Below, piece by piece: positions 1 to 64,000 of a DNA stretch of 64,000 nt. Location: NCBI GenBank assembly GCA_903859715.1, contig CAIONS010000027.1, positions 1 to 64,000 on the forward strand, written 5' to 3'. Each line of letters begins with the position of its first letter. The stretch's first letter is position 1. Made by a program: the position numbers and the translations under genes. The notes below the pieces were generated by a model. The model was given only the letters and a program-made list of their open reading frames with translations, did not search any database and had not been told where the DNA came from. Source of the DNA: an uncultured Opitutia bacterium (GTDB lineage: Bacteria > Verrucomicrobiota > Verrucomicrobiia > Opitutales > Opitutaceae).

Positions 1-74
1 ACGATGCTCTTCCCTCCGTCCACCTCCCGCAGGAGGCGGACTTTGTCTTCGGTATTGTAGCGTTTTCCTTTCAT
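1..74 (-). CDS. IS3-family transposase OrfA, N-terminal fragment cut by the window edge
   Basis: Reading the minus strand from ATG at 74, the first 24 codons give MKGKRYNTEDKVRLLREVDG followed by GKSIV. This resembles the start of the helix-turn-helix OrfA subunit of IS3-type insertion sequences, which binds the element's ends. The rest lies outside the window, so integrity cannot be judged. The start codon abuts an 11-bp hairpin at 75-103, and a purine-rich ribosome site (AAAAAGGA on minus) lies in that hairpin's loop and stem. Assignment rests on a short N-terminus only. Confidence 0.7.
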   Translation of the reverse strand, partial: MKGKRYNTEDKVRLLREVDGGKSI

Positions 75-103
75 GGTCTGGGTCCTTTTTAGGGGCCCAG
101 ACC
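75..103 (-). promoter_or_regulatory. Hairpin over the transposase ribosome-binding site
   Basis: Positions 75-85 pair with 93-103 (11 bp, one G-T wobble) around a 7-nt loop. The stem touches the transposase ATG and includes part of its Shine-Dalgarno stretch. In IS10 and IS50, similar structures block translation of transposase from read-through transcripts; the same role here is inferred. Confidence 0.55.
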
Positions 104-462
104 GACTCTTCAAGCGGCCCGAATAAGCGGGATCACGTCAGTAGTTTTCTATTTTATTAGGTGACAGACATTCCGGTTTGGCCGGAAAGGGTGTTCCCGG
201 TCCATAAGTCGTTAGCAGTATGCTTGCCAAGCGACCTAATGCTCCCGGTTGGTTGTGAAATAACCGCCGAATACCGTGTCATCAGGCTGGCCGTCGCGCG
301 TTGATTACATCGGATGAAGCGCTCTCCGGGTCCGTTGGCTTGGTTTCTGCTACCCTTAAGACGCTTTTCCAGAAGTGGACCCGCCTCCTGTTCACATACG
401 CCGCCTGCGGGCGAATTATTTCAGGCCGGCCCGCCCATGGAGTGAGCTACAACCCAAAACCA
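104..462. other. Gene-free stretch: IS terminal region and porin upstream region
   Basis: No convincing coding sequence is seen between the transposase start and the porin ATG at 463. The left part should contain the end of the insertion sequence, but the terminal inverted repeat cannot be placed because the other end is outside the window. An open frame continues upstream of the porin from 301, but its residues look like translated non-coding DNA and precede a clear signal peptide. Confidence 0.4.
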
Positions 463-1284
463 ATGAATAAGAAAACCTCCTCAGTTATGCTCGTCGCTGC
501 CCTGACGTTGGGCGGATTGACCGCTTCCGCGCAGACCGCGACCACCCCGGCCCCGGCTGCAGCCCCTGTCGCCGACGCGGCCTCCAGCGCATCATGGACG
601 GTCACCCCCTCCATCGCCTCACAATACATGTTCCGCGGCGTCCGCCTGGGCGGCCTCGCCTTCGAGCCCTCATTGGAATATGACAACGGCAATCTCGCCG
701 TCGGAGTGTGGAATAACACTCCGCTGGCCAACAAGGTCCCCGGCCAATCCGATCCGGAGTTCGACTTTTACGGGACCTACACCTTCGAGGTGCAGAAGGA
801 TATCTCCTCCCTGGTGCCAGGCTACACGCTCTACACCTACCCCAATGCGGTCAAGGGCAACGGATTCTATCAGGCCACGTTTGAACCGAACCTGGCCTTC
901 AATTACTCCATTTCCGCGCTGAAACTGACTCCGAAGGTTTACTATGACTTCGTACTCAAGGGTCCGACGCTGGAATTGAACGCCGCATACGCGGTTCCGC
1001 TCAAGGATGCCGGCACGGAACTTGATTTTGCCGCCACCGTCGGCACCTATGAGTGGACTGACGCCGCCGCGAATACGACGCCTTCGGTCAAAAACTGGGG
1101 CAATTACTGGCTCGTCGGTGTCAGTGCCCCGTTCCAAGTGAATAAGGATTCCAAGTTGACGCTGGGCTGGGCTTACACCCAGGGATCGGGCAACTATTTG
1201 AAGCAGGGTGGAACGCCGAAGGTGACCAACACGGGCGCGGTCGGCCGCGGCGTGCTGAGCATCAGCTACGCCTACACCTACTAA
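463..1284 (+). CDS. TorF-like outer-membrane beta-barrel (putative porin)
   Basis: A 273-residue protein with a signal peptide (MNKKTSSVMLVAALTLGGLT, cleavage probably after ASA near residue 24), an Ala/Pro-rich linker, then alternating hydrophobic/polar strands. It ends in the aromatic residues YAYTY, as expected of an outer-membrane beta-barrel. Motifs such as SQYMFRGVRLGG and the pattern of Y/F-rich strands match the TorF/Gcw_chp putative porin family. It probably forms a small channel in the outer membrane; the substrate is unknown. The start at 463 is chosen because the signal peptide begins there. A strong terminator follows, so it is probably monocistronic. Confidence 0.75.
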   Translation: MNKKTSSVMLVAALTLGGLTASAQTATTPAPAAAPVADAASSASWTVTPSIASQYMFRGVRLGGLAFEPSLEYDNGNLAVGVWNNTPLANKVPGQSDPEFDFYGTYTFEVQKDISSLVPGYTLYTYPNAVKGNGFYQATFEPNLAFNYSISALKLTPKVYYDFVLKGPTLELNAAYAVPLKDAGTELDFAATVGTYEWTDAAANTTPSVKNWGNYWLVGVSAPFQVNKDSKLTLGWAYTQGSGNYLKQGGTPKVTNTGAVGRGVLSISYAYTY

Positions 1285-1319
1285 TCCCGGCGCCTTCGCC
1301 AAGTAGCCGTCCGTTCTCC

Positions 1320-1347
1320 GGCCCGCGTCTGGCAGCGCGGGCCTTTT
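1320..1347 (+). terminator. Rho-independent terminator after the porin gene
   Basis: A perfect 8-bp GC stem (GGCCCGCG, 1320-1327, with CGCGGGCC, 1336-1343) and an 8-nt loop are followed by TTTT. It lies 35 bp after the porin stop codon. Confidence 0.8.
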
Positions 1348-1525
1348 CGCGGGTTAAAAGGCTCGGACCGACTACGGCGTGTGACGACTGGCTGCGGGGA
1401 AGGAAAAACTCTTGTCACTGCGCGCGCGCGTCGCGCAGAGTTTGATTTCCAGTGTCATATGCGCGGTAAATATTTCCCGGGGCCGTTGCCCCTTCCGCTC
1501 TGTCTGACGCCCAAGTCCTGCCATC

Positions 1526-2977
1526 ATGATCGAATTCAAAAATAAAATCCTCTTCGTCGGTTACGGCGCGGTCGCCGAATGCACGCTGCCGATCCTCTTC
1601 AAGCACATCAAGGTGCCGGCGAAAAACGTCACAGTGATGGATTTCGAAAACCGCGCGGCCAAGCTGAAGCAGTGGACCGCCAAGGGCGTCCATTTCGTGC
1701 GCGACCGCGTGACCGAGGAGAACATGGGCAAGCTGCTCGCGAAGCACGTCGGTGCCGGCGACATTCTCATCGACCTCGCCTGGAACATCGACGCCCTCGA
1801 GATCCTGCAGTGGTGCCGCGATCACGGCGTGATGTACATCAACACGTCGACCGAGCTCTGGGATCCGTACAAGACCGGCGCGCATCCGACGGAGAAGACC
1901 CTTTACTGGCGTCACATGAACCTCCGCAAGATGACGTCGAAGTGGAAGACCAAGGGCGCCACGGCCGTCATCGAGCACGGCGCCAACCCGGGGCTCATCT
2001 CGCATTTCGTGAAGCAGGGCCTGATCGACATCGGCAGGAAGCTCATCGCCGACAAGAAGGTGAAGGGCGCCGCCGCCAAGAAGATCGCCACGCTCAGCGA
2101 GGCCGGGTCGTTCAACCTCCTCGCCCAGGCGCTCGGCGTGAAGGTCATCCACTGCTCGGAGCGTGACACGCAGATCACGGACCAGCCGAAGCAAGTCGAC
2201 GAGTTCGTGAACACCTGGAGCATCGAGGGCTTCCGCGAGGAAGGCACCACGACCTCCGAGCTGGGCTGGGGCACGCACGAGAAGCAGCTGCCGAGGTACG
2301 CCTTTCAGCACAAGAACGGTCCGAAGAATCAGATTTGCATCGCGCGCATGGGCATCAACACATGGGTCCGCTCCTGGGTGCCGGGCTGGGATATCCAGGG
2401 CATGGTCGTCCGCCACGGCGAGGCGTTCACGATCTCTGACAAGCTGACTGTCTGGAAGAACGGCAAGGCCGTCTACCGCCCGACGATGCACTACGCCTAC
2501 TGCCCGTGCGACGAGGCCATCGCCTCGCTGAACGAGATGCGCGGCTACAATTACAAGCTGAACGTCAACCAGCGCATCATGAACGACGAGATCACCAGCG
2601 GGGCCGACGTCCTCGGCGCCCTGATCATGGGCCATGATTACAACGCGTGGTGGGTCGGCAGCGACCTCAGCATCGAGGAGTCCCGCCGGCTCGTTCCGCA
2701 CCAGAATGCGACGACCATGCAGGTGGCGATCTCGGTCGTGGCCGCGCTGATGTGGATGATCAAGCACCCGCTCGAGAGCGTCTGCGTGGCGGACGACCTC
2801 CCGCACGACTTCATCCTCAAGGTTTCCAAGCCCTACCTCGGCAAGTGGATCTCGAAGCCGTACGATTGGACGCCGCTGAAGAATCGCGACACGACGTTCG
2901 ACGCCTACGCCAAGCCCGACCTCGACAAGAAGGATCCCTGGCAGTTCAAGAACTTCCTGATCTCCGACGCCGGCTGA
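1526..2977 (+). CDS. hss: Homospermidine synthase (bacterial, saccharopine dehydrogenase-like fold)
   Basis: The 483-residue product has an N-terminal Rossmann nucleotide site (ILFVGYGAVAE, about 8-18) and the length and layout of bacterial homospermidine synthase. That NAD-dependent cytoplasmic enzyme joins aminobutyl groups of putrescine to make sym-homospermidine. The next gene, 11 bp downstream, is an ornithine-decarboxylase-type enzyme that would supply putrescine, so the two probably form a polyamine operon. The main alternative is carboxynorspermidine dehydrogenase, which is related but shorter (about 400 residues) and pairs with a decarboxylase bearing a different active-site signature. 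The start at 1526 gives the expected N-terminus before the Rossmann motif. Confidence 0.8.
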   Translation: MIEFKNKILFVGYGAVAECTLPILFKHIKVPAKNVTVMDFENRAAKLKQWTAKGVHFVRDRVTEENMGKLLAKHVGAGDILIDLAWNIDALEILQWCRDHGVMYINTSTELWDPYKTGAHPTEKTLYWRHMNLRKMTSKWKTKGATAVIEHGANPGLISHFVKQGLIDIGRKLIADKKVKGAAAKKIATLSEAGSFNLLAQALGVKVIHCSERDTQITDQPKQVDEFVNTWSIEGFREEGTTTSELGWGTHEKQLPRYAFQHKNGPKNQICIARMGINTWVRSWVPGWDIQGMVVRHGEAFTISDKLTVWKNGKAVYRPTMHYAYCPCDEAIASLNEMRGYNYKLNVNQRIMNDEITSGADVLGALIMGHDYNAWWVGSDLSIEESRRLVPHQNATTMQVAISVVAALMWMIKHPLESVCVADDLPHDFILKVSKPYLGKWISKPYDWTPLKNRDTTFDAYAKPDLDKKDPWQFKNFLISDAG

Positions 2978-2988
2978 GGCGCGCCCCG

Positions 2989-4128
2989 ATGATCGCGAAG
3001 TCCCTCCTTCAGAAACTGGCGAGAAAGCACGGCACGCCGCTCTTCGTGATCGATCACGAAGAGCTGCGGAAGAACTACCGCCAGTTTCGGAAATACCTGC
3101 CGCGCGTGCAGGTTTACTTCGCCGTCAAGGCCAACTCCGATCCCGCGATCGTCCGGACCCTCTTCAAGGAGGGCTCGAGCTTCGATGTCGCCTCGATGCC
3201 GGAGTTCATGATCGTCCACGAGAACATCAAGCATCTGCCGGCGAAAAAGCGGCAGGAGTGGATCTGGGACAAGATCATCTATGCCAATCCGACCAAGCCG
3301 GCCGACACGCTGGAGAAACTGAACCAGTACAAGCCGCTCGTCACCTTCGACAGCTTCGAGGAGATCAGGAAGATCAAGCAGCACGCCCCCAACGCCGGGC
3401 TGGCGCTCCGCCTGCAGGTGCCGAACACCGGCGCGATGGTGGAGCTGTCGTCCAAGTTCGGCGCGGCGCCGGGCGAGGCGGTGGACATGATCCTCGCGGC
3501 CGACAAGGCCGGCCTGACGGTCGAGGGCATCAGCTTCCATGTGGGCAGCCAGACGACCAACTTTGAGAACTACGTCCAGGCGCTGAACCTGACGGCGAGC
3601 GTCTTCAAGGAGGCCAAGGATCGCGGCTACACGAAGATGAACCTGATCGACATCGGCGGCGGATTTCCCGCGCCCTACGATGCGAGTGTAAAGCCGTTCA
3701 AGGAGCTCGCGAAGGTGATCAACACTGAGATCGACCGGCTGTTTCCGAAGGACATCCAGATTCTCGCCGAGCCCGGCCGGTTTCTCGTGGCCTCGGCGGG
3801 CTACGCGGTTTCCAAGGTCATCGGCAAGGCCGTGCGCGACGGCAAAATGTGCTACTACATCAACGATGGCGTGTACCACACCTACTCCGGCGTCATCTTC
3901 GACCACTGCAAATATCCGGTGAAGGCGTTCAAGCAGGGGCCGACGCAGATCTGCTCGGTCTTCGGCCCGACCTGCGACGCGCTCGACGTGGTTTCGATGG
4001 CGGAAAACCTGCCCGACCTCGAGCGGGATGATTTCGTCTACAGCGTGAACATCGGCGCCTACAGCCACGCCTCGGCGACCTTCTTCAACGGCTTCCCGCC
4101 GGCGACGGTCGTGCACGTGAACCAATAA
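2989..4128 (+). CDS. Ornithine/lysine decarboxylase, alanine-racemase fold (type III PLP)
   Basis: A 379-residue PLP enzyme. Lys47 in YFAVKANS is the expected Schiff-base lysine. HVGSQ, IGGGFP and AEPGRF form the cofactor and phosphate site. GPTCDALD (about 326-333, Cys329) carries the CD dyad typical of ornithine decarboxylases, rather than the form usual in carboxynorspermidine decarboxylase. It should convert ornithine to putrescine (possibly lysine to cadaverine as well) for the upstream homospermidine synthase. The upstream open frame from 2647 is only overlap with hss; ATG 2989 gives the family N-terminus. It is transcribed towards argJ, with an inverted repeat between the two. Confidence 0.85.
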   Translation: MIAKSLLQKLARKHGTPLFVIDHEELRKNYRQFRKYLPRVQVYFAVKANSDPAIVRTLFKEGSSFDVASMPEFMIVHENIKHLPAKKRQEWIWDKIIYANPTKPADTLEKLNQYKPLVTFDSFEEIRKIKQHAPNAGLALRLQVPNTGAMVELSSKFGAAPGEAVDMILAADKAGLTVEGISFHVGSQTTNFENYVQALNLTASVFKEAKDRGYTKMNLIDIGGGFPAPYDASVKPFKELAKVINTEIDRLFPKDIQILAEPGRFLVASAGYAVSKVIGKAVRDGKMCYYINDGVYHTYSGVIFDHCKYPVKAFKQGPTQICSVFGPTCDALDVVSMAENLPDLERDDFVYSVNIGAYSHASATFFNGFPPATVVHVNQ

Positions 4129-4142
4129 TCCTTGGTTTGGTT

Positions 4143-4233
4143 GTAGGGCGGGGTCGCTGACCCCGCTGGTCTTGGCTGGAGGTGGGACGCGTTGGCTCCA
4201 ACGCGGAAGACGGGGTCAGCGACCCTGCCCTAC
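4143..4233. repeat. Inverted pair of GTAG-hairpin (REP-like) elements, family B
   Basis: The left unit (4143-4165) is GTAGGGC followed by the hairpin GGGGTC-GCT-GACCCC. The right unit (4211-4233) is its inverted copy ending in CTAC. Between them CGCGTTGG/CCAACGCG (4188-4205) forms an inner hairpin. It lies between the convergent odc-like gene and argJ and may also end transcription. Other copies: 35620-35644 (single) and 59926-60024. Confidence 0.85.
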
Positions 4234-4241
4234 AAATCGAC

Positions 4242-5558
4242 CTAGCTCCGGTAATCCGCGTTTTCGCTCACGTACTCGTGGGTGAGATCGCCGCCGAGCA
4301 CGGTGGCGCTGGCGGTGCCATGGCCAAGGTCTGCGACGATCTCCACGCAGCGTTCGTGCGGCGGATAGCTGATCGGCGCGGTGAAGACACCGTCCTTCGG
4401 CAAGGCGCTCGCATAGAGCTCGGCCTCGCGCAGATGTGCGACGAGCGCGGTCTCCTTGGCGGGGTTCAATTGAAATACACCGTTGGCGAAGATTTCGATA
4501 CCGCCGAGCGTCAGGCGGAGATGCGACAAATCCGTGGAAGGAGCCTGCGCACCCACGTGCTTGCCGATGGCTTGGACGAGCCGGCCGACATTCGGGTCGT
4601 TGCCGGCGACCGCGCATTTAAAAAGCGGGGCATTGACGATCGCCTTGCCAAGTGCCCGCGCCAGTTCCGCCGTGGGCGCATGCTGCACCTGCACGCGGAT
4701 CACGTGGCGCACGCCTTCGCCGTTGCGCACGACGTCCTCGGCCAGATCGCGGCACACAGTGGTGAGCGCCTGCTCAAAGGCCGCATGATCGACTCCGGGC
4801 ACACGGCCGGACGAAACCAACGCGACGGTGTCGGAGGTGCTCGTATCGCTGTCGACGCTGATGGTGTTGAAGGTCGCATTCACCGCCCGGGTGAGCATCG
4901 CGCGCAGTTCAGCGCGCGGCACGGCGAGATCCGTCAAGACATAGACGAGCATCGTGGCCATGTTCGGCTCGATCATGCCCGCACCCTTGGCGATGCCCAC
5001 GATGCTGCCACCGCCGAGATCGGCGCGGCGGATTTTCGGATAAAGGTCGGTGGTCACGATGCCCTCGGCCGCCGGCAGGATGGATCCACCGGTGAGCGTG
5101 CTGACCGCCGAGGGCAGGGCGCCGATCATTGCTTCTACGGGCAGGCCCCAGCCGATCACGCCGGTGGAGCTGGGCAGAATCTGCCCGGGCTTCAGCTCGA
5201 GCAGGCGCGCGGTTTCGGCGCAAATTTTCTCCGAGGCCTCCACGCCGCCCGGCGCGCAGACGTTCGACACCTTGTTGTTCACGATGATGGCGCCGAGCGT
5301 TGGCTCATCGAGCCGGCGCCGGCCGATCACGATGGGCGCGCCGGGCAGCGCGTTGCGTGTGAAGACCGCGGCGAAATCCGCGGTCGGCCGGTCGAGCGCG
5401 ATGAGCGTAAGCGTCATCTTCGCGGGCTTGGGCGCCTCGCGCGGCGTGAAATCAAACCGCATCGTGCCGACACGAAACCCGGCAGGCAGCCTGGCCTGCG
5501 ATACAAGCCAGGTGTGATGCGCCTCGCGGGAGGCGAAGGTGAGATGAGTGCTGGACAC
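4242..5558 (-). CDS. argJ: Glutamate N-acetyltransferase / amino-acid acetyltransferase ArgJ
   Basis: A 438-residue member of the ArgJ family, which recycles acetyl from N-acetylornithine onto glutamate in the cyclic arginine pathway. KGAGMIEPNMATML contains the autoproteolytic Ala-Thr site, with Thr202 as the expected new N-terminal nucleophile. SSTGVIGWGLP supplies the oxyanion-hole Thr-Gly, and SDTSTSDTV is conserved. Oddity: the segment usually read as NSGNANACTG is NNKVSNVCAPGG here (about 94-105). It is divergent from argB, 203 bp away, consistent with shared control of arginine synthesis, though no operator was recognised. Confidence 0.9.
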   Translation of the reverse strand: MSSTHLTFASREAHHTWLVSQARLPAGFRVGTMRFDFTPREAPKPAKMTLTLIALDRPTADFAAVFTRNALPGAPIVIGRRRLDEPTLGAIIVNNKVSNVCAPGGVEASEKICAETARLLELKPGQILPSSTGVIGWGLPVEAMIGALPSAVSTLTGGSILPAAEGIVTTDLYPKIRRADLGGGSIVGIAKGAGMIEPNMATMLVYVLTDLAVPRAELRAMLTRAVNATFNTISVDSDTSTSDTVALVSSGRVPGVDHAAFEQALTTVCRDLAEDVVRNGEGVRHVIRVQVQHAPTAELARALGKAIVNAPLFKCAVAGNDPNVGRLVQAIGKHVGAQAPSTDLSHLRLTLGGIEIFANGVFQLNPAKETALVAHLREAELYASALPKDGVFTAPISYPPHERCVEIVADLGHGTASATVLGGDLTHEYVSENADYRS

Positions 5559-5761
5559 GAGAAAGCAGTGTGCGCGCTGTGGGCCGGAGTGAAGTAGATT
5601 TTATTGTTACGAAATTACGGCTGCGGCTCGCGGCTGAAAATTTTTGTGGAAATGCGCGGCCGGTGTGCCTTATTCACGTGCTTACTTTCGAAAACCACCG
5701 TGCACGCTGACTTCCTTGTTTCCTCTTTTTCCGCGGCCCAGAGCCGCGCGCTTTAATCGCG

Positions 5762-6643
5762 ATGAATGTCGCTGAAGTCACGGCCAAGGCGAAGGTCCTC
5801 ATTGAGGCGCTGCCCTATATCCAGGATTTCCGGGGCTCCACGTTTGTCGTGAAGTACGGCGGAAGCTTCATGGATGATCCGGATCCGATCGCGCGCGCGC
5901 GCGTTGCCTACGACGTCGCATTCCTCGCGGCCGTCGGGATCAACGTTGTTGTCGTCCACGGTGGCGGCAAGGCCATCACGCGGGCCATGGAGTCGTCCGG
6001 CCTGAAGGCCACGTTCGTCAACGGCATGCGCGTGACGGACGAGGCCACGATCTCCGTCGTGAGGAAGACCCTCGACGAGATCGTCAACAAGGATGTCTGC
6101 GACGCCATTTTCTCGGCGAAGGGTAAGCCGAAGGGCCTGCCGGGCGACACAGTGCTCGTCTGCCAGAAGCTCACCACGGACGACGATGGCAACGCGGTCG
6201 ACCTCGGCTACGTCGGCGACGTGACCGAAGTGAAGGTGAAGCTCATCAAGAAGGAGATTGCCGATGGCTATATCCCGGTGATCTCGCCCGTGGCCGAGGG
6301 GCTCGATGGCAAGCCGTACAACGTGAACGCCGACCTCGTTGCGGGTCGCGTCGCGAGCGCGCTGCGCGCCCGCCGCTTGGTTTACATGAGCGATGTGCCC
6401 GGCCTGCTGGCGAATCCGGCGGACATGGAGTCGCTCATTTCCACGCTCAAGATCAGCCAGATCGACGACCTGAAAAAGAAAGGCGTGATCGACAAGGGCA
6501 TGCGCCCGAAGGTGCTCAGCGCCATGCGCGCGCTGCAGGAAGGCGTGCAGCGCGTCCATTTCATCGACGGCCGCCTGCCGCACAGCCTGCTGCTCGAGAT
6601 CTTCACCGACCGAGGCATCGGGACGGAAATCGTCCAGGGCTGA
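5762..6643 (+). CDS. argB: Acetylglutamate kinase
   Basis: A 293-residue amino-acid kinase with KYGGS near residue 30, VVVHGGGKA in the substrate loop and NVNADLVAG near the nucleotide site. It phosphorylates N-acetylglutamate with ATP, the second step of arginine synthesis, in the cytoplasm. The length is typical of a full enzyme. It is the first gene of the argB-argD-argF-argG run; the upstream gap to divergent argJ must hold the promoters. Confidence 0.93.
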
Positions 6644-6660
6644 ACTATTTTCGATTCTTG

Positions 6661-6734
6661 ATTCTCGATTTTGGATTGGTTCGCACCCGGTGCGTCCGAC
6701 CGAAGTCGAAGATCAGGAATCCAAAACCGAAAAT
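6661..6734. repeat. AT-rich inverted repeat between argB and argD
   Basis: ATTCTCGATTTTGGATT (6661-6677) faces an imperfect inverted copy (6718-6734), 15 of 17 bases matching. A small CGCACC/GGTGCG hairpin lies in the middle. The right arm ends 2 bp before the argD start, so it may affect argD translation. It is much more AT-rich than its surroundings. Confidence 0.65.
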
Positions 6735-6736
6735 CC

Positions 6737-7954
6737 ATGAACCCGCCCTCCATCATCCGCACCAGCACCGCTGAGCTCTACGATGCCAACGTGCTGAAGA
6801 ACTATGCTCGTCCCGCCCTGACGCTGGTGCGAGGCGCCGGGGCGCAGGTCTGGGACGACGCGGGCAACCGCTACCTGGATTTCACCTCGGGGATCGCGGT
6901 GAGTTCGCTCGGCCATTGTCATCCACACTGGGTCGCGGCGATCTCGCGCCAGGCCGGCGAGCTGATCCACGTCAGCAATCTTTTCCGCCACCCCAACCAG
7001 GGCGAACTCGCGCGCCGCATCGTGCAGCGGGCCGGCCCGGGCCGGGTCTTCTTCTGCAACAGCGGCGGCGAGGCCGACGAGGCGCTCATCAAGCTTTCGC
7101 GGCTGCACGGCTTGGCGAAGAGCGGCGTGGAAGGAAAATGCATCAAGGTCATCTGTGCGAAGAACGCGTTTCACGGCCGCATGTTCGGCGGCATGAGCGC
7201 GACGCCGCAGGAGAAAATCCAGAAGGGATTCCGCCCGCTCGTGGCCGGCTTTGCCTTCGGCGAGCTGAACAACCTGCAGAGCTTCGCGGACCTGATCGAC
7301 GCCGACACGGCGGCGATCTTCGTGGAGACGATCCAAGGGGAGGGCGGCATCAATCCCTGCACGCCGGAGTTCCTGCGCGGGTTGCGCCAGCTGTGCGACC
7401 AGCACAACCTGCTGCTCCTGCTCGACGAAGTGCAGTGCGGCGTGGGCCGGACGGGGAAATTCTACGCGTTCGAACATGCCGGCATTCTGCCGGATGCCAT
7501 CGCCATGGCGAAGGGTCTGGGCGGTGGCTTTCCCATTGGCGCGATCTGGATCCGCGACCGCTTCGCGGACCTGTTCACCCCGGGCAGCCATGGCACGACC
7601 TTCGGCGGCACGCCGCTGGCCTGCGCGGCGGGACTGGCGGTGCTCGATGTCTTCGAACGGGAAAACATCCTCGAGACCGTGCGCGCGCGCAGCGGCCCGT
7701 GGATCGAGGCGCTGTCGAAGTTCATCGCGGAATTTTCCAACCAGGTGGTCGCGGTCCGGGGCAAGGGATATCTGGTAGGCATCCAGCTCACGTCGGATCC
7801 GGCGCCCTACGTCGCGGCCCTGCGCGAGCACGGGCTGCTGGTGGTGAGCGCGGGTGGCAACGTCATCCGCGTGTTTCCGCCATTGGTCGCCACGACGGAG
7901 GAACTGGCCCAATCGGTCGGGATCTTCCGCACGGTTTTCTCCGCCAAGGCCTGA
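6737..7954 (+). CDS. argD: Acetylornithine aminotransferase
   Basis: A 405-residue class III PLP aminotransferase converting N-acetylglutamate semialdehyde to N-acetylornithine, possibly also succinyl-diaminopimelate intermediates. FFCNSGGEADEALIKL, LLDEVQCGVGRTG and IAMAKGLGGG are present, with Lys259 as the PLP lysine. SHGTTFGGTPLA lines the active site. ATG 6737 is preferred over the longer open frame from 6671, which runs through the inverted repeat. No clear Shine-Dalgarno is visible. It lies between argB and argF on the same strand. Confidence 0.92.
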   Translation: MNPPSIIRTSTAELYDANVLKNYARPALTLVRGAGAQVWDDAGNRYLDFTSGIAVSSLGHCHPHWVAAISRQAGELIHVSNLFRHPNQGELARRIVQRAGPGRVFFCNSGGEADEALIKLSRLHGLAKSGVEGKCIKVICAKNAFHGRMFGGMSATPQEKIQKGFRPLVAGFAFGELNNLQSFADLIDADTAAIFVETIQGEGGINPCTPEFLRGLRQLCDQHNLLLLLDEVQCGVGRTGKFYAFEHAGILPDAIAMAKGLGGGFPIGAIWIRDRFADLFTPGSHGTTFGGTPLACAAGLAVLDVFERENILETVRARSGPWIEALSKFIAEFSNQVVAVRGKGYLVGIQLTSDPAPYVAALREHGLLVVSAGGNVIRVFPPLVATTEELAQSVGIFRTVFSAKA

Positions 7955-8028
7955 TTTCCAGCCAGTTTGGCGGGAAATTTGCTCTCGTGCACCCTCCCGG
8001 CGCCCGTTTAACGTCATCCTTTTCCCAG

Positions 8029-8979
8029 ATGAAGCACTTCCTTAAAGAGACCGACTTCAAGGCCCATGAGCTGGCCGGGGTGTTTGCGCTCGCCCGGGAA
8101 TTCAAGGCCCAGCGGGGTCGCGCCGCCTCGGCGGTGCTTGCCGGGCAGACGTGGGCGCTGCTTTTTTCCAAGTCGAGCACGCGCACGCGGGTTTCCTTTG
8201 AGGTCGGTATCCACGAGCTGGGCGGGAACCCGCTGTTCCTGAACCGGAATGACATTCAGCTCGGCCGGGGCGAGTCCGTCGAAGATACCGCCCGCGTGCT
8301 CTCGCGCTTCGTCCATGGCCTGATCGTGCGCACCTTTGACCACAACGACGTCGTGCGGCTTGCGGCGGCGGCCAGCGTTCCCGTGATCAACGGGCTCACG
8401 GATTTCCTGCATCCCTGCCAGATTTACTCGGACGCCTTCACGGCGGCCGAAATTTGGGCCGGGCCGGGCGGCGATCTGGTCGGATCCCTGAAGGGCCGCA
8501 AGATCGCCTATCTCGGCGACACCTGCTTCAATATGGCCAACTCGTGGATCCTCGGGGCGAGCCTGTTCGGCATGAAGGTCGCGCTGGCTGGTCCGCAGGT
8601 TTATGAGCCGGGTCCGGAGATCAAGGCGCAGCTCGCCGCCGAAGGCCGCGCCGCCGATTACCAGTTTACGACCGATCCCTTTGAAGCCGTAAAGGACGCC
8701 GACATCGTTTACACCGATGTTTGGGCCAGCATGGGCCAGGAAGACGAGGCCGAGGAGCGCATTGCGCAAATGCAGCCCTACGCCGCGACGGCGAAGCTGT
8801 TTGCGGCGGCCAAGCCCGACGCACTCTTCATGCACTGCCTGCCCGCGCACCCAGGCGAGGAAGTTGAGCAGGCGGTCCTCGACAACCCGCGCTCTGTGAT
8901 CTTCGACCAGGCTGAAAACCGCCTCCACATGCAGAAGGCGATTTTGGCGACGCTGAGTCGGCATCACGCGGCCCCATAG
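8029..8979 (+). CDS. argF: Ornithine carbamoyltransferase
   Basis: A 316-residue transcarbamoylase making citrulline from ornithine and carbamoyl phosphate. FSKSSTRTRVSFE is the carbamoyl-phosphate loop, DFLHPCQ follows, and FMHCLPAHPGEEV is the ornithine-binding HCLP motif that separates it from aspartate transcarbamoylase. ATG 8029 gives the standard N-terminus 74 bp after argD. Carbamoyl phosphate would come from the synthase whose large subunit is encoded at 35804. Confidence 0.94.
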   Translation: MKHFLKETDFKAHELAGVFALAREFKAQRGRAASAVLAGQTWALLFSKSSTRTRVSFEVGIHELGGNPLFLNRNDIQLGRGESVEDTARVLSRFVHGLIVRTFDHNDVVRLAAAASVPVINGLTDFLHPCQIYSDAFTAAEIWAGPGGDLVGSLKGRKIAYLGDTCFNMANSWILGASLFGMKVALAGPQVYEPGPEIKAQLAAEGRAADYQFTTDPFEAVKDADIVYTDVWASMGQEDEAEERIAQMQPYAATAKLFAAAKPDALFMHCLPAHPGEEVEQAVLDNPRSVIFDQAENRLHMQKAILATLSRHHAAP

Positions 8980-8987
8980 TTCCTCGG

Positions 8988-9106
8988 CGAACATCGAACG
9001 TTCAACGTCGAACGTTGAAGCCAGCCTCCTCACGTCGGCTGCTACCACGCTGTCCGGGCGCTTGGCGTTCAAGGTTGGAAGTTGGACGTTGAAGGTTCGA
9101 TGTTCG
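8988..9106. repeat. Long palindrome (family F) carrying a nested GTAG element
   Basis: Starts CGAACATCGAACG and ends with an inverted related sequence (GGTTCGATGTTCG). Inside, at 9021-9045, a single family A unit lies in minus orientation (GTAGCAGCC on minus). Related family F sequence occurs at 50849-50892 and 58908-59023. It fills most of the argF-argG gap. Confidence 0.8.
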
Positions 9107-9171
9107 CCCGTCCGAAGCCCAGCGATTCGATTTGCCCCCGGGACGCGGCTGGCTTCACCTTTTTGCTCTCC

Positions 9172-10398
9172 ATGAAAATCGTCCTCGCTTACTCCGGCGG
9201 CCTCGACACGTCCGTCATCGTCAAGTGGCTCCGCGAAACCTACGACGCGGAGATTGTCACCTTCGCCGCCGACATCGGCCAGGAGGAGGAGCTGAAAGGC
9301 CTCCCGCAGAAGGCCCGCAAGACCGGGGCGTCGAAACACTACACACTCGATCTCGTCGAGGAATTCGCCCGCGACTTCATCTATCCGATGATCCGCGCCA
9401 ACGCGATTTACGAGGGCCAGTATTACCTCGGCACCTCGATCGCCCGCCCGCTGATCGCCAAGGCGCAAGTCGAGATCGCGGCGAAGGAGAAGGCCGACAC
9501 CGTGGCGCACGGCGCCACCGGCAAGGGCAATGACCAGTGCCGCTTCGAGCTCACCTACATGGCGCTCAACCCGCGCCTGCAAATCCTCGCGCCGTGGAAG
9601 CTCGAGGCGTTCCGCGACGAATTCCCCGGCCGCGCCGAGATGATCGCCTACTGCGCGGAGCACAAGATTCCGGTCGAGGCCTCGCTCAAGAAGCCTTACT
9701 CGATGGACCGCAACCTCCTTCATATCTCCTATGAGGCCGGCATCCTCGAAGATCCGTGGTTCGACCCGACCACCAAGGCGAACAAGGGAATGTTCAAGCT
9801 TTCCGTCTCGCCCGAGGACGCCCCGAACAAGGCCGAATACGTCGAACTTGATTTCGTGAAGGGCAACTGTGTCAGCGTGAACGGCCAGAAGCTTTCGCCC
9901 GCCGGTGTGCTCAAGGCGCTGAACAAGCTCGGCGGCAAGCACGGCATCGGCCGCGTGGATCTCGTCGAGAACCGCTTTGTCGGCATGAAGAGCCGCGGCG
10001 TCTATGAGACCCCGGGTGGCACCATCCTCATGCAAGCCCACCGCCAGGTGGAGTCGCTGACGATGGACCGCGAGGTCATGCACCTGCGCGACTCGCTCAT
10101 CCCGAAATACGCCGAGCTGGTTTACTACGGATTCTGGTTCGCCCCGGAACGCGAGGCGCTGCAGGCGCTCGTGGACGAGAGCCAGAAGTACGTCACCGGC
10201 ACCGTCCGTCTGAAGCTCTACAAGGGCAATATCATCACCTGCGGCCGCAAGTCGAAGTACTCGCTCTACGACATGAACATCGCGTCGATGGAAGGCGTGA
10301 AGAGCTGGTACAACCAGACCGACGCGACCGGCTTCATCCGGCTGAACGGCCTGCGGCTCCGGGCGCGCAATCTCGCCCAGGGCGGTCCGAAGATCTGA
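9172..10398 (+). CDS. argG: Argininosuccinate synthase
   Basis: A 408-residue N-type ATP pyrophosphatase that condenses citrulline and aspartate. AYSGGLDTS (6-14) is the ATP loop; [10 protein letters not shown] and the YSMDRNLLH region are hallmark segments. ATG 9172 replaces a 30-codon upstream extension that runs through the palindromic repeat. It ends the plus-strand arginine run. argH is not in the window. Confidence 0.94.
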
Positions 10399-10416
10399 GC
10401 CGGATCAGCGTGCCAC

Positions 10417-10487
10417 GTAGCAGCCGACGTGAGGAGGCTGGTTTTCCAACGCTGGACTCGAACCAGCCTCCTTACGTCGGCTGCTAC
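10417..10487. repeat. Inverted pair of GTAG-hairpin (REP-like) elements, family A
   Basis: Two 27-nt arms (10417-10443 and 10461-10487) differ at one position. Each unit is GTAG, then CAGCC, a 10-nt loop and GGCTG. It lies between convergent argG and mlaD. Other copies: 32912-32983, 40157-40226, single units at 9021-9045 and 58873-58896. Confidence 0.9.
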
Positions 10488-10507
10488 GGGTGGCCCGTTA
10501 ATAAAAA

Positions 10508-11500
10508 TTAGAACAGCGAGTTGGCCACGATCCCGACTGCGGTGATGGGGCCGGAATCGCCGAGGCCATCCAAGGCGCGGTCCGCTTTCTTGAGCGTGCT
10601 CTGGGCCGTGTTGTAGAGGGTGTCGTCGTTGATGAGCTTGCCGAGGGTGCCTTCGCCCTTGGCCAGCTTGTCGGAGACGGAACGGATGTTGGTGACGGTG
10701 ACCCGGAGATTGTTGGCCATGGTTTCATCGTAGACCAGGGTGCCGAGGGCGCCTTGGCCGGATTTGACCTGGGCGATGATGCCCTGGGCGTCCGTGATGA
10801 AGCCCTTGGCCTGCGAGGCGGTGGATTTGATCTCAGCCACGGCGGCGATCAGCTCGTCATGCAGGGCCGGATCGTTGATGAGTTTGCCGAGGGTGCCTTC
10901 GCCCTTGTTGAGCTTGGTGGTGATCTCCTGCAGGTTCGTCATCGTGGTGCTGACCCGGTCGCTGTTGTCGGTCACGATCTTGTCGAGTTTCTGAAAGAGC
11001 CCGCCACCCTTGCCATCGCCATTGAGGGTGGTGCCAAACGCACTGAGGGCGCCCTCGAGTTTCTGGCCGAGGTTGCCGATCTCGGTCATGATCGTATTGA
11101 TGTCGGGTGTCACGCGGGTCTGGATCTCGGCGCCGTCCGCGAGCGGGGCGGCACCCGCCGTACCGAGATCGATGCCGATGTAATTCGTCCCGATCAGGCC
11201 GGCCATGACGATGCTGGCGGTGGCGTCGCTGGCGATCTTGGCGTCCGCATCGATGCGCAGCACCGCCTCGGCGCGGCGGCCGGCGAGCCGGGTCTTCTCG
11301 ACGGAGCCGATCTTGACGCCGGCCATGCGCACTTCATCGCCCTCCTTCAGTTCCTTGAGGCTCTCGAAGCCGGCCACGAGCGTGTAGCCCTTGTTCTTGA
11401 AAAGCGTGCCCCCGCTGAGGGTCTCGAAGGTGACCCATGTAAGGGCGAGCCCGAGGATGAAGAAAAGCCCGACGCGGGCCGTTTGCTGTGCGTTGTTCAT
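10508..11500 (-). CDS. mlaD: MlaD-type MCE-domain lipid transport protein
   Basis: A 330-residue protein with one N-terminal membrane helix (about 9-27) and an MCE domain (about 38-115) that forms the periplasmic lipid-carrying ring of the Mla ABC transporter. The C-terminal 150 residues are helical and hold three related segments with the pattern KGEGTLGKLINDxxL (about 196-218, 245-265, 278-298), which may form a long tunnel or coil. It lies 3 bp after mlaF and ends the minus-strand operon. The family moves phospholipids between inner and outer membranes; direction is not deducible here. Confidence 0.85.
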   Translation of the reverse strand: MNNAQQTARVGLFFILGLALTWVTFETLSGGTLFKNKGYTLVAGFESLKELKEGDEVRMAGVKIGSVEKTRLAGRRAEAVLRIDADAKIASDATASIVMAGLIGTNYIGIDLGTAGAAPLADGAEIQTRVTPDINTIMTEIGNLGQKLEGALSAFGTTLNGDGKGGGLFQKLDKIVTDNSDRVSTTMTNLQEITTKLNKGEGTLGKLINDPALHDELIAAVAEIKSTASQAKGFITDAQGIIAQVKSGQGALGTLVYDETMANNLRVTVTNIRSVSDKLAKGEGTLGKLINDDTLYNTAQSTLKKADRALDGLGDSGPITAVGIVANSLF

Positions 11501-11503
11501 GGT

Positions 11504-12310
11504 TCAGGTCTCCAGTTTTTTGAAACGAGGATGTTTAAGGTCGATTTTGGGATAGAGAAAGCCGGCCACTTGCGCGTCCTTGGGTTCGCGCAATTCCGCC
11601 GGCGTCCCGAGGAAGATGAGGCGGCCGTCCATCATGATGCCGACGCGGTCGGCGATGTTCAGCGCGAGATCGCGGTCATGGGACACCACCAGGGTCGTGA
11701 CATGGTACTCATCCTTCAGCGAGGCGATGATCTCGCTGATGGTCGCGGACATCACCGGGTCGAGTTCGCTGGTCGGCTCGTCGTAAAGCATGAGCTGGGG
11801 CTCCATCACGAGCGCCCGCGCAATGGCGACGCGTTTTTTCATGCCGCCGGAAAGCTCGGAGGGGAATTTTTGCGCGGTATCCTCGAGCGAGAGGATCTGC
11901 AGGGCATGCATCACTTTTTCCCGGATGCCCGCCTCGTTGCTGACGCGGTGCTCGCGCGGATAGAGGGCGAGGTTGTCGTAGACGGTGAGCGAGTTGAAGA
12001 GGGCGCCGGACTGGAACACCATGGCCATGCGGACCTGCTCGCGCGTTTCCTTGGCCAGGGCGTCATGGCCGTTGACGAGCACGCGGCCGGAGCTGGGCGC
12101 CTCCAGCCCGACGATGTGCTTGAGGAGGACGCTCTTGCCGGTGCCGCTCGGGCCCATCAGCACGAAGATTTCCCCCGGCTCGACCGAGAAACTGACGTCG
12201 TGCAGCACCACGTGGTCGCCAAAGCTCTTGGAGAGGTTTTCCACGGTCACGCCCACGGCGGGCGTCTCGATGGCGGTGAACGGATTGCGGGTGTGGCTGC
12301 TGCAGGGCAT
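11504..12310 (-). CDS. mlaF: Mla-type ABC transporter ATPase
   Basis: A 268-residue ABC ATPase: Walker A GPSGTGKS (53-60), Q-loop Gln100, signature LSGGM (153-157), Walker B LMLYDEPT (173-180) and switch His near 211. The sequence between signature and Walker B, with the SELDPV D-loop, is characteristic of the MlaF/Ttg2A group. It would drive lipid transport through MlaE. It lies 9 bp after mlaE and 3 bp before mlaD, so the three are co-transcribed. Confidence 0.9.
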   Translation of the reverse strand: MPCSSHTRNPFTAIETPAVGVTVENLSKSFGDHVVLHDVSFSVEPGEIFVLMGPSGTGKSVLLKHIVGLEAPSSGRVLVNGHDALAKETREQVRMAMVFQSGALFNSLTVYDNLALYPREHRVSNEAGIREKVMHALQILSLEDTAQKFPSELSGGMKKRVAIARALVMEPQLMLYDEPTSELDPVMSATISEIIASLKDEYHVTTLVVSHDRDLALNIADRVGIMMDGRLIFLGTPAELREPKDAQVAGFLYPKIDLKHPRFKKLET

Positions 12311-12319
12311 GGCGGGGAG

Positions 12320-13072
12320 TTACAGGAGGATCTTCGTGACGAAGTAATCGAGCACGAGGATGAGGATGAGGGAGACGACCACGGCGCGCGTGACGGCCGC
12401 GCCGATTTCCCGCGGACCACCGCGGGTGTTGAGGCCGATGTTGCAGCAGACGAGCACGACGCCGAAGCCGAAGGTCTCGGCCTTGATCAGGCCGTTCATC
12501 ACGTCCTGAAACTTCATGTAGCGGCGCAGGACGGAGAAATAGGCCTCGGGCTCAATGCTGATGAAACTGGTGTATTTGGCGACGATCGCGCCGCCGAACC
12601 AGCCGACCAGGTCCGCGATGATGGCCAGCACCGGCACCATCACCAGCACGGCGGCCAGCCGGGGCAGCACGAGCATGCGCGCGGGCGGGATGTTCATCGT
12701 CTCCAAGGCGTCGACCTCCTGGTAGACCTTCATGGAGGCGAGCTCGGCCGTGATCGCCGAGCCGACGCGGCCGGCGAGCAGGATGGCGACCATCACGGGG
12801 CCGAGTTCGCGGGCCATCGACAGGCCGACCAGCGAGCCAATGAACTGCTTCGCCCCGAAATTCTGCATCGAGTAGCCTGCCTGCAGCGCGAGCACGGCGC
12901 CGATGAAGAAGCTCAGGATGGCGACAATGGGCAGCGTGGTGTAACCGATGAGGTAGCACTGCTCGATGAAGCGCGCGCGCTGGCGGGGCAGACTCCCGAT
13001 ATAGGAGAAGGTGCGGACCAGGAGCTGCAACGTGCTGCCGAAGCCCTCGAGGATGGAGTTGAGCTGTTTCAT
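12320..13072 (-). CDS. mlaE: Mla-type ABC transporter permease
   Basis: A 250-residue inner-membrane permease with about five hydrophobic segments and the conserved family stretch ARELGPVMVAILLAGRVGSA with EVDALETM after it. It forms the membrane dimer that works with MlaF and MlaD. The start codon is 1 bp from the stop codon of the upstream WP-repeat gene, suggesting translational coupling. Confidence 0.92.
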   Translation of the reverse strand: MKQLNSILEGFGSTLQLLVRTFSYIGSLPRQRARFIEQCYLIGYTTLPIVAILSFFIGAVLALQAGYSMQNFGAKQFIGSLVGLSMARELGPVMVAILLAGRVGSAITAELASMKVYQEVDALETMNIPPARMLVLPRLAAVLVMVPVLAIIADLVGWFGGAIVAKYTSFISIEPEAYFSVLRRYMKFQDVMNGLIKAETFGFGVVLVCCNIGLNTRGGPREIGAAVTRAVVVSLILILVLDYFVTKILL

Positions 13073-13073
13073 G

Positions 13074-14558
13074 TCAGAGGGACTGGGTGGTAACCGTGTT
13101 CACTTTGGCTTGGAAATCGAACCAGAAGAGACGCCAGCCCGACTGGCCGGGTTCGCGTTTCAATCCGACCACGCCATTGCCCAGTGCAATGCGTCCCTGC
13201 TGCGGGCGGGATTCCACGCTCAGCAGCGGGCCGAGATGAAACTCCTTCTCCTCGTGGGCCCGACGCCAGCTGACGGCGTTCCAGAGGAAAGACCAGCGCT
13301 GGTCATCGGGGCCCCGACGGTCGGAGCGATAAATGGCGAAGAGCGGCGTCCAGGATTCACGCACGTGGTCGTTCTCGGGGAAGAAGATGTCGAAGGGACT
13401 GAACAGCTGGAACTGGCGGCGGCCCGCACCGTTGTCCCACTTGCTGTACAACGGCCAGATATGCGTGCGGTCGGCATGGGCCGCGCGGGGATTCGTCGTG
13501 CTGCGCTGTTCGAGCGACCAGTAAAGCACGTAGAGGAACTGGGTCTTGGTCTGCTCGACGCCGGAATCGGTCCAGGTCGCCTGGCGGATGAGCGGCCACA
13601 TGATCCAAGTCTTGTCCATGCCCTTGATGATGGAGTGGGTATAAAACGGACCCCAGCGGTTGATGTAACTGTCGCCGCGGCCCTGCACGAGAAACGGCCA
13701 GAGGTAGCGGGTCTCATGGTAGCGGGTGGGAAGGGTGCGGTCCGTGTAGCCGAAAAACGGCCAGACAAAATTTTCGTTGATGAACCCCGCGTGGGTTTCG
13801 CGGGTATAGAAGGGAATGAAGCCCACCTGCTCCGTGGGCGGCGTGCCGGCGGGTGCGTCCTCCGGCGGCTGGATCGTATTGTTCCAGCCGAGCGGCCAGA
13901 GATAGAAGAACCGGTGGAAGCGCTCAGGCCTGTCGCGCCAGCCGAACAGCGGCCAGAGCGCGAAACCTTGCTCGGCGCCTTGGGTCATCCGGATAAACGG
14001 CCAGGGTACGGAGGTTGTGACGGCCCCCTGTTTTTCCGTGCGGAAGTAGAGCGGCCAGATCACCCAGGAGAGTTCGTCGAACCCGAAGCGGCCCTTGATC
14101 GTGCCGACGATGGGGAAAAGCGCGCGATACGAGGTCTCGGGCGACCCGGTTTGCCGTGAAAACCAGAAGATCCACAGGTCGAACGCATGGGTCTGGTCCG
14201 CGCGGTACACGGTGACGCCCTGCTTGGGTCCGGCGCGCGTGATAAGATTCAGGATGGTCCATTGGTAGGTGTCGCTGTCCGCCCGGTAGATGAAGATCGG
14301 GTAAAGCACCGTGGCCGACGTGGTCACGCCATTGACGTCGTCGGTCTGCACGTAGAACGGACGGACTCCCTTGATCGTGCCGCTTTCGGGTGCGGGCTTC
14401 TTGAAAATCAGCGGACCCACGGCTTCCCACGACGCGACGTGCCCGGCGACGTCCAGCTGGTCCACCTTTACCGGCCACGCATTGCGTTCTTCGGCTCCGG
14501 CGCGCGCGCAAAGCACGGCCAGACAGCCGAAAAATGCGAGAAGACGGACGGGTTTCAT
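13074..14558 (-). CDS. Secreted WP-repeat protein of unknown function, first gene of the mla operon
   Basis: I do not recognise a named family. The 494-residue product has a signal peptide (MKPVRLLAFFGCLAVLCARA, cleavage near 22) and then about 20 short aromatic segments spaced roughly 15-35 residues apart. Many read W-P-L/F-F/Y: WPL at 168, 202, 221, 321 and 368; WPF at 186, 266 and 287. Variants include YPI, FPI, IPF and GPF. This suggests repeated beta strands, perhaps an outer-membrane barrel or a propeller. It is 1 bp upstream of mlaE, so a role as exported partner of the Mla transporter is inferred, not shown. Confidence 0.75.
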   Translation of the reverse strand: MKPVRLLAFFGCLAVLCARAGAEERNAWPVKVDQLDVAGHVASWEAVGPLIFKKPAPESGTIKGVRPFYVQTDDVNGVTTSATVLYPIFIYRADSDTYQWTILNLITRAGPKQGVTVYRADQTHAFDLWIFWFSRQTGSPETSYRALFPIVGTIKGRFGFDELSWVIWPLYFRTEKQGAVTTSVPWPFIRMTQGAEQGFALWPLFGWRDRPERFHRFFYLWPLGWNNTIQPPEDAPAGTPPTEQVGFIPFYTRETHAGFINENFVWPFFGYTDRTLPTRYHETRYLWPFLVQGRGDSYINRWGPFYTHSIIKGMDKTWIMWPLIRQATWTDSGVEQTKTQFLYVLYWSLEQRSTTNPRAAHADRTHIWPLYSKWDNGAGRRQFQLFSPFDIFFPENDHVRESWTPLFAIYRSDRRGPDDQRWSFLWNAVSWRRAHEEKEFHLGPLLSVESRPQQGRIALGNGVVGLKREPGQSGWRLFWFDFQAKVNTVTTQSL

Positions 14559-14744
14559 GGTAAAAAGACGAAAATCGGGCGACTGGCGTTAGTGCTCGGC
14601 GGATGGGTGACAGTTCCCACCGAACGCGATGATATTTAGCGGCCTACGATTATGTCTTTCCGGCTTTGGCGCAAATTCTATGTTGAATCTGCGGTGCGCT
14701 TGGCCGGCTCCGTCTCGATGAAGAGGCCGCGAGAATGCCGGCCG

Positions 14745-15701
14745 TTACACGACGATGCTCTCGCCCGGGGCCAGGATGCGGAAATTTCCCTCGGTTAGGC
14801 CCGCCGCGATCCGCGCCTGCTCCAGGGCTTTTACCGGATCCTCGCGGCCCTCGTCCGTCAGCTGAAATGCACCCCAATGCATCGCCACGCTCTGGCGTGA
14901 GCCCGAGTCCTGATGCGCCCGCACGGCTTCCTCCGGATTCATATGGGCGGGTTGCATGAACCACCGGGGCTCGTAGGCCCCGATGGGGATGATCGCGAGG
15001 TCGGGCGCGCCGCAGCGTCGGCCGATCTCGCGGAAGAGCGCCTCGTCGTAGCCGGAATCGCCCAGAAACCATACCCGTCGCGCCGCGGTGTGGAGATAAA
15101 AACCGCCCCACAGCCTCCGGTTGGTGCCGCCGATGCTGCGCCGGCTCCAATGCTGGGTCGGGGTGAGCGTCACGGTGAGATCCGGCCAGGGCTGGTACGT
15201 CTGCCACCAATCGAGTTCGATGATTCGCTTCGCCCCGGCCGCCGCCAGCAGCGTGCGGTGCCCCAGCGGCGCGATGAACAGCGGCTGATGCCCATGGGCC
15301 AGCCGGCGCAGCGAGGGCAGGTCGCAATGGTCGTAGTGGTCGTGGCTCAGCAGCACGGCGTCGATGCGCGGCAGCGAATTAAACGTCACGCCCGGCGCAT
15401 GGACCCGCCGCGGCCCGGCCCAGCTGACGGGACTGATGCGGTCTGAAAAAACCGGATCGGTCAGCAAATTACCCTGGGCGGTTTGCAGCAAAAAGGTCGA
15501 ATGATTGACCCAGGTGGCGGCGACGCCGCCGTCCGGCGGGACGGGTGGAAGCGCATGCGGTGTGATCTCCACCCACCGCGGCCAAGGCGTGAGCTGCCGG
15601 TTGAATTGCCAGCGCAGCACGTCCAACAGCCCGGCATTCGCGCGCTGGCCGGGGTTGAAAAAGGTTTTCCCGTTGAAGTGGTCGGTGACCGGCGGTGTCA
15701 T
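14745..15701 (-). CDS. Metallo-beta-lactamase-fold hydrolase, NAPE-PLD-like
   Basis: A 318-residue protein with the metal motif SHDHYDHCD (HxHxDH), a later GDSGYD aspartate and MHWGAF near the C-terminus. ATWVNHSTFLLQ and LTDPVFSDR are typical of the UlaG/NAPE-PLD branch of the fold. Two metal ions, probably zinc, would hydrolyse an ester or phosphodiester bond. The substrate cannot be read from sequence. No signal peptide is seen, so it is probably cytoplasmic. It is divergent from rsmD. Confidence 0.8.
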   Translation of the reverse strand: MTPPVTDHFNGKTFFNPGQRANAGLLDVLRWQFNRQLTPWPRWVEITPHALPPVPPDGGVAATWVNHSTFLLQTAQGNLLTDPVFSDRISPVSWAGPRRVHAPGVTFNSLPRIDAVLLSHDHYDHCDLPSLRRLAHGHQPLFIAPLGHRTLLAAAGAKRIIELDWWQTYQPWPDLTVTLTPTQHWSRRSIGGTNRRLWGGFYLHTAARRVWFLGDSGYDEALFREIGRRCGAPDLAIIPIGAYEPRWFMQPAHMNPEEAVRAHQDSGSRQSVAMHWGAFQLTDEGREDPVKALEQARIAAGLTEGNFRILAPGESIVV

Positions 15702-15762
15702 GGGTCGTGCTTATGAATCCGCTTTCTGGCGCAGAGCAAATTTTCCGTCGGGAGGCAGTATC

Positions 15763-16338
15763 GTGCGCATAAGCGGCGGCGTCGCACGGGGCATTCCGCT
15801 CGTGGCGCCGAAGGGCGATGCTGTCCGCCCGGCGACCGATGGCATGCGGCAGGCGGCCTTCTCCAGTCTGGGCGCCTATGTGGTGGGCGCGCGGTTTATC
15901 GATTTATTTGCCGGGAGCGGAGCCTATGGACTTGAGGCGCTCAGTCGGGGTGCGGTGAGTGGTGTTTTCGTGGAAAAGAACGCCAAGGCGGCCGCGTGCG
16001 TGCGCCAGAATCTGGCCGCCGTGTGCAAGAGCCTGGGCCGGAGCGCCGCCGGTCTGGAAGTGTTCCAGGCGGATGCGCTGACGGTGCCGCTCGATGGTTC
16101 CGTGGCGCCGGATCTCGTGTTCATCGATCCGCCCTACGAAATTATTCCCGAGGTTGCGCCAGTGCTCTTCGCGCGATTGACGCCGGTGCTGGCGTCCAAG
16201 CCCGATGCGCTGGTGGTCTTCGAGATGCCCGGTGAAATCGAGCTCACGCCGGCGGGCTGGACGCTGGTGAAACGGCTCGGCAAGGGCGTGCGCCAGCCGA
16301 CGGTCGCCTTTTTCAGAGCAAACCGAGTTTCGCCCTGA
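15763..16338 (+). CDS. rsmD: 16S rRNA guanine(966)-N2 methyltransferase
   Basis: A 191-residue class I methyltransferase: SAM-binding DLFAGSGAYGLEAL (about 47-60) and the catalytic FIDPPYE motif (Asp122 to Tyr125) expected for N2-guanine methylation. The open frame extends upstream to 15505 over the divergent hydrolase. GTG at 15763 is chosen because VRISGG is the family N-terminus and GGGAGG lies just ahead. Its 3' end overlaps convergent rsmE by 26 bp. Confidence 0.88.
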   Translation: MRISGGVARGIPLVAPKGDAVRPATDGMRQAAFSSLGAYVVGARFIDLFAGSGAYGLEALSRGAVSGVFVEKNAKAAACVRQNLAAVCKSLGRSAAGLEVFQADALTVPLDGSVAPDLVFIDPPYEIIPEVAPVLFARLTPVLASKPDALVVFEMPGEIELTPAGWTLVKRLGKGVRQPTVAFFRANRVSP

Positions 16339-17026
16339 CGACCGCAAGCGCGGCGATCACGGCGGTTTCCGAGCGCAGGACGCGCGGCCCGAGATGGGCG
16401 AAGCCGAAGCTCTGCGCCCGCAGCAGGTCCCGTTCGGCGGCTGACCAGCCCCGCTCGGGTCCGAAGGCGAGCGCCACAGGCGGCGTGATTCCGCCCGCGG
16501 AGAGCGGCTGCGGGGATTCGTAATTGTCGAGGGCGAGACGGGTCGCGGGTAGGGGCAGGGTGGCGATGACTTCGGCCAGGGATTGGCCGTGCGTGAGCGC
16601 CGGCAACCGTGTGTCGAAGGCCTGTTCCGCCCCGGTGATGAGATGGCGGCGCCATTCGCCGGAGGACCAGAGCGTGCTCTGGGCGTAACTGGATTCGCCT
16701 TTTTCCGTGCGGAAAAAATGCAGCGCAGAGACGCCGAGGGACGTGGCTTCGCGCAGGATGTCACGGGCGGTCTGGGGACGCGGCAGGCCGATGAGCAGGG
16801 TGATGGACTCAAGTGGAGGAAGCGCTGCGCCCCACGTGAAGCGAAGCGTGAGCGAGTCCGGCCCGATCTGCACCAGCGTGCCCTGACCGCGAGGGCCGTT
16901 GATCACCCCGGCATCGAATGTCCCGCCGGCCTCCCGGCGCAGGACTCCGAGCAGGTGAACGGCCCGCGGATCGGTCCGCGGCAAGGGCGCGGTCAGCTCG
17001 GCGGGTTCGAAGAGAATGAGGTTCAC
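16313..17026 (-). CDS. rsmE: 16S rRNA uracil(1498)-N3 methyltransferase
   Basis: A 237-residue SPOUT-type protein. An N-terminal PUA-like part (HLLGVLRREAG) is followed by the knot domain with FGPERGWSAAERDLL and LGPRVLRSETAVIAAL, the RsmE signature that forms the SAM-binding trefoil knot. It modifies 16S rRNA in the 30S subunit. It is convergent with, and overlaps, the end of rsmD, so two rRNA methyltransferase genes face each other. Confidence 0.9.
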   Translation of the reverse strand: MNLILFEPAELTAPLPRTDPRAVHLLGVLRREAGGTFDAGVINGPRGQGTLVQIGPDSLTLRFTWGAALPPLESITLLIGLPRPQTARDILREATSLGVSALHFFRTEKGESSYAQSTLWSSGEWRRHLITGAEQAFDTRLPALTHGQSLAEVIATLPLPATRLALDNYESPQPLSAGGITPPVALAFGPERGWSAAERDLLRAQSFGFAHLGPRVLRSETAVIAALAVVRAKLGLL

Positions 17027-17081
17027 GCCGGGAAAAGATTGCGGATTGCGCTAGGGGAGTCGCGCCCTAAGTTGCCACGGC

Positions 17082-17618
17082 ATGAGCTCCCTTGCGACCC
17101 CGGCTGGCAGCGTTTTCAAAAAGATCACCGTCCGCGAAGCGGCCATCCTGCTTTTCATCGCGTGGCTGATTCCCTTCCTGGTCCATCTTGCCCCGTGGGC
17201 TGGCGCACGTCCGCTGGGCGCGTACCTGCTGCCGATGTTCTGGGCGACATTTATTGCGGTGTATTTTTACGGCCTGGGCGCCGGCCTGCTGACCGGGCTG
17301 TTCGCACCGGCGGTCAACCTGCTGGTGACCGGGCTGCCCGCTTGGAAATTTCTCAGCGTGATGAGCCTCGAGCTGGTGATCTTTGCCGTCGTCACGGCCT
17401 GGGCGCTGCGTCTCGCCCCGCGGTTCTGGCTGCTGGCCCCGCTCGGCTATCTCGTGGCCAAGACCGGATCGACGCTGCTGCAATCCGCGACGCTGGTCTT
17501 CGGTGACATCGGCGCGCCGGCGCGTTTTTTTGCCACCTCACTGGCGGGTGGCGCGGTGGGGTTGGCCGTGTTGGCGATCATCAATTTTATGCTGGTGAGG
17601 ATTTACCCGAAACAATGA
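17082..17618 (+). CDS. Small membrane protein resembling ECF-transporter S components
   Basis: A 178-residue protein with about five membrane helices and few charged loops. The stretch LLPMFWATFIAVYFYGLGAG, then LTGLFAPAVN and LLVTGLPAW, resembles the conserved core of ECF vitamin-transporter substrate-binding (S) subunits. No ECF ATPase or T subunit is nearby, so if it is an S component it would use a shared energising module elsewhere. The substrate is unknown. Confidence 0.55.
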   Translation: MSSLATPAGSVFKKITVREAAILLFIAWLIPFLVHLAPWAGARPLGAYLLPMFWATFIAVYFYGLGAGLLTGLFAPAVNLLVTGLPAWKFLSVMSLELVIFAVVTAWALRLAPRFWLLAPLGYLVAKTGSTLLQSATLVFGDIGAPARFFATSLAGGAVGLAVLAIINFMLVRIYPKQ

Positions 17619-17760
17619 GGGCTGGCGGAGCGGTCGCGCCACGTTTTGCCGGATCGCACCCGATGAGAACGAGTGCCGTCCGGATGAGGGAGAATCTCTG
17701 GAATTTTCTCGGTAAATCCGTCCGGTTTGGATCCGGGCGGTGTTTATCAGGATAATCCCC

Positions 17761-20700
17761 ATGCCTGAAGACACCGACCTTCTGAACCAATATGCCCAAA
17801 CGCGGTCCGAGGCTGCGTTTGCCGATTTTGTGCGGCGCCATGTCGACCTCGTCTATTCGGCGGCGATGCGCCGGGTGGGTGGCGACCGTAATCGGGCGCT
17901 CGAGGTCACGCAGGAGGTGTTTCTCTCGGCGGCGCGCCAAGCCCCGCGGCTGGCACGGCATCCGGCCCTGGCGGCCTGGCTGCATGTAAGCACGCGCAAC
18001 GCCGCCGCCAACCTGCGCCGCGCCGAGCAGCGCCGGGACCATCACACCCAACAAGCCCAAGCCATGCATGATCTTCAATCCACGCCATCCGCGGCGGCCG
18101 ATTGGACGCGGGTCCGGCCGGTGCTTGATGAAACCCTGGACCGGTTGAACGAGCGCGAGCGGGAGGCTGTCATTCTGCGGTTTTTTTCTGGCCGTTCCTA
18201 TGTCGAGATCGGCGCCGTGCTTTCTCTGACCGAGGATGCCGCGCGCAAGCAGGTCGGGCGGACTTTGGAGAAACTGCACCGGTTGCTCACCCAGCAGGGC
18301 GTGACGTCCAGCGAGCAGGCTTTGGCCACCGTGCTGAGGGAAAATGCCGTATTGGTTGCGCCGGCGGAGGTGGCGGCACTGATCACCCGTCATGCATTGG
18401 TCGGAGCGGGCGCCGGTGGTTCGGCAGCTCTGCTGCATCTGACGAAGGCCACGGCGTTGAAGATAGGCGCGTTGACGGCTCTCGTCGCGGCCGGGGTGGG
18501 ACTCGTGATTTACAGGAAAACCCCGCAACCGGAAACGACACGGCCGAATGTAGCGGCAACACCGGCTCCCGCGACCAAACCTCCCGTTTCCGCCGCGCCA
18601 GCCACCACTATCCCGGTGGCTGTCGCGGTGGACAACACCGTGGATGCGGAGCTGGCGCAGGCACTCGCCTATGACCAAGGTACGAAGACCCGCCGCGACT
18701 CCCGTCTGGCGGCCGAATGGTACCGGAAAGCGGGCGCCCACGGATCCGCCGCCGCGGAATTCCGACTCGGATATCTTTGTGAAGTCGGCGATGGCGTGCC
18801 GCAGAGCTACCAGGAGGCGCGGTCGCATTATGAGCGTGCTGTCGCCTTGGGCCTGCCTGCCGCGAATCTTCGTCTCGGCATCCTGGACCTGGAGGGATGG
18901 GGCGGTCCGCGCGATGTCGGGTCTGCGGTCCGGCGCATCACCCTAGCTGCCGATACGGGCGACCGGCCGGCGCAACGTGTCCTCTCCGGCATGTACTTTG
19001 GCGGCGTGGGGGTGAAGGCGGACCTGCACCAAGCACTGGCCTGGCAAACCCAGGCTGCCCGCGCGGATGATCCCAAGGCTGAAACCGATGTCGGGACCAT
19101 CCTGGGGTTGCTCGACCAGCAAAATGTCAACCTCGCGCGGGAATGGTATCAGCTATCGGCCGAGCAAGACTACGGGAATGGCCTGCTGGCGATGGCCTCA
19201 ACCTTTTTGCGTCCGGGAGCCTCTCCTGAACAGGTTAAGCAGGGGCGCCAATGGCTGGGGCTCGCGGCTGATAATGGCAGCGGCTCCGCGGCATTTTATC
19301 TCGCAGGTCTTGAGTTGCTGGGTTCGCCCTATGCCTCGCAGCCCGATGCTCCGAAGCGGGCGAAGGCATTGCTGGAAAAGGCCCGGGAAGAAGGAGAACA
19401 GCTCGCGGCCGAAGTGCTGGAGCTGGCGGCCTCGCGTCCCCTGGCGGCGGCGTTCCAATATGTGGTGACCGTGCCGCCGGACCAGAGATACTTGGCGAGC
19501 GCCATGGCGGCAGGGGCGCAGGCCAGGCCCGATGCCCACGGCTTTCTTCCCCCGGTGCTGGCCAAGATGGTCTCGCCGGTCTATCCAGCGGTCTTCCGCG
19601 TGACGGGCACGGAGGGCGAGGTTCTGGTTGATTTCGTCGTGGACACCACGGGCCGCCCGCGACGGATCAAGGCGGTCCGGGCGTCGCACCCGGGATTCAG
19701 CGATGCCGCGGTGCTGGCGGTCGAAAACTGGCGCTTCAACCCGGCGCAGATGAAAGGGCATGCGGTGGAGACCCACGTGCAGGTGCCGATCAATTTCAAA
19801 CTTTCCAACGTGGCGAACAGCGCCGATCCGATCCGCTGCGAAATCCAATCAATCCGCTGTGGCAGGGTGTCGGGCTCCATGGTCGATCTCCGGACCGAGG
19901 TCGAACGCCGCTCAGCTCCGGTGGACATGCCGATCGATGCTGACATCACGTTGAAATTGCTGAGCACGGCGCCGCTGGGGGTCCGGGCGTCGCGGGCTGT
20001 AGTGACGACGGCACAGGACGAGACGGGCGCGGACCTGAAGCTGCCGAATCCTTCCGATCTGTACGAAACGTCGGTCGGCATGGTTTCATCCGAGGCATTG
20101 AAAGCCGTTACCCTGCGGCCGCTTTCCATCCGGCTGGGTTTGCCGGCTTCAGATCCGAAAGCGCTGCGTTTACTGGAGGGGCGCGTGGAGTTGGTCATCC
20201 CGGACCTCGATCCGGGTTCCACGATCACAGTGCCCGGGATCCTGGCCACGGCTGGAACGCCGGTGCATGCCGCCGCTTTGACCGAAGAGGAGATCACGCT
20301 GATCATCTATGACCAGCAGGCCGCCGAAAAATACCGCGACGCAAAATTCGGGGAAGGTGGGCCGCAGGATTATGATTCCGGGCCGATGTTCAGCGCGCGG
20401 GCGGGAGCGGCTGCGCTGGGGGATTTGCCGCCGGCGGTGGTGAAGGCGATCGCGCAGCAATTTCAAAAGATGGCGGTGCAGATGAAAGCGAACGAACTGG
20501 CCGTCGGCATTTCCGATCCGCACGGGCATCTGGTGGGGGTTGAGTTCCGCACGAAGGACGGACTGCCGCTGCCGTACGCCCATAATGGCAACTATCACTC
20601 GAGCGGAATGCCGGGAAAGCCGGACCGGAGGTTCGATGTCTATGACCTTCGCGCTCCGATTCCGCCTGATGTGCAGCTGGTGTGTTGGGTCGCGACCAGA

Positions 20701-20772
20701 TCCTCGCTGGTCACGGTGCCGTTTCACTTTACGGACGTTCCTCTTCCTCTGCCTCCGTCCAAGTCCCAATAG
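17761..20772 (+). CDS. Membrane-tethered ECF sigma factor fused to Sel1 repeats and a TonB C-terminal domain
   Basis: A 1003-residue fusion. Residues about 8-95 form sigma region 2 (AFADFVRRHVDLVYSAAMRR, then EVTQEVFLSAAR). Residues about 121-180 form sigma region 4 (LNEREREAVILRFFSGRSYV, then the helix-turn-helix). One membrane helix lies at about 232-251. A Pro/Ala/Thr linker follows, then Sel1-like TPR repeats (about 295-560), a TonB C-terminal domain (about 596-680: SPVYPAVF and later VENWRFNPA), and about 320 unrecognised residues. A cytoplasmic sigma factor is thus tied to a large, presumably periplasmic part. No anti-sigma gene is adjacent, so the tail may replace it. The start at 17761 has AGGA upstream. 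The first 7 codons of the longer frame are unlikely. Confidence 0.8.
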   Translation: MPEDTDLLNQYAQTRSEAAFADFVRRHVDLVYSAAMRRVGGDRNRALEVTQEVFLSAARQAPRLARHPALAAWLHVSTRNAAANLRRAEQRRDHHTQQAQAMHDLQSTPSAAADWTRVRPVLDETLDRLNEREREAVILRFFSGRSYVEIGAVLSLTEDAARKQVGRTLEKLHRLLTQQGVTSSEQALATVLRENAVLVAPAEVAALITRHALVGAGAGGSAALLHLTKATALKIGALTALVAAGVGLVIYRKTPQPETTRPNVAATPAPATKPPVSAAPATTIPVAVAVDNTVDAELAQALAYDQGTKTRRDSRLAAEWYRKAGAHGSAAAEFRLGYLCEVGDGVPQSYQEARSHYERAVALGLPAANLRLGILDLEGWGGPRDVGSAVRRITLAADTGDRPAQRVLSGMYFGGVGVKADLHQALAWQTQAARADDPKAETDVGTILGLLDQQNVNLAREWYQLSAEQDYGNGLLAMASTFLRPGASPEQVKQGRQWLGLAADNGSGSAAFYLAGLELLGSPYASQPDAPKRAKALLEKAREEGEQLAAEVLELAASRPLAAAFQYVVTVPPDQRYLASAMAAGAQARPDAHGFLPPVLAKMVSPVYPAVFRVTGTEGEVLVDFVVDTTGRPRRIKAVRASHPGFSDAAVLAVENWRFNPAQMKGHAVETHVQVPINFKLSNVANSADPIRCEIQSIRCGRVSGSMVDLRTEVERRSAPVDMPIDADITLKLLSTAPLGVRASRAVVTTAQDETGADLKLPNPSDLYETSVGMVSSEALKAVTLRPLSIRLGLPASDPKALRLLEGRVELVIPDLDPGSTITVPGILATAGTPVHAAALTEEEITLIIYDQQAAEKYRDAKFGEGGPQDYDSGPMFSARAGAAALGDLPPAVVKAIAQQFQKMAVQMKANELAVGISDPHGHLVGVEFRTKDGLPLPYAHNGNYHSSGMPGKPDRRFDVYDLRAPIPPDVQLVCWVATRSSLVTVPFHFTDVPLPLPPSKSQ

Positions 20773-20799
20773 GGTATGCCGTGGCTGGTGTGATCCGGG

Positions 20800-22095
20800 T
20801 CAACTCTCCCCGCCCGCCCATTTGGGTTTCTGGCGCAGGTGGTAGAGGCGCTCGCCGGCCTTGGGTACGAGGAGGACGCCTTCCGCTTCCCGGTTCGCGT
20901 AGTCCTGCGGGCTGATCGTGCGCCAGTCGCGATAGCCGAGATTGATTTCGTGGCATTGGGCCTCGGTGAGGCCGGTGGCGAGGGTCACGCGCACGCGCGG
21001 GGTCTCGATGCCGGTGGTCTCGTCATAGGTGCCGATGCCATGGACGTGCGTGGAGTGCGCGAGCGTGCCCCAGGGCTCGTCCTTGAACTTGTCCCACTGC
21101 TTCAGGAAATAATCGCGGCAGTGGTACCCGATGCGGCGGATGTGTTCGCCGTGGGTCAGAGAGATCTCGTGCAGGTGCGGCGCGTAGATGATGAGTTCGC
21201 CGCCGTCGGCGACGACAGGCTCCAGCTTGTACATGCATTTGCCCGCGACCCAGAGCTCGTCGTACATCGGCGGTGCGCAGGAGAGCACGGTGTGGAACGG
21301 CTGGTCCTTGTAGGTGATGTGGAGTTCCTTCGACAGCTCGCTGGCGGAGTCCCATGCCTCCTCGGGCGTCCCGGCGAACAGGCCGGAAAATTTTCCGCCG
21401 TCACCGACCACCGGGCAGAAGCAGAGTTTCGGCACCGTGACCATGGCGCCGGCGCGGTCGACAACTTTCCGGACGGGCGTCCACTTGTTGCCGATGATCA
21501 TCGGGTTGGTGACGACGGCGCCGAGCCAGTGGAAGAAATTCAGGATGTCCGCGCCGCCGACCCCGGGGAACAGGTACTTGTTGCCGCCCGAGAAGCCGAC
21601 GACCTCGTGGGGGAAGACCGGTCCGCAAATGATGACGAGGTCGTACTCAAACAGCCGCCGGTTGACGTGCACGGGCACGTCCATCGCGAACAGCCCGCCC
21701 GAGAGCGCGTGGATTTCCGCGGCGGGAATGACCCCGAGGTCGCGCAGCGCCGCGGGATTGTCCCATTCGTGATTGATGAACTCGACGTCGCGATAAGCGG
21801 AAGTGCGTTCGGCGGCGGTGATCTCAACGCGGGCGTTGATGGCCTCGTCGGACATCGCGGGATGCGTCCCCAGCGCGATCATCACGTCGAACTTTTTCAC
21901 CACGGGGGCGAGCTGGGCATGGAGCGCCTTGAACATCAGCCCGATCGGCGCCGTGCGGGTCCCGTCGGGAATGATGAGGAGCACCCGCTGGTCGCGGCAG
22001 TCCGCGGCCGGGGCCGCGCGCGCGATTAGCGCCGCAGCCTCGGTGGCGGTGAGTTCGGCGCCGGCGGCGGCGGTGAGCTGGTGGGGAGCGGGCAT
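20800..22095 (-). CDS. LarA-family nickel-pincer racemase/epimerase (DUF2088)
   Basis: A 431-residue LarA homologue. Expected cofactor and metal residues are visible: His78 in GTHPAM, His163 in FPHEVVGFSGG, Lys173 in GGNKYLFPGVGG (attachment lysine for the nickel-pincer nucleotide) and His189 in NFFHW. LarA-type enzymes racemise or epimerise 2-hydroxy acids. It follows the IclR gene by 19 bp in a pectin locus, so a sugar-acid (aldonate) 2-epimerase role is more likely than lactate racemisation; this is inference. The cofactor makers larB, larC and larE are not in the window. ATG 22095 is chosen; the longer frame only overlaps iclR. Confidence 0.8.
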   Translation of the reverse strand: MPAPHQLTAAAGAELTATEAAALIARAAPAADCRDQRVLLIIPDGTRTAPIGLMFKALHAQLAPVVKKFDVMIALGTHPAMSDEAINARVEITAAERTSAYRDVEFINHEWDNPAALRDLGVIPAAEIHALSGGLFAMDVPVHVNRRLFEYDLVIICGPVFPHEVVGFSGGNKYLFPGVGGADILNFFHWLGAVVTNPMIIGNKWTPVRKVVDRAGAMVTVPKLCFCPVVGDGGKFSGLFAGTPEEAWDSASELSKELHITYKDQPFHTVLSCAPPMYDELWVAGKCMYKLEPVVADGGELIIYAPHLHEISLTHGEHIRRIGYHCRDYFLKQWDKFKDEPWGTLAHSTHVHGIGTYDETTGIETPRVRVTLATGLTEAQCHEINLGYRDWRTISPQDYANREAEGVLLVPKAGERLYHLRQKPKWAGGES

Positions 22096-22114
22096 GGCGG
22101 CGAGGCGGGAGGGA

Positions 22115-23026
22115 TCAGGGGCGGCTGGCGGTGTGGCCCAGCCGTTCGGATAGCTCGCTGGCGACGGTGCGCACCTTGCGGGCCATCTCGGGAATGCGGT
22201 CCTTGGTGAAGCGCAGCGTGGCGGCGGTGATGCCGATGGCGGCGGCCACCGTGCCGTCGGCGGCGAAGACCGGCGCGGCCAGGCAGCGGACACCCGGGTT
22301 GAACTCCTCATTGTCGAGACTGTAGCCGCGCTTGCGGGTGAGGTCGGCCTCCTTCCGGATCGCGCTGAGCGTCGTGAGCGTCTGCGGCGTGCGCGCCGTC
22401 GGCGCCGCCTGTGCGACCACCTCGGCCAGCCGGGCTTGGTGGAGGTAGGCGAGGAAGACCTTGCCGGTCGACGAGCAGTGGAGCTCCGCCAGAAAACCCG
22501 GGCGCGACGCGGCGCGGAGGGGGTGGGGACTGTCCTGCACCGCGAGGATCAGGGCGCGGTCGTCACAGGGGATCGCCAGGTGCGAGGTCTCGTCCGTGGT
22601 CTCGGTCAGCTGCTGCAGCAGCGGCAGTGCGAGTTCGCGGATCTCGGTGCCGGCGAGGGCGGCGTTGCCCAGCTGGATCAGCACGGGGCCGAGTTCGAAG
22701 CCGCCGCCGGTTTTGCGGGCCAGGCCCTCCAGCGAAAGCGTCGTCATGATCCGAAGCGTTGTCGTGACCGGGATTCGCAGCTCGCGCGCCAGTTCGGCGG
22801 CCTTGAGCCCGTCCGGGTGCCGGCCCAGCAGCTTGAGGATGCGGCAGGCGTTGCGCAGGTTCGGGATCACGTACCGCTCGGCGGTGGCGGATTTCACGGG
22901 CGGGGCGCGGCGGACGGGGGCGGACGGCACGGAGGGCACGGTTGGGATTTTTCGCCGGTTACCAAGTGAATAACGGACGCGCCTCAGCGGCGCGTTTTCT
23001 GGTTGCCTCAGCCTGCCGATGTTCAA
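22115..23026 (-). CDS. IclR-family transcriptional regulator of the pectin locus
   Basis: An up to 303-residue IclR protein. A winged helix lies at about 55-110 (NACRILKLLGRHPDGLKAAE, then TTTLRIMTTL), and a C-terminal ligand-binding domain contains SSTGKVFLAYL, RGYSLDNEEFNPGVRCLAAP and GITAAT. The first 40-odd residues are unlike the family. A GTG start at the VKSATAERYV segment is a plausible alternative to ATG 23026. It is co-transcribed with the LarA-like gene and divergent from kduI. A 16-bp palindrome at 23039-23054 is a candidate operator. A KdgR-like response to a pectin breakdown product is inferred. Confidence 0.88.
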   Translation of the reverse strand: MNIGRLRQPENAPLRRVRYSLGNRRKIPTVPSVPSAPVRRAPPVKSATAERYVIPNLRNACRILKLLGRHPDGLKAAELARELRIPVTTTLRIMTTLSLEGLARKTGGGFELGPVLIQLGNAALAGTEIRELALPLLQQLTETTDETSHLAIPCDDRALILAVQDSPHPLRAASRPGFLAELHCSSTGKVFLAYLHQARLAEVVAQAAPTARTPQTLTTLSAIRKEADLTRKRGYSLDNEEFNPGVRCLAAPVFAADGTVAAAIGITAATLRFTKDRIPEMARKVRTVASELSERLGHTASRP

Positions 23027-23038
23027 ATATGAAATGCA

Positions 23039-23054
23039 AGTTCATTAGTGAACT
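23039..23054. promoter_or_regulatory. Candidate IclR operator in the iclR-kduI divergent region
   Basis: AGTTCA-TTAG-TGAACT is a perfect 6-bp inverted repeat with a 4-bp spacer, 13 bp upstream of the longest iclR start. It lies in a relatively AT-rich patch between the divergent transcripts, as expected for an autoregulating IclR protein. Confidence 0.5.
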
Positions 23055-23275
23055 GATGCTTTCACCCCCGTTTGCCCTCTGGCCTTCGCGCCGGCTCCCG
23101 CCGGTGCGCCGCTTCCGGAGCAGCCGGCGACCGACCCCAGTCCCTCGACCAAGATGAATTGCCCCTCCTCCGGATGGCGCCCGCCCGGTGCCAGCCCTTT
23201 GCCCGTCCGCGCCGGCTTTCGCCGCCTGGTCCGTTTCTTCCCGCGCGCCGCGTTCGTCCCGGTCTCGCGGTCGAA

Positions 23276-23299
23276 CCGGCCGGACTCGAAGCCGGCCGG
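23276..23299 (+). promoter_or_regulatory. GC hairpin just before the kduI start codon
   Basis: CCGGCCGG (23276-23283) pairs with CCGGCCGG (23292-23299) around ACTCGAAG, ending 9 bp before the kduI ATG. No Shine-Dalgarno is apparent, so the structure could limit initiation; function is unproven. Confidence 0.35.
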
Positions 23300-23308
23300 C
23301 CTTTCATC

Positions 23309-24139
23309 ATGAAACTGCACGACAGCCTTTATCCGGCAATGGCCACGGCCTTTGCAACGGACGACCTGCGGAAGGAATTTCTCATTGCCGGATTGTTCCG
23401 GCCGGACTCGGCGGAATTTCACTACTGGGACACCGACCGCACCGTGCTCGGCGGCGTCCTGCCTCTGTCGCAGGAGGTGCCATTGCCCAGCCCGACGGAG
23501 CTGCGCAGCGCCCATTTCCTGGAGCGGCGCGAAGCCGGCGTGGTCAACCTGGGCGGACCCGGGTTCATCCGCGTCGACGGTATCGAGCACCGCCTCGAGC
23601 CGCTGGATGCGCTCTACCTGGGTCGGGGCGCGAAGGATGTCGTCTTCGGCTCGCAGGGCACTGGCCAGCCGGCGCGCTTCTGGCTGCTCAGCTATCCGGC
23701 CCATGTGGCCTACCCGACACGGCACGTCGCTTTCCGTGATGTGGCTGGGGCGCGGCTCGGCCAGCGGGAAAGCGCCAACGAGCGCACGCTCTACAAGCTC
23801 ATCCACCCCGGCGCTTTTCCGACCTGCCAGGTGGTCATGGGTGTCACCCGACTCGAGCCCGGCAGCGTCTGGAACACCATGCCACCCCACACGCACCTGC
23901 GCCGTTCGGAGATCTACCTGTACTTCAACCTGCCGCCCGGCCAGGTGGTCTTCCATTTCATGGGTCGGCCCCAGGAAACACGGCATCTCATCGTGCGCGA
24001 AGGCGAGGCCGTGCTCTCGCCGCCGTGGTCGATCCACTGTGGCGCCGGCACGTCGAACTACAGCTTTGTCTGGGGCATGGGCGGCGAGAACCAGGAGTTC
24101 ACCGACATGGATCCCGCGCCGCTCGCGGCGCTGCGCTGA
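23309..24139 (+). CDS. kduI: 5-dehydro-4-deoxy-D-glucuronate isomerase
   Basis: A 276-residue KduI protein. The zinc ligands fit His194 and His196 in PPHTHLRRSEIYLYF, Glu201 in the same segment, and His243 in WSIHCGAG. It isomerises 5-keto-4-deoxyuronate, the product of unsaturated galacturonate from pectin, to 2,5-diketo-3-deoxygluconate in the cytoplasm. It is the first gene of the plus-strand pectin operon, 6 bp before kduD. ATG 23309 matches the family start; a long in-frame extension upstream is intergenic. Confidence 0.93.
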   Translation: MKLHDSLYPAMATAFATDDLRKEFLIAGLFRPDSAEFHYWDTDRTVLGGVLPLSQEVPLPSPTELRSAHFLERREAGVVNLGGPGFIRVDGIEHRLEPLDALYLGRGAKDVVFGSQGTGQPARFWLLSYPAHVAYPTRHVAFRDVAGARLGQRESANERTLYKLIHPGAFPTCQVVMGVTRLEPGSVWNTMPPHTHLRRSEIYLYFNLPPGQVVFHFMGRPQETRHLIVREGEAVLSPPWSIHCGAGTSNYSFVWGMGGENQEFTDMDPAPLAALR

Positions 24140-24145
24140 CCGCCC

Positions 24146-24913
24146 ATGGCTGCCGTGCTCGAGACCTTCCGGCTGAATGGCAGGGTGGCGATCGTCACCG
24201 GCGCCTCGCGCGGGCTCGGCGCGGACATGGCGGTCGCGCTGGCGGAAGCCGGGGCCGATGTCGCCTTCGTCGCGCGTGGCGACACCTCTGCCGTCACCCG
24301 CGCGGTCACGAAGCTCGGCCGGCGCAGCTGCACCGTCGCCATCGATGTCGGCGCGGGGGCCGCGGCCGAGCACATCCTGCAGACCGTCATGGCCCGGCTG
24401 GGTCCGCCCGACATCCTGGTGAACAATGCCGGCATCATCCGCCGCGCGGCGTTCCTCGAGTTTACCGGGGCCGACTGGGATGATGTCATGAACGTGAACC
24501 TCCGCGCGGCGTTCCAGCTGAGCCAGCGTTTCGCGGTCGCGCTGGTGGCGCGAAAGGCCCCGGGCAAAATCATCAACACCGCCTCGCTGCTCTCGTTCCA
24601 GGGCGGACTCCGGGTCGCCTCCTATGCCGCCGCGAAGAGCGGGCTGGCCGGCCTGACCCGCGCGATGGCCAACGAGCTCGCCCCGCTTGGCATCAATGTG
24701 AACGCGATTGTGCCCGGCTACATGGCGACCGACAACACCGCGGCGCTGCGCGCCGACCCGATTCGCCAGCGCGCCATCCTTGAGCGCATCCCGGCGGACC
24801 GCTGGGGTGAGCCGGCCGATCTGAAAGGGGCCGTTGTCTTTCTCGCCTCCGCGGCCTCAGACTATGTCCACGGCATTACCCTGCCGGTCGATGGCGGCTG
24901 GCTTGCCCGCTAA
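24146..24913 (+). CDS. kduD: 2-dehydro-3-deoxy-D-gluconate 5-dehydrogenase
   Basis: A 255-residue classical SDR. VTGASRGLGADMA is the NAD-binding loop, NNAGI follows, SYAAAKSG holds the catalytic Tyr and Lys, and VNAIVPGYMATDNT is typical of KduD. It reduces 2,5-diketo-3-deoxygluconate to KDG after KduI. KDG would then need a kinase and aldolase encoded elsewhere. It follows kduI by 6 bp and precedes the DUF4861 gene by 12 bp. Confidence 0.9.
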   Translation: MAAVLETFRLNGRVAIVTGASRGLGADMAVALAEAGADVAFVARGDTSAVTRAVTKLGRRSCTVAIDVGAGAAAEHILQTVMARLGPPDILVNNAGIIRRAAFLEFTGADWDDVMNVNLRAAFQLSQRFAVALVARKAPGKIINTASLLSFQGGLRVASYAAAKSGLAGLTRAMANELAPLGINVNAIVPGYMATDNTAALRADPIRQRAILERIPADRWGEPADLKGAVVFLASAASDYVHGITLPVDGGWLAR

Positions 24914-24925
24914 CCCCGATTCCCC

Positions 24926-26158
24926 ATGAAACCCCTCCGTTTCGCCATCTTGCTTGTGGCGGCCGGCCTCCTGTCGCGGTTGCCCGCGGCCGAGCGGCTC
25001 ACCGTCACGGTCACGCACACGCTGAGCATCGCGCGCCCGGCTGAGACCATCAGTGTGCCATGGTCCCGCGTCGCGGAAATCCTGCCCGGTGCGCAGATCT
25101 ACCATCTCGAGGTCAGGGACGCCGCCGGTCACGTGTTGCCCTATCAGGTCACCAATCTCGCGCCGACCCTCAAGGACCCCACCGGCCGGGGCGCGGCGTA
25201 TGGTGAGCTCCTTTTCCAGCATGATTTTGCGGCGGGAGAAAAATCCGCCGGATTCACGATCGAGAAGATTGCCGCGATCACGCCACCGTTCCCCGTCCAG
25301 GCGTTCGCCCGCTATGTGCCCGAGCGGCTCGATGATTTTGCGTGGGAAAACGACAGGATCGCCCATCGCATCTACGGGCCCGGCCTCGCTGCCCCCGCGC
25401 CCCCCGGCTCGGGCAAGGAAGTGCTCGTCTCCAGCGGCATCGACGTCTGGTGCAAGCGCGTCAGCTATCCCATCGTCGACCGCTGGTACAACAAGGGCCA
25501 TAATTTCTTTCACAAGTACGACCTCAGCGAGGGCATGGACATGTACAACGTCGGCCAAACCCGCGGGTGCGGCGGCACGGGCATCTGGGACGGCCACCGG
25601 CTGTTCGTCGGCCGCAACTATCAAACGTGGAAGGTCCTCGCGAACGGCCCGATCCGCGCGGTGTTTGAACTCACCTACGATGCCTGGGACGCGAACGGTC
25701 TGAAGGTGGCCGAGACGAAGCGCTTCACCATCGATGCCGGGCATAACCTCGACCAGATGGAAAGCACGTTCACGGTGACCGGGGGCTCCGCCAAGGAGCT
25801 GACGGTCGCCATCGGCCTGGACAAAAGCCCGACGGACAAGGGTCAGGATCCGAAAATTGATTTCACGACCGTGGCGGCCGATGGCTCACTCGCGCAGTGG
25901 ATCGTGCAAACGACCCACGGCTCGCTCGGCACGGCCGCCATCGTGTCCGGCGACGCCTTCCGCGGCTATGCCGAGGACGAGCACAACCAGCTGGTGCTGG
26001 CGAAGGTCACCCCCGGCCAGCCTTTGCGCTATTGCATTGGGGCCGGCTGGTCGCTGGCCGGCGAATTCACCACCGAGCAGACCTGGACCGATTACGTCGC
26101 GGCCTGTGCTGCGCGCATGCGTTCGCCGGTCACGGTCACGGTCGGAACTGTCCCCTGA
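24926..26158 (+). CDS. DUF4861 family exported protein
   Basis: A 410-residue protein with a signal peptide (about 1-22, MKPLRFAILLVAAGLLSRLP then AAA) and a beta-rich body with GMDMYNVGQTRGCGG, HRLFVGRNYQTWKVL and GHNLDQMESTF, matching the DUF4861 family. Members are common in pectin and uronate loci of Bacteroidota and Verrucomicrobiota, so a role on oligogalacturonides in the periplasm is inferred; the reaction is not known to me. Its stop overlaps the start of the next gene by one base (TGATG). Confidence 0.75.
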   Translation: MKPLRFAILLVAAGLLSRLPAAERLTVTVTHTLSIARPAETISVPWSRVAEILPGAQIYHLEVRDAAGHVLPYQVTNLAPTLKDPTGRGAAYGELLFQHDFAAGEKSAGFTIEKIAAITPPFPVQAFARYVPERLDDFAWENDRIAHRIYGPGLAAPAPPGSGKEVLVSSGIDVWCKRVSYPIVDRWYNKGHNFFHKYDLSEGMDMYNVGQTRGCGGTGIWDGHRLFVGRNYQTWKVLANGPIRAVFELTYDAWDANGLKVAETKRFTIDAGHNLDQMESTFTVTGGSAKELTVAIGLDKSPTDKGQDPKIDFTTVAADGSLAQWIVQTTHGSLGTAAIVSGDAFRGYAEDEHNQLVLAKVTPGQPLRYCIGAGWSLAGEFTTEQTWTDYVAACAARMRSPVTVTVGTVP

Positions 26159-28734
26159 TGCTGCCCGCCTGCCACTTCCTCGGGATCACCGCGCTGGCCG
26201 TCATTGCCCTGCATGCAACGGCCGCGGAAGTTCCGCCGCGGTTCAACGGCGCCACGCCGCTGGAATGGTCGGAGCGGCTTGCGCAATCCGAGATGAAACG
26301 GCTCGGCCATTCGCTCGAGGCCGGGGTGGGCAAGGCGCGCTGGGACTACTCGCCGGGCGTTCTCGCCCTCTCGCTCGTCCGGCTCGGTGCGGTCACGGGC
26401 AACGAATCCTACACCCAGTTTGGCACCCGCGCGGTGGCCTCGCATGTCAATGCCGATGGCACGATCCAAGGCTACAAACTGGAGGACTATAGCGTCGACA
26501 ACCTCCCACCGGGCAAAGTGCTCCTTGCCGCGCTCGCCCGGGGAGAGCCGAACGCAGCCTACACCCAGGCGGTGCAGACCCTCCGCCAGCAAATGGCCGC
26601 CCAACCGCGGACCAGCGAGGGCGGCTTCTGGCACAAGCAGCGGTACCCGCACCAGATGTGGCTCGACGGCCTCTATATGGCGTCGCCCTTCCTCGCGCAG
26701 TACGCGGTGCTGTTCAAGGAGCCCGCGCTTTTCGATGACGTCGCGAAGCAGATCATTTTGATGGACCGCCACGCTTACGATCCCGCCACCGGTCTTTACT
26801 GGCACGGGTGGGATGAGGCCCGCGCCCAAAGCTGGGCCGACCCGAAGACCGGGGTCTCGCCGAATTTCTGGAGCCGGGCCATTGGCTGGTACGCGATGGC
26901 CATCGTGGACTCGCTTGACTACCTGCCTGCCGGCCAGCCTGAGATCGACCAACTCGTGGGCATTCTGCAGCGCGTATCCGAGGGGGCCGTCAAGTGGCAG
27001 GATCCCGCGACCGGCGAGTGGTGGCAGATTACGAATCTGGGCACCCGGCCGGGTAACTACCTTGAGGCGTCCGGCTCCGCGATGCTGGTCTACGCCATGG
27101 CGAAGGGCGTGAACCGGGGTTATCTTCCGCGCGAAAAATATCTGCCGGCCATCCTCAAGGGCTACGCCGGGCTCATCCATGAATTCGTCAAGGCCAACCC
27201 GGATGGCACGATCCGCCTGACGCAGATCTGCTCGGGCGCCGGTCTCGGCTACACCACGAACGCCGGGCGCCCGCGCGATGGCAGCTTCGGATATTACATC
27301 TCTGAGCCCGTCGTGGACAACGATCCCAAGGGCACGGGCCCCTTCATTCTCGCGGGCATGGAGGTTGAAAAACTCTTGTCCACGGCGAGCGCGCCCGTCG
27401 CCCTCCGCGGCTGGGATTCGCTGCCGGCGTTGCTCGCCCGGATCAAGGCGCCGGGATTTCCCGCGCATGATTTTCCCATCACCGCTTTCGGGGCGAAGCC
27501 CGGTGGCGACGTGACCGCAGCCCTGCGCGCGGCGATCGCCGCCTGCCATCAGGCGGGTGGCGGCCGGGTGATCGTGCCGGCCGGCGAGTGGCTGACGGGC
27601 GCGGTCCAGCTCCTGGGCAACGTCAACCTGCACCTCGCCGACGGCGCCACGCTCAAGTTTTCCACCCGGCCCGCGGACTATCCGGTGGTGTTCACCCGCT
27701 GGGAAGGCGTCGAGTGCCTGAATTACTCGGCCTTCATCTATGCGTTCGAACAGGAGAATATTGCCGTGACCGGCAAGGGCACGCTCGATGGCCGGGCCTC
27801 CGACGAGAACTGGTGGGGCTGGAACCAAAAGGCATCCGGCCGGCCCGTGAAACAAAAGGCGGCGCGCGACAAACTGAACGGGATGGGCGAGGCCGGCGTG
27901 CCGGTGGCGTCGCGCGTGATGGGTGAGGGGAGTTTTCTGCGGCCGAACTTCATCCAGACCTACCGCTGCAAAAATGTCCTCATCGAGGATGTGACGATCG
28001 TGCGCTCGCCCATGTGGGAACTGCACCCGGTGCTGTCGGAGAATGTCACAATCCGCGGCGTGCAGATCCACTCGCACGGCCCGAACAACGATGGCTGCGA
28101 TCCCGAATCGTCGCGGGACGTGCTGATTGAGGACTGTGTGTTCGACACGGGGGATGACTGCATCGCGATCAAGTCCGGCCGCAACAGCGACGGCCGGCGG
28201 GTGAATGTCCCGAGCGAGAACCTGGTCATCCGCCACTGCCGGATGATGGACGGCCATGGCGGCGTGTGCATCGGCAGCGAAATTTCCGGCGGTTGCCGCA
28301 ACGTTTTCGTCGAGGATTGCAAGATGGACAGCCCGAGCCTGGACCGCGCGCTCCGCCTCAAGTCCAACGCGCAGCGTGGCGGTGTGATCGAGAATGTCTT
28401 CATGCGCTCGGTCGACGTGGGACAGCTGGCCGAGGCCGTCCTGACCATCGACCTGCTTTACGAGGAGGGCGCGGCGGGATCGTATCCGCCCGTGGTGCGC
28501 AACGTGCAGCTGGACCATGTCACCAGCCGCGCGAGCCCGCGCGTGATGTGGATCGCGGGCTTCCCCGGCGCTGTCATCACCGGGGTAAAATTCACCGACA
28601 GTACGTTCCGCGGCCTGACCGCCACCGACCGGATTGAAGGCGCCGGCAGCATCAGCCTGGACAACGTCACGGTTGAACCCGCCGCGAAAGGCCGCAGCCG
28701 CAATTACAACGCGATGCCGGCGCCAACCCCATGA
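26158..28734 (+). CDS. Two-domain pectinase: GH105 unsaturated glucuronyl/galacturonyl hydrolase + GH28 polygalacturonase
   Basis: An 858-residue fusion with a signal peptide (about 1-23). Residues about 35-410 form an (alpha/alpha)6 GH105 domain; Asp170 in MWLDGLYMASPF is the expected catalytic aspartate, and SRAIGWYAMA follows. Residues about 437-850 form a GH28 beta-helix starting FPITAFGAKPGGD. GH28 catalytic motifs are NNDGCDPESS, DTGDDCIAIKSG (Asp666 and Asp667), GHGG (His700) and RLKSNAQRGG. It would cleave polygalacturonan or rhamnogalacturonan and remove unsaturated uronates in one secreted enzyme. ATG overlaps the previous stop; its own stop overlaps the transporter start by 4 bp. 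Confidence 0.9.
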   Translation: MLPACHFLGITALAVIALHATAAEVPPRFNGATPLEWSERLAQSEMKRLGHSLEAGVGKARWDYSPGVLALSLVRLGAVTGNESYTQFGTRAVASHVNADGTIQGYKLEDYSVDNLPPGKVLLAALARGEPNAAYTQAVQTLRQQMAAQPRTSEGGFWHKQRYPHQMWLDGLYMASPFLAQYAVLFKEPALFDDVAKQIILMDRHAYDPATGLYWHGWDEARAQSWADPKTGVSPNFWSRAIGWYAMAIVDSLDYLPAGQPEIDQLVGILQRVSEGAVKWQDPATGEWWQITNLGTRPGNYLEASGSAMLVYAMAKGVNRGYLPREKYLPAILKGYAGLIHEFVKANPDGTIRLTQICSGAGLGYTTNAGRPRDGSFGYYISEPVVDNDPKGTGPFILAGMEVEKLLSTASAPVALRGWDSLPALLARIKAPGFPAHDFPITAFGAKPGGDVTAALRAAIAACHQAGGGRVIVPAGEWLTGAVQLLGNVNLHLADGATLKFSTRPADYPVVFTRWEGVECLNYSAFIYAFEQENIAVTGKGTLDGRASDENWWGWNQKASGRPVKQKAARDKLNGMGEAGVPVASRVMGEGSFLRPNFIQTYRCKNVLIEDVTIVRSPMWELHPVLSENVTIRGVQIHSHGPNNDGCDPESSRDVLIEDCVFDTGDDCIAIKSGRNSDGRRVNVPSENLVIRHCRMMDGHGGVCIGSEISGGCRNVFVEDCKMDSPSLDRALRLKSNAQRGGVIENVFMRSVDVGQLAEAVLTIDLLYEEGAAGSYPPVVRNVQLDHVTSRASPRVMWIAGFPGAVITGVKFTDSTFRGLTATDRIEGAGSISLDNVTVEPAAKGRSRNYNAMPAPTP

Positions 28735-30029
28735 GCACGGTGGCAAGCCCGATCTCCGCTACGACCGGCCGGTACCGCTGGGTTATCTGCGCCCTGCTGT
28801 TCGCCGCGACCACGGTCAATTACATGGACCGGCAGATCCTGTCGCTGATCAAGCCGATCCTGGACGACCAGTTGCATTGGTCCAACGCGCAGTTTGGCTA
28901 CGTCAATTCCGCCTTCCAGGGTGCGTATGCCGCCGGGCTCCTGTGCTTCGGCTGGTTCATCGACCGGTATGGCACCAAGCTCGGCTATGCCGTCTCCATC
29001 GCTGCCTGGAGCGTGGCCGCGATGGGTCATGCGCTGGTTTTTTCCATCGGGGGCTTCTTGGTGGCGCGGGTGGCGCTGGGGCTGGGCGAAGGCGGCAATT
29101 TCCCCTCGGCCATCAAGGCGGTCGCGCTCTGGTTTCCCCGGCGCGAGCGGGCGTTGGCCACGAGCATCTTCAACTCCGGCGCCAACGTCGGCGCCATCGT
29201 CGCTCCCGCCGTCGTTCCCTGGATCGCGCTCACGTGGGGCTGGCATTATGCCTTTATCGCTGCGGGCGTGGCCGGCCTGGTCTGGTTGTTTTTCTGGATC
29301 CCATTCTACAACGTCCCGGAGAAAATCGCGCGCCTCGATCCCGCCGAGCTGGCGCTGATCCGCAGCGACCGCGACGGGTCCCCGGCCGAAAAAATTCCCT
29401 GGCTCCGCCTGCTGGCCTACCGCCAGACGTGGTCCTTCATCGTGGCGAAATTCCTGACCGACCCGGTGTGGTGGTTCTTTCTGATCTGGCTGCCGGACTA
29501 TTTCAAAAAAACCCGCGGCCTCGATATCAAGAACAGCTGGGTGCACCTCGTGAGCATCTACTCGGTCGTCACCGTGCTGAGTATTTTCGGAGGCTGGGTG
29601 ACGGGGCACCTGGCCAAGTCCGGCTGGACGGTCACCCGGGCGCGCCAGACCGGCATGTTCATCTTCGCGCTCTGCACGCTGCCCATCCTCGTGGTCACGC
29701 AGGTGGGCGATTGGACCGCGGTGCTGCTGATCGGTCTGGCCGGCGCGGCCCACCAGGCGTGGTCGGCGAACCTTTACACGACGGTCTCTGACATGTTTCC
29801 CAAGAACGCCATCGCGTCGGTCATCGGGATCGGCGGCATGGCGGGATCGGTCGGCGGCATGCTTTTTCCCATCTATTCCGGCAAGCTGTTGGACCGCTTC
29901 ACCGCGGCCGGCAACGTGACGGCCGGTTATGCCGTGCTGTTCGGCATCTGTGCGTGCGCGTACCTCGTGACCTTCGTGCTGCACCACCTCCTGGCGCCCA
30001 AGTTTGAGCAGATGAAACTGACCGCATGA
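28731..30029 (+). CDS. MFS transporter, ExuT/GudP-like (hexuronate uptake)
   Basis: A 432-residue major-facilitator protein with about 12 membrane helices. VNYMDRQILSLIKP, LGLGEGGNFPSAIKAVALWF and SIFNSGANVGAI match the anion:cation symporter group that imports hexuronates and sugar acids. Placed in a pectin operon, galacturonate or an unsaturated uronate is the likely cargo. Start and stop each overlap the neighbour by 4 bp (ATGA), so translation is coupled on both sides. Confidence 0.88.
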   Translation: MSTVASPISATTGRYRWVICALLFAATTVNYMDRQILSLIKPILDDQLHWSNAQFGYVNSAFQGAYAAGLLCFGWFIDRYGTKLGYAVSIAAWSVAAMGHALVFSIGGFLVARVALGLGEGGNFPSAIKAVALWFPRRERALATSIFNSGANVGAIVAPAVVPWIALTWGWHYAFIAAGVAGLVWLFFWIPFYNVPEKIARLDPAELALIRSDRDGSPAEKIPWLRLLAYRQTWSFIVAKFLTDPVWWFFLIWLPDYFKKTRGLDIKNSWVHLVSIYSVVTVLSIFGGWVTGHLAKSGWTVTRARQTGMFIFALCTLPILVVTQVGDWTAVLLIGLAGAAHQAWSANLYTTVSDMFPKNAIASVIGIGGMAGSVGGMLFPIYSGKLLDRFTAAGNVTAGYAVLFGICACAYLVTFVLHHLLAPKFEQMKLTA

Positions 30030-31786
30030 GCGGCCGCCTGTCCATGGCCTGCCGTGTGATCGCGATCCTGTTCGTTGCGCTGCTGTCTGTCGTTCGGGCG
30101 GCGCCGCCCAAGGCCGATGCCGTCGTCGCCGCTGACGGCTCCGGCGAGTTCCGGTCCGTGCAGGAGGCCATCAGTGCGGCCCCGATGCGCACCGCCGCCA
30201 CGGATCCGTCGTGGGTCATCTTCGTGAAGGCCGGCACCTACCGGGAGCGCGTTTACGTGCAGCGGGAACGCGGGAACATCACGGTGCGCGGCGAGGATGC
30301 GGCCAGGACCGTCATCACGTATGATCTCAACGCGAATCTGCCCGGGCCCGACGGCCGGCCCATCGGCACTTTCCGCACGCCCACGGTGCAGGTCGACGGC
30401 GATGGCATGGTGTGGGAAAACCTCACGATCGCCAATGGCGCGGGACCCGTGGGCCAGGCGGTGGCGCTGCGGGTGGACGGCGACCGCGTGATTTTCCGCC
30501 ACTGCCGGTTTCTGGGCTGGCAGGACACGATCCTGGTGAACCGCGGGCGGCAGTATTTCGCCGACTGTTACATTGAGGGCCACGTGGATTTCATCTTTGG
30601 CGCGGCGACGGCGTATTTTGACCGCTGCCAGATCCACTGCCTCAAAGACGGCTACATCACCGCGGCCTCCACGCCGGAAGGCCAGCCGTACGGACTGGTT
30701 TTTGCCGATGGCAGCATCACGGGCGCACCCGGCGTAAAAACCTATCTCGGCCGGCCGTGGCGCGATTTCGCGCGGACGGTGTTTGTCCGTACCGCGCTGT
30801 CCGAGGTCGTGCGGCCGGAGGGCTGGTACAACTGGAAGCGTCCGGCGGCGGAAGCGACCGTGCACTATGGCGAATTTGCCTGCACCGGCCCGGGGGCCGC
30901 CCCGGCGCGGCGCGTGGCCTGGGCGCAGAAGCTGGAGTCGGGCGACTCGTCGCGGTTCACGCCGGAGGCCGTGCTGGCCGGAGCCGATGACTGGCGGCCG
31001 GCGGGCGGCCCGACGCTGCATTTCGCCGGCGACTCGACGATGGCCGACAAGCCCGACCTGGATTATCCGGAACGGGGCTGGGGCCAGCTGTTCCGCGAGC
31101 TGGTCCAGCCGCCGCTCCGCTTCATCAACCACGCGGTGAATGGACGCAGCACCCGGTCCTTCCGCGCGCTGGGCCACTGGGACCGCCTGCTTGCCGCACT
31201 CGCGCCCGGCGACTGGGTGCTGATCCAGTTCGGTCACAACGATGCGAAGAAGGACGACCCGTCCCGTTACACCGATCCGGCCACCGATTACCGCGACAAC
31301 CTGCGGCGGTTTGTGGACGAGGTGCGGGCCCGTGGGGCTCATCCGATCCTGGCCACCCCGGTCGTGCGCCGCCAGTGGAGTACGGCGGGCGTGCTCGAGG
31401 ATTCCCACGGTCCCTATCTTGTCGCGGTGCGGGCCGTCGCAGCCGAGAAAAAAGTGCCGCTTCTGGACCTTGAGGCGCTCACGCGGGAGCAGGTGACCCG
31501 GCTTGGTCCCGCCGGCTCCAAGACACTTTACCTGAACTACGAACCCGGTGAGCTTCCCCGGCTGCCCGAGGGCAAGCATGACAACACCCATTTCAATACC
31601 GCCGGGGCCCGCTTGGTGGCCGCGCTGACCGTCCGCGAGCTGCGGCGCATGCAGTTGCCGTTCGCGGACCATCTGACCATGCCGGCGACTTCTCCCTGGA
31701 TTTCCGATCTCGGCGACAGCATCCACCGCAATCCCGCGCGGCCCGCCGATTATTTTGCGTGGTTTCACGTCGAGCCTCCCTCATGA
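30026..31786 (+). CDS. Two-domain esterase: CE8 pectin methylesterase + CE12 SGNH rhamnogalacturonan acetylesterase
   Basis: A 586-residue secreted fusion with a signal peptide (about 1-25). Residues about 32-310 form a CE8 beta-helix: FLGWQDTI (Asp167), GHVDFIFG (Asp188) and YLGRPW (Arg243) are catalytic. Residues about 328-570 form an SGNH hydrolase of CE12 type: [10 protein letters not shown] (Ser337), IQFGHND, and DNTHFN with Asp519 and His522. It would remove methyl esters from homogalacturonan and acetyl groups from rhamnogalacturonan, exposing substrate for the GH28/GH105 enzyme. It overlaps the transporter gene by 4 bp. Confidence 0.9.
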
Positions 31787-31796
31787 TGCGGATCCT

Positions 31797-32585
31797 ATGA
31801 ATTCGTCCCAGTACCTCGAGTCGCTGTTTGGTCTTTCCGGCAAAGTGGCCCTGGTCATCGGCGGCACCGGCGAACTTTGCGGTGCCATGGCCGAGGGCCT
31901 CGCCGGCGCCGGCGCCGAGGTGGTGCTGGTCGGGCGCAGCGCGGAGAAGGCCGCGGCCCGGCTCGCGCGGATCGCGGCGGCGGGCGGGCGGGGCTGGTTC
32001 CACGCCGCCGAGGCCACGAGCAAGGCGGAGCTGGAAAAGCTGCGCGACGCCGTCCTGAAAAAATCCGGCCGCATTGACATCGTCATCAACGGCGCGGGCA
32101 TCAACTCCCCCACGCCGTTCCTCGACATCACCGAGGAGGAGTTTGACCGCATCGTGCGCGTCAACTTCAAGGGCGTGTTCCTCGGCTGCCAGGTTTTCGG
32201 CAAGTATCTCGTCGACCGCGGCCAGGGCGGCTCGATCATCAACCTCGGCTCGATGTCCGGCGTCGTCCCGCTCTCGCGCGTGTTCACCTACTCTGCGACG
32301 AAGGGGGCCGTGCATAACCTCTCGCTCAACCTGGCCCGCGAGTGGGCGCCGCACAAGGTCCGCGTCAATGTGATCGTCCCCGGTTTTTTTCCCGCCGAGC
32401 AGAACAGGAAGGTGCTCACCCCCGACCGCGTCGCCAGCATCATGGGCCACACGCCGATGAAGCGTTTCGGCGAGGCGCGCGAGCTCATCGGTGCGACGCT
32501 GCTGCTGGCGAGCGATGCTGCCGGGTCGTTCATCACCGGCGAGGAACTCATCGTCGACGGCGGTTACCACGCGATGACGATCTGA
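31797..32585 (+). CDS. SDR oxidoreductase, mannonate/fructuronate reductase-like
   Basis: A 262-residue SDR with a slightly variant nucleotide loop ([15 protein letters not shown]), [11 protein letters not shown], and [14 protein letters not shown] with catalytic Tyr and Lys. The sequence, particularly GGTGxL with AMAEGLA, resembles the SDR-type D-mannonate oxidoreductases that replace UxuB in some bacteria. That would link hexuronate import to the KDG route. ATG 31797 lies 10 bp after the esterase gene. This is the last gene of the operon. Substrate assignment is moderate; the SDR fold is certain. Confidence 0.75.
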
Positions 32586-32763
32586 GCGTGTTTTTAGCCG
32601 CAAAGTACGCGAAGGTCTTCGGCGCCACCTGCTGCCTCGAATTCGATCCGGCGTACCGCCAAAGGACCTGGACTCGAACGATCCATTTGGGGATTTGACG
32701 ACAAGGCGCCGGGATCCTCTTCGGATTTCGCGCTTCAGCCTTCGAACTTCCAGCGCAACGCGC

Positions 32764-32837
32764 TGGAGCGGGTGGACGGAATCGAACCGACGATACCTCT
32801 TTGGAAGAGAGGAGTTTTACCACTAAACTACACCCGC
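32764..32837 (-). tRNA. tRNA-Gly (anticodon TCC)
   Basis: A complete 74-nt cloverleaf including encoded CCA: acceptor stem GCGGGTG with CACCCGC, D-loop GTTTAGTGGTAAAAC, anticodon arm CCTCT-CTTCCAA-AGAGG, T-arm around GGTTCGATTCC. The anticodon TCC reads GGA and GGG glycine codons. Confidence 0.95.
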
Positions 32838-32911
32838 GGAACGGCCGGGGCAGCTTCGGCGCTCGCCCGAGAGGGGGTCAAGCTTGCGTTCAGCCTCCTC
32901 AAGCATGGATT

Positions 32912-32983
32912 GTAGCCGCCGACGTAAGGAGACTGGGTTTTTTGTGCCCTGTCATAACCCAGCCTCCTCAAGCCGGCTGCTAC
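32912..32983. repeat. Inverted pair of GTAG-hairpin elements, family A (diverged)
   Basis: The left unit starts GTAGCCGCCGACG (32912) and the right unit ends GGCTGCTAC (32983). A partial third unit (CAGCCTCCTCAAGC) precedes it at about 32891-32904. It lies between the tRNA-Gly gene and the secretion gene. Confidence 0.8.
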
Positions 32984-33100
32984 CCGGCGTAAGGCACGCG
33001 CTTGTTTCACGCCCGCCTGCCCCGCCTCTCAATTTTTTTACCGCCCGGCGCTGGAAATGAGGTTGCGGGAATGGGATCGGGGCGTTTGCCTGAGGCCGCT

Positions 33101-34267
33101 ATGGCAATCATTTCGTCCGCCTCAGGTTCCGCCGGATCACTCCAGGACGCGCAGAAGGGCCGCACCAATGTGAAGACGGCTCAGGCGCTGGCGAAGATGA
33201 AGGCGCTCGAGAAGAAGGCGAAGAAGTACAAGCTGCCCATGGGCTAGCTGGCCATCTTCACGCAGCAGCTGGCCTCGCTGCTCACCGCCGGCCTGCCGTT
33301 GGTGCAGTGCCTTGAGGCGCTGCAGGACCAGACCGAGGACCAGTGCTTCCGGATCGTCATCCGCGATGTGCGCGCGGACATTTCCTCGGGTAACTCCTTC
33401 TCTTCGGCGGTCCGGAAATTCCCCAATTCCTTCAACACCCTGTTCGTCTCGATGGTGGAGGCAGGCGAGGCGAGCGGCGCGGAAATTTTGATGAAGGTCG
33501 CGGGCTATTTCGAGTCCACGGTCAAGCTGACCAAGAAGGTCAAGTCCGCCATGACCTACCCGATCGCGGTCATCGGCCTCGCGGTCGCGCTGGTGAACGT
33601 GCTGCTGATCTTCGTGATTCCCGTGTTCGCGGCCATGTTCGCCGACTTCGGCGCCAAGCTGCCGGCGCCCACGCAGTTCCTCATCGATCTCTCGAACTTC
33701 ATGAAGAAGTGGTGGTGGCTGATCGGCGCCAGCGTCTATGGCATCTACTGGGCCGGCGGCAAATTCATCGCGACGCCCAACGGCCGCCGCCAGAAGGACA
33801 AGTTCCTCGTGAAGGCGCCCATCTTCGGCAATCTCGTCCACAAGATCGCCCTGTCCCGCTTCTGCCGCACGTATGCGACCCTCATCCGTTCCGGCGTGCC
33901 CATCCTCCGCACCCTTGAGATCGTCTCCGCGGCGAGCAACAAGGTGCAGATCGAGGATGCCTGCCAGGAAATCGCCAAGCATGTCAGCCAAGGCGGCCAG
34001 GTCTCCGAGGTGCTGGCGGCCAATCCCTTTTTCCCGCCGATGATGAAGCACATGGTCAAGGCCGGTGAGGCCACCGGCAACGTCGACGGCATGATGACCA
34101 AGATCGCCGATTTTTATGACGTGGAGTGCGAAGCGACGGTCTCTGCGCTCACCTCGCTGATCGAGCCGCTGCTGATCGTGTTCCTCGGTGTGGTCGTGGG
34201 CGGCATCGTCATGGCGATGTTCCTGCCGATCTTCCAACTGGGTGCCGTCGCCGGCGGCCTGCAGTAA
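33101..34267 (+). pseudogene. Type II secretion/type IV pilus platform protein (GspF/PilC), interrupted by an in-frame TAG at codon 49
   Basis: One continuous frame runs from ATG 33101 to 34267 except for TAG at 33245-33247. Before it are 48 residues ending AKKYKLPMG; after it comes LAIFTQQLASLLTAGLPLVQ, the usual start of the first T2SF domain. Both T2SF halves are intact, with membrane helices at AVIGLAVALVNVLLIFVIPV, the WWWLIG region and the C-terminal LLIVFLGVVVGGIVMAMF. The family normally has a polar residue where the stop lies, and CAG (Gln) to TAG is a single change. Translation could restart at CTG, TTG or GTG codons at 33248-33302, but no ribosome site is evident. It may be a recent nonsense mutation, a sequencing error or a truncated functional form. 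Confidence 0.75.
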
Positions 34268-34325
34268 AAACCCCTGCGCCGCCGATTGACTTCGCTCCGC
34301 CTTGGTGGCGAAGCTCTCGTTTCCC

Positions 34326-35582
34326 ATGCCTTCCGTCCTAATCGTCGACGACCTCCTCTCGATTCACGAGATGCTGGAGGCGGTCATCCAGCCCACGGGG
34401 TTTGTCACGTCCTTCGCCACCGATGGTGAAAAGGCCCTCGTCCGCTACAAGAACGAGAAATTCGACCTGGTCCTGGCGGACATCGACATGAAGCCGATGG
34501 ACGGCATCACGCTGCTCAAGCAGCTCAAGCTCTACGATCCGAACTCGATCATCATCATCATGACGGCCTATGCCAGCACCGAGAGCGCGGTGCAGGCGTT
34601 GAAATTCGGGGCGTTTGACTACCTGCAAAAACCCTTCCGGGTCGACGAGCTGATCGCCACGCTCCGGCGCGGCATCGAGTTCAAGCAGTTCCAGACCGAG
34701 CGCGCGCAAACGGGCATGGTCCCGATCGCCCGGACCGAGGACCTCGAGGGCCGGCTGATCGGCCAGAGCGCCGCGATCAAGAAACTCATCCAGCAGATCA
34801 AGAAGCTCGTCGTGGTGCGCACGCCAGTGTTGCTGCAGGGCGAGAATGGCACCGGCAAGATCGCCGTGGCCGAAATCCTCCACGCCGCGAGCGGGACACC
34901 CGAGACGCAGTTCGTGCGCATCGACTGCTCGCTCAGTTCCGAGGCGAGCTTTCGCGAGGGCGTGCTGGGCCAGAACGGGACGGGCGGCGCCTGGGTGCAG
35001 CAGGCCAAGGGCGGCACGCTTTTCCTCCAGCACCTGCAATGTCTCTCCCTGACGGTGCAAAAGGAGCTGGTGAGCGTGCTGCGGAACACCGCGCACGGCT
35101 TCCGACTGATCTGCACGACGACCGAGGATCTGGAAAAAATGTCCGACGAGGGGCGGTTCCATGACGAACTGTTCTACCGCGTGGCGTCGCTGCCCGTGCT
35201 GATGCCGCCGCTGCGCGACCGGCCCGAGGACATCCCGCTGATCGTCAAAAAATACGCTTCGAAGGCGGCCAATCCGCATTTCGACGCGAACCTGATCGAG
35301 TTTACCGACGACGCCATGGCCGTGCTCACGGCCTATCACTGGCCGGGCAACCTGACCGAACTTTTCCAAGTCATCTCCAAGGTAGCCGCGAGCACCGAGA
35401 CCCGCGTGATCACTTCCGAGCAGCTGCCCCTGCGGCTGCGCGAACTGAAGCATTGGCCGTCGCTGTCCGAGTACCTGGCCGGCCAGGAAAAGCAGTACAT
35501 CGACCTCGTGCTCCACGTCTGTCGCGACGACAAGGCCGCGGCCGCCAAAGTGCTGGGTGTCGACATCGCCAAGTTGGGATAA
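34326..35582 (+). CDS. Response regulator with degenerate NtrC-like AAA+ domain
   Basis: A 418-residue protein. The receiver domain (1-120) has Asp8, Asp9, phospho-acceptor Asp52, Thr in MTAYAS and Lys in LQKPF, all intact. The central AAA+ domain has Walker A GENGTGK, but the Walker B region reads GGTLFLQHL instead of GGTLFLDE. The GAFTGA loop needed to contact sigma-54 is absent (GQNGTGGAW there). The Fis-type helix-turn-helix at the end stops at KVLGVDIAKLG, shorter than usual. It probably cannot activate sigma-54 promoters and may act by receiver-controlled binding. It lies 58 bp after the GspF/PilC gene. Confidence 0.8.
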   Translation: MPSVLIVDDLLSIHEMLEAVIQPTGFVTSFATDGEKALVRYKNEKFDLVLADIDMKPMDGITLLKQLKLYDPNSIIIIMTAYASTESAVQALKFGAFDYLQKPFRVDELIATLRRGIEFKQFQTERAQTGMVPIARTEDLEGRLIGQSAAIKKLIQQIKKLVVVRTPVLLQGENGTGKIAVAEILHAASGTPETQFVRIDCSLSSEASFREGVLGQNGTGGAWVQQAKGGTLFLQHLQCLSLTVQKELVSVLRNTAHGFRLICTTTEDLEKMSDEGRFHDELFYRVASLPVLMPPLRDRPEDIPLIVKKYASKAANPHFDANLIEFTDDAMAVLTAYHWPGNLTELFQVISKVAASTETRVITSEQLPLRLRELKHWPSLSEYLAGQEKQYIDLVLHVCRDDKAAAAKVLGVDIAKLG

Positions 35583-35619
35583 GCCGCCGCGCGGCGGAGA
35601 AGGGAAGACGGCTGAAAAT

Positions 35620-35644
35620 GTAGGGCAGGGTCGCTGACCCCGCC
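35620..35644 (+). repeat. Single GTAG-hairpin element, family B
   Basis: GTAGGGC then GGGTC-GCT-GACCC hairpin, without the inverted partner seen at 4143-4233. It lies in the gap after the response-regulator gene. The palindrome CCGCCGCGCGGCGG (35584-35597) lies just upstream. Confidence 0.8.
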
Positions 35645-35704
35645 GGCTTCGGCACTGCCAAGCGGCGGGCTTCCTTTCTCCCTCCTCCTTTCTCCCCGTT
35701 CCCC

Positions 35705-35748
35705 AGCGCGAATCCGCCCAAACCGGGAGGTTTGGGCCGATTCGCGCT
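35705..35748 (+). promoter_or_regulatory. 20-bp hairpin in the carB leader
   Basis: AGCGCGAATCCGCCCAAACC (35705-35724) pairs with 35729-35748 around GGGA with one mismatch. It ends 55 bp before the carB start. It could be a terminator, an attenuator or an RNA-stabilising stem; there is only a weak T run (GTTTCCC) after it. Confidence 0.5.
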
Positions 35749-35803
35749 GTTTCCCGCTTGCCGGACGTTTCGGCGCCGCCAACCCTCGCGGGCGCTCACG
35801 TCC

Positions 35804-39040
<3,237 letters not shown>

Positions 39041-39046
39041 GGCCGT

Positions 39047-39139
39047 TTGTCATTCTGAACAAAGTGAAGAATCCAGTTGGACCCCGCCGAAGCCCGCCGC
39101 GAAATCCCACTGGATCCTTCGTTGCACTCAGGATGACAA
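39047..39139. repeat. Palindromic repeat, family E (GTCATTCTGA type)
   Basis: Left arm TTGTCATTCTGAACAAAGTG and an imperfect inverted right arm ending CTCAGGATGACAA flank a GC-rich middle. A second copy is at 53065-53219. The core GTCATCCTGAG..CGAAGGATC is a repeat type seen in many environmental bacteria. It lies 6 bp after the carB stop. Confidence 0.75.
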
Positions 39140-39157
39140 CCAGGGATTGATTCCCCC

Positions 39158-40126
39158 ATGCTCGCGATTCGCATCCATGAAACCGGCGGCCCGGAAAAAC
39201 TGAGGGTCGATGATGTGCCGGTCCCCGCGCCGGGTGCGGGCGAGCTGCGGCTGCGGGTCGAGGCGGCGGGTGTCAACTACCTCGACACCTACCTTCGCAC
39301 CGGTCTTTACCCCTCGGTGCTGCCGTTGATCATCGGGTCCGAGGCCGCGGGTGTGGTGACGGCCGTGGGCGCCGGCGTCACGGACTTCCGTGTCGGCGAC
39401 CGCGTGGCCACGGCGAAGGCGTCTGGCGGTTATGCGGCGGAAACGCTTTCCCCGGCGGCAGCGACGGTGCGCGTGCCTGATTCGGCTTCCTCGCAACTCG
39501 CCGCCGCCCTGCTGCTGCAGGGACTCACGGCGCACTATCTCGCGTGTTCGACGTTTCCCCTCAAACCGGGTGATACCGCGCTGGTCCATGCCGGCGCGGG
39601 TGGGGTGGGGCTGCTGCTCATCCAGGTCGCGCGGATCCGCGGTGCGCGGGTGATTGCGACCGTCGGCAGCGACGCGAAGGTCTCGCTGGCCCGTGAGGCC
39701 GGGGCTGAGGCGGTCTGCATTTATACCAAGGAGAATTTTGCCGAAGCGGCGCGAAAATTCACCGATGGTCGAGGGGTGGATGTCGCCTATGACGCGGTGG
39801 GCCGCGACACTTTTGAAGGCACGCTGGACAGTCTGCGGCCGCGCGGGATGTTCGTCTCCTTCGGCAACGCCAGCGGACCAGTGCCGCCCTTTTCGCCGCT
39901 GGTCCTGTCGAAGAAGGGCTCGCTGTTTTTCACGCGTCCCACGCTGGTGCATTACATGAGCACCCCGGCCGAACTCCGGTCCCGGACCGACGACCTGTTT
40001 GCCTGGCTGGCCGCCGGCACGCTGAAAGTGCGCATCGGCGCCACTTTCCCCCTGACCGCCGCGGCGGAGGCCCACCGCGCACTTGAGGGCCGCGGCACCA
40101 CGGGCAAGCTCCTGCTGCTGCCCTGA
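39158..40126 (+). CDS. NADPH:quinone oxidoreductase (zinc-independent MDR family)
   Basis: A 322-residue quinone-reductase-type MDR protein. GVNYLDTYLRTGLYP, IIGSEAAGVV and VHAGAGGVGLLLIQVAR (NADPH-binding) match QorA. VAYDAVGRDTFEG and LVLSKKGSLFFTRPTL also fit. No zinc-binding cysteines are seen. It reduces quinones by one electron in the cytoplasm. The neighbours (carB, purU) are unrelated, so it is probably a single transcription unit. Confidence 0.88.
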   Translation: MLAIRIHETGGPEKLRVDDVPVPAPGAGELRLRVEAAGVNYLDTYLRTGLYPSVLPLIIGSEAAGVVTAVGAGVTDFRVGDRVATAKASGGYAAETLSPAAATVRVPDSASSQLAAALLLQGLTAHYLACSTFPLKPGDTALVHAGAGGVGLLLIQVARIRGARVIATVGSDAKVSLAREAGAEAVCIYTKENFAEAARKFTDGRGVDVAYDAVGRDTFEGTLDSLRPRGMFVSFGNASGPVPPFSPLVLSKKGSLFFTRPTLVHYMSTPAELRSRTDDLFAWLAAGTLKVRIGATFPLTAAAEAHRALEGRGTTGKLLLLP

Positions 40127-40156
40127 ACTGGCAGATATCGGATCATGCGATGCTCG

Positions 40157-40226
40157 GTAGCAGCCGACGTGAGGAGGCTGGCTTGATCTGCTCACGCCAA
40201 ACCAGCCTCGTGACCTCGGCTGCTAC
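40157..40226. repeat. Inverted pair of GTAG-hairpin elements, family A
   Basis: GTAGCAGCCGACGTGAGG begins the left unit; the right unit, read on minus, begins GTAGCAGCCGAGGTCACG and has a different loop. GCTCG/CGAGC extends the outer stem. It lies after the quinone reductase gene. Confidence 0.88.
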
Positions 40227-40328
40227 GAGCCAGGGGCCGCTCCTTAAGACACTTTGAAAACTTGCCCGCGCTGCTGCCCGCTTGCGTCGGCCAATCGTTC
40301 CTCGTAAATCGTCCCTCGTCCCTTCCCA

Positions 40329-41177
40329 ATGTCTCAGACCCTCATCGCCCTCCTGCACGGCCCGGATCAACCGGGTCTCGTCGCGCGCGTGTCGGGCTGG
40401 GTCTTCGAGCACGGCGGGAACATCCTGCATGCCGACCAGCACCGCGACACGGAGGCCGGGGTTTTTTTCCAGCGGGTGGAGTGGGAGGCGAAGCCCGGCG
40501 CGGATGTGACCGATGCCGCGGCGTTCCGCGCGTTTGCGACGGGACTGGGCATGAACGTGCAGGTGGCGACTTCGGCGCACCGGCCGCGGGTGGCGGTGTT
40601 TGTTTCCAAGGCGGACCATTGCTTCCATGACCTCGTGCTCCGCTGGAAGGAGGGCGAGTTCGCCTGCGAGCTGGTCGCGGTGATCGGCAACCATGACGAT
40701 CTTGCGGGGGTGGCGCGCGGCTATGGTCTGCCGTTTCATCACCTCGCCGTCACGGCCGAGACCAAGGCAGCGGCGGAGGCGCGGCAGCTGGCGCTCCTGC
40801 AGGAGACCGGCGCGGAGCTGGTCGTGCTCGCGCGCTACATGCAGGTGCTGTCGGCGGATTTCCTGGAGAAATTCGCCCGGCCCGTGATCAACATCCACCA
40901 TTCATTTTTGCCGGCGTTCGCCGGCGGCCGGCCGTATCATCAGGCGCATGCGCGGGGTGTGAAGCTCATTGGTGCGACGGCCCACTACGCGACGCGCGAC
41001 CTCGATGAAGGTCCGATCATCCATCAGGATGTGGCCCGCGTGACGCACCGCCATGGGGTGGAGGATCTGGTTCGCCGGGGCCGCGACCTGGAAAAGATGG
41101 TCCTCGCGCAGGCCGTGCGCTGGCACTTGGAAAGCCGGGTTCTGGTCTACGGGCACAAGACCGTCGTTTTCGATTGA
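40329..41177 (+). CDS. purU: Formyltetrahydrofolate deformylase
   Basis: A 282-residue protein. An N-terminal ACT-like domain (about 5-80, LHGPDQPGLVARVSGWVFEH) is followed by a formyltransferase-fold domain with INIHHSFLPAFAGGRPYHQA and LDEGPIIHQD, which supply the catalytic Asn, His and Asp. It hydrolyses 10-formyl-THF to formate and THF, balancing one-carbon pools and supplying formate for purine synthesis. The length is standard. No linked genes are evident. Confidence 0.92.
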   Translation: MSQTLIALLHGPDQPGLVARVSGWVFEHGGNILHADQHRDTEAGVFFQRVEWEAKPGADVTDAAAFRAFATGLGMNVQVATSAHRPRVAVFVSKADHCFHDLVLRWKEGEFACELVAVIGNHDDLAGVARGYGLPFHHLAVTAETKAAAEARQLALLQETGAELVVLARYMQVLSADFLEKFARPVINIHHSFLPAFAGGRPYHQAHARGVKLIGATAHYATRDLDEGPIIHQDVARVTHRHGVEDLVRRGRDLEKMVLAQAVRWHLESRVLVYGHKTVVFD

Positions 41178-41194
41178 GGCTTGAACGGTCCAGT

Positions 41195-41342
41195 TGCCCG
41201 CGAATCACGCGAATTCGTACGAATGGACGGAATTCCGTTGGGTAGGGGAATCCTCCGGATGAGCCGTCGGCGGGCGGGCGTTCCGGCTCATCCGGAGGAT
41301 TCGCCCTACCATATTCGTGCGGATTCGCGTAATTCGCGGGCA
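41195..41342. repeat. Palindrome H with a complete GTAG element pair (family C) inserted inside
   Basis: Outer arms 41195-41224 and 41313-41342 match at 27 of 30 positions (starting TGCCCGCGAATCACG). Inside, 41241-41310 is an inverted family C pair: GGTAGGGGAATCCTCCGG on the left and an inverted copy ending CCCTACC. Each family C unit has the hairpin ATCC-TCC-GGAT. This looks like one repeat inserted into another. Confidence 0.85.
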
Positions 41343-41432
41343 CTCCGATCGCAGGATCAGCTCGTTTTCCGGCATTTACAGTGCCGCCGGGTTTTGTTTT
41401 CGTACCCGTTCCATTCCTCCCTTTCACGCCCC

Positions 41433-42164
41433 ATGACCACGCCCGCCACTCCTTCCGCTCCCAAGTCCGCCGGTGACAGCCCCAACCTCGTCGCCGTGGA
41501 CGAAGCCTACACCGCCCTGACCTTCGAGGACCGGCTGCGCATTTTCTGGCAGAAGAACGGCAAGACCGTGCTCGCCTTGCTGGTCGTGGCCTTGGTCGCC
41601 ATTCTGGCCAAGGGCGGCTGGGATTACATGGAGGCGAACAAGGAGCAGGACATCGGGCATGCGTACACCGAGGCGGGCACACCCGACAAGCTCCAGGCGT
41701 TCGCCGCGGCGCATGCCGACCATGTGCTGGCGGCGGTAGCCAAACTGCGCATCGCCGACGAGGCTTATGCCGCGGGCAAATCCAACGAGGCGATTTCCGG
41801 CTACGAGCAGGCGATTGCGGCGCTCAAATCCGGCCCGCTGGTCAGCCGCGCCAAACTGGGTCTGGCGATGGCCAAGCTCCAGGCCGGCAAAACGGCCGAT
41901 GGCACCGCGGCACTCCAGCAGCTGGCCTACGACACGACCGAGCCCAAGGGCACCCGGGTCGAAGCCAGCTACCAGCTTGCGAGTCTGGCCAGCGTGGCCG
42001 GCAAGGCCGACGACGTCAGGAAATATTCCCAGCAAGTGATGCAGATCGACCCCAGCAGCCCGTGGACGCAGCGGGTGTTCATGCTGCAGGCAAACCTGCC
42101 CGCCGCCGAACCGGCTGCGACCAGCGCCGCTTCCGGGATCAAGCTCCCGGCTGTCGGAAAATAG
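41433..42164 (+). CDS. YfgM-like membrane-anchored tetratricopeptide protein
   Basis: A 243-residue protein: a cytoplasmic N-terminal tail, one membrane helix (about 44-63, KTVLALLVVALVAILAKGGW) and a periplasmic TPR-like helical region (about 85-225). The layout matches the YfgM/TPR_21 family, which in Enterobacteria contacts the SecYEG-PpiD chaperone site; the same role is inferred. EDRLRIFWQKNGK before the helix is typical. ATG 41433 is preferred to the 84-codon longer frame, which reads through the nested repeat. Confidence 0.7.
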   Translation: MTTPATPSAPKSAGDSPNLVAVDEAYTALTFEDRLRIFWQKNGKTVLALLVVALVAILAKGGWDYMEANKEQDIGHAYTEAGTPDKLQAFAAAHADHVLAAVAKLRIADEAYAAGKSNEAISGYEQAIAALKSGPLVSRAKLGLAMAKLQAGKTADGTAALQQLAYDTTEPKGTRVEASYQLASLASVAGKADDVRKYSQQVMQIDPSSPWTQRVFMLQANLPAAEPAATSAASGIKLPAVGK

Positions 42165-42177
42165 GTCCGAAAGGTGG

Positions 42178-42198
42178 GCGGGCACGTCCCGTGCCCGC
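42178..42198. terminator. Hairpin after the YfgM-like gene
   Basis: GCGGGCAC-GTCCC-GTGCCCGC is a perfect 8-bp stem starting 14 bp after the stop codon. The following T-rich stretch (TCGTTGTGCTTT) is broken, so it may be a weak terminator or another small palindrome. Confidence 0.5.
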
Positions 42199-42231
42199 TC
42201 GTTGTGCTTTGGTGCACGCTACCCTGAACCG

Positions 42232-42714
42232 ATGAATGACTGGGCCAATTTTCTGATCGCAGAAATCGGGGCGGCCGCGGCGCTTACCGGGCTGATCTTC
42301 GTCAGCGTCTCGATCAACATCGGCAAGATCCTGACCGTCGCGACGCTGGCCGAACGGGCCCTAGTCGCGATCCTCCTGCTGCTGACCGTGCTGGTGGTCT
42401 GCTCCCTGCTGATTGTGCCGGGTGAGACGATGCGCCTGGCTGGCTGGGAAGTCCTTGCCGCCGGGTTCGTGACGTGGGTCATCGTCGTCCGGCTCGACCT
42501 CCGCATCCTGCGGAACATCGATCCCGCCTACCGCCATCACATGCGGCTTTCCGCTACAATCAACCAGCTGCCGCTCCTGCTTTACGGCGTCACGGGGGTC
42601 GCGGTTTTGGTCCGGGGTCCTGCCGGGATGATGTGGCTGGTCCCGGCCGTGCTGATTTCCTTCATCAAGGCGCTTGCCGACGCCTGGGTCCTGCTCGTCG
42701 AGATCAACCGCTAG
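42232..42714 (+). CDS. Small four-helix membrane protein, unknown function
   Basis: A 160-residue hydrophobic protein with about four membrane segments (about 8-28, 42-62, 70-88, 112-150) and positively charged short loops. I do not recognise a family with confidence; it has some resemblance to small integral proteins annotated as FtsH-protease modulators. ATG 42232 starts a plausible membrane N-terminus (MNDWANFLIAEIGAAAALTG). It is on the same strand as its neighbours but 67 bp from the previous gene. Confidence 0.65.
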   Translation: MNDWANFLIAEIGAAAALTGLIFVSVSINIGKILTVATLAERALVAILLLLTVLVVCSLLIVPGETMRLAGWEVLAAGFVTWVIVVRLDLRILRNIDPAYRHHMRLSATINQLPLLLYGVTGVAVLVRGPAGMMWLVPAVLISFIKALADAWVLLVEINR

Positions 42715-42803
42715 GAGCGGAATTCAGGAGCTGGGCGGCAGGCTGGTCTGGGCGATGAAACAATTCGCTAACGCAGCGCGCGGTGCCGTAAGGAAAGGAA
42801 CAG

Positions 42804-43645
42804 ATGAGCTACGACCTTACGCATTGGCCGCAGATCGATTTGGCGAAGGTTCGCGCTGCCTTTCGCGAGGTCTCGCTCGAGGATTATCCGTCCCTGCGTC
42901 ACTTGAGCCGGGCTCAAATCCACGAGCGGCTCGCCGGCCAAGGCGGACTTTTTTTCGCGCACGACATGGCTCGGCTTCTGTCGCTCGCGCCCGGAATGCA
43001 CGTGCTGGATCTGGGCTGCGGAGCGGGAGTGACGTCCATTCATCTGGCCCGCACTTACGGCGTGAAGGTGAGTGCGGTCGACGAAAACCCGCCCGACGAC
43101 TTGGCGGCGCGGGCGACGGCGGCAGGCGTTGGCCATCTGATCACGCCGGTGCCGGCGGACTGCCGGCTGCTGCCGTTTCCGGACCGGCACTTCGACGCGA
43201 TCTTCGCGATGAATTCCTTTTTCTATTTCGGCACGGATGACCTCTATCCCTCCTACCTGCTGCGTTTTCTCAAGGAAGGCGGTGAGCTCGTGATCGGCAG
43301 TCCTTGCTACCGGGAGGAGCTGGCTGCGGACACCCCGGAGGAATTCCTTTTGGAGTATCCGGCCTGTCTCGCGGTGCACTCGCCGGGCTGGTGGCGGGAT
43401 CATTTCATGAAGATGGGCCAAGTTGCCGTGCTCCATTCCGCCTCCATCCCCGCGGCGGAGAATTTTGGGAGGACCGGGTCCGGTTCTTACTGGAAACGGC
43501 GCCCCATCCCGACATGCCGTGGTGGCAAGACATGGTGTATGCCATGATCCGCATGCTTAACCGGGATGCAGACGGCTTCGTCTCGCACTTCATGCTGCAT
43601 GCCCGAAGATCGGGTCCGCCGCCGGTGCTGGGGAAGGCCGGGTGA
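42804..43645 (+). pseudogene. SAM-dependent methyltransferase, split by a 1-bp frameshift near 43463-43466
   Basis: ATG 42804 (AAGGAAAGG upstream) opens a class I methyltransferase: HVLDLGCGAGVTSIHLA binds SAM, and PVPADCRLLPFPDRHFDAIF follows. The frame reads sensibly to AAENF at about residue 221, then turns to basic low-quality sequence and stops at 43547. From the TTTT at 43463-43466 the next frame continues sensibly (EDRVRFLLETAPHPDMPWW through LNRDADGFVSHFMLHARR) to TGA at 43645. One extra T would restore a protein of about 280 residues. A base lost from a T run, real or from sequencing, is the simplest reading. Substrate unknown. Confidence 0.75.
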
Positions 43646-43684
43646 TCGACCTTCCATCCCTGCGTCTGGGCGCGAAACGCTGGG

Positions 43685-43763
43685 TCTCACGCAGAGGCGC
43701 AGAGACGCGGAGAAATCCCAAGGAACGTCCAGACCGAAGCCCTCTGCGTCTCTACGTGAGAAA
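43685..43763. repeat. Palindromic repeat, family G (CTCACGCAGAG type)
   Basis: TCTCACGCAGAGGCGCAGAG (43685-43704) faces an inverted copy ending ACGTGAGA (about 43742-43761), 18 of 20 matching. This sequence type recurs in many environmental genomes. It lies between the broken methyltransferase and the serine hydrolase gene. Confidence 0.75.
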
Positions 43764-43798
43764 CGAGGACATTGAAAGAATTCGCGCTGAAGGCCGGG

Positions 43799-45727
43799 AT
43801 GCCTGACAGTCGGGCCATGCCCAGACCATTTCCCCTGTGGTTCTCCGCCAGAGATTGCCGGCGCGTCGGGTTGCTCGCCGGGCTGTTTGCCCTGATCGCT
43901 TCCACGGCTTTTCCGCAAAGTCCGGCCAAGCCGGTGAATCACAAAACCACGGCGGACTTGCGGCTGGAGATCGAAAAGATCCTCAAGAAAACCCATACGC
44001 CCGGCGCGGGCGTGGCGATCGTCAGGCGGAACGGACCGGAATGGATCGCCGGCATCGGACTGGCGGACGTGGAGGCGAACAAGCCGGTCACCCCGGACAC
44101 ACTTTTCCGCATCGGCTCGACTTCCAAGGCCTTCGTTTCGCTGTCCGTGCTCAAGCTCCAGCAGGAAGGCAAACTGAGCCTGCAGGACACGCTGAAGTCG
44201 CGGGCACCGGACTTGGAATTCACGAATCCATGGGAGGCCACCGATCCCATCCGCATCGTGAACCTGCTGGAGCATACCACGGGATGGGACGACATCGCGT
44301 TGCGCGAATATGCCTACAATCCCGATCCCGAGGTCACGCTCAAGGAGGGGCTGGACTACAATCCGAAGTCGCGGACCTCGCGCTGGAAGCCGGGCACGCG
44401 TTTTTCGTACACGAACTCCGGGCCGCCGGCGGCAGCCTACGTGATCGAGAAAATCACGGGCCAGCGGTTCGAGGATTACGTGCAGCAAAACTGGTTCAAG
44501 CCGCTGGGGATGACCACGGCCAGTTACTTTGACACGCCTGAGGTGCGGAGCCGCCTGACGAAGCTTTATCGCGCGGATGGCAAGACGACGATTCCCTACT
44601 GGCACATCCTCATGCGGCCGGCGGGATCGATCAACGCGTCGGCGAAGGACATGGCGAACTATGTCCAGTTTTACCTGAACCGCGGTTCCTTCGGCGGCGT
44701 CCAGCTCCTCCCACCCGCGGCCATCGCCCGGATGGAGGAGCCGACGTCCACGTACGCTGCGCGCGAGGGACTCAAGACCGGCTACGGGCTGAGCAATTAC
44801 ACCACGGTCAGGGCGCGGGTCTTCCACGGCCACAATGGAGGGGTGGACGGTGGCCTGACCGAACTGGCGTACCTGCCGGACGACGGCGTCGGGTTTGTCG
44901 TGATGATCAATTCCGGCAACGGCGGGGTGCTCGGGCAAATCGAGGCGCTTGTTCGTTCCTATATCACGGCGACATTGCCCAAACCGGCCGTGCTGCCGGT
45001 CCCGCCTGTGGCGGCTCAAGTCGTGGCCGGGTATCTTGGCTGGTACGAGCCGATCAGCCCGCGCACAGCGAGTTCACAGGATTTCAGCCGGATCGCCGGA
45101 CTGATGAAAATGACCGCGCAGCCCGACGGATTGAACCTGACCGGGCTCATGGGCTCGGCTCGGGATTATGTGCCGGTGACCGACCGCTTTTTCCGCCGCC
45201 CGACCGAGGCGGCCCCGACCCTGGCGCTGATCGCGAACCAGTCCGAGGGAACACTCATCGAGTCCTATGGGCAGACCTACCGGCGGGTCCCCGCGTGGAT
45301 GCCGTGGCTTGAGATCGTGGGGTGCGTCCTGGCTGTGCTGCTGATGCTGACTTCGGTCGGCTTCGCGCTGATCTGGGTGCCGCGCAAACTCTTCGGGGAT
45401 CTGAAGTCCGTGCAATACCTCAGCGTGCGGGCGATGCCGGTCCTGGCGACGCTTTCGATGGCGAGCGCGCAACTGCTGGTGATACTGGCGGCGCCGCGTA
45501 TGTTCGGGCGGCTGGGGCATATGACCCTATGGTCGGTGGGCCTCTGCGGATTGACCCTGGCCTTCGCAGCTTTCGCTTTCCTCGGTTTGGCGCTCGCCCT
45601 GCGCTTCCGGAATCAGCCAATCCGCCGCCTGATCTGGTGGCATGCGTTCTCGGCCTCGCTCGTCTTCACTGTGGTAGCGGTCTATCTGGCGTACTGGGGC
45701 CACATCGGTTGGAGAACCTGGGTCTAG
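43799..45727 (+). CDS. Serine hydrolase of the beta-lactamase/penicillin-binding family with C-terminal membrane domain
   Basis: A 642-residue protein. An export signal lies at about 22-40. The class C beta-lactamase-like domain (about 50-400) has STSK (107-110), YTN (Tyr204) and GHNGG (344-348), the three expected active-site motifs. A middle region of about 100 residues follows, then four membrane helices (about 500-635). The catalytic domain should lie in the periplasm, anchored to the inner membrane. Likely roles are peptidoglycan or small-ester hydrolysis; antibiotic resistance should not be assumed. ATG 43799 has AAGG upstream; ATG 43817 is an alternative. Confidence 0.82.
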   Translation: MPDSRAMPRPFPLWFSARDCRRVGLLAGLFALIASTAFPQSPAKPVNHKTTADLRLEIEKILKKTHTPGAGVAIVRRNGPEWIAGIGLADVEANKPVTPDTLFRIGSTSKAFVSLSVLKLQQEGKLSLQDTLKSRAPDLEFTNPWEATDPIRIVNLLEHTTGWDDIALREYAYNPDPEVTLKEGLDYNPKSRTSRWKPGTRFSYTNSGPPAAAYVIEKITGQRFEDYVQQNWFKPLGMTTASYFDTPEVRSRLTKLYRADGKTTIPYWHILMRPAGSINASAKDMANYVQFYLNRGSFGGVQLLPPAAIARMEEPTSTYAAREGLKTGYGLSNYTTVRARVFHGHNGGVDGGLTELAYLPDDGVGFVVMINSGNGGVLGQIEALVRSYITATLPKPAVLPVPPVAAQVVAGYLGWYEPISPRTASSQDFSRIAGLMKMTAQPDGLNLTGLMGSARDYVPVTDRFFRRPTEAAPTLALIANQSEGTLIESYGQTYRRVPAWMPWLEIVGCVLAVLLMLTSVGFALIWVPRKLFGDLKSVQYLSVRAMPVLATLSMASAQLLVILAAPRMFGRLGHMTLWSVGLCGLTLAFAAFAFLGLALALRFRNQPIRRLIWWHAFSASLVFTVVAVYLAYWGHIGWRTWV

Positions 45728-45731
45728 TTTT

Positions 45732-45749
45732 CCGGCGGCTTCCCGCCGG
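45732..45749. other. Perfect small hairpin after the serine hydrolase gene
   Basis: CCGGCGG-CTTC-CCGCCGG, 7-bp stem, 4 bp after the stop codon. It has no T run on either strand after the stem, so it is a weak terminator candidate only. Confidence 0.4.
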
Positions 45750-45760
45750 AGTCGTCGAGA

Positions 45761-45818
45761 GTAGGCCGCCTGCTGGCAGGCGCTCCGGCCCTTGAGCGCG
45801 AGCAAGCTCGCGGCCTAC
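45761..45818. repeat. Inverted pair of GTAG-hairpin elements, family K, reaching into a stop codon
   Basis: On plus: GTAGGCC then GCCTGC-TG-GCAGGC. On minus: GTAGGCC then GCGAGC-TT-GCTCGC. The minus-strand GTAG supplies the TAG stop codon (45815-45817) of the GxGYxYP gene, so the element abuts the reading frame exactly. Confidence 0.75.
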
Positions 45819-47455
45819 TTGCCTGCCGCCTCCACGTCGCCCGGCTGGCTCTCGCGGTAGCGGGTCTTGTAGGTCTTGTTGCTCGCGGCGAGCTTCAGGA
45901 ACGTATCGAGCGGCACGATCTCAGGCTTTTCCTCCAGCTTGGAAATGATGCTCATCACCCGCTTGAGGCTGTTCCATTCCCGCACGTCGATGCACAGGTA
46001 ATACGGCCGCACGGGATTGAGCCGGATCAATTCGTCAAGATCGGCCACGACATCGGCCTCGGGGACTTTTTCATCCAGGTAATAGTCGTACGACATGAAC
46101 GCCTGGCCGTTGCGGAGATCGTAGGTGTGCGCCGCGTAATAGCCATTGATGAACCCGACGGCGCCGGGCGCGTATTTGTAGTACAGGTCCACCGTGCGCT
46201 TTGGCAGGTCGAAATAACCGGCGGGTACGCCGCGCAGTGAATAGTCCATGATGCCCACGACATTCTGGCTGAACTTGGCCATCTGCTCGTTCATTTCCTG
46301 CATCAGGACCGGAAAGCGGTCGGCGGGCGTCGCGATGGGATACATGTACCCCGACTGGCCGCCGATGAAGTAGTCGTTCGGCGTCTTGTCATGCGTGAAC
46401 ATCTCGATGATCGCAGGATACCAGCGGGCGCCATCGATGCCGAGGCCCCAGTTGTAGGGAATCTGCCCGCGCTCCGGTTCCTTCCAGGCGCCCAGCCCCA
46501 TGGCATCGGTCTGCACGAGGCAGAGATAGACCTTCTTTTCCGCTGTGACCTGGGTGTCGCGGGTGACGTGCGTGTTATTGGTCAGCGTGAAGCCGGGGGA
46601 GAAGTCGACCTGGCTCACGAAGGTGAAATTCGGAAACGTATTCAGGCCGATCACCTTCAGGCCATAGCTTGACGTGAGCGTGACCCACTGGCCTTCCGTG
46701 TCCTTCACGTAGGAATGCCAGCCGAACACGTAGGAGCCCGGCTTCAATTGCCCGAGCAATTTGCGGTGCAGCGCGTACTCTTCCTTGTCCTTCGGATCGG
46801 CGGAGAGATCGGCCACGAAGGCGTGCGTAGCGATGGCGATGTCGGCCATGCCCGGCTCCATCACGTCGCCGCCGCGCCCGCCCAGCCACACAAGATAGTC
46901 GCGGCTGCAGTCCTTCCAGTACTGATCGTAGGCCCACTGGTAAATCTGCACGTCGGTCTGGCCCGTGAACTTCCCGCGGAAATCGGCCAGCGGCTTGAGC
47001 CCGTGCTGCTCGGCGAGCGGGATCAGGCTCTCGTCCACCACGACGCCACGCAGGAGGCCGGCGGCAGTGAAGGCGACGTTGAGCGAGGTGCGGACCTTGC
47101 GGTCCCATACGATGTAGCCCTTGGCAAACGAACCCAGGGCTTCGAGCGCCGCTTCGGGCGTGGCCAGCTGGGTGAATTTCATGCCATAACGCGTCTGGTA
47201 AAACCCCTTCACGAGGGAGAACTCGTGAAATTCCCACGAGGCTGGATAATCGAGGTAGAGACGGGCGGCGTCGGTGTTGGCCAGGCCCTGCAGGCTGATG
47301 ATGAAGGCATTCACGGGCAGCTCGCCTTGGAGCTTCCAGTTGTCGCGCAGGGTGAACGCGTACGCCGTGGCGGGCGCGGCCACGGGCTGGCCGGGCACGG
47401 CGCGCAGCACGGGCAGGAGGAGGAAAAAGCCGAGAAGGAAGCGAAAGGGTTTCAT
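45815..47455 (-). CDS. Exported GxGYxYP-family protein (putative carbohydrate-active)
   Basis: A 546-residue protein with a signal peptide (about 1-22). The family motif appears as IGGQSGYMYPIATP, preceded by WGLGIDGARWYPAIIEMF, matching the GxGYxYP domain found in putative glycoside hydrolases of Bacteroidota and Verrucomicrobiota. Enzyme activity has not been assigned as far as I know. ATG 47455 starts the signal peptide; an extra 21 codons upstream are unlikely. It is followed upstream on minus by a small exported protein gene 7 bp away, so the two are probably co-transcribed. Confidence 0.75.
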   Translation of the reverse strand: MKPFRFLLGFFLLLPVLRAVPGQPVAAPATAYAFTLRDNWKLQGELPVNAFIISLQGLANTDAARLYLDYPASWEFHEFSLVKGFYQTRYGMKFTQLATPEAALEALGSFAKGYIVWDRKVRTSLNVAFTAAGLLRGVVVDESLIPLAEQHGLKPLADFRGKFTGQTDVQIYQWAYDQYWKDCSRDYLVWLGGRGGDVMEPGMADIAIATHAFVADLSADPKDKEEYALHRKLLGQLKPGSYVFGWHSYVKDTEGQWVTLTSSYGLKVIGLNTFPNFTFVSQVDFSPGFTLTNNTHVTRDTQVTAEKKVYLCLVQTDAMGLGAWKEPERGQIPYNWGLGIDGARWYPAIIEMFTHDKTPNDYFIGGQSGYMYPIATPADRFPVLMQEMNEQMAKFSQNVVGIMDYSLRGVPAGYFDLPKRTVDLYYKYAPGAVGFINGYYAAHTYDLRNGQAFMSYDYYLDEKVPEADVVADLDELIRLNPVRPYYLCIDVREWNSLKRVMSIISKLEEKPEIVPLDTFLKLAASNKTYKTRYRESQPGDVEAAGK

Positions 47456-47462
47456 GGCGGGA

Positions 47463-47990
47463 TCACGCGCGGGTGTAGGTGAAGGTGAGGGCCTGGTCGC
47501 GCGTGGAGCGCAGCTCATAAACCTTGAGGGTATTGTGATCGGCCGAGAGCCGGTACTCGCGGTAGATGTGCACCGGGTAGTCGCCCTGCTGCATTTCCAA
47601 GCTCAGGGTGATCTCGAGCCGGAGGATGCGTCCCCCGTCCAGCCAGCCGGCCGTGACGTGCTGCTGGTGGTCGCCGCCGATGTAGGCGTTGTTATAAGCG
47701 CTATCGAACCAGTATTTTGCCGGGTTATCGGTGACGGTGTGATCGTCGGGACGCACCACGAGCAGCTCCGTGCCCTGCTTGGCGATCGTCCAGAACAGCG
47801 TGCGCTTAAGTTCAAAGGTTTCGCCTTTCGGCGTGATTTCCAAAGTGATGTTCGCCCAGGGTCGGATCGACGAGCTGCGAGCCGGGTCCAGTTTCCATCG
47901 GCCCTTGAATGGCGAGGCATCGCCCGCGAATGCAAAACCGGCGGAGCAGATCCAGCACAACGACAACGCGACCAGCAGATGTTTTCTCAT
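47463..47990 (-). CDS. Small exported beta-rich protein, unknown function
   Basis: A 175-residue protein with a signal peptide (MRKHLLVALSLCWICSAGFA then FAG). The mature part starts SPFKGRWKLDPARSSS, a pattern common in small secreted lipocalin-like or DUF proteins where GxWxLDxxxS opens a beta-barrel. No catalytic motif is seen. It is 7 bp upstream of the GxGYxYP gene in the same direction, hinting at joint function. ATG 47990 is preferred to the 22-codon longer frame without signal features. Confidence 0.7.
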   Translation of the reverse strand: MRKHLLVALSLCWICSAGFAFAGDASPFKGRWKLDPARSSSIRPWANITLEITPKGETFELKRTLFWTIAKQGTELLVVRPDDHTVTDNPAKYWFDSAYNNAYIGGDHQQHVTAGWLDGGRILRLEITLSLEMQQGDYPVHIYREYRLSADHNTLKVYELRSTRDQALTFTYTRA

Positions 47991-48157
47991 GGCTGACCCG
48001 CAGTGTACACCTCGCCGCCCGCAAAGGGAATGGCCGCGCTTACGAAGCGATGGCAATTCTTCCGCTTTGGGCGCTCTTGGGTTTGGGCCGCGCCTTGACT
48101 GCCCGCATTTTTTCCAAGCTCGCCGGCCATGGCGTCTTATTTTTAACGTCGCGAATC

Positions 48158-48454
48158 ATGCTCTACGCCGTCCGCTTCTTTGACCGGCCTGAACAATTCG
48201 CGGTTCGCCAGGCGCAGCTGCCGACACACATCCAGTGGCTCGACGAGCACAAGGACGCAGTCCTTGTCGGCGGTTCGCTGCGCCACGAGCCGGGTGAGAA
48301 TCCAGTGGGCGGCCTGTGGATTGTTGAAGCGCCAAACAAGGCAGCGATCGAGGAGCTGCTGCGCACCGATCCGTTCTGGATTCATGGGCTGCGTGAGCGC
48401 TACGAAATCCTCTTCTGGTCCAAGGCGTTTGCTGACCGAAAGGTCCCGGTGTGA
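48158..48454 (+). CDS. YciI-family small protein
   Basis: A 98-residue protein of ferredoxin-like fold. RFFDRPEQFAVRQAQLPTHI begins the fold, LVGGSLRHEPGENPVGGLWI follows, and DPFWIHGL holds the Asp-Pro-Phe segment with the conserved His, all fitting the YciI family. Function is unclear; some relatives are lyases or dehalogenase-like. ATG 48158 is selected because it starts the fold; the longer frame overlaps the divergent gene region. It is 36 bp upstream of the GNAT gene. Confidence 0.82.
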   Translation: MLYAVRFFDRPEQFAVRQAQLPTHIQWLDEHKDAVLVGGSLRHEPGENPVGGLWIVEAPNKAAIEELLRTDPFWIHGLRERYEILFWSKAFADRKVPV

Positions 48455-48490
48455 GTGGGGCCGCCTGACTGACACTTAAATTTATTCGTG

Positions 48491-48988
48491 ATGACTGCTC
48501 CATTGCCGGTTCTCCGTCCCGCCACCCTGGCCGATGTTGCGACGACTCTCTCGTGGTCGCCGACGCACGAGGCGCTGCGGCGTTGGGCAGGCAGCACGGT
48601 GCGCTGGCCGGCCACGGTGGAATCGCTCTGGGCGGACATCAACAATCCCGATGCCACCACCTTTGCCTTGGAGTCACCGGAGCACGGCATGGTTGGTTTC
48701 GGTCAGGTGCGCTTCCGGGAACAGACCTACGGTCACCTGGCGCGCGTCATCGTTTCGCCGCACCACCGGGGCCTCGGCCTGGGCCGCGCGCTGTGCCTTG
48801 CGCTCATGCGCGAAGCGCCCCGGTTGCACGCCATCTCGGCGTATTCACTCTATGTTTTCACCGACAACCCGAATGCGATCGCACTCTACCGCACGCTCGG
48901 ATTTCAAGAGAAAGGATTTCATCCCAAGCTTCCCACCGCGATGCTGATGGAGGCGTCGCTCGACGCGTTCTCACGCGAAAAATCGTGA
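48491..48988 (+). CDS. GNAT-family N-acetyltransferase
   Basis: A 165-residue acetyltransferase. RVIVSPHHRGLGLGRALCLA is motif A, which binds acetyl-CoA through the RGLGLG loop. VFTDNPNAIALYRTLGFQEK is motif B, and the layout is that of ribosomal-protein or small-molecule GNATs. Substrate unknown. ATG 48491 directly follows an in-frame GTG; both are possible. It probably forms a two-gene unit with the YciI gene. Confidence 0.85.
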   Translation: MTAPLPVLRPATLADVATTLSWSPTHEALRRWAGSTVRWPATVESLWADINNPDATTFALESPEHGMVGFGQVRFREQTYGHLARVIVSPHHRGLGLGRALCLALMREAPRLHAISAYSLYVFTDNPNAIALYRTLGFQEKGFHPKLPTAMLMEASLDAFSREKS

Positions 48989-49027
48989 GCCGTTGGAATG
49001 GGCGGCTCGAAAGGGGCCGGCTTCCGG

Positions 49028-50722
49028 TCACGCGTGCTTCGAACGCGACGGCGAGGTGCGGACACGTTTCACGCCCGGCGGCAGGGTGACCTTGCTCTTG
49101 ATGGAGCCATCGGCGGCGCGTTCGTGACGCACGCGGATCGGTCCCTTGGGCGTGGGGTACGTGCCCTCGGCCCACTTGAGTTTGCCGAGCTGCGGCTCGA
49201 TCCGCACCTGCGTGAAACCGGGCGCGGCCGGCGTGATGCCGAGGACGTGTTCGCTGAGAAACGCGGTCGGACCGCCGGCCCAGCCGTGACAGAGACTCCG
49301 GCGCAGGCCCACGTAGCAGTGTTCGCCGAAATCGCCGTGCAAGTCCTTGCGCCCTTTCGCGACAAGTTCGTCGATCGGCCCGGCCTCCTTGGTCCACGCG
49401 AGATCGAATTCCTCCCAGAACGTGGTCGCACCCTGGTCGAGCATCCCGCCCCAGAAGCGGCTGATGAAATCGAGCGCAGTGTTGGTTTCGCCCGCACGGC
49501 CGAGGGCGCGCAGGGCGTAGAATCCGCAGAAGGTCGAAAGATCGCGGGGCCCGCCTTGCGCGAGCTCGGCCACCGCGGGGGCCGCATCACGCAGGCCCGC
49601 GAGCAGCGAGAAAGCGGCGGGAGTCTTGCGGCCGCTGACGGCCGGCACGTGCCGGCGCAGCCGGACCACGGTGGCAGCGCAGAGGTCGGCGGTGGATGCG
49701 TCACCGAGAACCCGGAGCAGGCGTTCACCGCTGGCCATGGTCAGGATCATCAGCGCCTGGAGGCCCTCGTGAACGGCGACGAGGTTGGCGGACGTGGGCC
49801 AATCGACGAACCGCATCCCATCGAGAACCTCGCGGCCTTCCGCATCCACAAAACCCGCCAGGCGGCAGAGCAGCGCGGTGAGATAGGTCTGCTGCTGACG
49901 GAGGTAGGCGAGGTCGCCGTGATGGAGATACCAGTCCTCGTGAATCATGATCCACCACATCGAGTAGGCGCTGATCGTGTTCATCCACGCGGTGACCGGC
50001 GTTACGTCGCGGGTGAGGTCCAGGCTTTTGCGCACGACGTCCTGGTCGCCGAACACGGCGTTGATCACGGCGACCTCGGGATGCATGTCGCCGATCCAGA
50101 CCAGCCGGTCGCGTTTGATGCCGTCCCAGAGAAAATCCTGCATGTTGAGCTGCACGGTCCACGCGCCGGTCTGCCAGATCCGGTTGAGCCGGGGATTGGA
50201 GCAGGTGAACGATCCCACGTAGGGCAGGTCGCGAATCGAAAGGAGCGCGCGCACCGCGGTGATCTGCACATGGGGCGCGGCGGTGGTGGCGTCGAGCCGG
50301 ACAAAACGAAAGCCCGACTGGCCGACGGTGGCGCGGCCGAGCCAGGGCAGCGTCACGATCTGGTCGCGCAGCGCATGGTCGTTCTGGGCGCCGCGGTCGG
50401 GGACATCGGCCATGACCTCGGCGACGGATTCACCGAAACGCACGCGGACAGTGGCGGGCATTTTGGGATGAAACATCGGCGTGAAAATCTCGATCGAACC
50501 GGCCAGCTCGGTGCCGAAGTCGAGCACGATGCCGCCCGGCCGCCGGCCGGCTTTAAGGATCAGGGGTGGCAATGGCTGGCTGAGCAGGGCCTGGCCGGGC
50601 GCGGGGGCGAGCAGGTTGGCGGCGTTCTGCACACCGGTGGTGCTGGTCCAGACGACGCGGACGGGAGCGATAAAATAAGTGGAGAGCTCGGATTTGACGG
50701 CCGGGAAGGGCAGGTGGGTCAC
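49028..50722 (-). CDS. Alpha-L-rhamnosidase-like glycoside hydrolase (GH78)
   Basis: A 564-residue protein with an (alpha/alpha)6 body: LNRIWQTGAWTVQLNMQDFL, KRDRLVWIGDMHPE (acidic catalytic region of GH78), and HGWAGGPTAFLSEHVLGI, the C-terminal family motif. It would release rhamnose from rhamnogalacturonan or other glycans, complementing the pectin locus. It lacks the extra N-terminal beta domains of larger GH78 enzymes. No signal peptide is visible from GTG 50722, the only plausible start in frame before the conserved part. ATG 50866 would run through a repeat. The start is uncertain. Confidence 0.8.
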   Translation of the reverse strand: MTHLPFPAVKSELSTYFIAPVRVVWTSTTGVQNAANLLAPAPGQALLSQPLPPLILKAGRRPGGIVLDFGTELAGSIEIFTPMFHPKMPATVRVRFGESVAEVMADVPDRGAQNDHALRDQIVTLPWLGRATVGQSGFRFVRLDATTAAPHVQITAVRALLSIRDLPYVGSFTCSNPRLNRIWQTGAWTVQLNMQDFLWDGIKRDRLVWIGDMHPEVAVINAVFGDQDVVRKSLDLTRDVTPVTAWMNTISAYSMWWIMIHEDWYLHHGDLAYLRQQQTYLTALLCRLAGFVDAEGREVLDGMRFVDWPTSANLVAVHEGLQALMILTMASGERLLRVLGDASTADLCAATVVRLRRHVPAVSGRKTPAAFSLLAGLRDAAPAVAELAQGGPRDLSTFCGFYALRALGRAGETNTALDFISRFWGGMLDQGATTFWEEFDLAWTKEAGPIDELVAKGRKDLHGDFGEHCYVGLRRSLCHGWAGGPTAFLSEHVLGITPAAPGFTQVRIEPQLGKLKWAEGTYPTPKGPIRVRHERAADGSIKSKVTLPPGVKRVRTSPSRSKHA

Positions 50723-50848
50723 GGGAGAAAAGGGAGGGTAGGATAGAGGGAGTACGATCCTGGCGGGTGAGGCGAGAATCGTATGCCGGACCCTCCCGTG
50801 GAGGACGCACCGCAATTCGGATTCAGGCGAACGCCACCGATTCAATCC

Positions 50849-50892
50849 GGAACATCGAACATTCAACGCCGAACTTCCAACTTCGAAGTCCG
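50849..50892. repeat. Half copy of palindromic repeat family F
   Basis: GGAACATCGAACATTCAACG followed by related text matches one arm of the elements at 8988-9106 and 58908-59023. No inverted partner is seen nearby. Confidence 0.6.
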
Positions 50893-51012
50893 GAGACGGG
50901 ACCTTCAGACGTGGGCAGATGCGAGCGACGGCCCGCGCATTTCAGCCGGCCGGGTTATCGTTGTCCATGGCTCGCCCATGACTCCGTCCGACCTTGCTGA
51001 CCTGGTCCAATC

Positions 51013-51195
51013 TCAGGCGGCGCCGATTTTGCGCGTTAGGACTTCAACCTCGCGCTCGAGTTTGTCGCAGCGCTTCGCGAGCACGATGATGATCCCGGCC
51101 AGGCTTTTCTCGGTGTCGTTGGAATCAGAATTCAGGAGCCGCTTGGCGGCCTCCGCGAGGTCGGCGAAATTATTTTCCGGGTTCAGATCTTTCAT
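51013..51195 (-). CDS. Small coiled-coil protein, unknown function
   Basis: A 60-residue acidic/basic helical peptide (MKDLNPENNFADLAEAAKRL, later KRCDKLEREVEVLTRKIG) with heptad-like spacing in its last 25 residues. I do not recognise a family. The amino-acid pattern is protein-like and the frame is clean, but no clear Shine-Dalgarno is seen. It lies between the rhamnosidase and tRNA-Pro genes. Confidence 0.5.
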   Translation of the reverse strand: MKDLNPENNFADLAEAAKRLLNSDSNDTEKSLAGIIIVLAKRCDKLEREVEVLTRKIGAA

Positions 51196-51318
51196 GAAGG
51201 CAGACCCTGGCCGAGGGCAACCTTGCTAGCCAGCCCAATTGGCCGCCTGCTTGAGCAGATGAACTCCAAAAAATCCGCTGATCGCTTGGACGCAGCCGTG
51301 GGCCACGTGGGGAAATCA

Positions 51319-51395
51319 TGGTCGGGGCGACAGGATTCGAACCTGCGACCTCCTGGTCCCAAACCAGGCGCTCTACCAGACTAAGCTACACCCCG
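51319..51395 (-). tRNA. tRNA-Pro (anticodon TGG)
   Basis: A complete 77-nt cloverleaf with encoded CCA: acceptor stem CGGGGTG/CGCCCCG, anticodon arm CCTGG-TTTGGGA-CCAGG, T-arm around GGTTCGAATCC. The anticodon TGG reads proline CCN codons. Confidence 0.95.
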
Positions 51396-51833
51396 CAGGC
51401 CGTGAGGGTCGAAAGGGACGCGCGTTGAACCGGGGTGTCAATGCTTGAGGCGGATGGCGTGTCGAACGACGAGAGACGAAAGTCGAGGGGCCGGAGGAGA
51501 AAACTAGGGAACGAGGGTGGAGTTATGAGGGACGAGGGAGGGAGGGACGGGATGCATGGAGTTGAAAGGTGAAGGTTGAAAGTCCGGCTCCGGGCAGGGA
51601 AAAGGCCACTGGCAGGCCCATGATTCCGGAATCGGGCGCCCGGTCTTCAGGTCCGATCCGATCTTTCAGGCCTCAACTCGCTTCTTTCAACCGTGGGTCC
51701 GCCGGCCGGCCGGCCGTCGCACAACTTGGCGTGAGAGCTGCAGTTTAGCCCTCGGCTAACCCGCCGATTGTTAATAATCTCTTCTTGCCACGCCCCGCTA
51801 ATCCGCTACTTCAAAGCGTCTAACCTCTCATCT
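51396..51833. other. Gene-free stretch between tRNA-Pro and the LysM gene
   Basis: No coding sequence is convincing. A purine-rich segment (about 51465-51560: GACGAGAGACGAAAGTCGAG and similar) resembles degenerate repeat text. The last 60 bp before 51834 are AT-richer (TTGTTAATAATC at 51768-51779) and may hold the LysM gene promoter. Confidence 0.4.
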
Positions 51834-52361
51834 ATGGATACCATTTCTCGCGAAAATAACAGCATGCTTCCGGTTGCCGGAGCCATCATGGGCGGCCTCG
51901 CGCTCCTCATCGGCGGCTTCGCTGCGATCAAAGTTTCCACGCTCCAGAAGACCGTTGCTGCTCAGCAAGAGAAGGTGGACAAGATCGATGGCCTCGAGTC
52001 CCAGCTGGGTTCCGTGTCCGCTGCCTCCGACAAGGCGACGAAGGACATCGGCTCGCTGACGCGCACCACGCAGGAAGCTTTCAACACGGTCGCCGCTGAC
52101 CTCGCCAATCTTCACGCTTCCGTCACGAAGCTCGAGGAATCCGCGAAGAAGCCCGTCGCCGCTGCCGGCAAGGGTGGTCACAATGCGGGTCCCGTGGTCG
52201 CCGGTCCCGGCGAGTATGTGGTCAAGGCGGGCGACACGTTCGCCAAGATCGGCCGCGCCAACGGTGGTTTCTCCGGCAAGCAGGTCGCCGAGGTCAACCC
52301 TGGGGTCGATCCGAGCAAGCTTCACCCCGGCCAGAAGATCAAGCTGCCGGTTAAGCAGTAA
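51834..52361 (+). CDS. Membrane-anchored coiled-coil LysM protein
   Basis: A 175-residue protein: a short N-terminus, a membrane helix (about 12-33, LPVAGAIMGGLALLIGGFAA), a coiled coil (about 35-110) and one LysM domain at the C-terminus (about 127-175, GEYVVKAGDTFAKIGRANGG and later NPGVDPSKLHPGQKIKLP). LysM binds peptidoglycan, so the protein probably links the inner membrane to the cell wall. A strong terminator follows, so it is likely monocistronic. ATG 51834 begins the natural N-terminus; a 22-codon extension is unlikely. Confidence 0.82.
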   Translation: MDTISRENNSMLPVAGAIMGGLALLIGGFAAIKVSTLQKTVAAQQEKVDKIDGLESQLGSVSAASDKATKDIGSLTRTTQEAFNTVAADLANLHASVTKLEESAKKPVAAAGKGGHNAGPVVAGPGEYVVKAGDTFAKIGRANGGFSGKQVAEVNPGVDPSKLHPGQKIKLPVKQ

Positions 52362-52381
52362 TCCGCTTCGGTTTTAATTTT

Positions 52382-52418
52382 ATGCCTCCTCGCCCTTGTG
52401 GCCGGGAGGCATTTTTTT
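52382..52418 (+). terminator. Rho-independent terminator after the LysM gene
   Basis: ATGCCTCC pairs with GGAGGCAT (8 bp, ends at 52412) and is followed by a run of seven T. It ends 6 bp before the Nudix start codon, so the Nudix gene is expressed from read-through or its own promoter. Confidence 0.85.
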
Positions 52419-52424
52419 GCCCTG

Positions 52425-52997
52425 ATGAATCCGCCCAAGCCCGGCCCCGCCCGCTGGCAGAAACTCGCCGACACGACGCTCCTGTCCACCCGCGTGTTTG
52501 AGGTGCACAGCACACATTATCGCCATCCCGGGCGCGAGACCGAGCGGGACTTCATCGTCGTGCAGCCGCCGGACTGGGTGAACGTCGTGGCGCTCACGCC
52601 CGACCACCGCATCGTGCTGGTGCGGCAGTTCCGGTTCGGCATCGACGGGTTCTCGCTGGAGATTCCGGGTGGCGTGATGGAGGCCGGCGAGGATCCGGTA
52701 ACGGCGGGGCTGCGCGAACTGCGGGAAGAGACGGGGTTCACCGGGGTCTCGGCGCGCGTGCTGGGGAAGGTGCATCCGAACCCGGCAATCCAGAGCAACT
52801 GCTGCCATTTTGTCCTGGTCGAACAGGCGGTGGCCTCGACGGCGATGGAGTGGGATGCCGACGAGGAAATCGAAGTGACCACGCTGCCGGTGGAGGAGGT
52901 TTTAAAACTCGCGCGCTCCGGAGGCATCACGCACGGGCTCGTGCTGGATGCGCTGCTGTTTTTCGAACCGGTTTGGGGGAAGTTGAGGCCGCGGTAA
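52425..52997 (+). CDS. Nudix hydrolase, ADP-ribose pyrophosphatase-like
   Basis: A 190-residue protein with a full Nudix box, GVMEAGEDPVTAGLRELREE followed by TGF, which binds Mg and cleaves nucleoside diphosphates linked to another group. VVALTPDHRIVLVRQFRFG and LEIPGG before the box are typical of the ADP-ribose/ADP-sugar branch. Lys/His-rich substrate loops are not distinctive enough to choose between ADP-ribose and sugar nucleotides. ATG 52425 lies just after a terminator. Confidence 0.85.
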   Translation: MNPPKPGPARWQKLADTTLLSTRVFEVHSTHYRHPGRETERDFIVVQPPDWVNVVALTPDHRIVLVRQFRFGIDGFSLEIPGGVMEAGEDPVTAGLRELREETGFTGVSARVLGKVHPNPAIQSNCCHFVLVEQAVASTAMEWDADEEIEVTTLPVEEVLKLARSGGITHGLVLDALLFFEPVWGKLRPR

Positions 52998-53064
52998 AGG
53001 AGAGCGGGCCTTTTACTCTTGCCGGAGGCTAGGGCAACGGCCTTGGCAGCGATGCCCCTTTAAT

Positions 53065-53219
53065 CGTCATCCTGAGCGGAGCCGAAGGATCGCTGTTATC
53101 CTTCCCACCGATTCCGCTTTTGATTCGGACACTTGAGCGTCGCCGTGGGAGTGTCGGTGTCTGACATCGATCGTGAGGGAAATAAGAACAGAGATCCTTC
53201 GACTTCGCTCAGGATGACG
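53065..53219. repeat. Palindromic repeat, family E
   Basis: CGTCATCCTGAGCGGAGCCG starts the left arm (to about 53095); the inverted right arm (about 53190-53219) ends CTCAGGATGACG. A less conserved 90-bp centre separates them. The rest of the 52998-53317 gap shows no gene. Confidence 0.8.
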
Positions 53220-53317
53220 AGAGGAGGGTGGGTTTGCCGTTTGGTTGGGAAACCTCGTTTCTCCCCGGCATTTGACTTCACCCCATCACCCGCTTACCTG
53301 CCCATCCTCCCCTAACC

Positions 53318-54577
53318 ATGTCCGCACCCCTGTTCGCCAACGCCTGCGAGACTCTGGGCCCCGCTTCCGGGGGCCAGGTGCCGGCGTTGCTGGAGAGCGA
53401 GATCCGGAAGATCTACGCGCGGAGCCCGTTGTATGGTCAGCGCTTTCCGCTGCATTCCAATCCGCTGCAATGGTCGTGTTACCGCGAGATTCCCGCGCTC
53501 TCCAAAAAGGAAATCATCGAGCGCGGTCACCAGGCTTTTTTCGCGGACTATGCGGAGGTGGACCGCGGGTTGCTGACCAAACGCTTCGAATACGAGAGCA
53601 CCGGCGGCACCACGCAGTCGCCCATGACCGTGATCATGGAAGAAGGCTGGTGGGACCGGCAGACGGAGAACGCCTACCTGGCGTCGCCCATCCTGCGCGA
53701 GTTTGTCGGCCGGCCCTACCGGAAGTGCGTCCTCGCCCCCGTGGGCTGCTCGAGCAATCTCTGCCCGTACGAGGATCACCCGTTTCCGCACCGCTATTTC
53801 AACGGCACGGTTTACCTGAATCTCTCGAGCGATCCGTTTTCTTTCCCCGAGTCGGAGTGGGACCGCATCGTGCTCGAGCTGCAGGCGACCAAGCCCGAGG
53901 TGATCGAGGGCGAGCCGGTTTACCTGTCGCTGCTGGCCCGCGCCACGCAGAAGCGCGGCGTGAAGGTGCCGAGCATCCGCGCGGTCATCCTGACCTACGG
54001 CAAGGCGAGCACCGAGCACGGCCGGCGGATCGCCGAGGTGTTTCCCGCGCCGCAGGTGGATCTCTATGGTTCGACCGAGGCGGGCTATTTGTTTGTGGGC
54101 GAGGCCTTCAAGGACAATTCCCAGGTGATCGATGCCAACGCGTTCATCGAGTTGGTGCCGTGGCGCGCGGAGCTGCCCGGGGTGTTCCAGGTCCATGTTA
54201 CGACCCGCGACCGCGAGGCGATGCCGCTGCTGCGGTATCACACGGGCGACATTGTCCAGAAGTTCCCGACCGGCTTCCGGCTGCTCGGGCGCGAGGGCAA
54301 CCTGTATTTCCGCCCGGACGGTTCGCTGGTTTCACCGACCGAGATCGACGCCGCGCTGCCGGCCAGCTTCTCGTGCTGGCACTACTCGCTCGTGCAGACG
54401 GCGGAGCAGCGCTGGGATTTTCATTACGTCGCCGACGAACCGATGCCGCATGGCGAGGTCGAGGCGGCAATTGCCGGCGTGCTGGGTGCAGGCGTCCGCG
54501 TGAATGCCTTTCGCCGCCGCGTGATCGCGCCGGCGGCGAGCGGGAAGTTCGCGCTCCTCAAGCCGCTGGCCCGTTGA
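53318..54577 (+). CDS. Phenylacetate-CoA ligase-like AMP-binding protein
   Basis: A 419-residue PaaK-like adenylate-forming protein. YESTGGTTQSPMTVIMEE is the P-loop-like ATP site, VDLYGSTEAGYLF the A5 motif, and LRYHTGDIVQKFP plus GREGNLYF the hinge region. It should activate a carboxylic acid with ATP, perhaps transferring it to CoA or a carrier. The acid cannot be named. The order of domains is normal and the length is close to the family's 430. It is a lone gene, flanked by repeats. Confidence 0.82.
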   Translation: MSAPLFANACETLGPASGGQVPALLESEIRKIYARSPLYGQRFPLHSNPLQWSCYREIPALSKKEIIERGHQAFFADYAEVDRGLLTKRFEYESTGGTTQSPMTVIMEEGWWDRQTENAYLASPILREFVGRPYRKCVLAPVGCSSNLCPYEDHPFPHRYFNGTVYLNLSSDPFSFPESEWDRIVLELQATKPEVIEGEPVYLSLLARATQKRGVKVPSIRAVILTYGKASTEHGRRIAEVFPAPQVDLYGSTEAGYLFVGEAFKDNSQVIDANAFIELVPWRAELPGVFQVHVTTRDREAMPLLRYHTGDIVQKFPTGFRLLGREGNLYFRPDGSLVSPTEIDAALPASFSCWHYSLVQTAEQRWDFHYVADEPMPHGEVEAAIAGVLGAGVRVNAFRRRVIAPAASGKFALLKPLAR

Positions 54578-54593
54578 GTCGGCTGCTCGTGGA

Positions 54594-54655
54594 GTAGGGC
54601 GGGTCTTTGACCCGCCATCGAGCGACCCTGAAGGCGGGTCAAAGACCCGCCCTAC
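54594..54655. repeat. Inverted pair of GTAG-hairpin elements, family D
   Basis: GTAGGGCGGGTCTTTGACCC starts the left unit (hairpin GCGGGTC-TTT-GACCCGC); the inverted right unit ends GACCCGCCCTAC. It lies 17 bp after the ligase stop. Confidence 0.88.
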
Positions 54656-54676
54656 CTCGGAGTAAATTAGTCCGAT

Positions 54677-54733
54677 GTAGCGTAGCATTCTGTCTGCAGC
54701 GGAATGCCGATGCAGGCAGGATGCCTGCGCTAC
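54677..54733. repeat. Inverted pair of GTAG-hairpin elements, family L
   Basis: On plus: GTAGC, a hairpin with GCATTC/GAATGC arms. On minus: GTAGC then GCAGGCA-TCC-TGCCTGC. The outer GTAGC/GCTAC ends match the other families. It lies 21 bp after the family D pair, upstream of sdhC. Confidence 0.75.
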
Positions 54734-54859
54734 TTAGCCGGTTAGTCTCCCTAATAAGCCGGGGCGGCCGTTGCCGGCCTTGCCGATAAACTTTACATCT
54801 CACTGTTGCTCACCGAACGTCGGGGCACCCGCTTCCCCACCTATCCACGTGCTTTTGTA

Positions 54860-55627
54860 ATGAATCTCGCAGGCAGTCTTTTCAGTTCCTCCATCGGCCG
54901 AAAAATTCTCATGGCGATCACAGGCGTGATCCTGATCGGTTTCGTCATCGGACACCTGATCGGCAACCTGCAGGTCTTTCAGGATCCCGATCACCTCAAC
55001 GGCTACGCGGCGTTCCTCCATCATCTCGGGCCGCTGCTCTGGATCGCGCGGATCGGCCTGTTGGTGGCGGTGGTGATCCACATCTGGGCGGCCACGGTGC
55101 TCACGCTGGAAAATCACGCGGCGCGCGACGTGAAATATGGAGTGAAGCACACCATCCAAGCGACGCTGTCGTCCCGGTTGATGCGCTGGACGGGTGTCGT
55201 GGTGCTGGCCTTCCTGCTTTACCACCTCGCGCATTTCACCCTCGGCAAGGTCCAAGTCTCGACGTTCAAGGAAAACCTGCCGCCCTATACGATGATGGGC
55301 GACTACCGGGTGGCCGGTTTTCCCGTGGTGAAGGCCGGCGCCGAGGTGCTCGACGTGCGCAGCATGGTCATCCTTGGATTTCAGCAGCCCATCGTGGCGC
55401 TGTTCTACATCGTGGCGGTCGGACTCCTGAGCCTCCACCTGCTGCACGGCTTCGACAGCCTGTTCCAGACGCTCGGTTGGCGCTCGGAGAAATGGGCGGG
55501 TGCTCTCCGCAAGATCTCGATCGTTTTTTGCGCCGCTTACTTTTTCCTCAACGCCACCATTCCCGCGTCCGTGCTGCTCGGCCGGTTGAAGGTGGCTGAA
55601 CCGGTTCACGTCGCCGCCCAGCGTTAA
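54860..55627 (+). CDS. sdhC: Succinate dehydrogenase cytochrome b subunit (single-subunit type)
   Basis: A 255-residue membrane protein with five helices (MAITGVILIGFVIGHLIGNL, LLVAVVIHIWAATVLTLE, VVVLAFLLYHLAHF and two more). Histidines at the matrix of the helices (GHLIGN, VIHIWA, LYHLAHF, LHLLHGF) are the expected ligands for two b hemes. This is the one-subunit anchor found in Bacteroidota and Verrucomicrobiota complex II. It passes electrons to quinone. ATG 54860 starts the family; it is 6 bp upstream of sdhA. Confidence 0.9.
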   Translation: MNLAGSLFSSSIGRKILMAITGVILIGFVIGHLIGNLQVFQDPDHLNGYAAFLHHLGPLLWIARIGLLVAVVIHIWAATVLTLENHAARDVKYGVKHTIQATLSSRLMRWTGVVVLAFLLYHLAHFTLGKVQVSTFKENLPPYTMMGDYRVAGFPVVKAGAEVLDVRSMVILGFQQPIVALFYIVAVGLLSLHLLHGFDSLFQTLGWRSEKWAGALRKISIVFCAAYFFLNATIPASVLLGRLKVAEPVHVAAQR

Positions 55628-55633
55628 CCTTCC

Positions 55634-57556
<1,923 letters not shown>

Positions 57557-57594
57557 TGCACGCGATCGAAGAGACGAAAAGTCGAGAGGTCGAA

Positions 57595-58002
57595 ATGCCG
57601 GAGAAACCACAATTTCGTTTCGAGAAGCTCACCGTGTGGCAGTCTGCCCGGAGGCTTTGTGCTGAAATTTATACGGCCACCCAGCATTTTCCGAAAGACG
57701 AGCTTTTCGGGCTGACCAGCCAGCTCCGGCGCGCCTCCGTTTCGATTACGGCTAACATCGCTGAAGGAAGTGGACGAAATTCCGATCCCGACTTCGCGCA
57801 TTTTCTTGAGATGGCCTATGGCTCAGCCATGGAATTGGCCGCGTTGCTGCATGTCGCGACCGATACCGCGCGACTTGATGCTTCAACGCGGGATAGCCTC
57901 TTGGGGCTTACGGCGGAAGTCTCCACTCAGTTGAGTGCGCTCAATCGTTCACTAAGCGTCGAACGCTCAAAGACGCCCTTCCCGCGCAGACCGCATTCCT
58001 GA
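57595..58002 (+). CDS. Four-helix-bundle protein (23S rRNA intervening-sequence type) inside the sdh operon
   Basis: A 135-residue helical protein. [40 protein letters not shown] and IAEGSGR match the TIGR02436 four-helix-bundle family, best known as the ORF inside intervening sequences of 23S rRNA, but also free in many genomes. Function unknown. It sits between sdhA and sdhB. ATG 57595 has AGAGG upstream and the family start; ATG 57556 (TAATG overlap with sdhA) is an alternative. Flanks include an 8-bp inverted match AGTCGAGA (57580) / TCTCGACT (58012), so it looks inserted. Confidence 0.82.
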
Positions 58003-58051
58003 AATCCGGCTTCTCGACTCCTCGCCACTCGTCCTTAGACGCAATTCCACC

Positions 58052-58864
<813 letters not shown>

Positions 58865-58872
58865 GCGAGCCA

Positions 58873-58896
58873 GTAGCAGCCGAGATCACGAGGCTG
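58873..58896 (+). repeat. Single GTAG-hairpin element, family A
   Basis: GTAG then CAGCC-GAGATCACGA-GGCTG, a lone unit 8 bp after the sdhB stop and next to a family F palindrome. Confidence 0.75.
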
Positions 58897-58907
58897 TCCC
58901 GCCGATG

Positions 58908-59023
58908 GGATGAACATCGAACACTCAACTTCGAACGTCCAACATCGAAGTTCGATTCGCGGCCTTCGGCCCTTATCCGGCCTTCGACGTTCGATGCTCA
59001 ACGTTGAATGTTGGACGTTCGCC
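58908..59023. repeat. Palindromic repeat, family F
   Basis: GATGAACATCGAACACTCAA starts a run of GAAC/GTTC-rich sequence. The second half (TTCGACGTTCGATGCTCAAC and on, ending GTTGGACGTTC) is roughly its inverted copy. It is related to 8988-9106. Confidence 0.65.
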
Positions 59024-59117
59024 TTGTCCGGCATCTGGGCTTCAACCTTCGGCCGTCGCATTTTTTGTAACTTTCCGGGGACCGCCGTGTTTTCAGGGCA
59101 ACATCACCTTGCCCATC

Positions 59118-59333
59118 ATGAAGACCCTTCCTCTCATCGCCTCCTTTGCCGCGCTCGTCGCGTTTGTCTCCGTTCCCACCGCCGCCGTTGCCGGCCTGCT
59201 CTTTTTCGCCGTGACCCTCGTGACCATTTTCGCCGCGGATTACAGCCGGGTCATCAGACCCCTGGCTCCGCGGGCTGCCTTGGTCGCGTTTCCGCCGGCG
59301 CGTCCGGCGCAGGCTTGCGAGCTGGCGGCTTGA
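59118..59333 (+). CDS. Small membrane protein, unknown function
   Basis: A 71-residue peptide with two closely spaced hydrophobic segments (about 5-20 and 22-40), then a short Pro/Arg/Ala tail. I do not recognise it. A terminator follows 25 bp after the stop, which supports a real transcript. ATG 59118 is the first in a protein-like frame; the part upstream in frame is repeat sequence. Confidence 0.55.
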   Translation: MKTLPLIASFAALVAFVSVPTAAVAGLLFFAVTLVTIFAADYSRVIRPLAPRAALVAFPPARPAQACELAA

Positions 59334-59358
59334 TCCCCGCCGGTTCGCTGCTGGAGGG

Positions 59359-59393
59359 CGGTCCCTGCTTCCCGCGGGGACCGTCTTGCTTTT
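59359..59393 (+). terminator. Terminator after the small membrane protein gene
   Basis: CGGTCCC (59359-59365) pairs with GGGACCG (59377-59383), followed by TCTTGCTTTT. It touches the stop codon of the convergent lipoprotein gene. Confidence 0.7.
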
Positions 59394-59868
59394 AGCGCGC
59401 CGCCTGCAGGCCGTGGAGGTCGAGCACGCCGTCGGAATCGGTCTTCACCTTTATGTCGGTGTCACCGCTGGTCATGAAGAGCACGCTCTCCAACCGGTAG
59501 CTGGCGGTGGTCTGGCCCTGCATCGACAGCAACTGCTTAACGAGGGCGGAATTCTCGATGATCAGGGTTACATCCCGCGTGGTGGTGCTCAGCGGCGGCA
59601 GGCCGATTGGCGTGTGGCTGACCGCGCGGCCGATGTAGGCGCCATTGAAATAGAGCTTGTGGGAGGAACCGGAGAAGCCAAAGGCGTTGAGACTCTCACT
59701 GGTGTAGCGCAAAGTCATCGTGACTTGCGTTTCCAGCAGGGAGGAGTCGATGGCCTTGAGATCCGCCACGGTCACGGTGATGCCGCCGGATTTGTCGACC
59801 GAATTACAGCCGGTTAAAAGGAGGCTCAGGCCGAGCACGAGAATGGCGAGGGTGGGGATGGTTTTCAT
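59392..59868 (-). CDS. LEA14-like lipoprotein
   Basis: A 158-residue lipoprotein: signal with lipobox LLTGC (Cys about residue 21), then a beta-sandwich of WHy/LEA type (VTVADLKAIDSSLLETQVTM with later LYFNGAYIGRAV and TTTRDVTLIIENSALVKQLL). LEA14-like proteins are linked to stress tolerance; here it probably sits in an outer or inner membrane. No partner is evident. It is convergent with the small membrane protein gene. Confidence 0.75.
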   Translation of the reverse strand: MKTIPTLAILVLGLSLLLTGCNSVDKSGGITVTVADLKAIDSSLLETQVTMTLRYTSESLNAFGFSGSSHKLYFNGAYIGRAVSHTPIGLPPLSTTTRDVTLIIENSALVKQLLSMQGQTTASYRLESVLFMTSGDTDIKVKTDSDGVLDLHGLQAAR

Positions 59869-59925
59869 GCAGTGCAGGGCGTTAGGGAAGGCAGGCCCGG
59901 TTCAAACTGCAAGGCTGCCGGGAAT

Positions 59926-60024
59926 GTAGGGCGGGGTCGCTGACCCCGCTGGTTTGAATGGTAGGGCGAATCCTCCGGATGAGCCGTCCTCGTTCGGAAG
60001 GCGGGGTCAGCGACCCCGCCCTGC
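59926..60024. repeat. Family B pair with a single family C unit nested inside
   Basis: The outer units are GTAGGGC with GGGGTC-GCT-GACCCC at 59926 and an inverted copy ending CCCGCCCTGC at 60024. Between them, 59960-59986 is a single family C unit (GGTAGGGCGAATCCTCCG). Two families have thus combined at one site. Confidence 0.85.
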
Positions 60025-60035
60025 ATCAAGGCCGC

Positions 60036-60290
60036 TCAAAACACCGTCAGGGCCCGCGCGCTTTCGAGCGCGACCCAGGCGCAGCCGCCGAGGAGCAGGG
60101 CGACCAGGAGCTGCCGCACGAACTTGCGGCCACGCAGCACGGTATCATGGAAATTCGTGTCGAGCCGCTTCCGGTTGCTCTGGGCCAGAAAGCTCACAAA
60201 GCGCGCATTGTGGCAGGGGCCGCGCGCATCCCGCATCAGCCCCAGGCGAAGGGCCGGCCGATGGAAGAGATGCTGGAACATGCGCCACAC
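60036..60290 (-). CDS. Small protein with one C-terminal membrane helix, unknown function
   Basis: An 84-residue protein (MWRMFQHLFHRPALRLGLMR start; ATG could also be internal at MRDARGP). The basic N-terminal half is followed by a hydrophobic segment near residues 62-80 (LLVALLLGGCAWVALESA). Tail-anchored or signal-less inner-membrane protein. I do not recognise it. The amino-acid pattern looks coding. It is divergent from lysA. Confidence 0.55.
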   Translation of the reverse strand: MWRMFQHLFHRPALRLGLMRDARGPCHNARFVSFLAQSNRKRLDTNFHDTVLRGRKFVRQLLVALLLGGCAWVALESARALTVF

Positions 60291-60373
60291 GGTTTCATCC
60301 CGGAAAATTGCAGCGGGATACTCAAGGGGAAACTCGCCAACGCGGGCCTTTCACGCTTTTTTCGCCCCGCGCC

Positions 60374-61678
60374 ATGCATCACTTCCACTACACCGGCCAG
60401 GACCTGCACTGCGAATCCGTCGACCTCGCCGCCGTGGCCAAGCTCTATGGCACCCCGACGTACGTCTACAGCGCGGCGACGATGGCGGACCATTTCCATC
60501 GCCTGCAGCGCAACCTGCCAGGCCTCGACCTCCAGATCTGCTATGCGATGAAGGCCTCCTCGAGCCTCGCGGTGCTGCGCCACTTTGCCAACCTCGGCGC
60601 GGGCTTTGATCTCGTCAGCGGCGGCGAACTCCGCCGGGTCCTCGCGGCCGGGGCCGGGGTCAGCACCAGTGTCTTTGCGGGCGTCGGCAAGACCGAGGCG
60701 GAGATCAAGCTGGCCCTCGAGAACGACATCTATGCCTTCCACGTCGAGAGCGAGCCCGAGCTGGCCCGCATCAATCACGTCGCCGGCCAGCTGGGCGTGA
60801 AGGCGCCCATCGCCATCCGGATCAATCCGGACGTCGACGCCCACACCCACGCGAAGATCACGACGGGCAAGAGCGACAACAAGTTTGGCATCCCGCTCAA
60901 GCACGCCGCCGCCGCGTACGAGGCCGCTGCGAAACTGAAAAACCTTCGCATCCGGGGCGTGCAGATGCACATCGGCTCGCAGCTTACCGAGATCGGGCCG
61001 TTCGTGGAGGCGGTGAAGAAAGTCGCGCCGCTCGTGGCCGAGCTGAAGGCGGGCTACGGCATCGAGTATTTCTCCATCGGCGGCGGCATGGGCATTGTTT
61101 ATCGGGACGCGCTCGCCAGCGGCCAGGCCGCATGGTGGGACGCCCAGCCCGCTGACAAGCGCCCGCTCACCCCCGAGGTTTACGGCGCGGCGCTCACGCC
61201 ACTGCTGGCGCCGCTCGGGCTGAAGATCCTGCTCGAGCACGGCCGCTTTATGGTGGGCAACGCCGGCGTGCTGCTGGCACGTGTCGAGCACCTGAAGCGC
61301 GGCGCGGGCAAGAATTTCCTGATCGTCGATGCCGCGATGAACGACCTGGTGCGCCCGGCCATGTACGATTCGTACCACGAGATTGTGCCGGTGCACCGTG
61401 ACAGTTCGCGGCGCGCCCTCGTGGCCGACATCGTCGGCCCGATCTGCGAAAGCGGCGACTGCTTCGCGAAGGACCGTCAGATCCAAGAGGTCGGCGAGGG
61501 CGAACTCGTGGCCTTCATGAGCGCCGGGGCTTACGGCCGCGTGATGGCCAGCCGCTATAATTCCCGCGGCATGCCCGCCGAGGTAATGGTGAGCGGCAGC
61601 GCCTTCGAGCTCATCAACGCCCGCGAAACGTTTGAGCAGATGGTCGCCGGGGAAAAAATCCCGGCGTTTTTGCGGTAA
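60374..61678 (+). CDS. lysA: Diaminopimelate decarboxylase
   Basis: A 434-residue type III PLP decarboxylase making lysine from meso-diaminopimelate. YAMKASSSLAVL carries the PLP lysine, GIQMHIGSQ-like GVQMHIGSQ, FSIGGGMGI and LEHGRFMVGNAGVL form the cofactor site, and PICESGDCFAKD holds the Cys and Glu that read the D-centre of DAP. These separate it from the ornithine decarboxylase at 2989. ATG 60374 is chosen; the 140-codon upstream extension crosses a repeat and the divergent small gene. Confidence 0.94.
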   Translation: MHHFHYTGQDLHCESVDLAAVAKLYGTPTYVYSAATMADHFHRLQRNLPGLDLQICYAMKASSSLAVLRHFANLGAGFDLVSGGELRRVLAAGAGVSTSVFAGVGKTEAEIKLALENDIYAFHVESEPELARINHVAGQLGVKAPIAIRINPDVDAHTHAKITTGKSDNKFGIPLKHAAAAYEAAAKLKNLRIRGVQMHIGSQLTEIGPFVEAVKKVAPLVAELKAGYGIEYFSIGGGMGIVYRDALASGQAAWWDAQPADKRPLTPEVYGAALTPLLAPLGLKILLEHGRFMVGNAGVLLARVEHLKRGAGKNFLIVDAAMNDLVRPAMYDSYHEIVPVHRDSSRRALVADIVGPICESGDCFAKDRQIQEVGEGELVAFMSAGAYGRVMASRYNSRGMPAEVMVSGSAFELINARETFEQMVAGEKIPAFLR

Positions 61679-61686
61679 CGCGCCTT

Positions 61687-61858
61687 GAATTGCGGATTTC
61701 GGAGACCGGAAGCCGGATCGGGGAGTCTCCGCACAGCCGAGTGAATTCCGTCGCTCAACGCGCGGTAACAGGCACAGCAATTTTTTTGGGCCGGCAATGG
61801 TCAATCCGTACAGCCGCGGTCCGGCTATCCGGTTTCCGGTCTCCGAAATCCGCAATTC
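61687..61858. repeat. Long inverted repeat, family I, between lysA and the PhyH gene
   Basis: Arms 61687-61718 and 61827-61858 (starting GAATTGCGGATTTCGGAGAC) match at 31 of 32 positions. The 108-bp centre contains no gene. Near-perfect arms suggest recent origin. Confidence 0.85.
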
Positions 61859-61906
61859 CAAAGGTCCCCATTGACCCCTCGGTGGCGGCGTTCAACCTCG
61901 GAGGTC

Positions 61907-63043
61907 ATGCTACGAGCGTCGCCGCCCCTTTCATCCGCTGCGACCGAGGACGGGGTTGAAACCGTTCTCGGCCGCCGGTTCAGCGAGCGCGAATATCTCG
62001 CCATGAACGCGGACGTAAGGGCGGGCATTACCGCCGGCCAGTTTTCCTCGGGCCGCGATCATTTTGAAAAATTCGGCCACACCGAAGGGCGGCTGGGCCG
62101 CGAGCCGGAGAAGACGGAGCCGTTCTTCGGTCATCAGCCCATCGATGAACGCGCGCTGCCGGCCTATCGCGCCGAGCATTTCCCCTATGCCGGACCGCAT
62201 CCCTGGCTCGACCGCCCGGAATGGGAGGAGTTGCTGGACGAAAAGCTGCGTCGCGGCGAAATCACCTCTGCTGACGCCGCGCTTTGCCGCCAGTGGGCCC
62301 GCGATGGATATCTCATCCTGAAAGGGGCCGTGGTGGATCGCCTGCTGGACGAAGGCTGGGCCAGCTATGAGCGGGCGATCCAGGCCGGGGCGATCAAGCT
62401 GCTGGACGACAAGATCGGGCCGGATGATCCATGGCCCGGCCGTTATCTGGATCCGCATCTCAAGGTCCCGGAAATGTGCCCGGTGTTGCGGCATCCCGAA
62501 ATTCTCCGGCTGGTGCGCCTGCTGATGGACCGCGAGCCCGCGCCCTTCCAGTCGATCGCCTCGCACAAGGGCACCCAGCAGGCGGCGCACTCGGACTCGA
62601 TCCACATGACGACCTATCCGCTGGGGTACCTGACCGCGGCATGGGTTGCGTTTGAGGATATTCATCCCGACAGCGGCCCGCTCGTTTACTATCCGGGCAG
62701 TCATCGGCTGCCTTATGTCTTCAGCAAGGAGGTGGGGATCAAACCCGGCGAATTCGTGGCGGCCGGCTATGTGGCCTACGCGGAAAAATACGAGCCCTTC
62801 ATCCAGCGGCTGCTTGAGCAGCACAACTGTGCGCCGGCTTATTTTCACGCGCAAAAGGGCGATGTGTTCCTCTGGCATGCGAATCTCATCCACGGCGGTG
62901 CACCGCGGCGGGATGTGCGCCGCTCCCGTCGGGCGATGGTCTGCCACTATTTCGTCAAGGGCGCCGTGACCTATCACGATCTCGCCGCTAGTGCGGCGCG
63001 CCCGCATCTGGGCACCTGCCTGTTGCGTCCGTCGACCGACTGA
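61907..63043 (+). CDS. Phytanoyl-CoA dioxygenase-family protein with an N-terminal NxDV...EGR motif
   Basis: A 378-residue PhyH protein. The Fe(II) ligands fit His228 and Asp230 in AAHSDSIHM and His329 in LIHGGAPRR; a nearby Arg binds 2-oxoglutarate. It should hydroxylate an unknown substrate. Before the domain (about 24-62) is EREYLAMNADVRAGITAGQF then HFEKFGHTEGR. This resembles the YxxxNPDVxxA...HFxxFGxxEGR motif seen in RTX-like secreted proteins and glycosyltransferases, an unusual partner for PhyH. ATG 61907 lies just after GGAGG. Confidence 0.8.
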   Translation: MLRASPPLSSAATEDGVETVLGRRFSEREYLAMNADVRAGITAGQFSSGRDHFEKFGHTEGRLGREPEKTEPFFGHQPIDERALPAYRAEHFPYAGPHPWLDRPEWEELLDEKLRRGEITSADAALCRQWARDGYLILKGAVVDRLLDEGWASYERAIQAGAIKLLDDKIGPDDPWPGRYLDPHLKVPEMCPVLRHPEILRLVRLLMDREPAPFQSIASHKGTQQAAHSDSIHMTTYPLGYLTAAWVAFEDIHPDSGPLVYYPGSHRLPYVFSKEVGIKPGEFVAAGYVAYAEKYEPFIQRLLEQHNCAPAYFHAQKGDVFLWHANLIHGGAPRRDVRRSRRAMVCHYFVKGAVTYHDLAASAARPHLGTCLLRPSTD

Positions 63044-63054
63044 TTCCCTGCACC

Positions 63055-64000
63055 ATGAAATTCACCGTCATCGGCGCCGGGGCGTGGGGAACAGCGTTTG
63101 CCCTCCATCTCGCCCGCGCGGGCCAGGCCGTCACGCTCGCGCCGCGCCGCGCCGAACAGGCCCGGACGCTGGCTGCCGCGCGGGAGAATGTCGATTATCT
63201 GCCGGGGGTGGCGCTGCCGCTCGCGTTGCGGATCGATCCCGACCTGGCCTCGGCCCTCGTGGAAACCGAAGTGGTGCTACTGGCCTGTCCCGCGCAGGCA
63301 TTGCGGGAAACCGCGCTCCGCATCCGCGAGCACCTGGGCGCGGCGCGCCCGCGGCTCGTGATCAGCCTGGCCAAGGGTCTGGAGCTCGGCACGCACCTGC
63401 GACCCTCGCAGGTGATTGCAGAGATGCTCCCGGGAGTTCACGCCGGCTCGCTCACCGGTCCGACCAATGCCGCCGAAATCGCGCGCGGGCTGCCGGCGGC
63501 GATGGTGCTGGCTGTGACGCCGGCGAGTGCGGCCGTGCAGGAGCTGCAGGCGGCGCTGAGCGGCGCGACCCTGCGGGTTTACACGAGCGACGACCTGCCC
63601 GGCGTGGAATTTGGCGGCAGCCTGAAGAACATCTACGCCATCGCGGCCGGTTGCTGTGACGGCTTGAAGTTGGGCGACAACTCCCGGGCCGCGCTACTCA
63701 CGCGGGCGCTGGCCGAGATGGTACGGGTCGGCGTGGCGCTCGGGGCCCGGCCGGAAACCTTTTATGGCCTCAGCGGGTTTGGGGATCTGGTGGCGACGTG
63801 TCACGGCGCCTGGAGCCGGAACCGTGAGTTTGGCTTCGAGGTCGGCGCCGGCAAAAGCGTGGCCGCACTGATGACGAACCGGAAGACGGTCGTCGAGGGC
63901 TACAAGACCGCGGAGTCTTTCCACGGGCTGTGTCTCGAAAAGAAAATCGACGCCCCGATCCTCCGCGAGATGCACGGAATCCTCTTCGAAAACAAGGCGC
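63055..64000 (+). CDS. gpsA: Glycerol-3-phosphate dehydrogenase [NAD(P)+], cut by the window end
   Basis: The first 315 residues are present and the frame is open to the window edge. VIGAGAWGTAFALHLARAG binds NAD(P). SLTGPTNAAEIARG, GSLKNIYAIAAG (catalytic Lys) and YGLSGFGDLVATCHGAWSRN, then REFG, are GpsA signatures. It makes sn-glycerol-3-phosphate for phospholipid synthesis in the cytoplasm. The missing C-terminus is short (family length about 330). It is 11 bp downstream of the PhyH gene. Confidence 0.93.
   Translation, partial: MKFTVIGAGAWGTAFALHLARAGQAVTLAPRRAEQARTLAAARENVDYLPGVALPLALRIDPDLASALVETEVVLLACPAQALRETALRIREHLGAARPRLVISLAKGLELGTHLRPSQVIAEMLPGVHAGSLTGPTNAAEIARGLPAAMVLAVTPASAAVQELQAALSGATLRVYTSDDLPGVEFGGSLKNIYAIAAGCCDGLKLGDNSRAALLTRALAEMVRVGVALGARPETFYGLSGFGDLVATCHGAWSRNREFGFEVGAGKSVAALMTNRKTVVEGYKTAESFHGLCLEKKIDAPILREMHGILFENKA

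Follow-up and report, generated by a model that had tools for sequence, protein, structure and literature searches.

The window analyzed here, a stretch of DNA of 64,000 nucleotides, carries a gene (P0001) whose product joins an ECF sigma factor, by way of a linker and a membrane helix, to a large outer part (Table 1). Its reading frame is open throughout, with no stop, and in a scan with a codon model trained on the sigma genes of the family described below, the coding frame was the top scorer of the six in all 12 blocks, of which the first 11 span 84 codons each and the last, where it won only narrowly, spans 80; there is thus no sign of a frame break. An in-frame GTG at 17740, upstream of the ATG at 17761, falls within a promoter-like motif, and the ATG is therefore favored as the start.

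Table 1. Features of the P0001 gene and its upstream region (positions in the window).
Feature	Position	Strand	Basis
Promoter-like motif of the family	17711–17754	+	PWM trained without P0001, score 14.4
−35 part, with the presumed −34 base C at 17722	~17718–17728	+	Covariation, and sigmaE contacts in PMC6713349
−10 part of the motif	~17743–17747	+	
Predicted transcription start	~17756	+	Reckoned from the presumed −34 base
P0001 CDS, 1003 aa: ECF sigma, linker, membrane helix, Pro-rich linker, Sel1 repeats, TonB_C, end region	17761–20772	+	
Sigma-70 region 2, residues 23–92	17827–18036	+	Pfam PF04542 (Sigma70_r2), 4.9e-9; residues 83, 84 and 86 covary with −10 columns
Sigma-70 region 4, residues 122–172, with recognition-helix residues D159 and K163	18124–18276	+	Pfam PF08281 (Sigma70_r4_2), 1.3e-9
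Conserved linker from sigma4 to helix, residues 180–231	18298–18453	+	Alignment A4
Membrane helix, residues 232–250	18454–18510	+	Kyte-Doolittle scan, 62 rows of A1
Pro/Ala-rich linker, residues 251–290	18511–18630	+	Sequence
Sel1-repeat block, about residues 283–595	18607–19545	+	Pfam PF08238, 5.3e-23
TonB_C domain, residues 605–681	19573–19803	+	Pfam PF03544, 9e-17; PDB TonB2 2k9k_A, 1.2e-6
End region, residues 688–1003, 316 aa	19822–20769	+	Homology to signal-peptide proteins, outside Pfam

The Sigma70_r2, Sigma70_r4_2, Sel1 and TonB_C matches each exceed their Pfam cut-off (Sel1 in four stretches at a lax limit of E 1), and no Pfam model reaches its cut-off in residues 690–1003. Against NCBIfam, TIGR02937 (sigma70-ECF, 4.4e-21) is over its cut-off, the only sigma model to be so among the matches listed (25 of 97); with regions 2 and 4 and no other sigma regions, P0001 has the composition of an ECF (sigma-70 group 4) factor. 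A preliminary description of this DNA, which had read a sigma factor, membrane helix, Sel1 repeats and TonB_C domain with an unrecognized C-terminal end in one protein, was correct on each of these points.

The best hydrophobic 19-residue window (KD 2.11) coincides with the helix in Table 1; a weaker stretch at residues 196–214 (KD 1.58) could possibly make the chain cross the membrane twice and leave its C-terminus inside. No anti-sigma domain was found in P0001 with Pfam, and neither a FecR-like nor a zinc-finger anti-sigma domain matched at E 1. The conserved linker is itself a candidate for a built-in inhibitory segment, and in a single-sequence model it forms two short helices at a pLDDT below 50. 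Such models (mean pLDDT 57.3 for residues 1–268 and 39.1 for 605–1003) were rejected as queries for fold searches.

Many proteins in 57 genomes (own included) match the sigma part and helix of P0001 and not its C-terminus. Alignment A1 contains P0001 and 61 others (62 rows from 65 candidates, without two cut-off genes and L129:409-2559), and A4 (60 rows) further excludes L135 and L161. Sigma region 4 is found by Pfam in all 62 proteins and region 2 in 60, in every row of A1 at least one hydrophobic window reaches KD 1.4 (in L131 only the linker stretch does), and two linker residues, G180 and P201, are invariant across A4; P0001 has the sigma part, the G180/P201 linker and the helix by which we define the family. 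The C-termini are interchangeable. TonB_C is the commonest Pfam domain among them (13 of 62, P0001 included), followed by ExbD in two proteins and by serpin, T2SSG, SLBB, NfeD, Sel1 and two DUFs in one each; the serpin (2.6e-94), T2SSG and SLBB cases held up in individual Pfam scans. ExbD-like matches below the Pfam cut-off occur in three family proteins, and one member of 2237 aa bears an alpha-2-macroglobulin domain.

Judged by its protein families, the host would be an Opitutaceae-like member of the Verrucomicrobiota. In the phylum, the sigma-linker-helix profile has matches at E 1e-25 in at least 43 of the 387 genomes sampled; the true count may be higher, since up to six candidates were scored per genome. 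The search of the 57 genomes (own included) with the whole protein returned a family sharing the inner half, and no full-length homologue of P0001. A related-locus search of genome contigs retained 78 loci, chiefly via the Sel1 part, and none of these contained a frame matching the sigma-linker-helix profile (E 1e-12) or the end region (E 0.1). We found no description of the family in the literature searched, the coverage of which is incomplete, and an unnamed ECF group may already contain it.

Among the genes called at 12320–28734, no anti-sigma gene was recognized by eye, in agreement with the preliminary description, which had noted none nearby. The Pfam scan of the neighbors covered 17082–17618 (+), a 178-aa membrane protein gene without a match at E 0.1; the next gene 3′ of P0001 is convergent (20800–22095, −), and a gene pair in the neighborhood is presumably rRNA-methyltransferase-like. 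Most TonB_C relatives do have a partner: 13 of 15 are followed by a same-strand gene encoding an N-terminal helix and a coiled-coil-like stretch, and the downstream gene of the remaining two is similar by eye. The same kind of partner follows 12 of the remaining 72 family genes and, among 360 controls, 4, counted over family genes with downstream sequence and by a rule tuned after examples had been seen (a looser first rule gave 35/81 sigma genes vs. 44/347 controls). P0001 has no such partner downstream, and in its own chain a Pro-rich linker and Sel1 repeats replace the coiled-coil stalk.

The outer half of P0001 has relatives of a different kind. One protein (L017:1465-2820, 451 aa) is 43–45% identical to P0001 over the Sel1 and TonB_C block, and another, from the same genus (L025:1459-2859, 466 aa), is 40% identical over TonB_C and the end region; both stand alone, lack a sigma part and begin, by eye, with a signal peptide. 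The outer half of P0001 is therefore very probably exported, and this homology favors the periplasmic location presumed earlier for the Sel1 repeats, TonB_C domain and end region. P0001 probably arose by the joining of a family sigma-anchor to Sel1-TonB_C and end modules of separate exported proteins. The end region taken alone was found in 2 of the 273 genomes searched from the order, and its profile matches 4 of 387 in the phylum (own included in both; the genome of L025 surfaced only in the 57-genome whole-protein search and not in these surveys), with L125 as a weaker relative. In a tree of the sigma parts (60 rows, 14 labeled TonB_C, including P0001 and the truncated L134), P0001 is nearest to members without TonB_C and at least seven changes of TonB_C state are required. 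This tree is poorly resolved: good support is confined to 11 of its 57 inner branches, and the position of P0001 is fixed by none of these. A quick TonB_C tree (40 rows) is also poorly resolved; a single clade for its 17 sigma-fused rows is weakly rejected (p-AU 0.027).

Upstream of the family genes lies a shared motif. Spaced words in 92 upstream regions reached a z of 17.4, vs. 5.2–7.1 for five shuffled sets; this discovery set held P0001 twice, and retraining without P0001 kept the seed pattern from the first look. The motif is 44 bp long and ungapped, TTTTTTGTnCGGTTTt-(about 7)-GGcGGcnGyTA, continuing to an SD-like end. At a score of ≥13 it precedes 53 of 86 distinct family genes, leaving 33 without it, vs. 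1 of 356 controls drawn from the remaining genes of these loci, and that single control sits directly upstream of a family gene; start codons came from our own codon-score caller. P0001 carries this own-type promoter of the family: its site, left out of training, is near the low end of the motif-positive genes and is the best in the window on both strands (the next scores 8.8).

A search of the P0001 genome with the motif core at ≤2 mismatches gave 18 matches vs. 44 for a reversed control pattern. The perfect site of P0001 was the sole match with fewer than two mismatches, and no further target was visible with this pattern, which may miss weaker ones. In eight relatives there were 32 matches vs. 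17 for the control, three of the eight having none despite carrying family genes. Twenty-four of the 32 precede family sigma genes (by coordinates or reading), and one precedes a TonB_C-like lipoprotein gene beside a family sigma gene; one strong site (G007:C61:46926) is not followed by a sigma gene. Six matches score <10, three of them in a gene that we take to be a ribosomal protein gene. Both sets of matches fit a self-driving switch, with the reservation that few-mismatch patterns can miss weaker targets.

The bases of the motif covary with residues of the sigma factors. Among 57 gene-promoter pairs, column 11 is C in 15, of which 14 have K163; G in 21, of which 19 have both N159 and M163; and T in 20, of which 19 have D159 (the remaining pair has A, with N/A at 159/163). 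P0001 combines C with D159 and K163, and the five other genes with the same two residues all share its base. In a leave-one-out prediction of column 11, residues 159 and 163 gave the right base in 49 of the 57, the nearest relative in 44 and the majority base in 20; the pair was the best predictor among 14,878 residue pairs, and in the 13 cases where the nearest relative was wrong, it was right in 9. On the −10 side, columns 30, 31 and 33 covary with sigma2 residues 84, 83 and 86, respectively. When expected contacts were taken as sigma4 with −35 or sigma2 with −10 (column classes defined after the first covariation result), 7 of the top 10 pairs among 55 representatives were expected contacts (chance 0.45), vs. 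1 (0.40) in the swapped control. With 35 representatives at <60% identity, the top 10 held 5 (chance 0.43) vs. 0 (0.39), and the top 50 held 9 (chance 2.16) vs. 5 (1.93). Top covarying pairs outside the expected contacts were 8-133, 28-165 and 14-80. A tree-aware test found agreement in nearly every pairing and, having one or two usable independent pairs on well-supported branches, had no power.

The identity of column 11 is suggested, besides the covariation, by E. coli sigmaE, in which S172 and T169, with G168, contact base −34 (PMC6713349). In our alignment with SigE, the S of the shared GTVRSR stretch falls at K163 and the G at D159. If column 11 is indeed −34, transcription of P0001 would begin about 5 nt before its ATG, which is unusual. 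For P0001, recognition of a promoter by sigma2 and sigma4 is read from covariation. Because family genes carry their own copy of the motif and column 11 covaries with sigma4 and the −10 bases with sigma2, the family sigma domains look functional and self-recognizing; judged from these sequences, the sigma part of P0001 is under constraint to read its own promoter.

We consider it fairly likely (a probability of roughly 0.6) that P0001 is a self-activating, membrane-tethered ECF sigma factor controlled by its periplasmic part. The sigma domains would sit on the cytoplasmic side, anchored through the linker and helix, with the Sel1 repeats, TonB_C and end region facing the periplasm; the periplasmic part would keep the sigma factor inactive, or position it, until a ligand or partner is met. 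Release of the sigma factor would follow, regulated intramembrane proteolysis of the IutY type being the simplest route, and the freed factor would drive the P0001 gene itself, creating a positive loop. We infer an inhibitory action of the tether, a release step, a ligand and a near-leaderless start (~5 nt before the ATG). The “one-protein signal path” of the preliminary description thus survives in that a sigma factor under functional constraint and an exported part share one polypeptide, and is not supported as to a required outer-membrane partner. On a broader view, possible if rather doubtful, each sigma factor of the family might read a near-private promoter that drives only its own gene, the promoters being told apart largely by one −34 base; the output would be the exported domain (TonB_C, serpin, alpha-2-macroglobulin or others), and P0001, which lacks the usual partner, would close the loop within one protein.

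An unlikely explanation is that P0001 works in cell-surface signaling, so that TonB_C binds the TonB box of a receptor and occupancy passes via the helix to the sigma part, with FecI, FecR and TonB in effect combined in one chain. The TonB_C domain of P0001 is well over its cut-off and matches solved TonB domains, its kind is the most frequent at the C-termini of the family, the genome has 10 matches to receptor barrels and one STN match comes close to its cut-off (28.0 vs. 28.4 bits, none reaching it). None of the receptor barrels is on the contig of P0001, however, and a separate TonB-like protein adjoins two ExbD genes elsewhere in the genome, the ExbD matches all lying on other contigs. 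Proteins of other kinds contain 2–5 TonB_C repeats, and three of four such proteins show a signal peptide by eye; in the paralogues, the same anchor bears unrelated domains. The earlier claim that an outer-membrane partner contacts the TonB-like domain is, as worded, not upheld by these observations, while TonB_C of P0001 may possibly contact an outer-membrane receptor.

It is improbable that the sigma part is a mere membrane-targeting or evolutionary leftover and that P0001 works in the envelope as an exported Sel1/TonB_C protein. The existence of outer-half homologues lacking any sigma part would suit such a role; against it, P0001 has retained an own-type promoter and sigma domains over their cut-offs, and shares its base with all five genes having its 159/163 residues. 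We give equally little credence to the motif being a non-promoter element of the mRNA or DNA, such as a translational operator or a cassette-recombination site. The near-constant short distance from its end to the start codon (0–15 bp in 52 of the 53 scoring genes), its overlap with the SD-like end and the tandem arrays of some family genes could be explained in this way, but not the promoter-like arrangement in which one base covaries with the recognition helix of sigma4 and the −10 bases with sigma2. That the fusion is an artefact of assembly or binning is highly improbable: the assembly is in 71 contigs and the full architecture is absent from the other genomes searched with the whole protein, but the coding signal is continuous over the 12 blocks without a stop, the family promoter stands at the 5′ end of the gene and the contig is 120.5 kb long.

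What seemed an odd fusion becomes a testable family: its sigma factor is tethered to the membrane, its promoter is predicted, bases and residues are linked by a readable code, and its sensor or effector domains are swappable, serpin and alpha-2-macroglobulin being unexpected companions of a sigma factor. The family provides a simple setting in which to study the activation of a tethered sigma factor, and its members are candidate orthogonal sigma-promoter pairs for design in laboratory strains.

Several known systems resemble P0001 in part. A TonB energy transducer likewise has a helix, a Pro-rich stretch and a TonB_C domain, and its helix carries a His motif. P0001 shares the TonB_C domain; it differs in having a cytoplasmic sigma domain in place of a short cytoplasmic N-terminus, a helix without His and no ExbD neighbors, and the His motif absent from it is present in the helix of the genome's TonB-like protein beside ExbD. 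FecI-FecR-FecA also couples a sigma factor across the membrane to a periplasmic part, but with three proteins where P0001 is one, and no STN match in the P0001 genome reaches its cut-off, one falling just short.

Closer are the ECF factors with a membrane anchor of their own. ECF52 (SCO4117 of Streptomyces) and ECF48/ECF53 combine, like P0001, a sigma factor, a helix, a Pro-rich stretch and an extracytoplasmic domain (PMC5826349, PMC8999054); proteolytic release is proposed for ECF52 (PMC5826349), which is described there as exclusive to Actinobacteria (PMC5826349, PMC8999054). Unlike these, P0001 has no recognizable zinc-finger domain. IutY of Pseudomonas putida (ECF243) has sigma and anti-sigma functions in one chain and a known release by proteolysis (PMC5411451, PMC8999054), and is, like P0001, a single polypeptide with a cytosolic ECF sigma factor and a periplasmic part, forming a one-gene signal path. 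P0001 differs from IutY in that no FecR-type domain was found in it and no receptor barrel on its contig, in its periplasmic part of Sel1 repeats, TonB_C and end region, and in the interchangeable C-termini of its family. Tethered sigma factors, as represented by IutY and ECF52, are already known, and P0001 is a variant of this membrane-tethered kind that indicates a larger family whose promoter code is self-directed.

TonB_C domains also occur outside the sigma fusions: the proteins of L165:3815-5476, L044:1438-2526, L042:784-2640 and L007:1024-1767, the last encoded in the same genome as P0001 (the 1003-aa sigma-TonB_C protein), carry two to five in succession, and those of L165, L044 and L007 have, by eye, an N-terminal signal peptide. 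That genome also holds an STN-domain match slightly below the cut-off (G000:C56:159833-159976; 28.0 vs 28.4 bits) within a 1122-aa open frame, a candidate receptor or secretin.

Around P0001, a 178-aa membrane protein without a Pfam match is encoded on the same strand 142 bp upstream (window 17082-17618), and genes at 20800-28734, which we take to be LarA-like, IclR-like, KduI/KduD-like and pectin-degradation-like, possibly form a uronate catabolism cluster. Elsewhere, sigma-helix-X genes are clustered or in tandem arrays (L126, L127, L128 and L129), five being consecutive at L128. A strong family promoter site (G007:C61:46926-46956, L268:922; score 19.6) has no sigma gene behind it; the next called gene, of 270 aa, lies about 300 bp further on.

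Sigma-helix fusions to protease-inhibitor folds, and small lipoprotein-like genes that lie close to sigma-helix-TonB_C genes and match TonB_C weakly
Feature	Location	Detail
Serpin fusion	L159:4779-6815	serpin match 2.6e-94
Alpha-2-macroglobulin-domain fusion	L196:1353-8066	
Fusion resembling L196	L197:1210-7965	by eye
Small gene	L126 about 7611-8166	family promoter motif 19.9
Small gene	L131 about 6036-6701	family promoter motif weak, 11.7
Small gene	L138:3311-3880	without family promoter motif

Since serpin and alpha-2-macroglobulin are both protease-inhibitor folds, the domain content of these fusions suggests that they may sense proteases.
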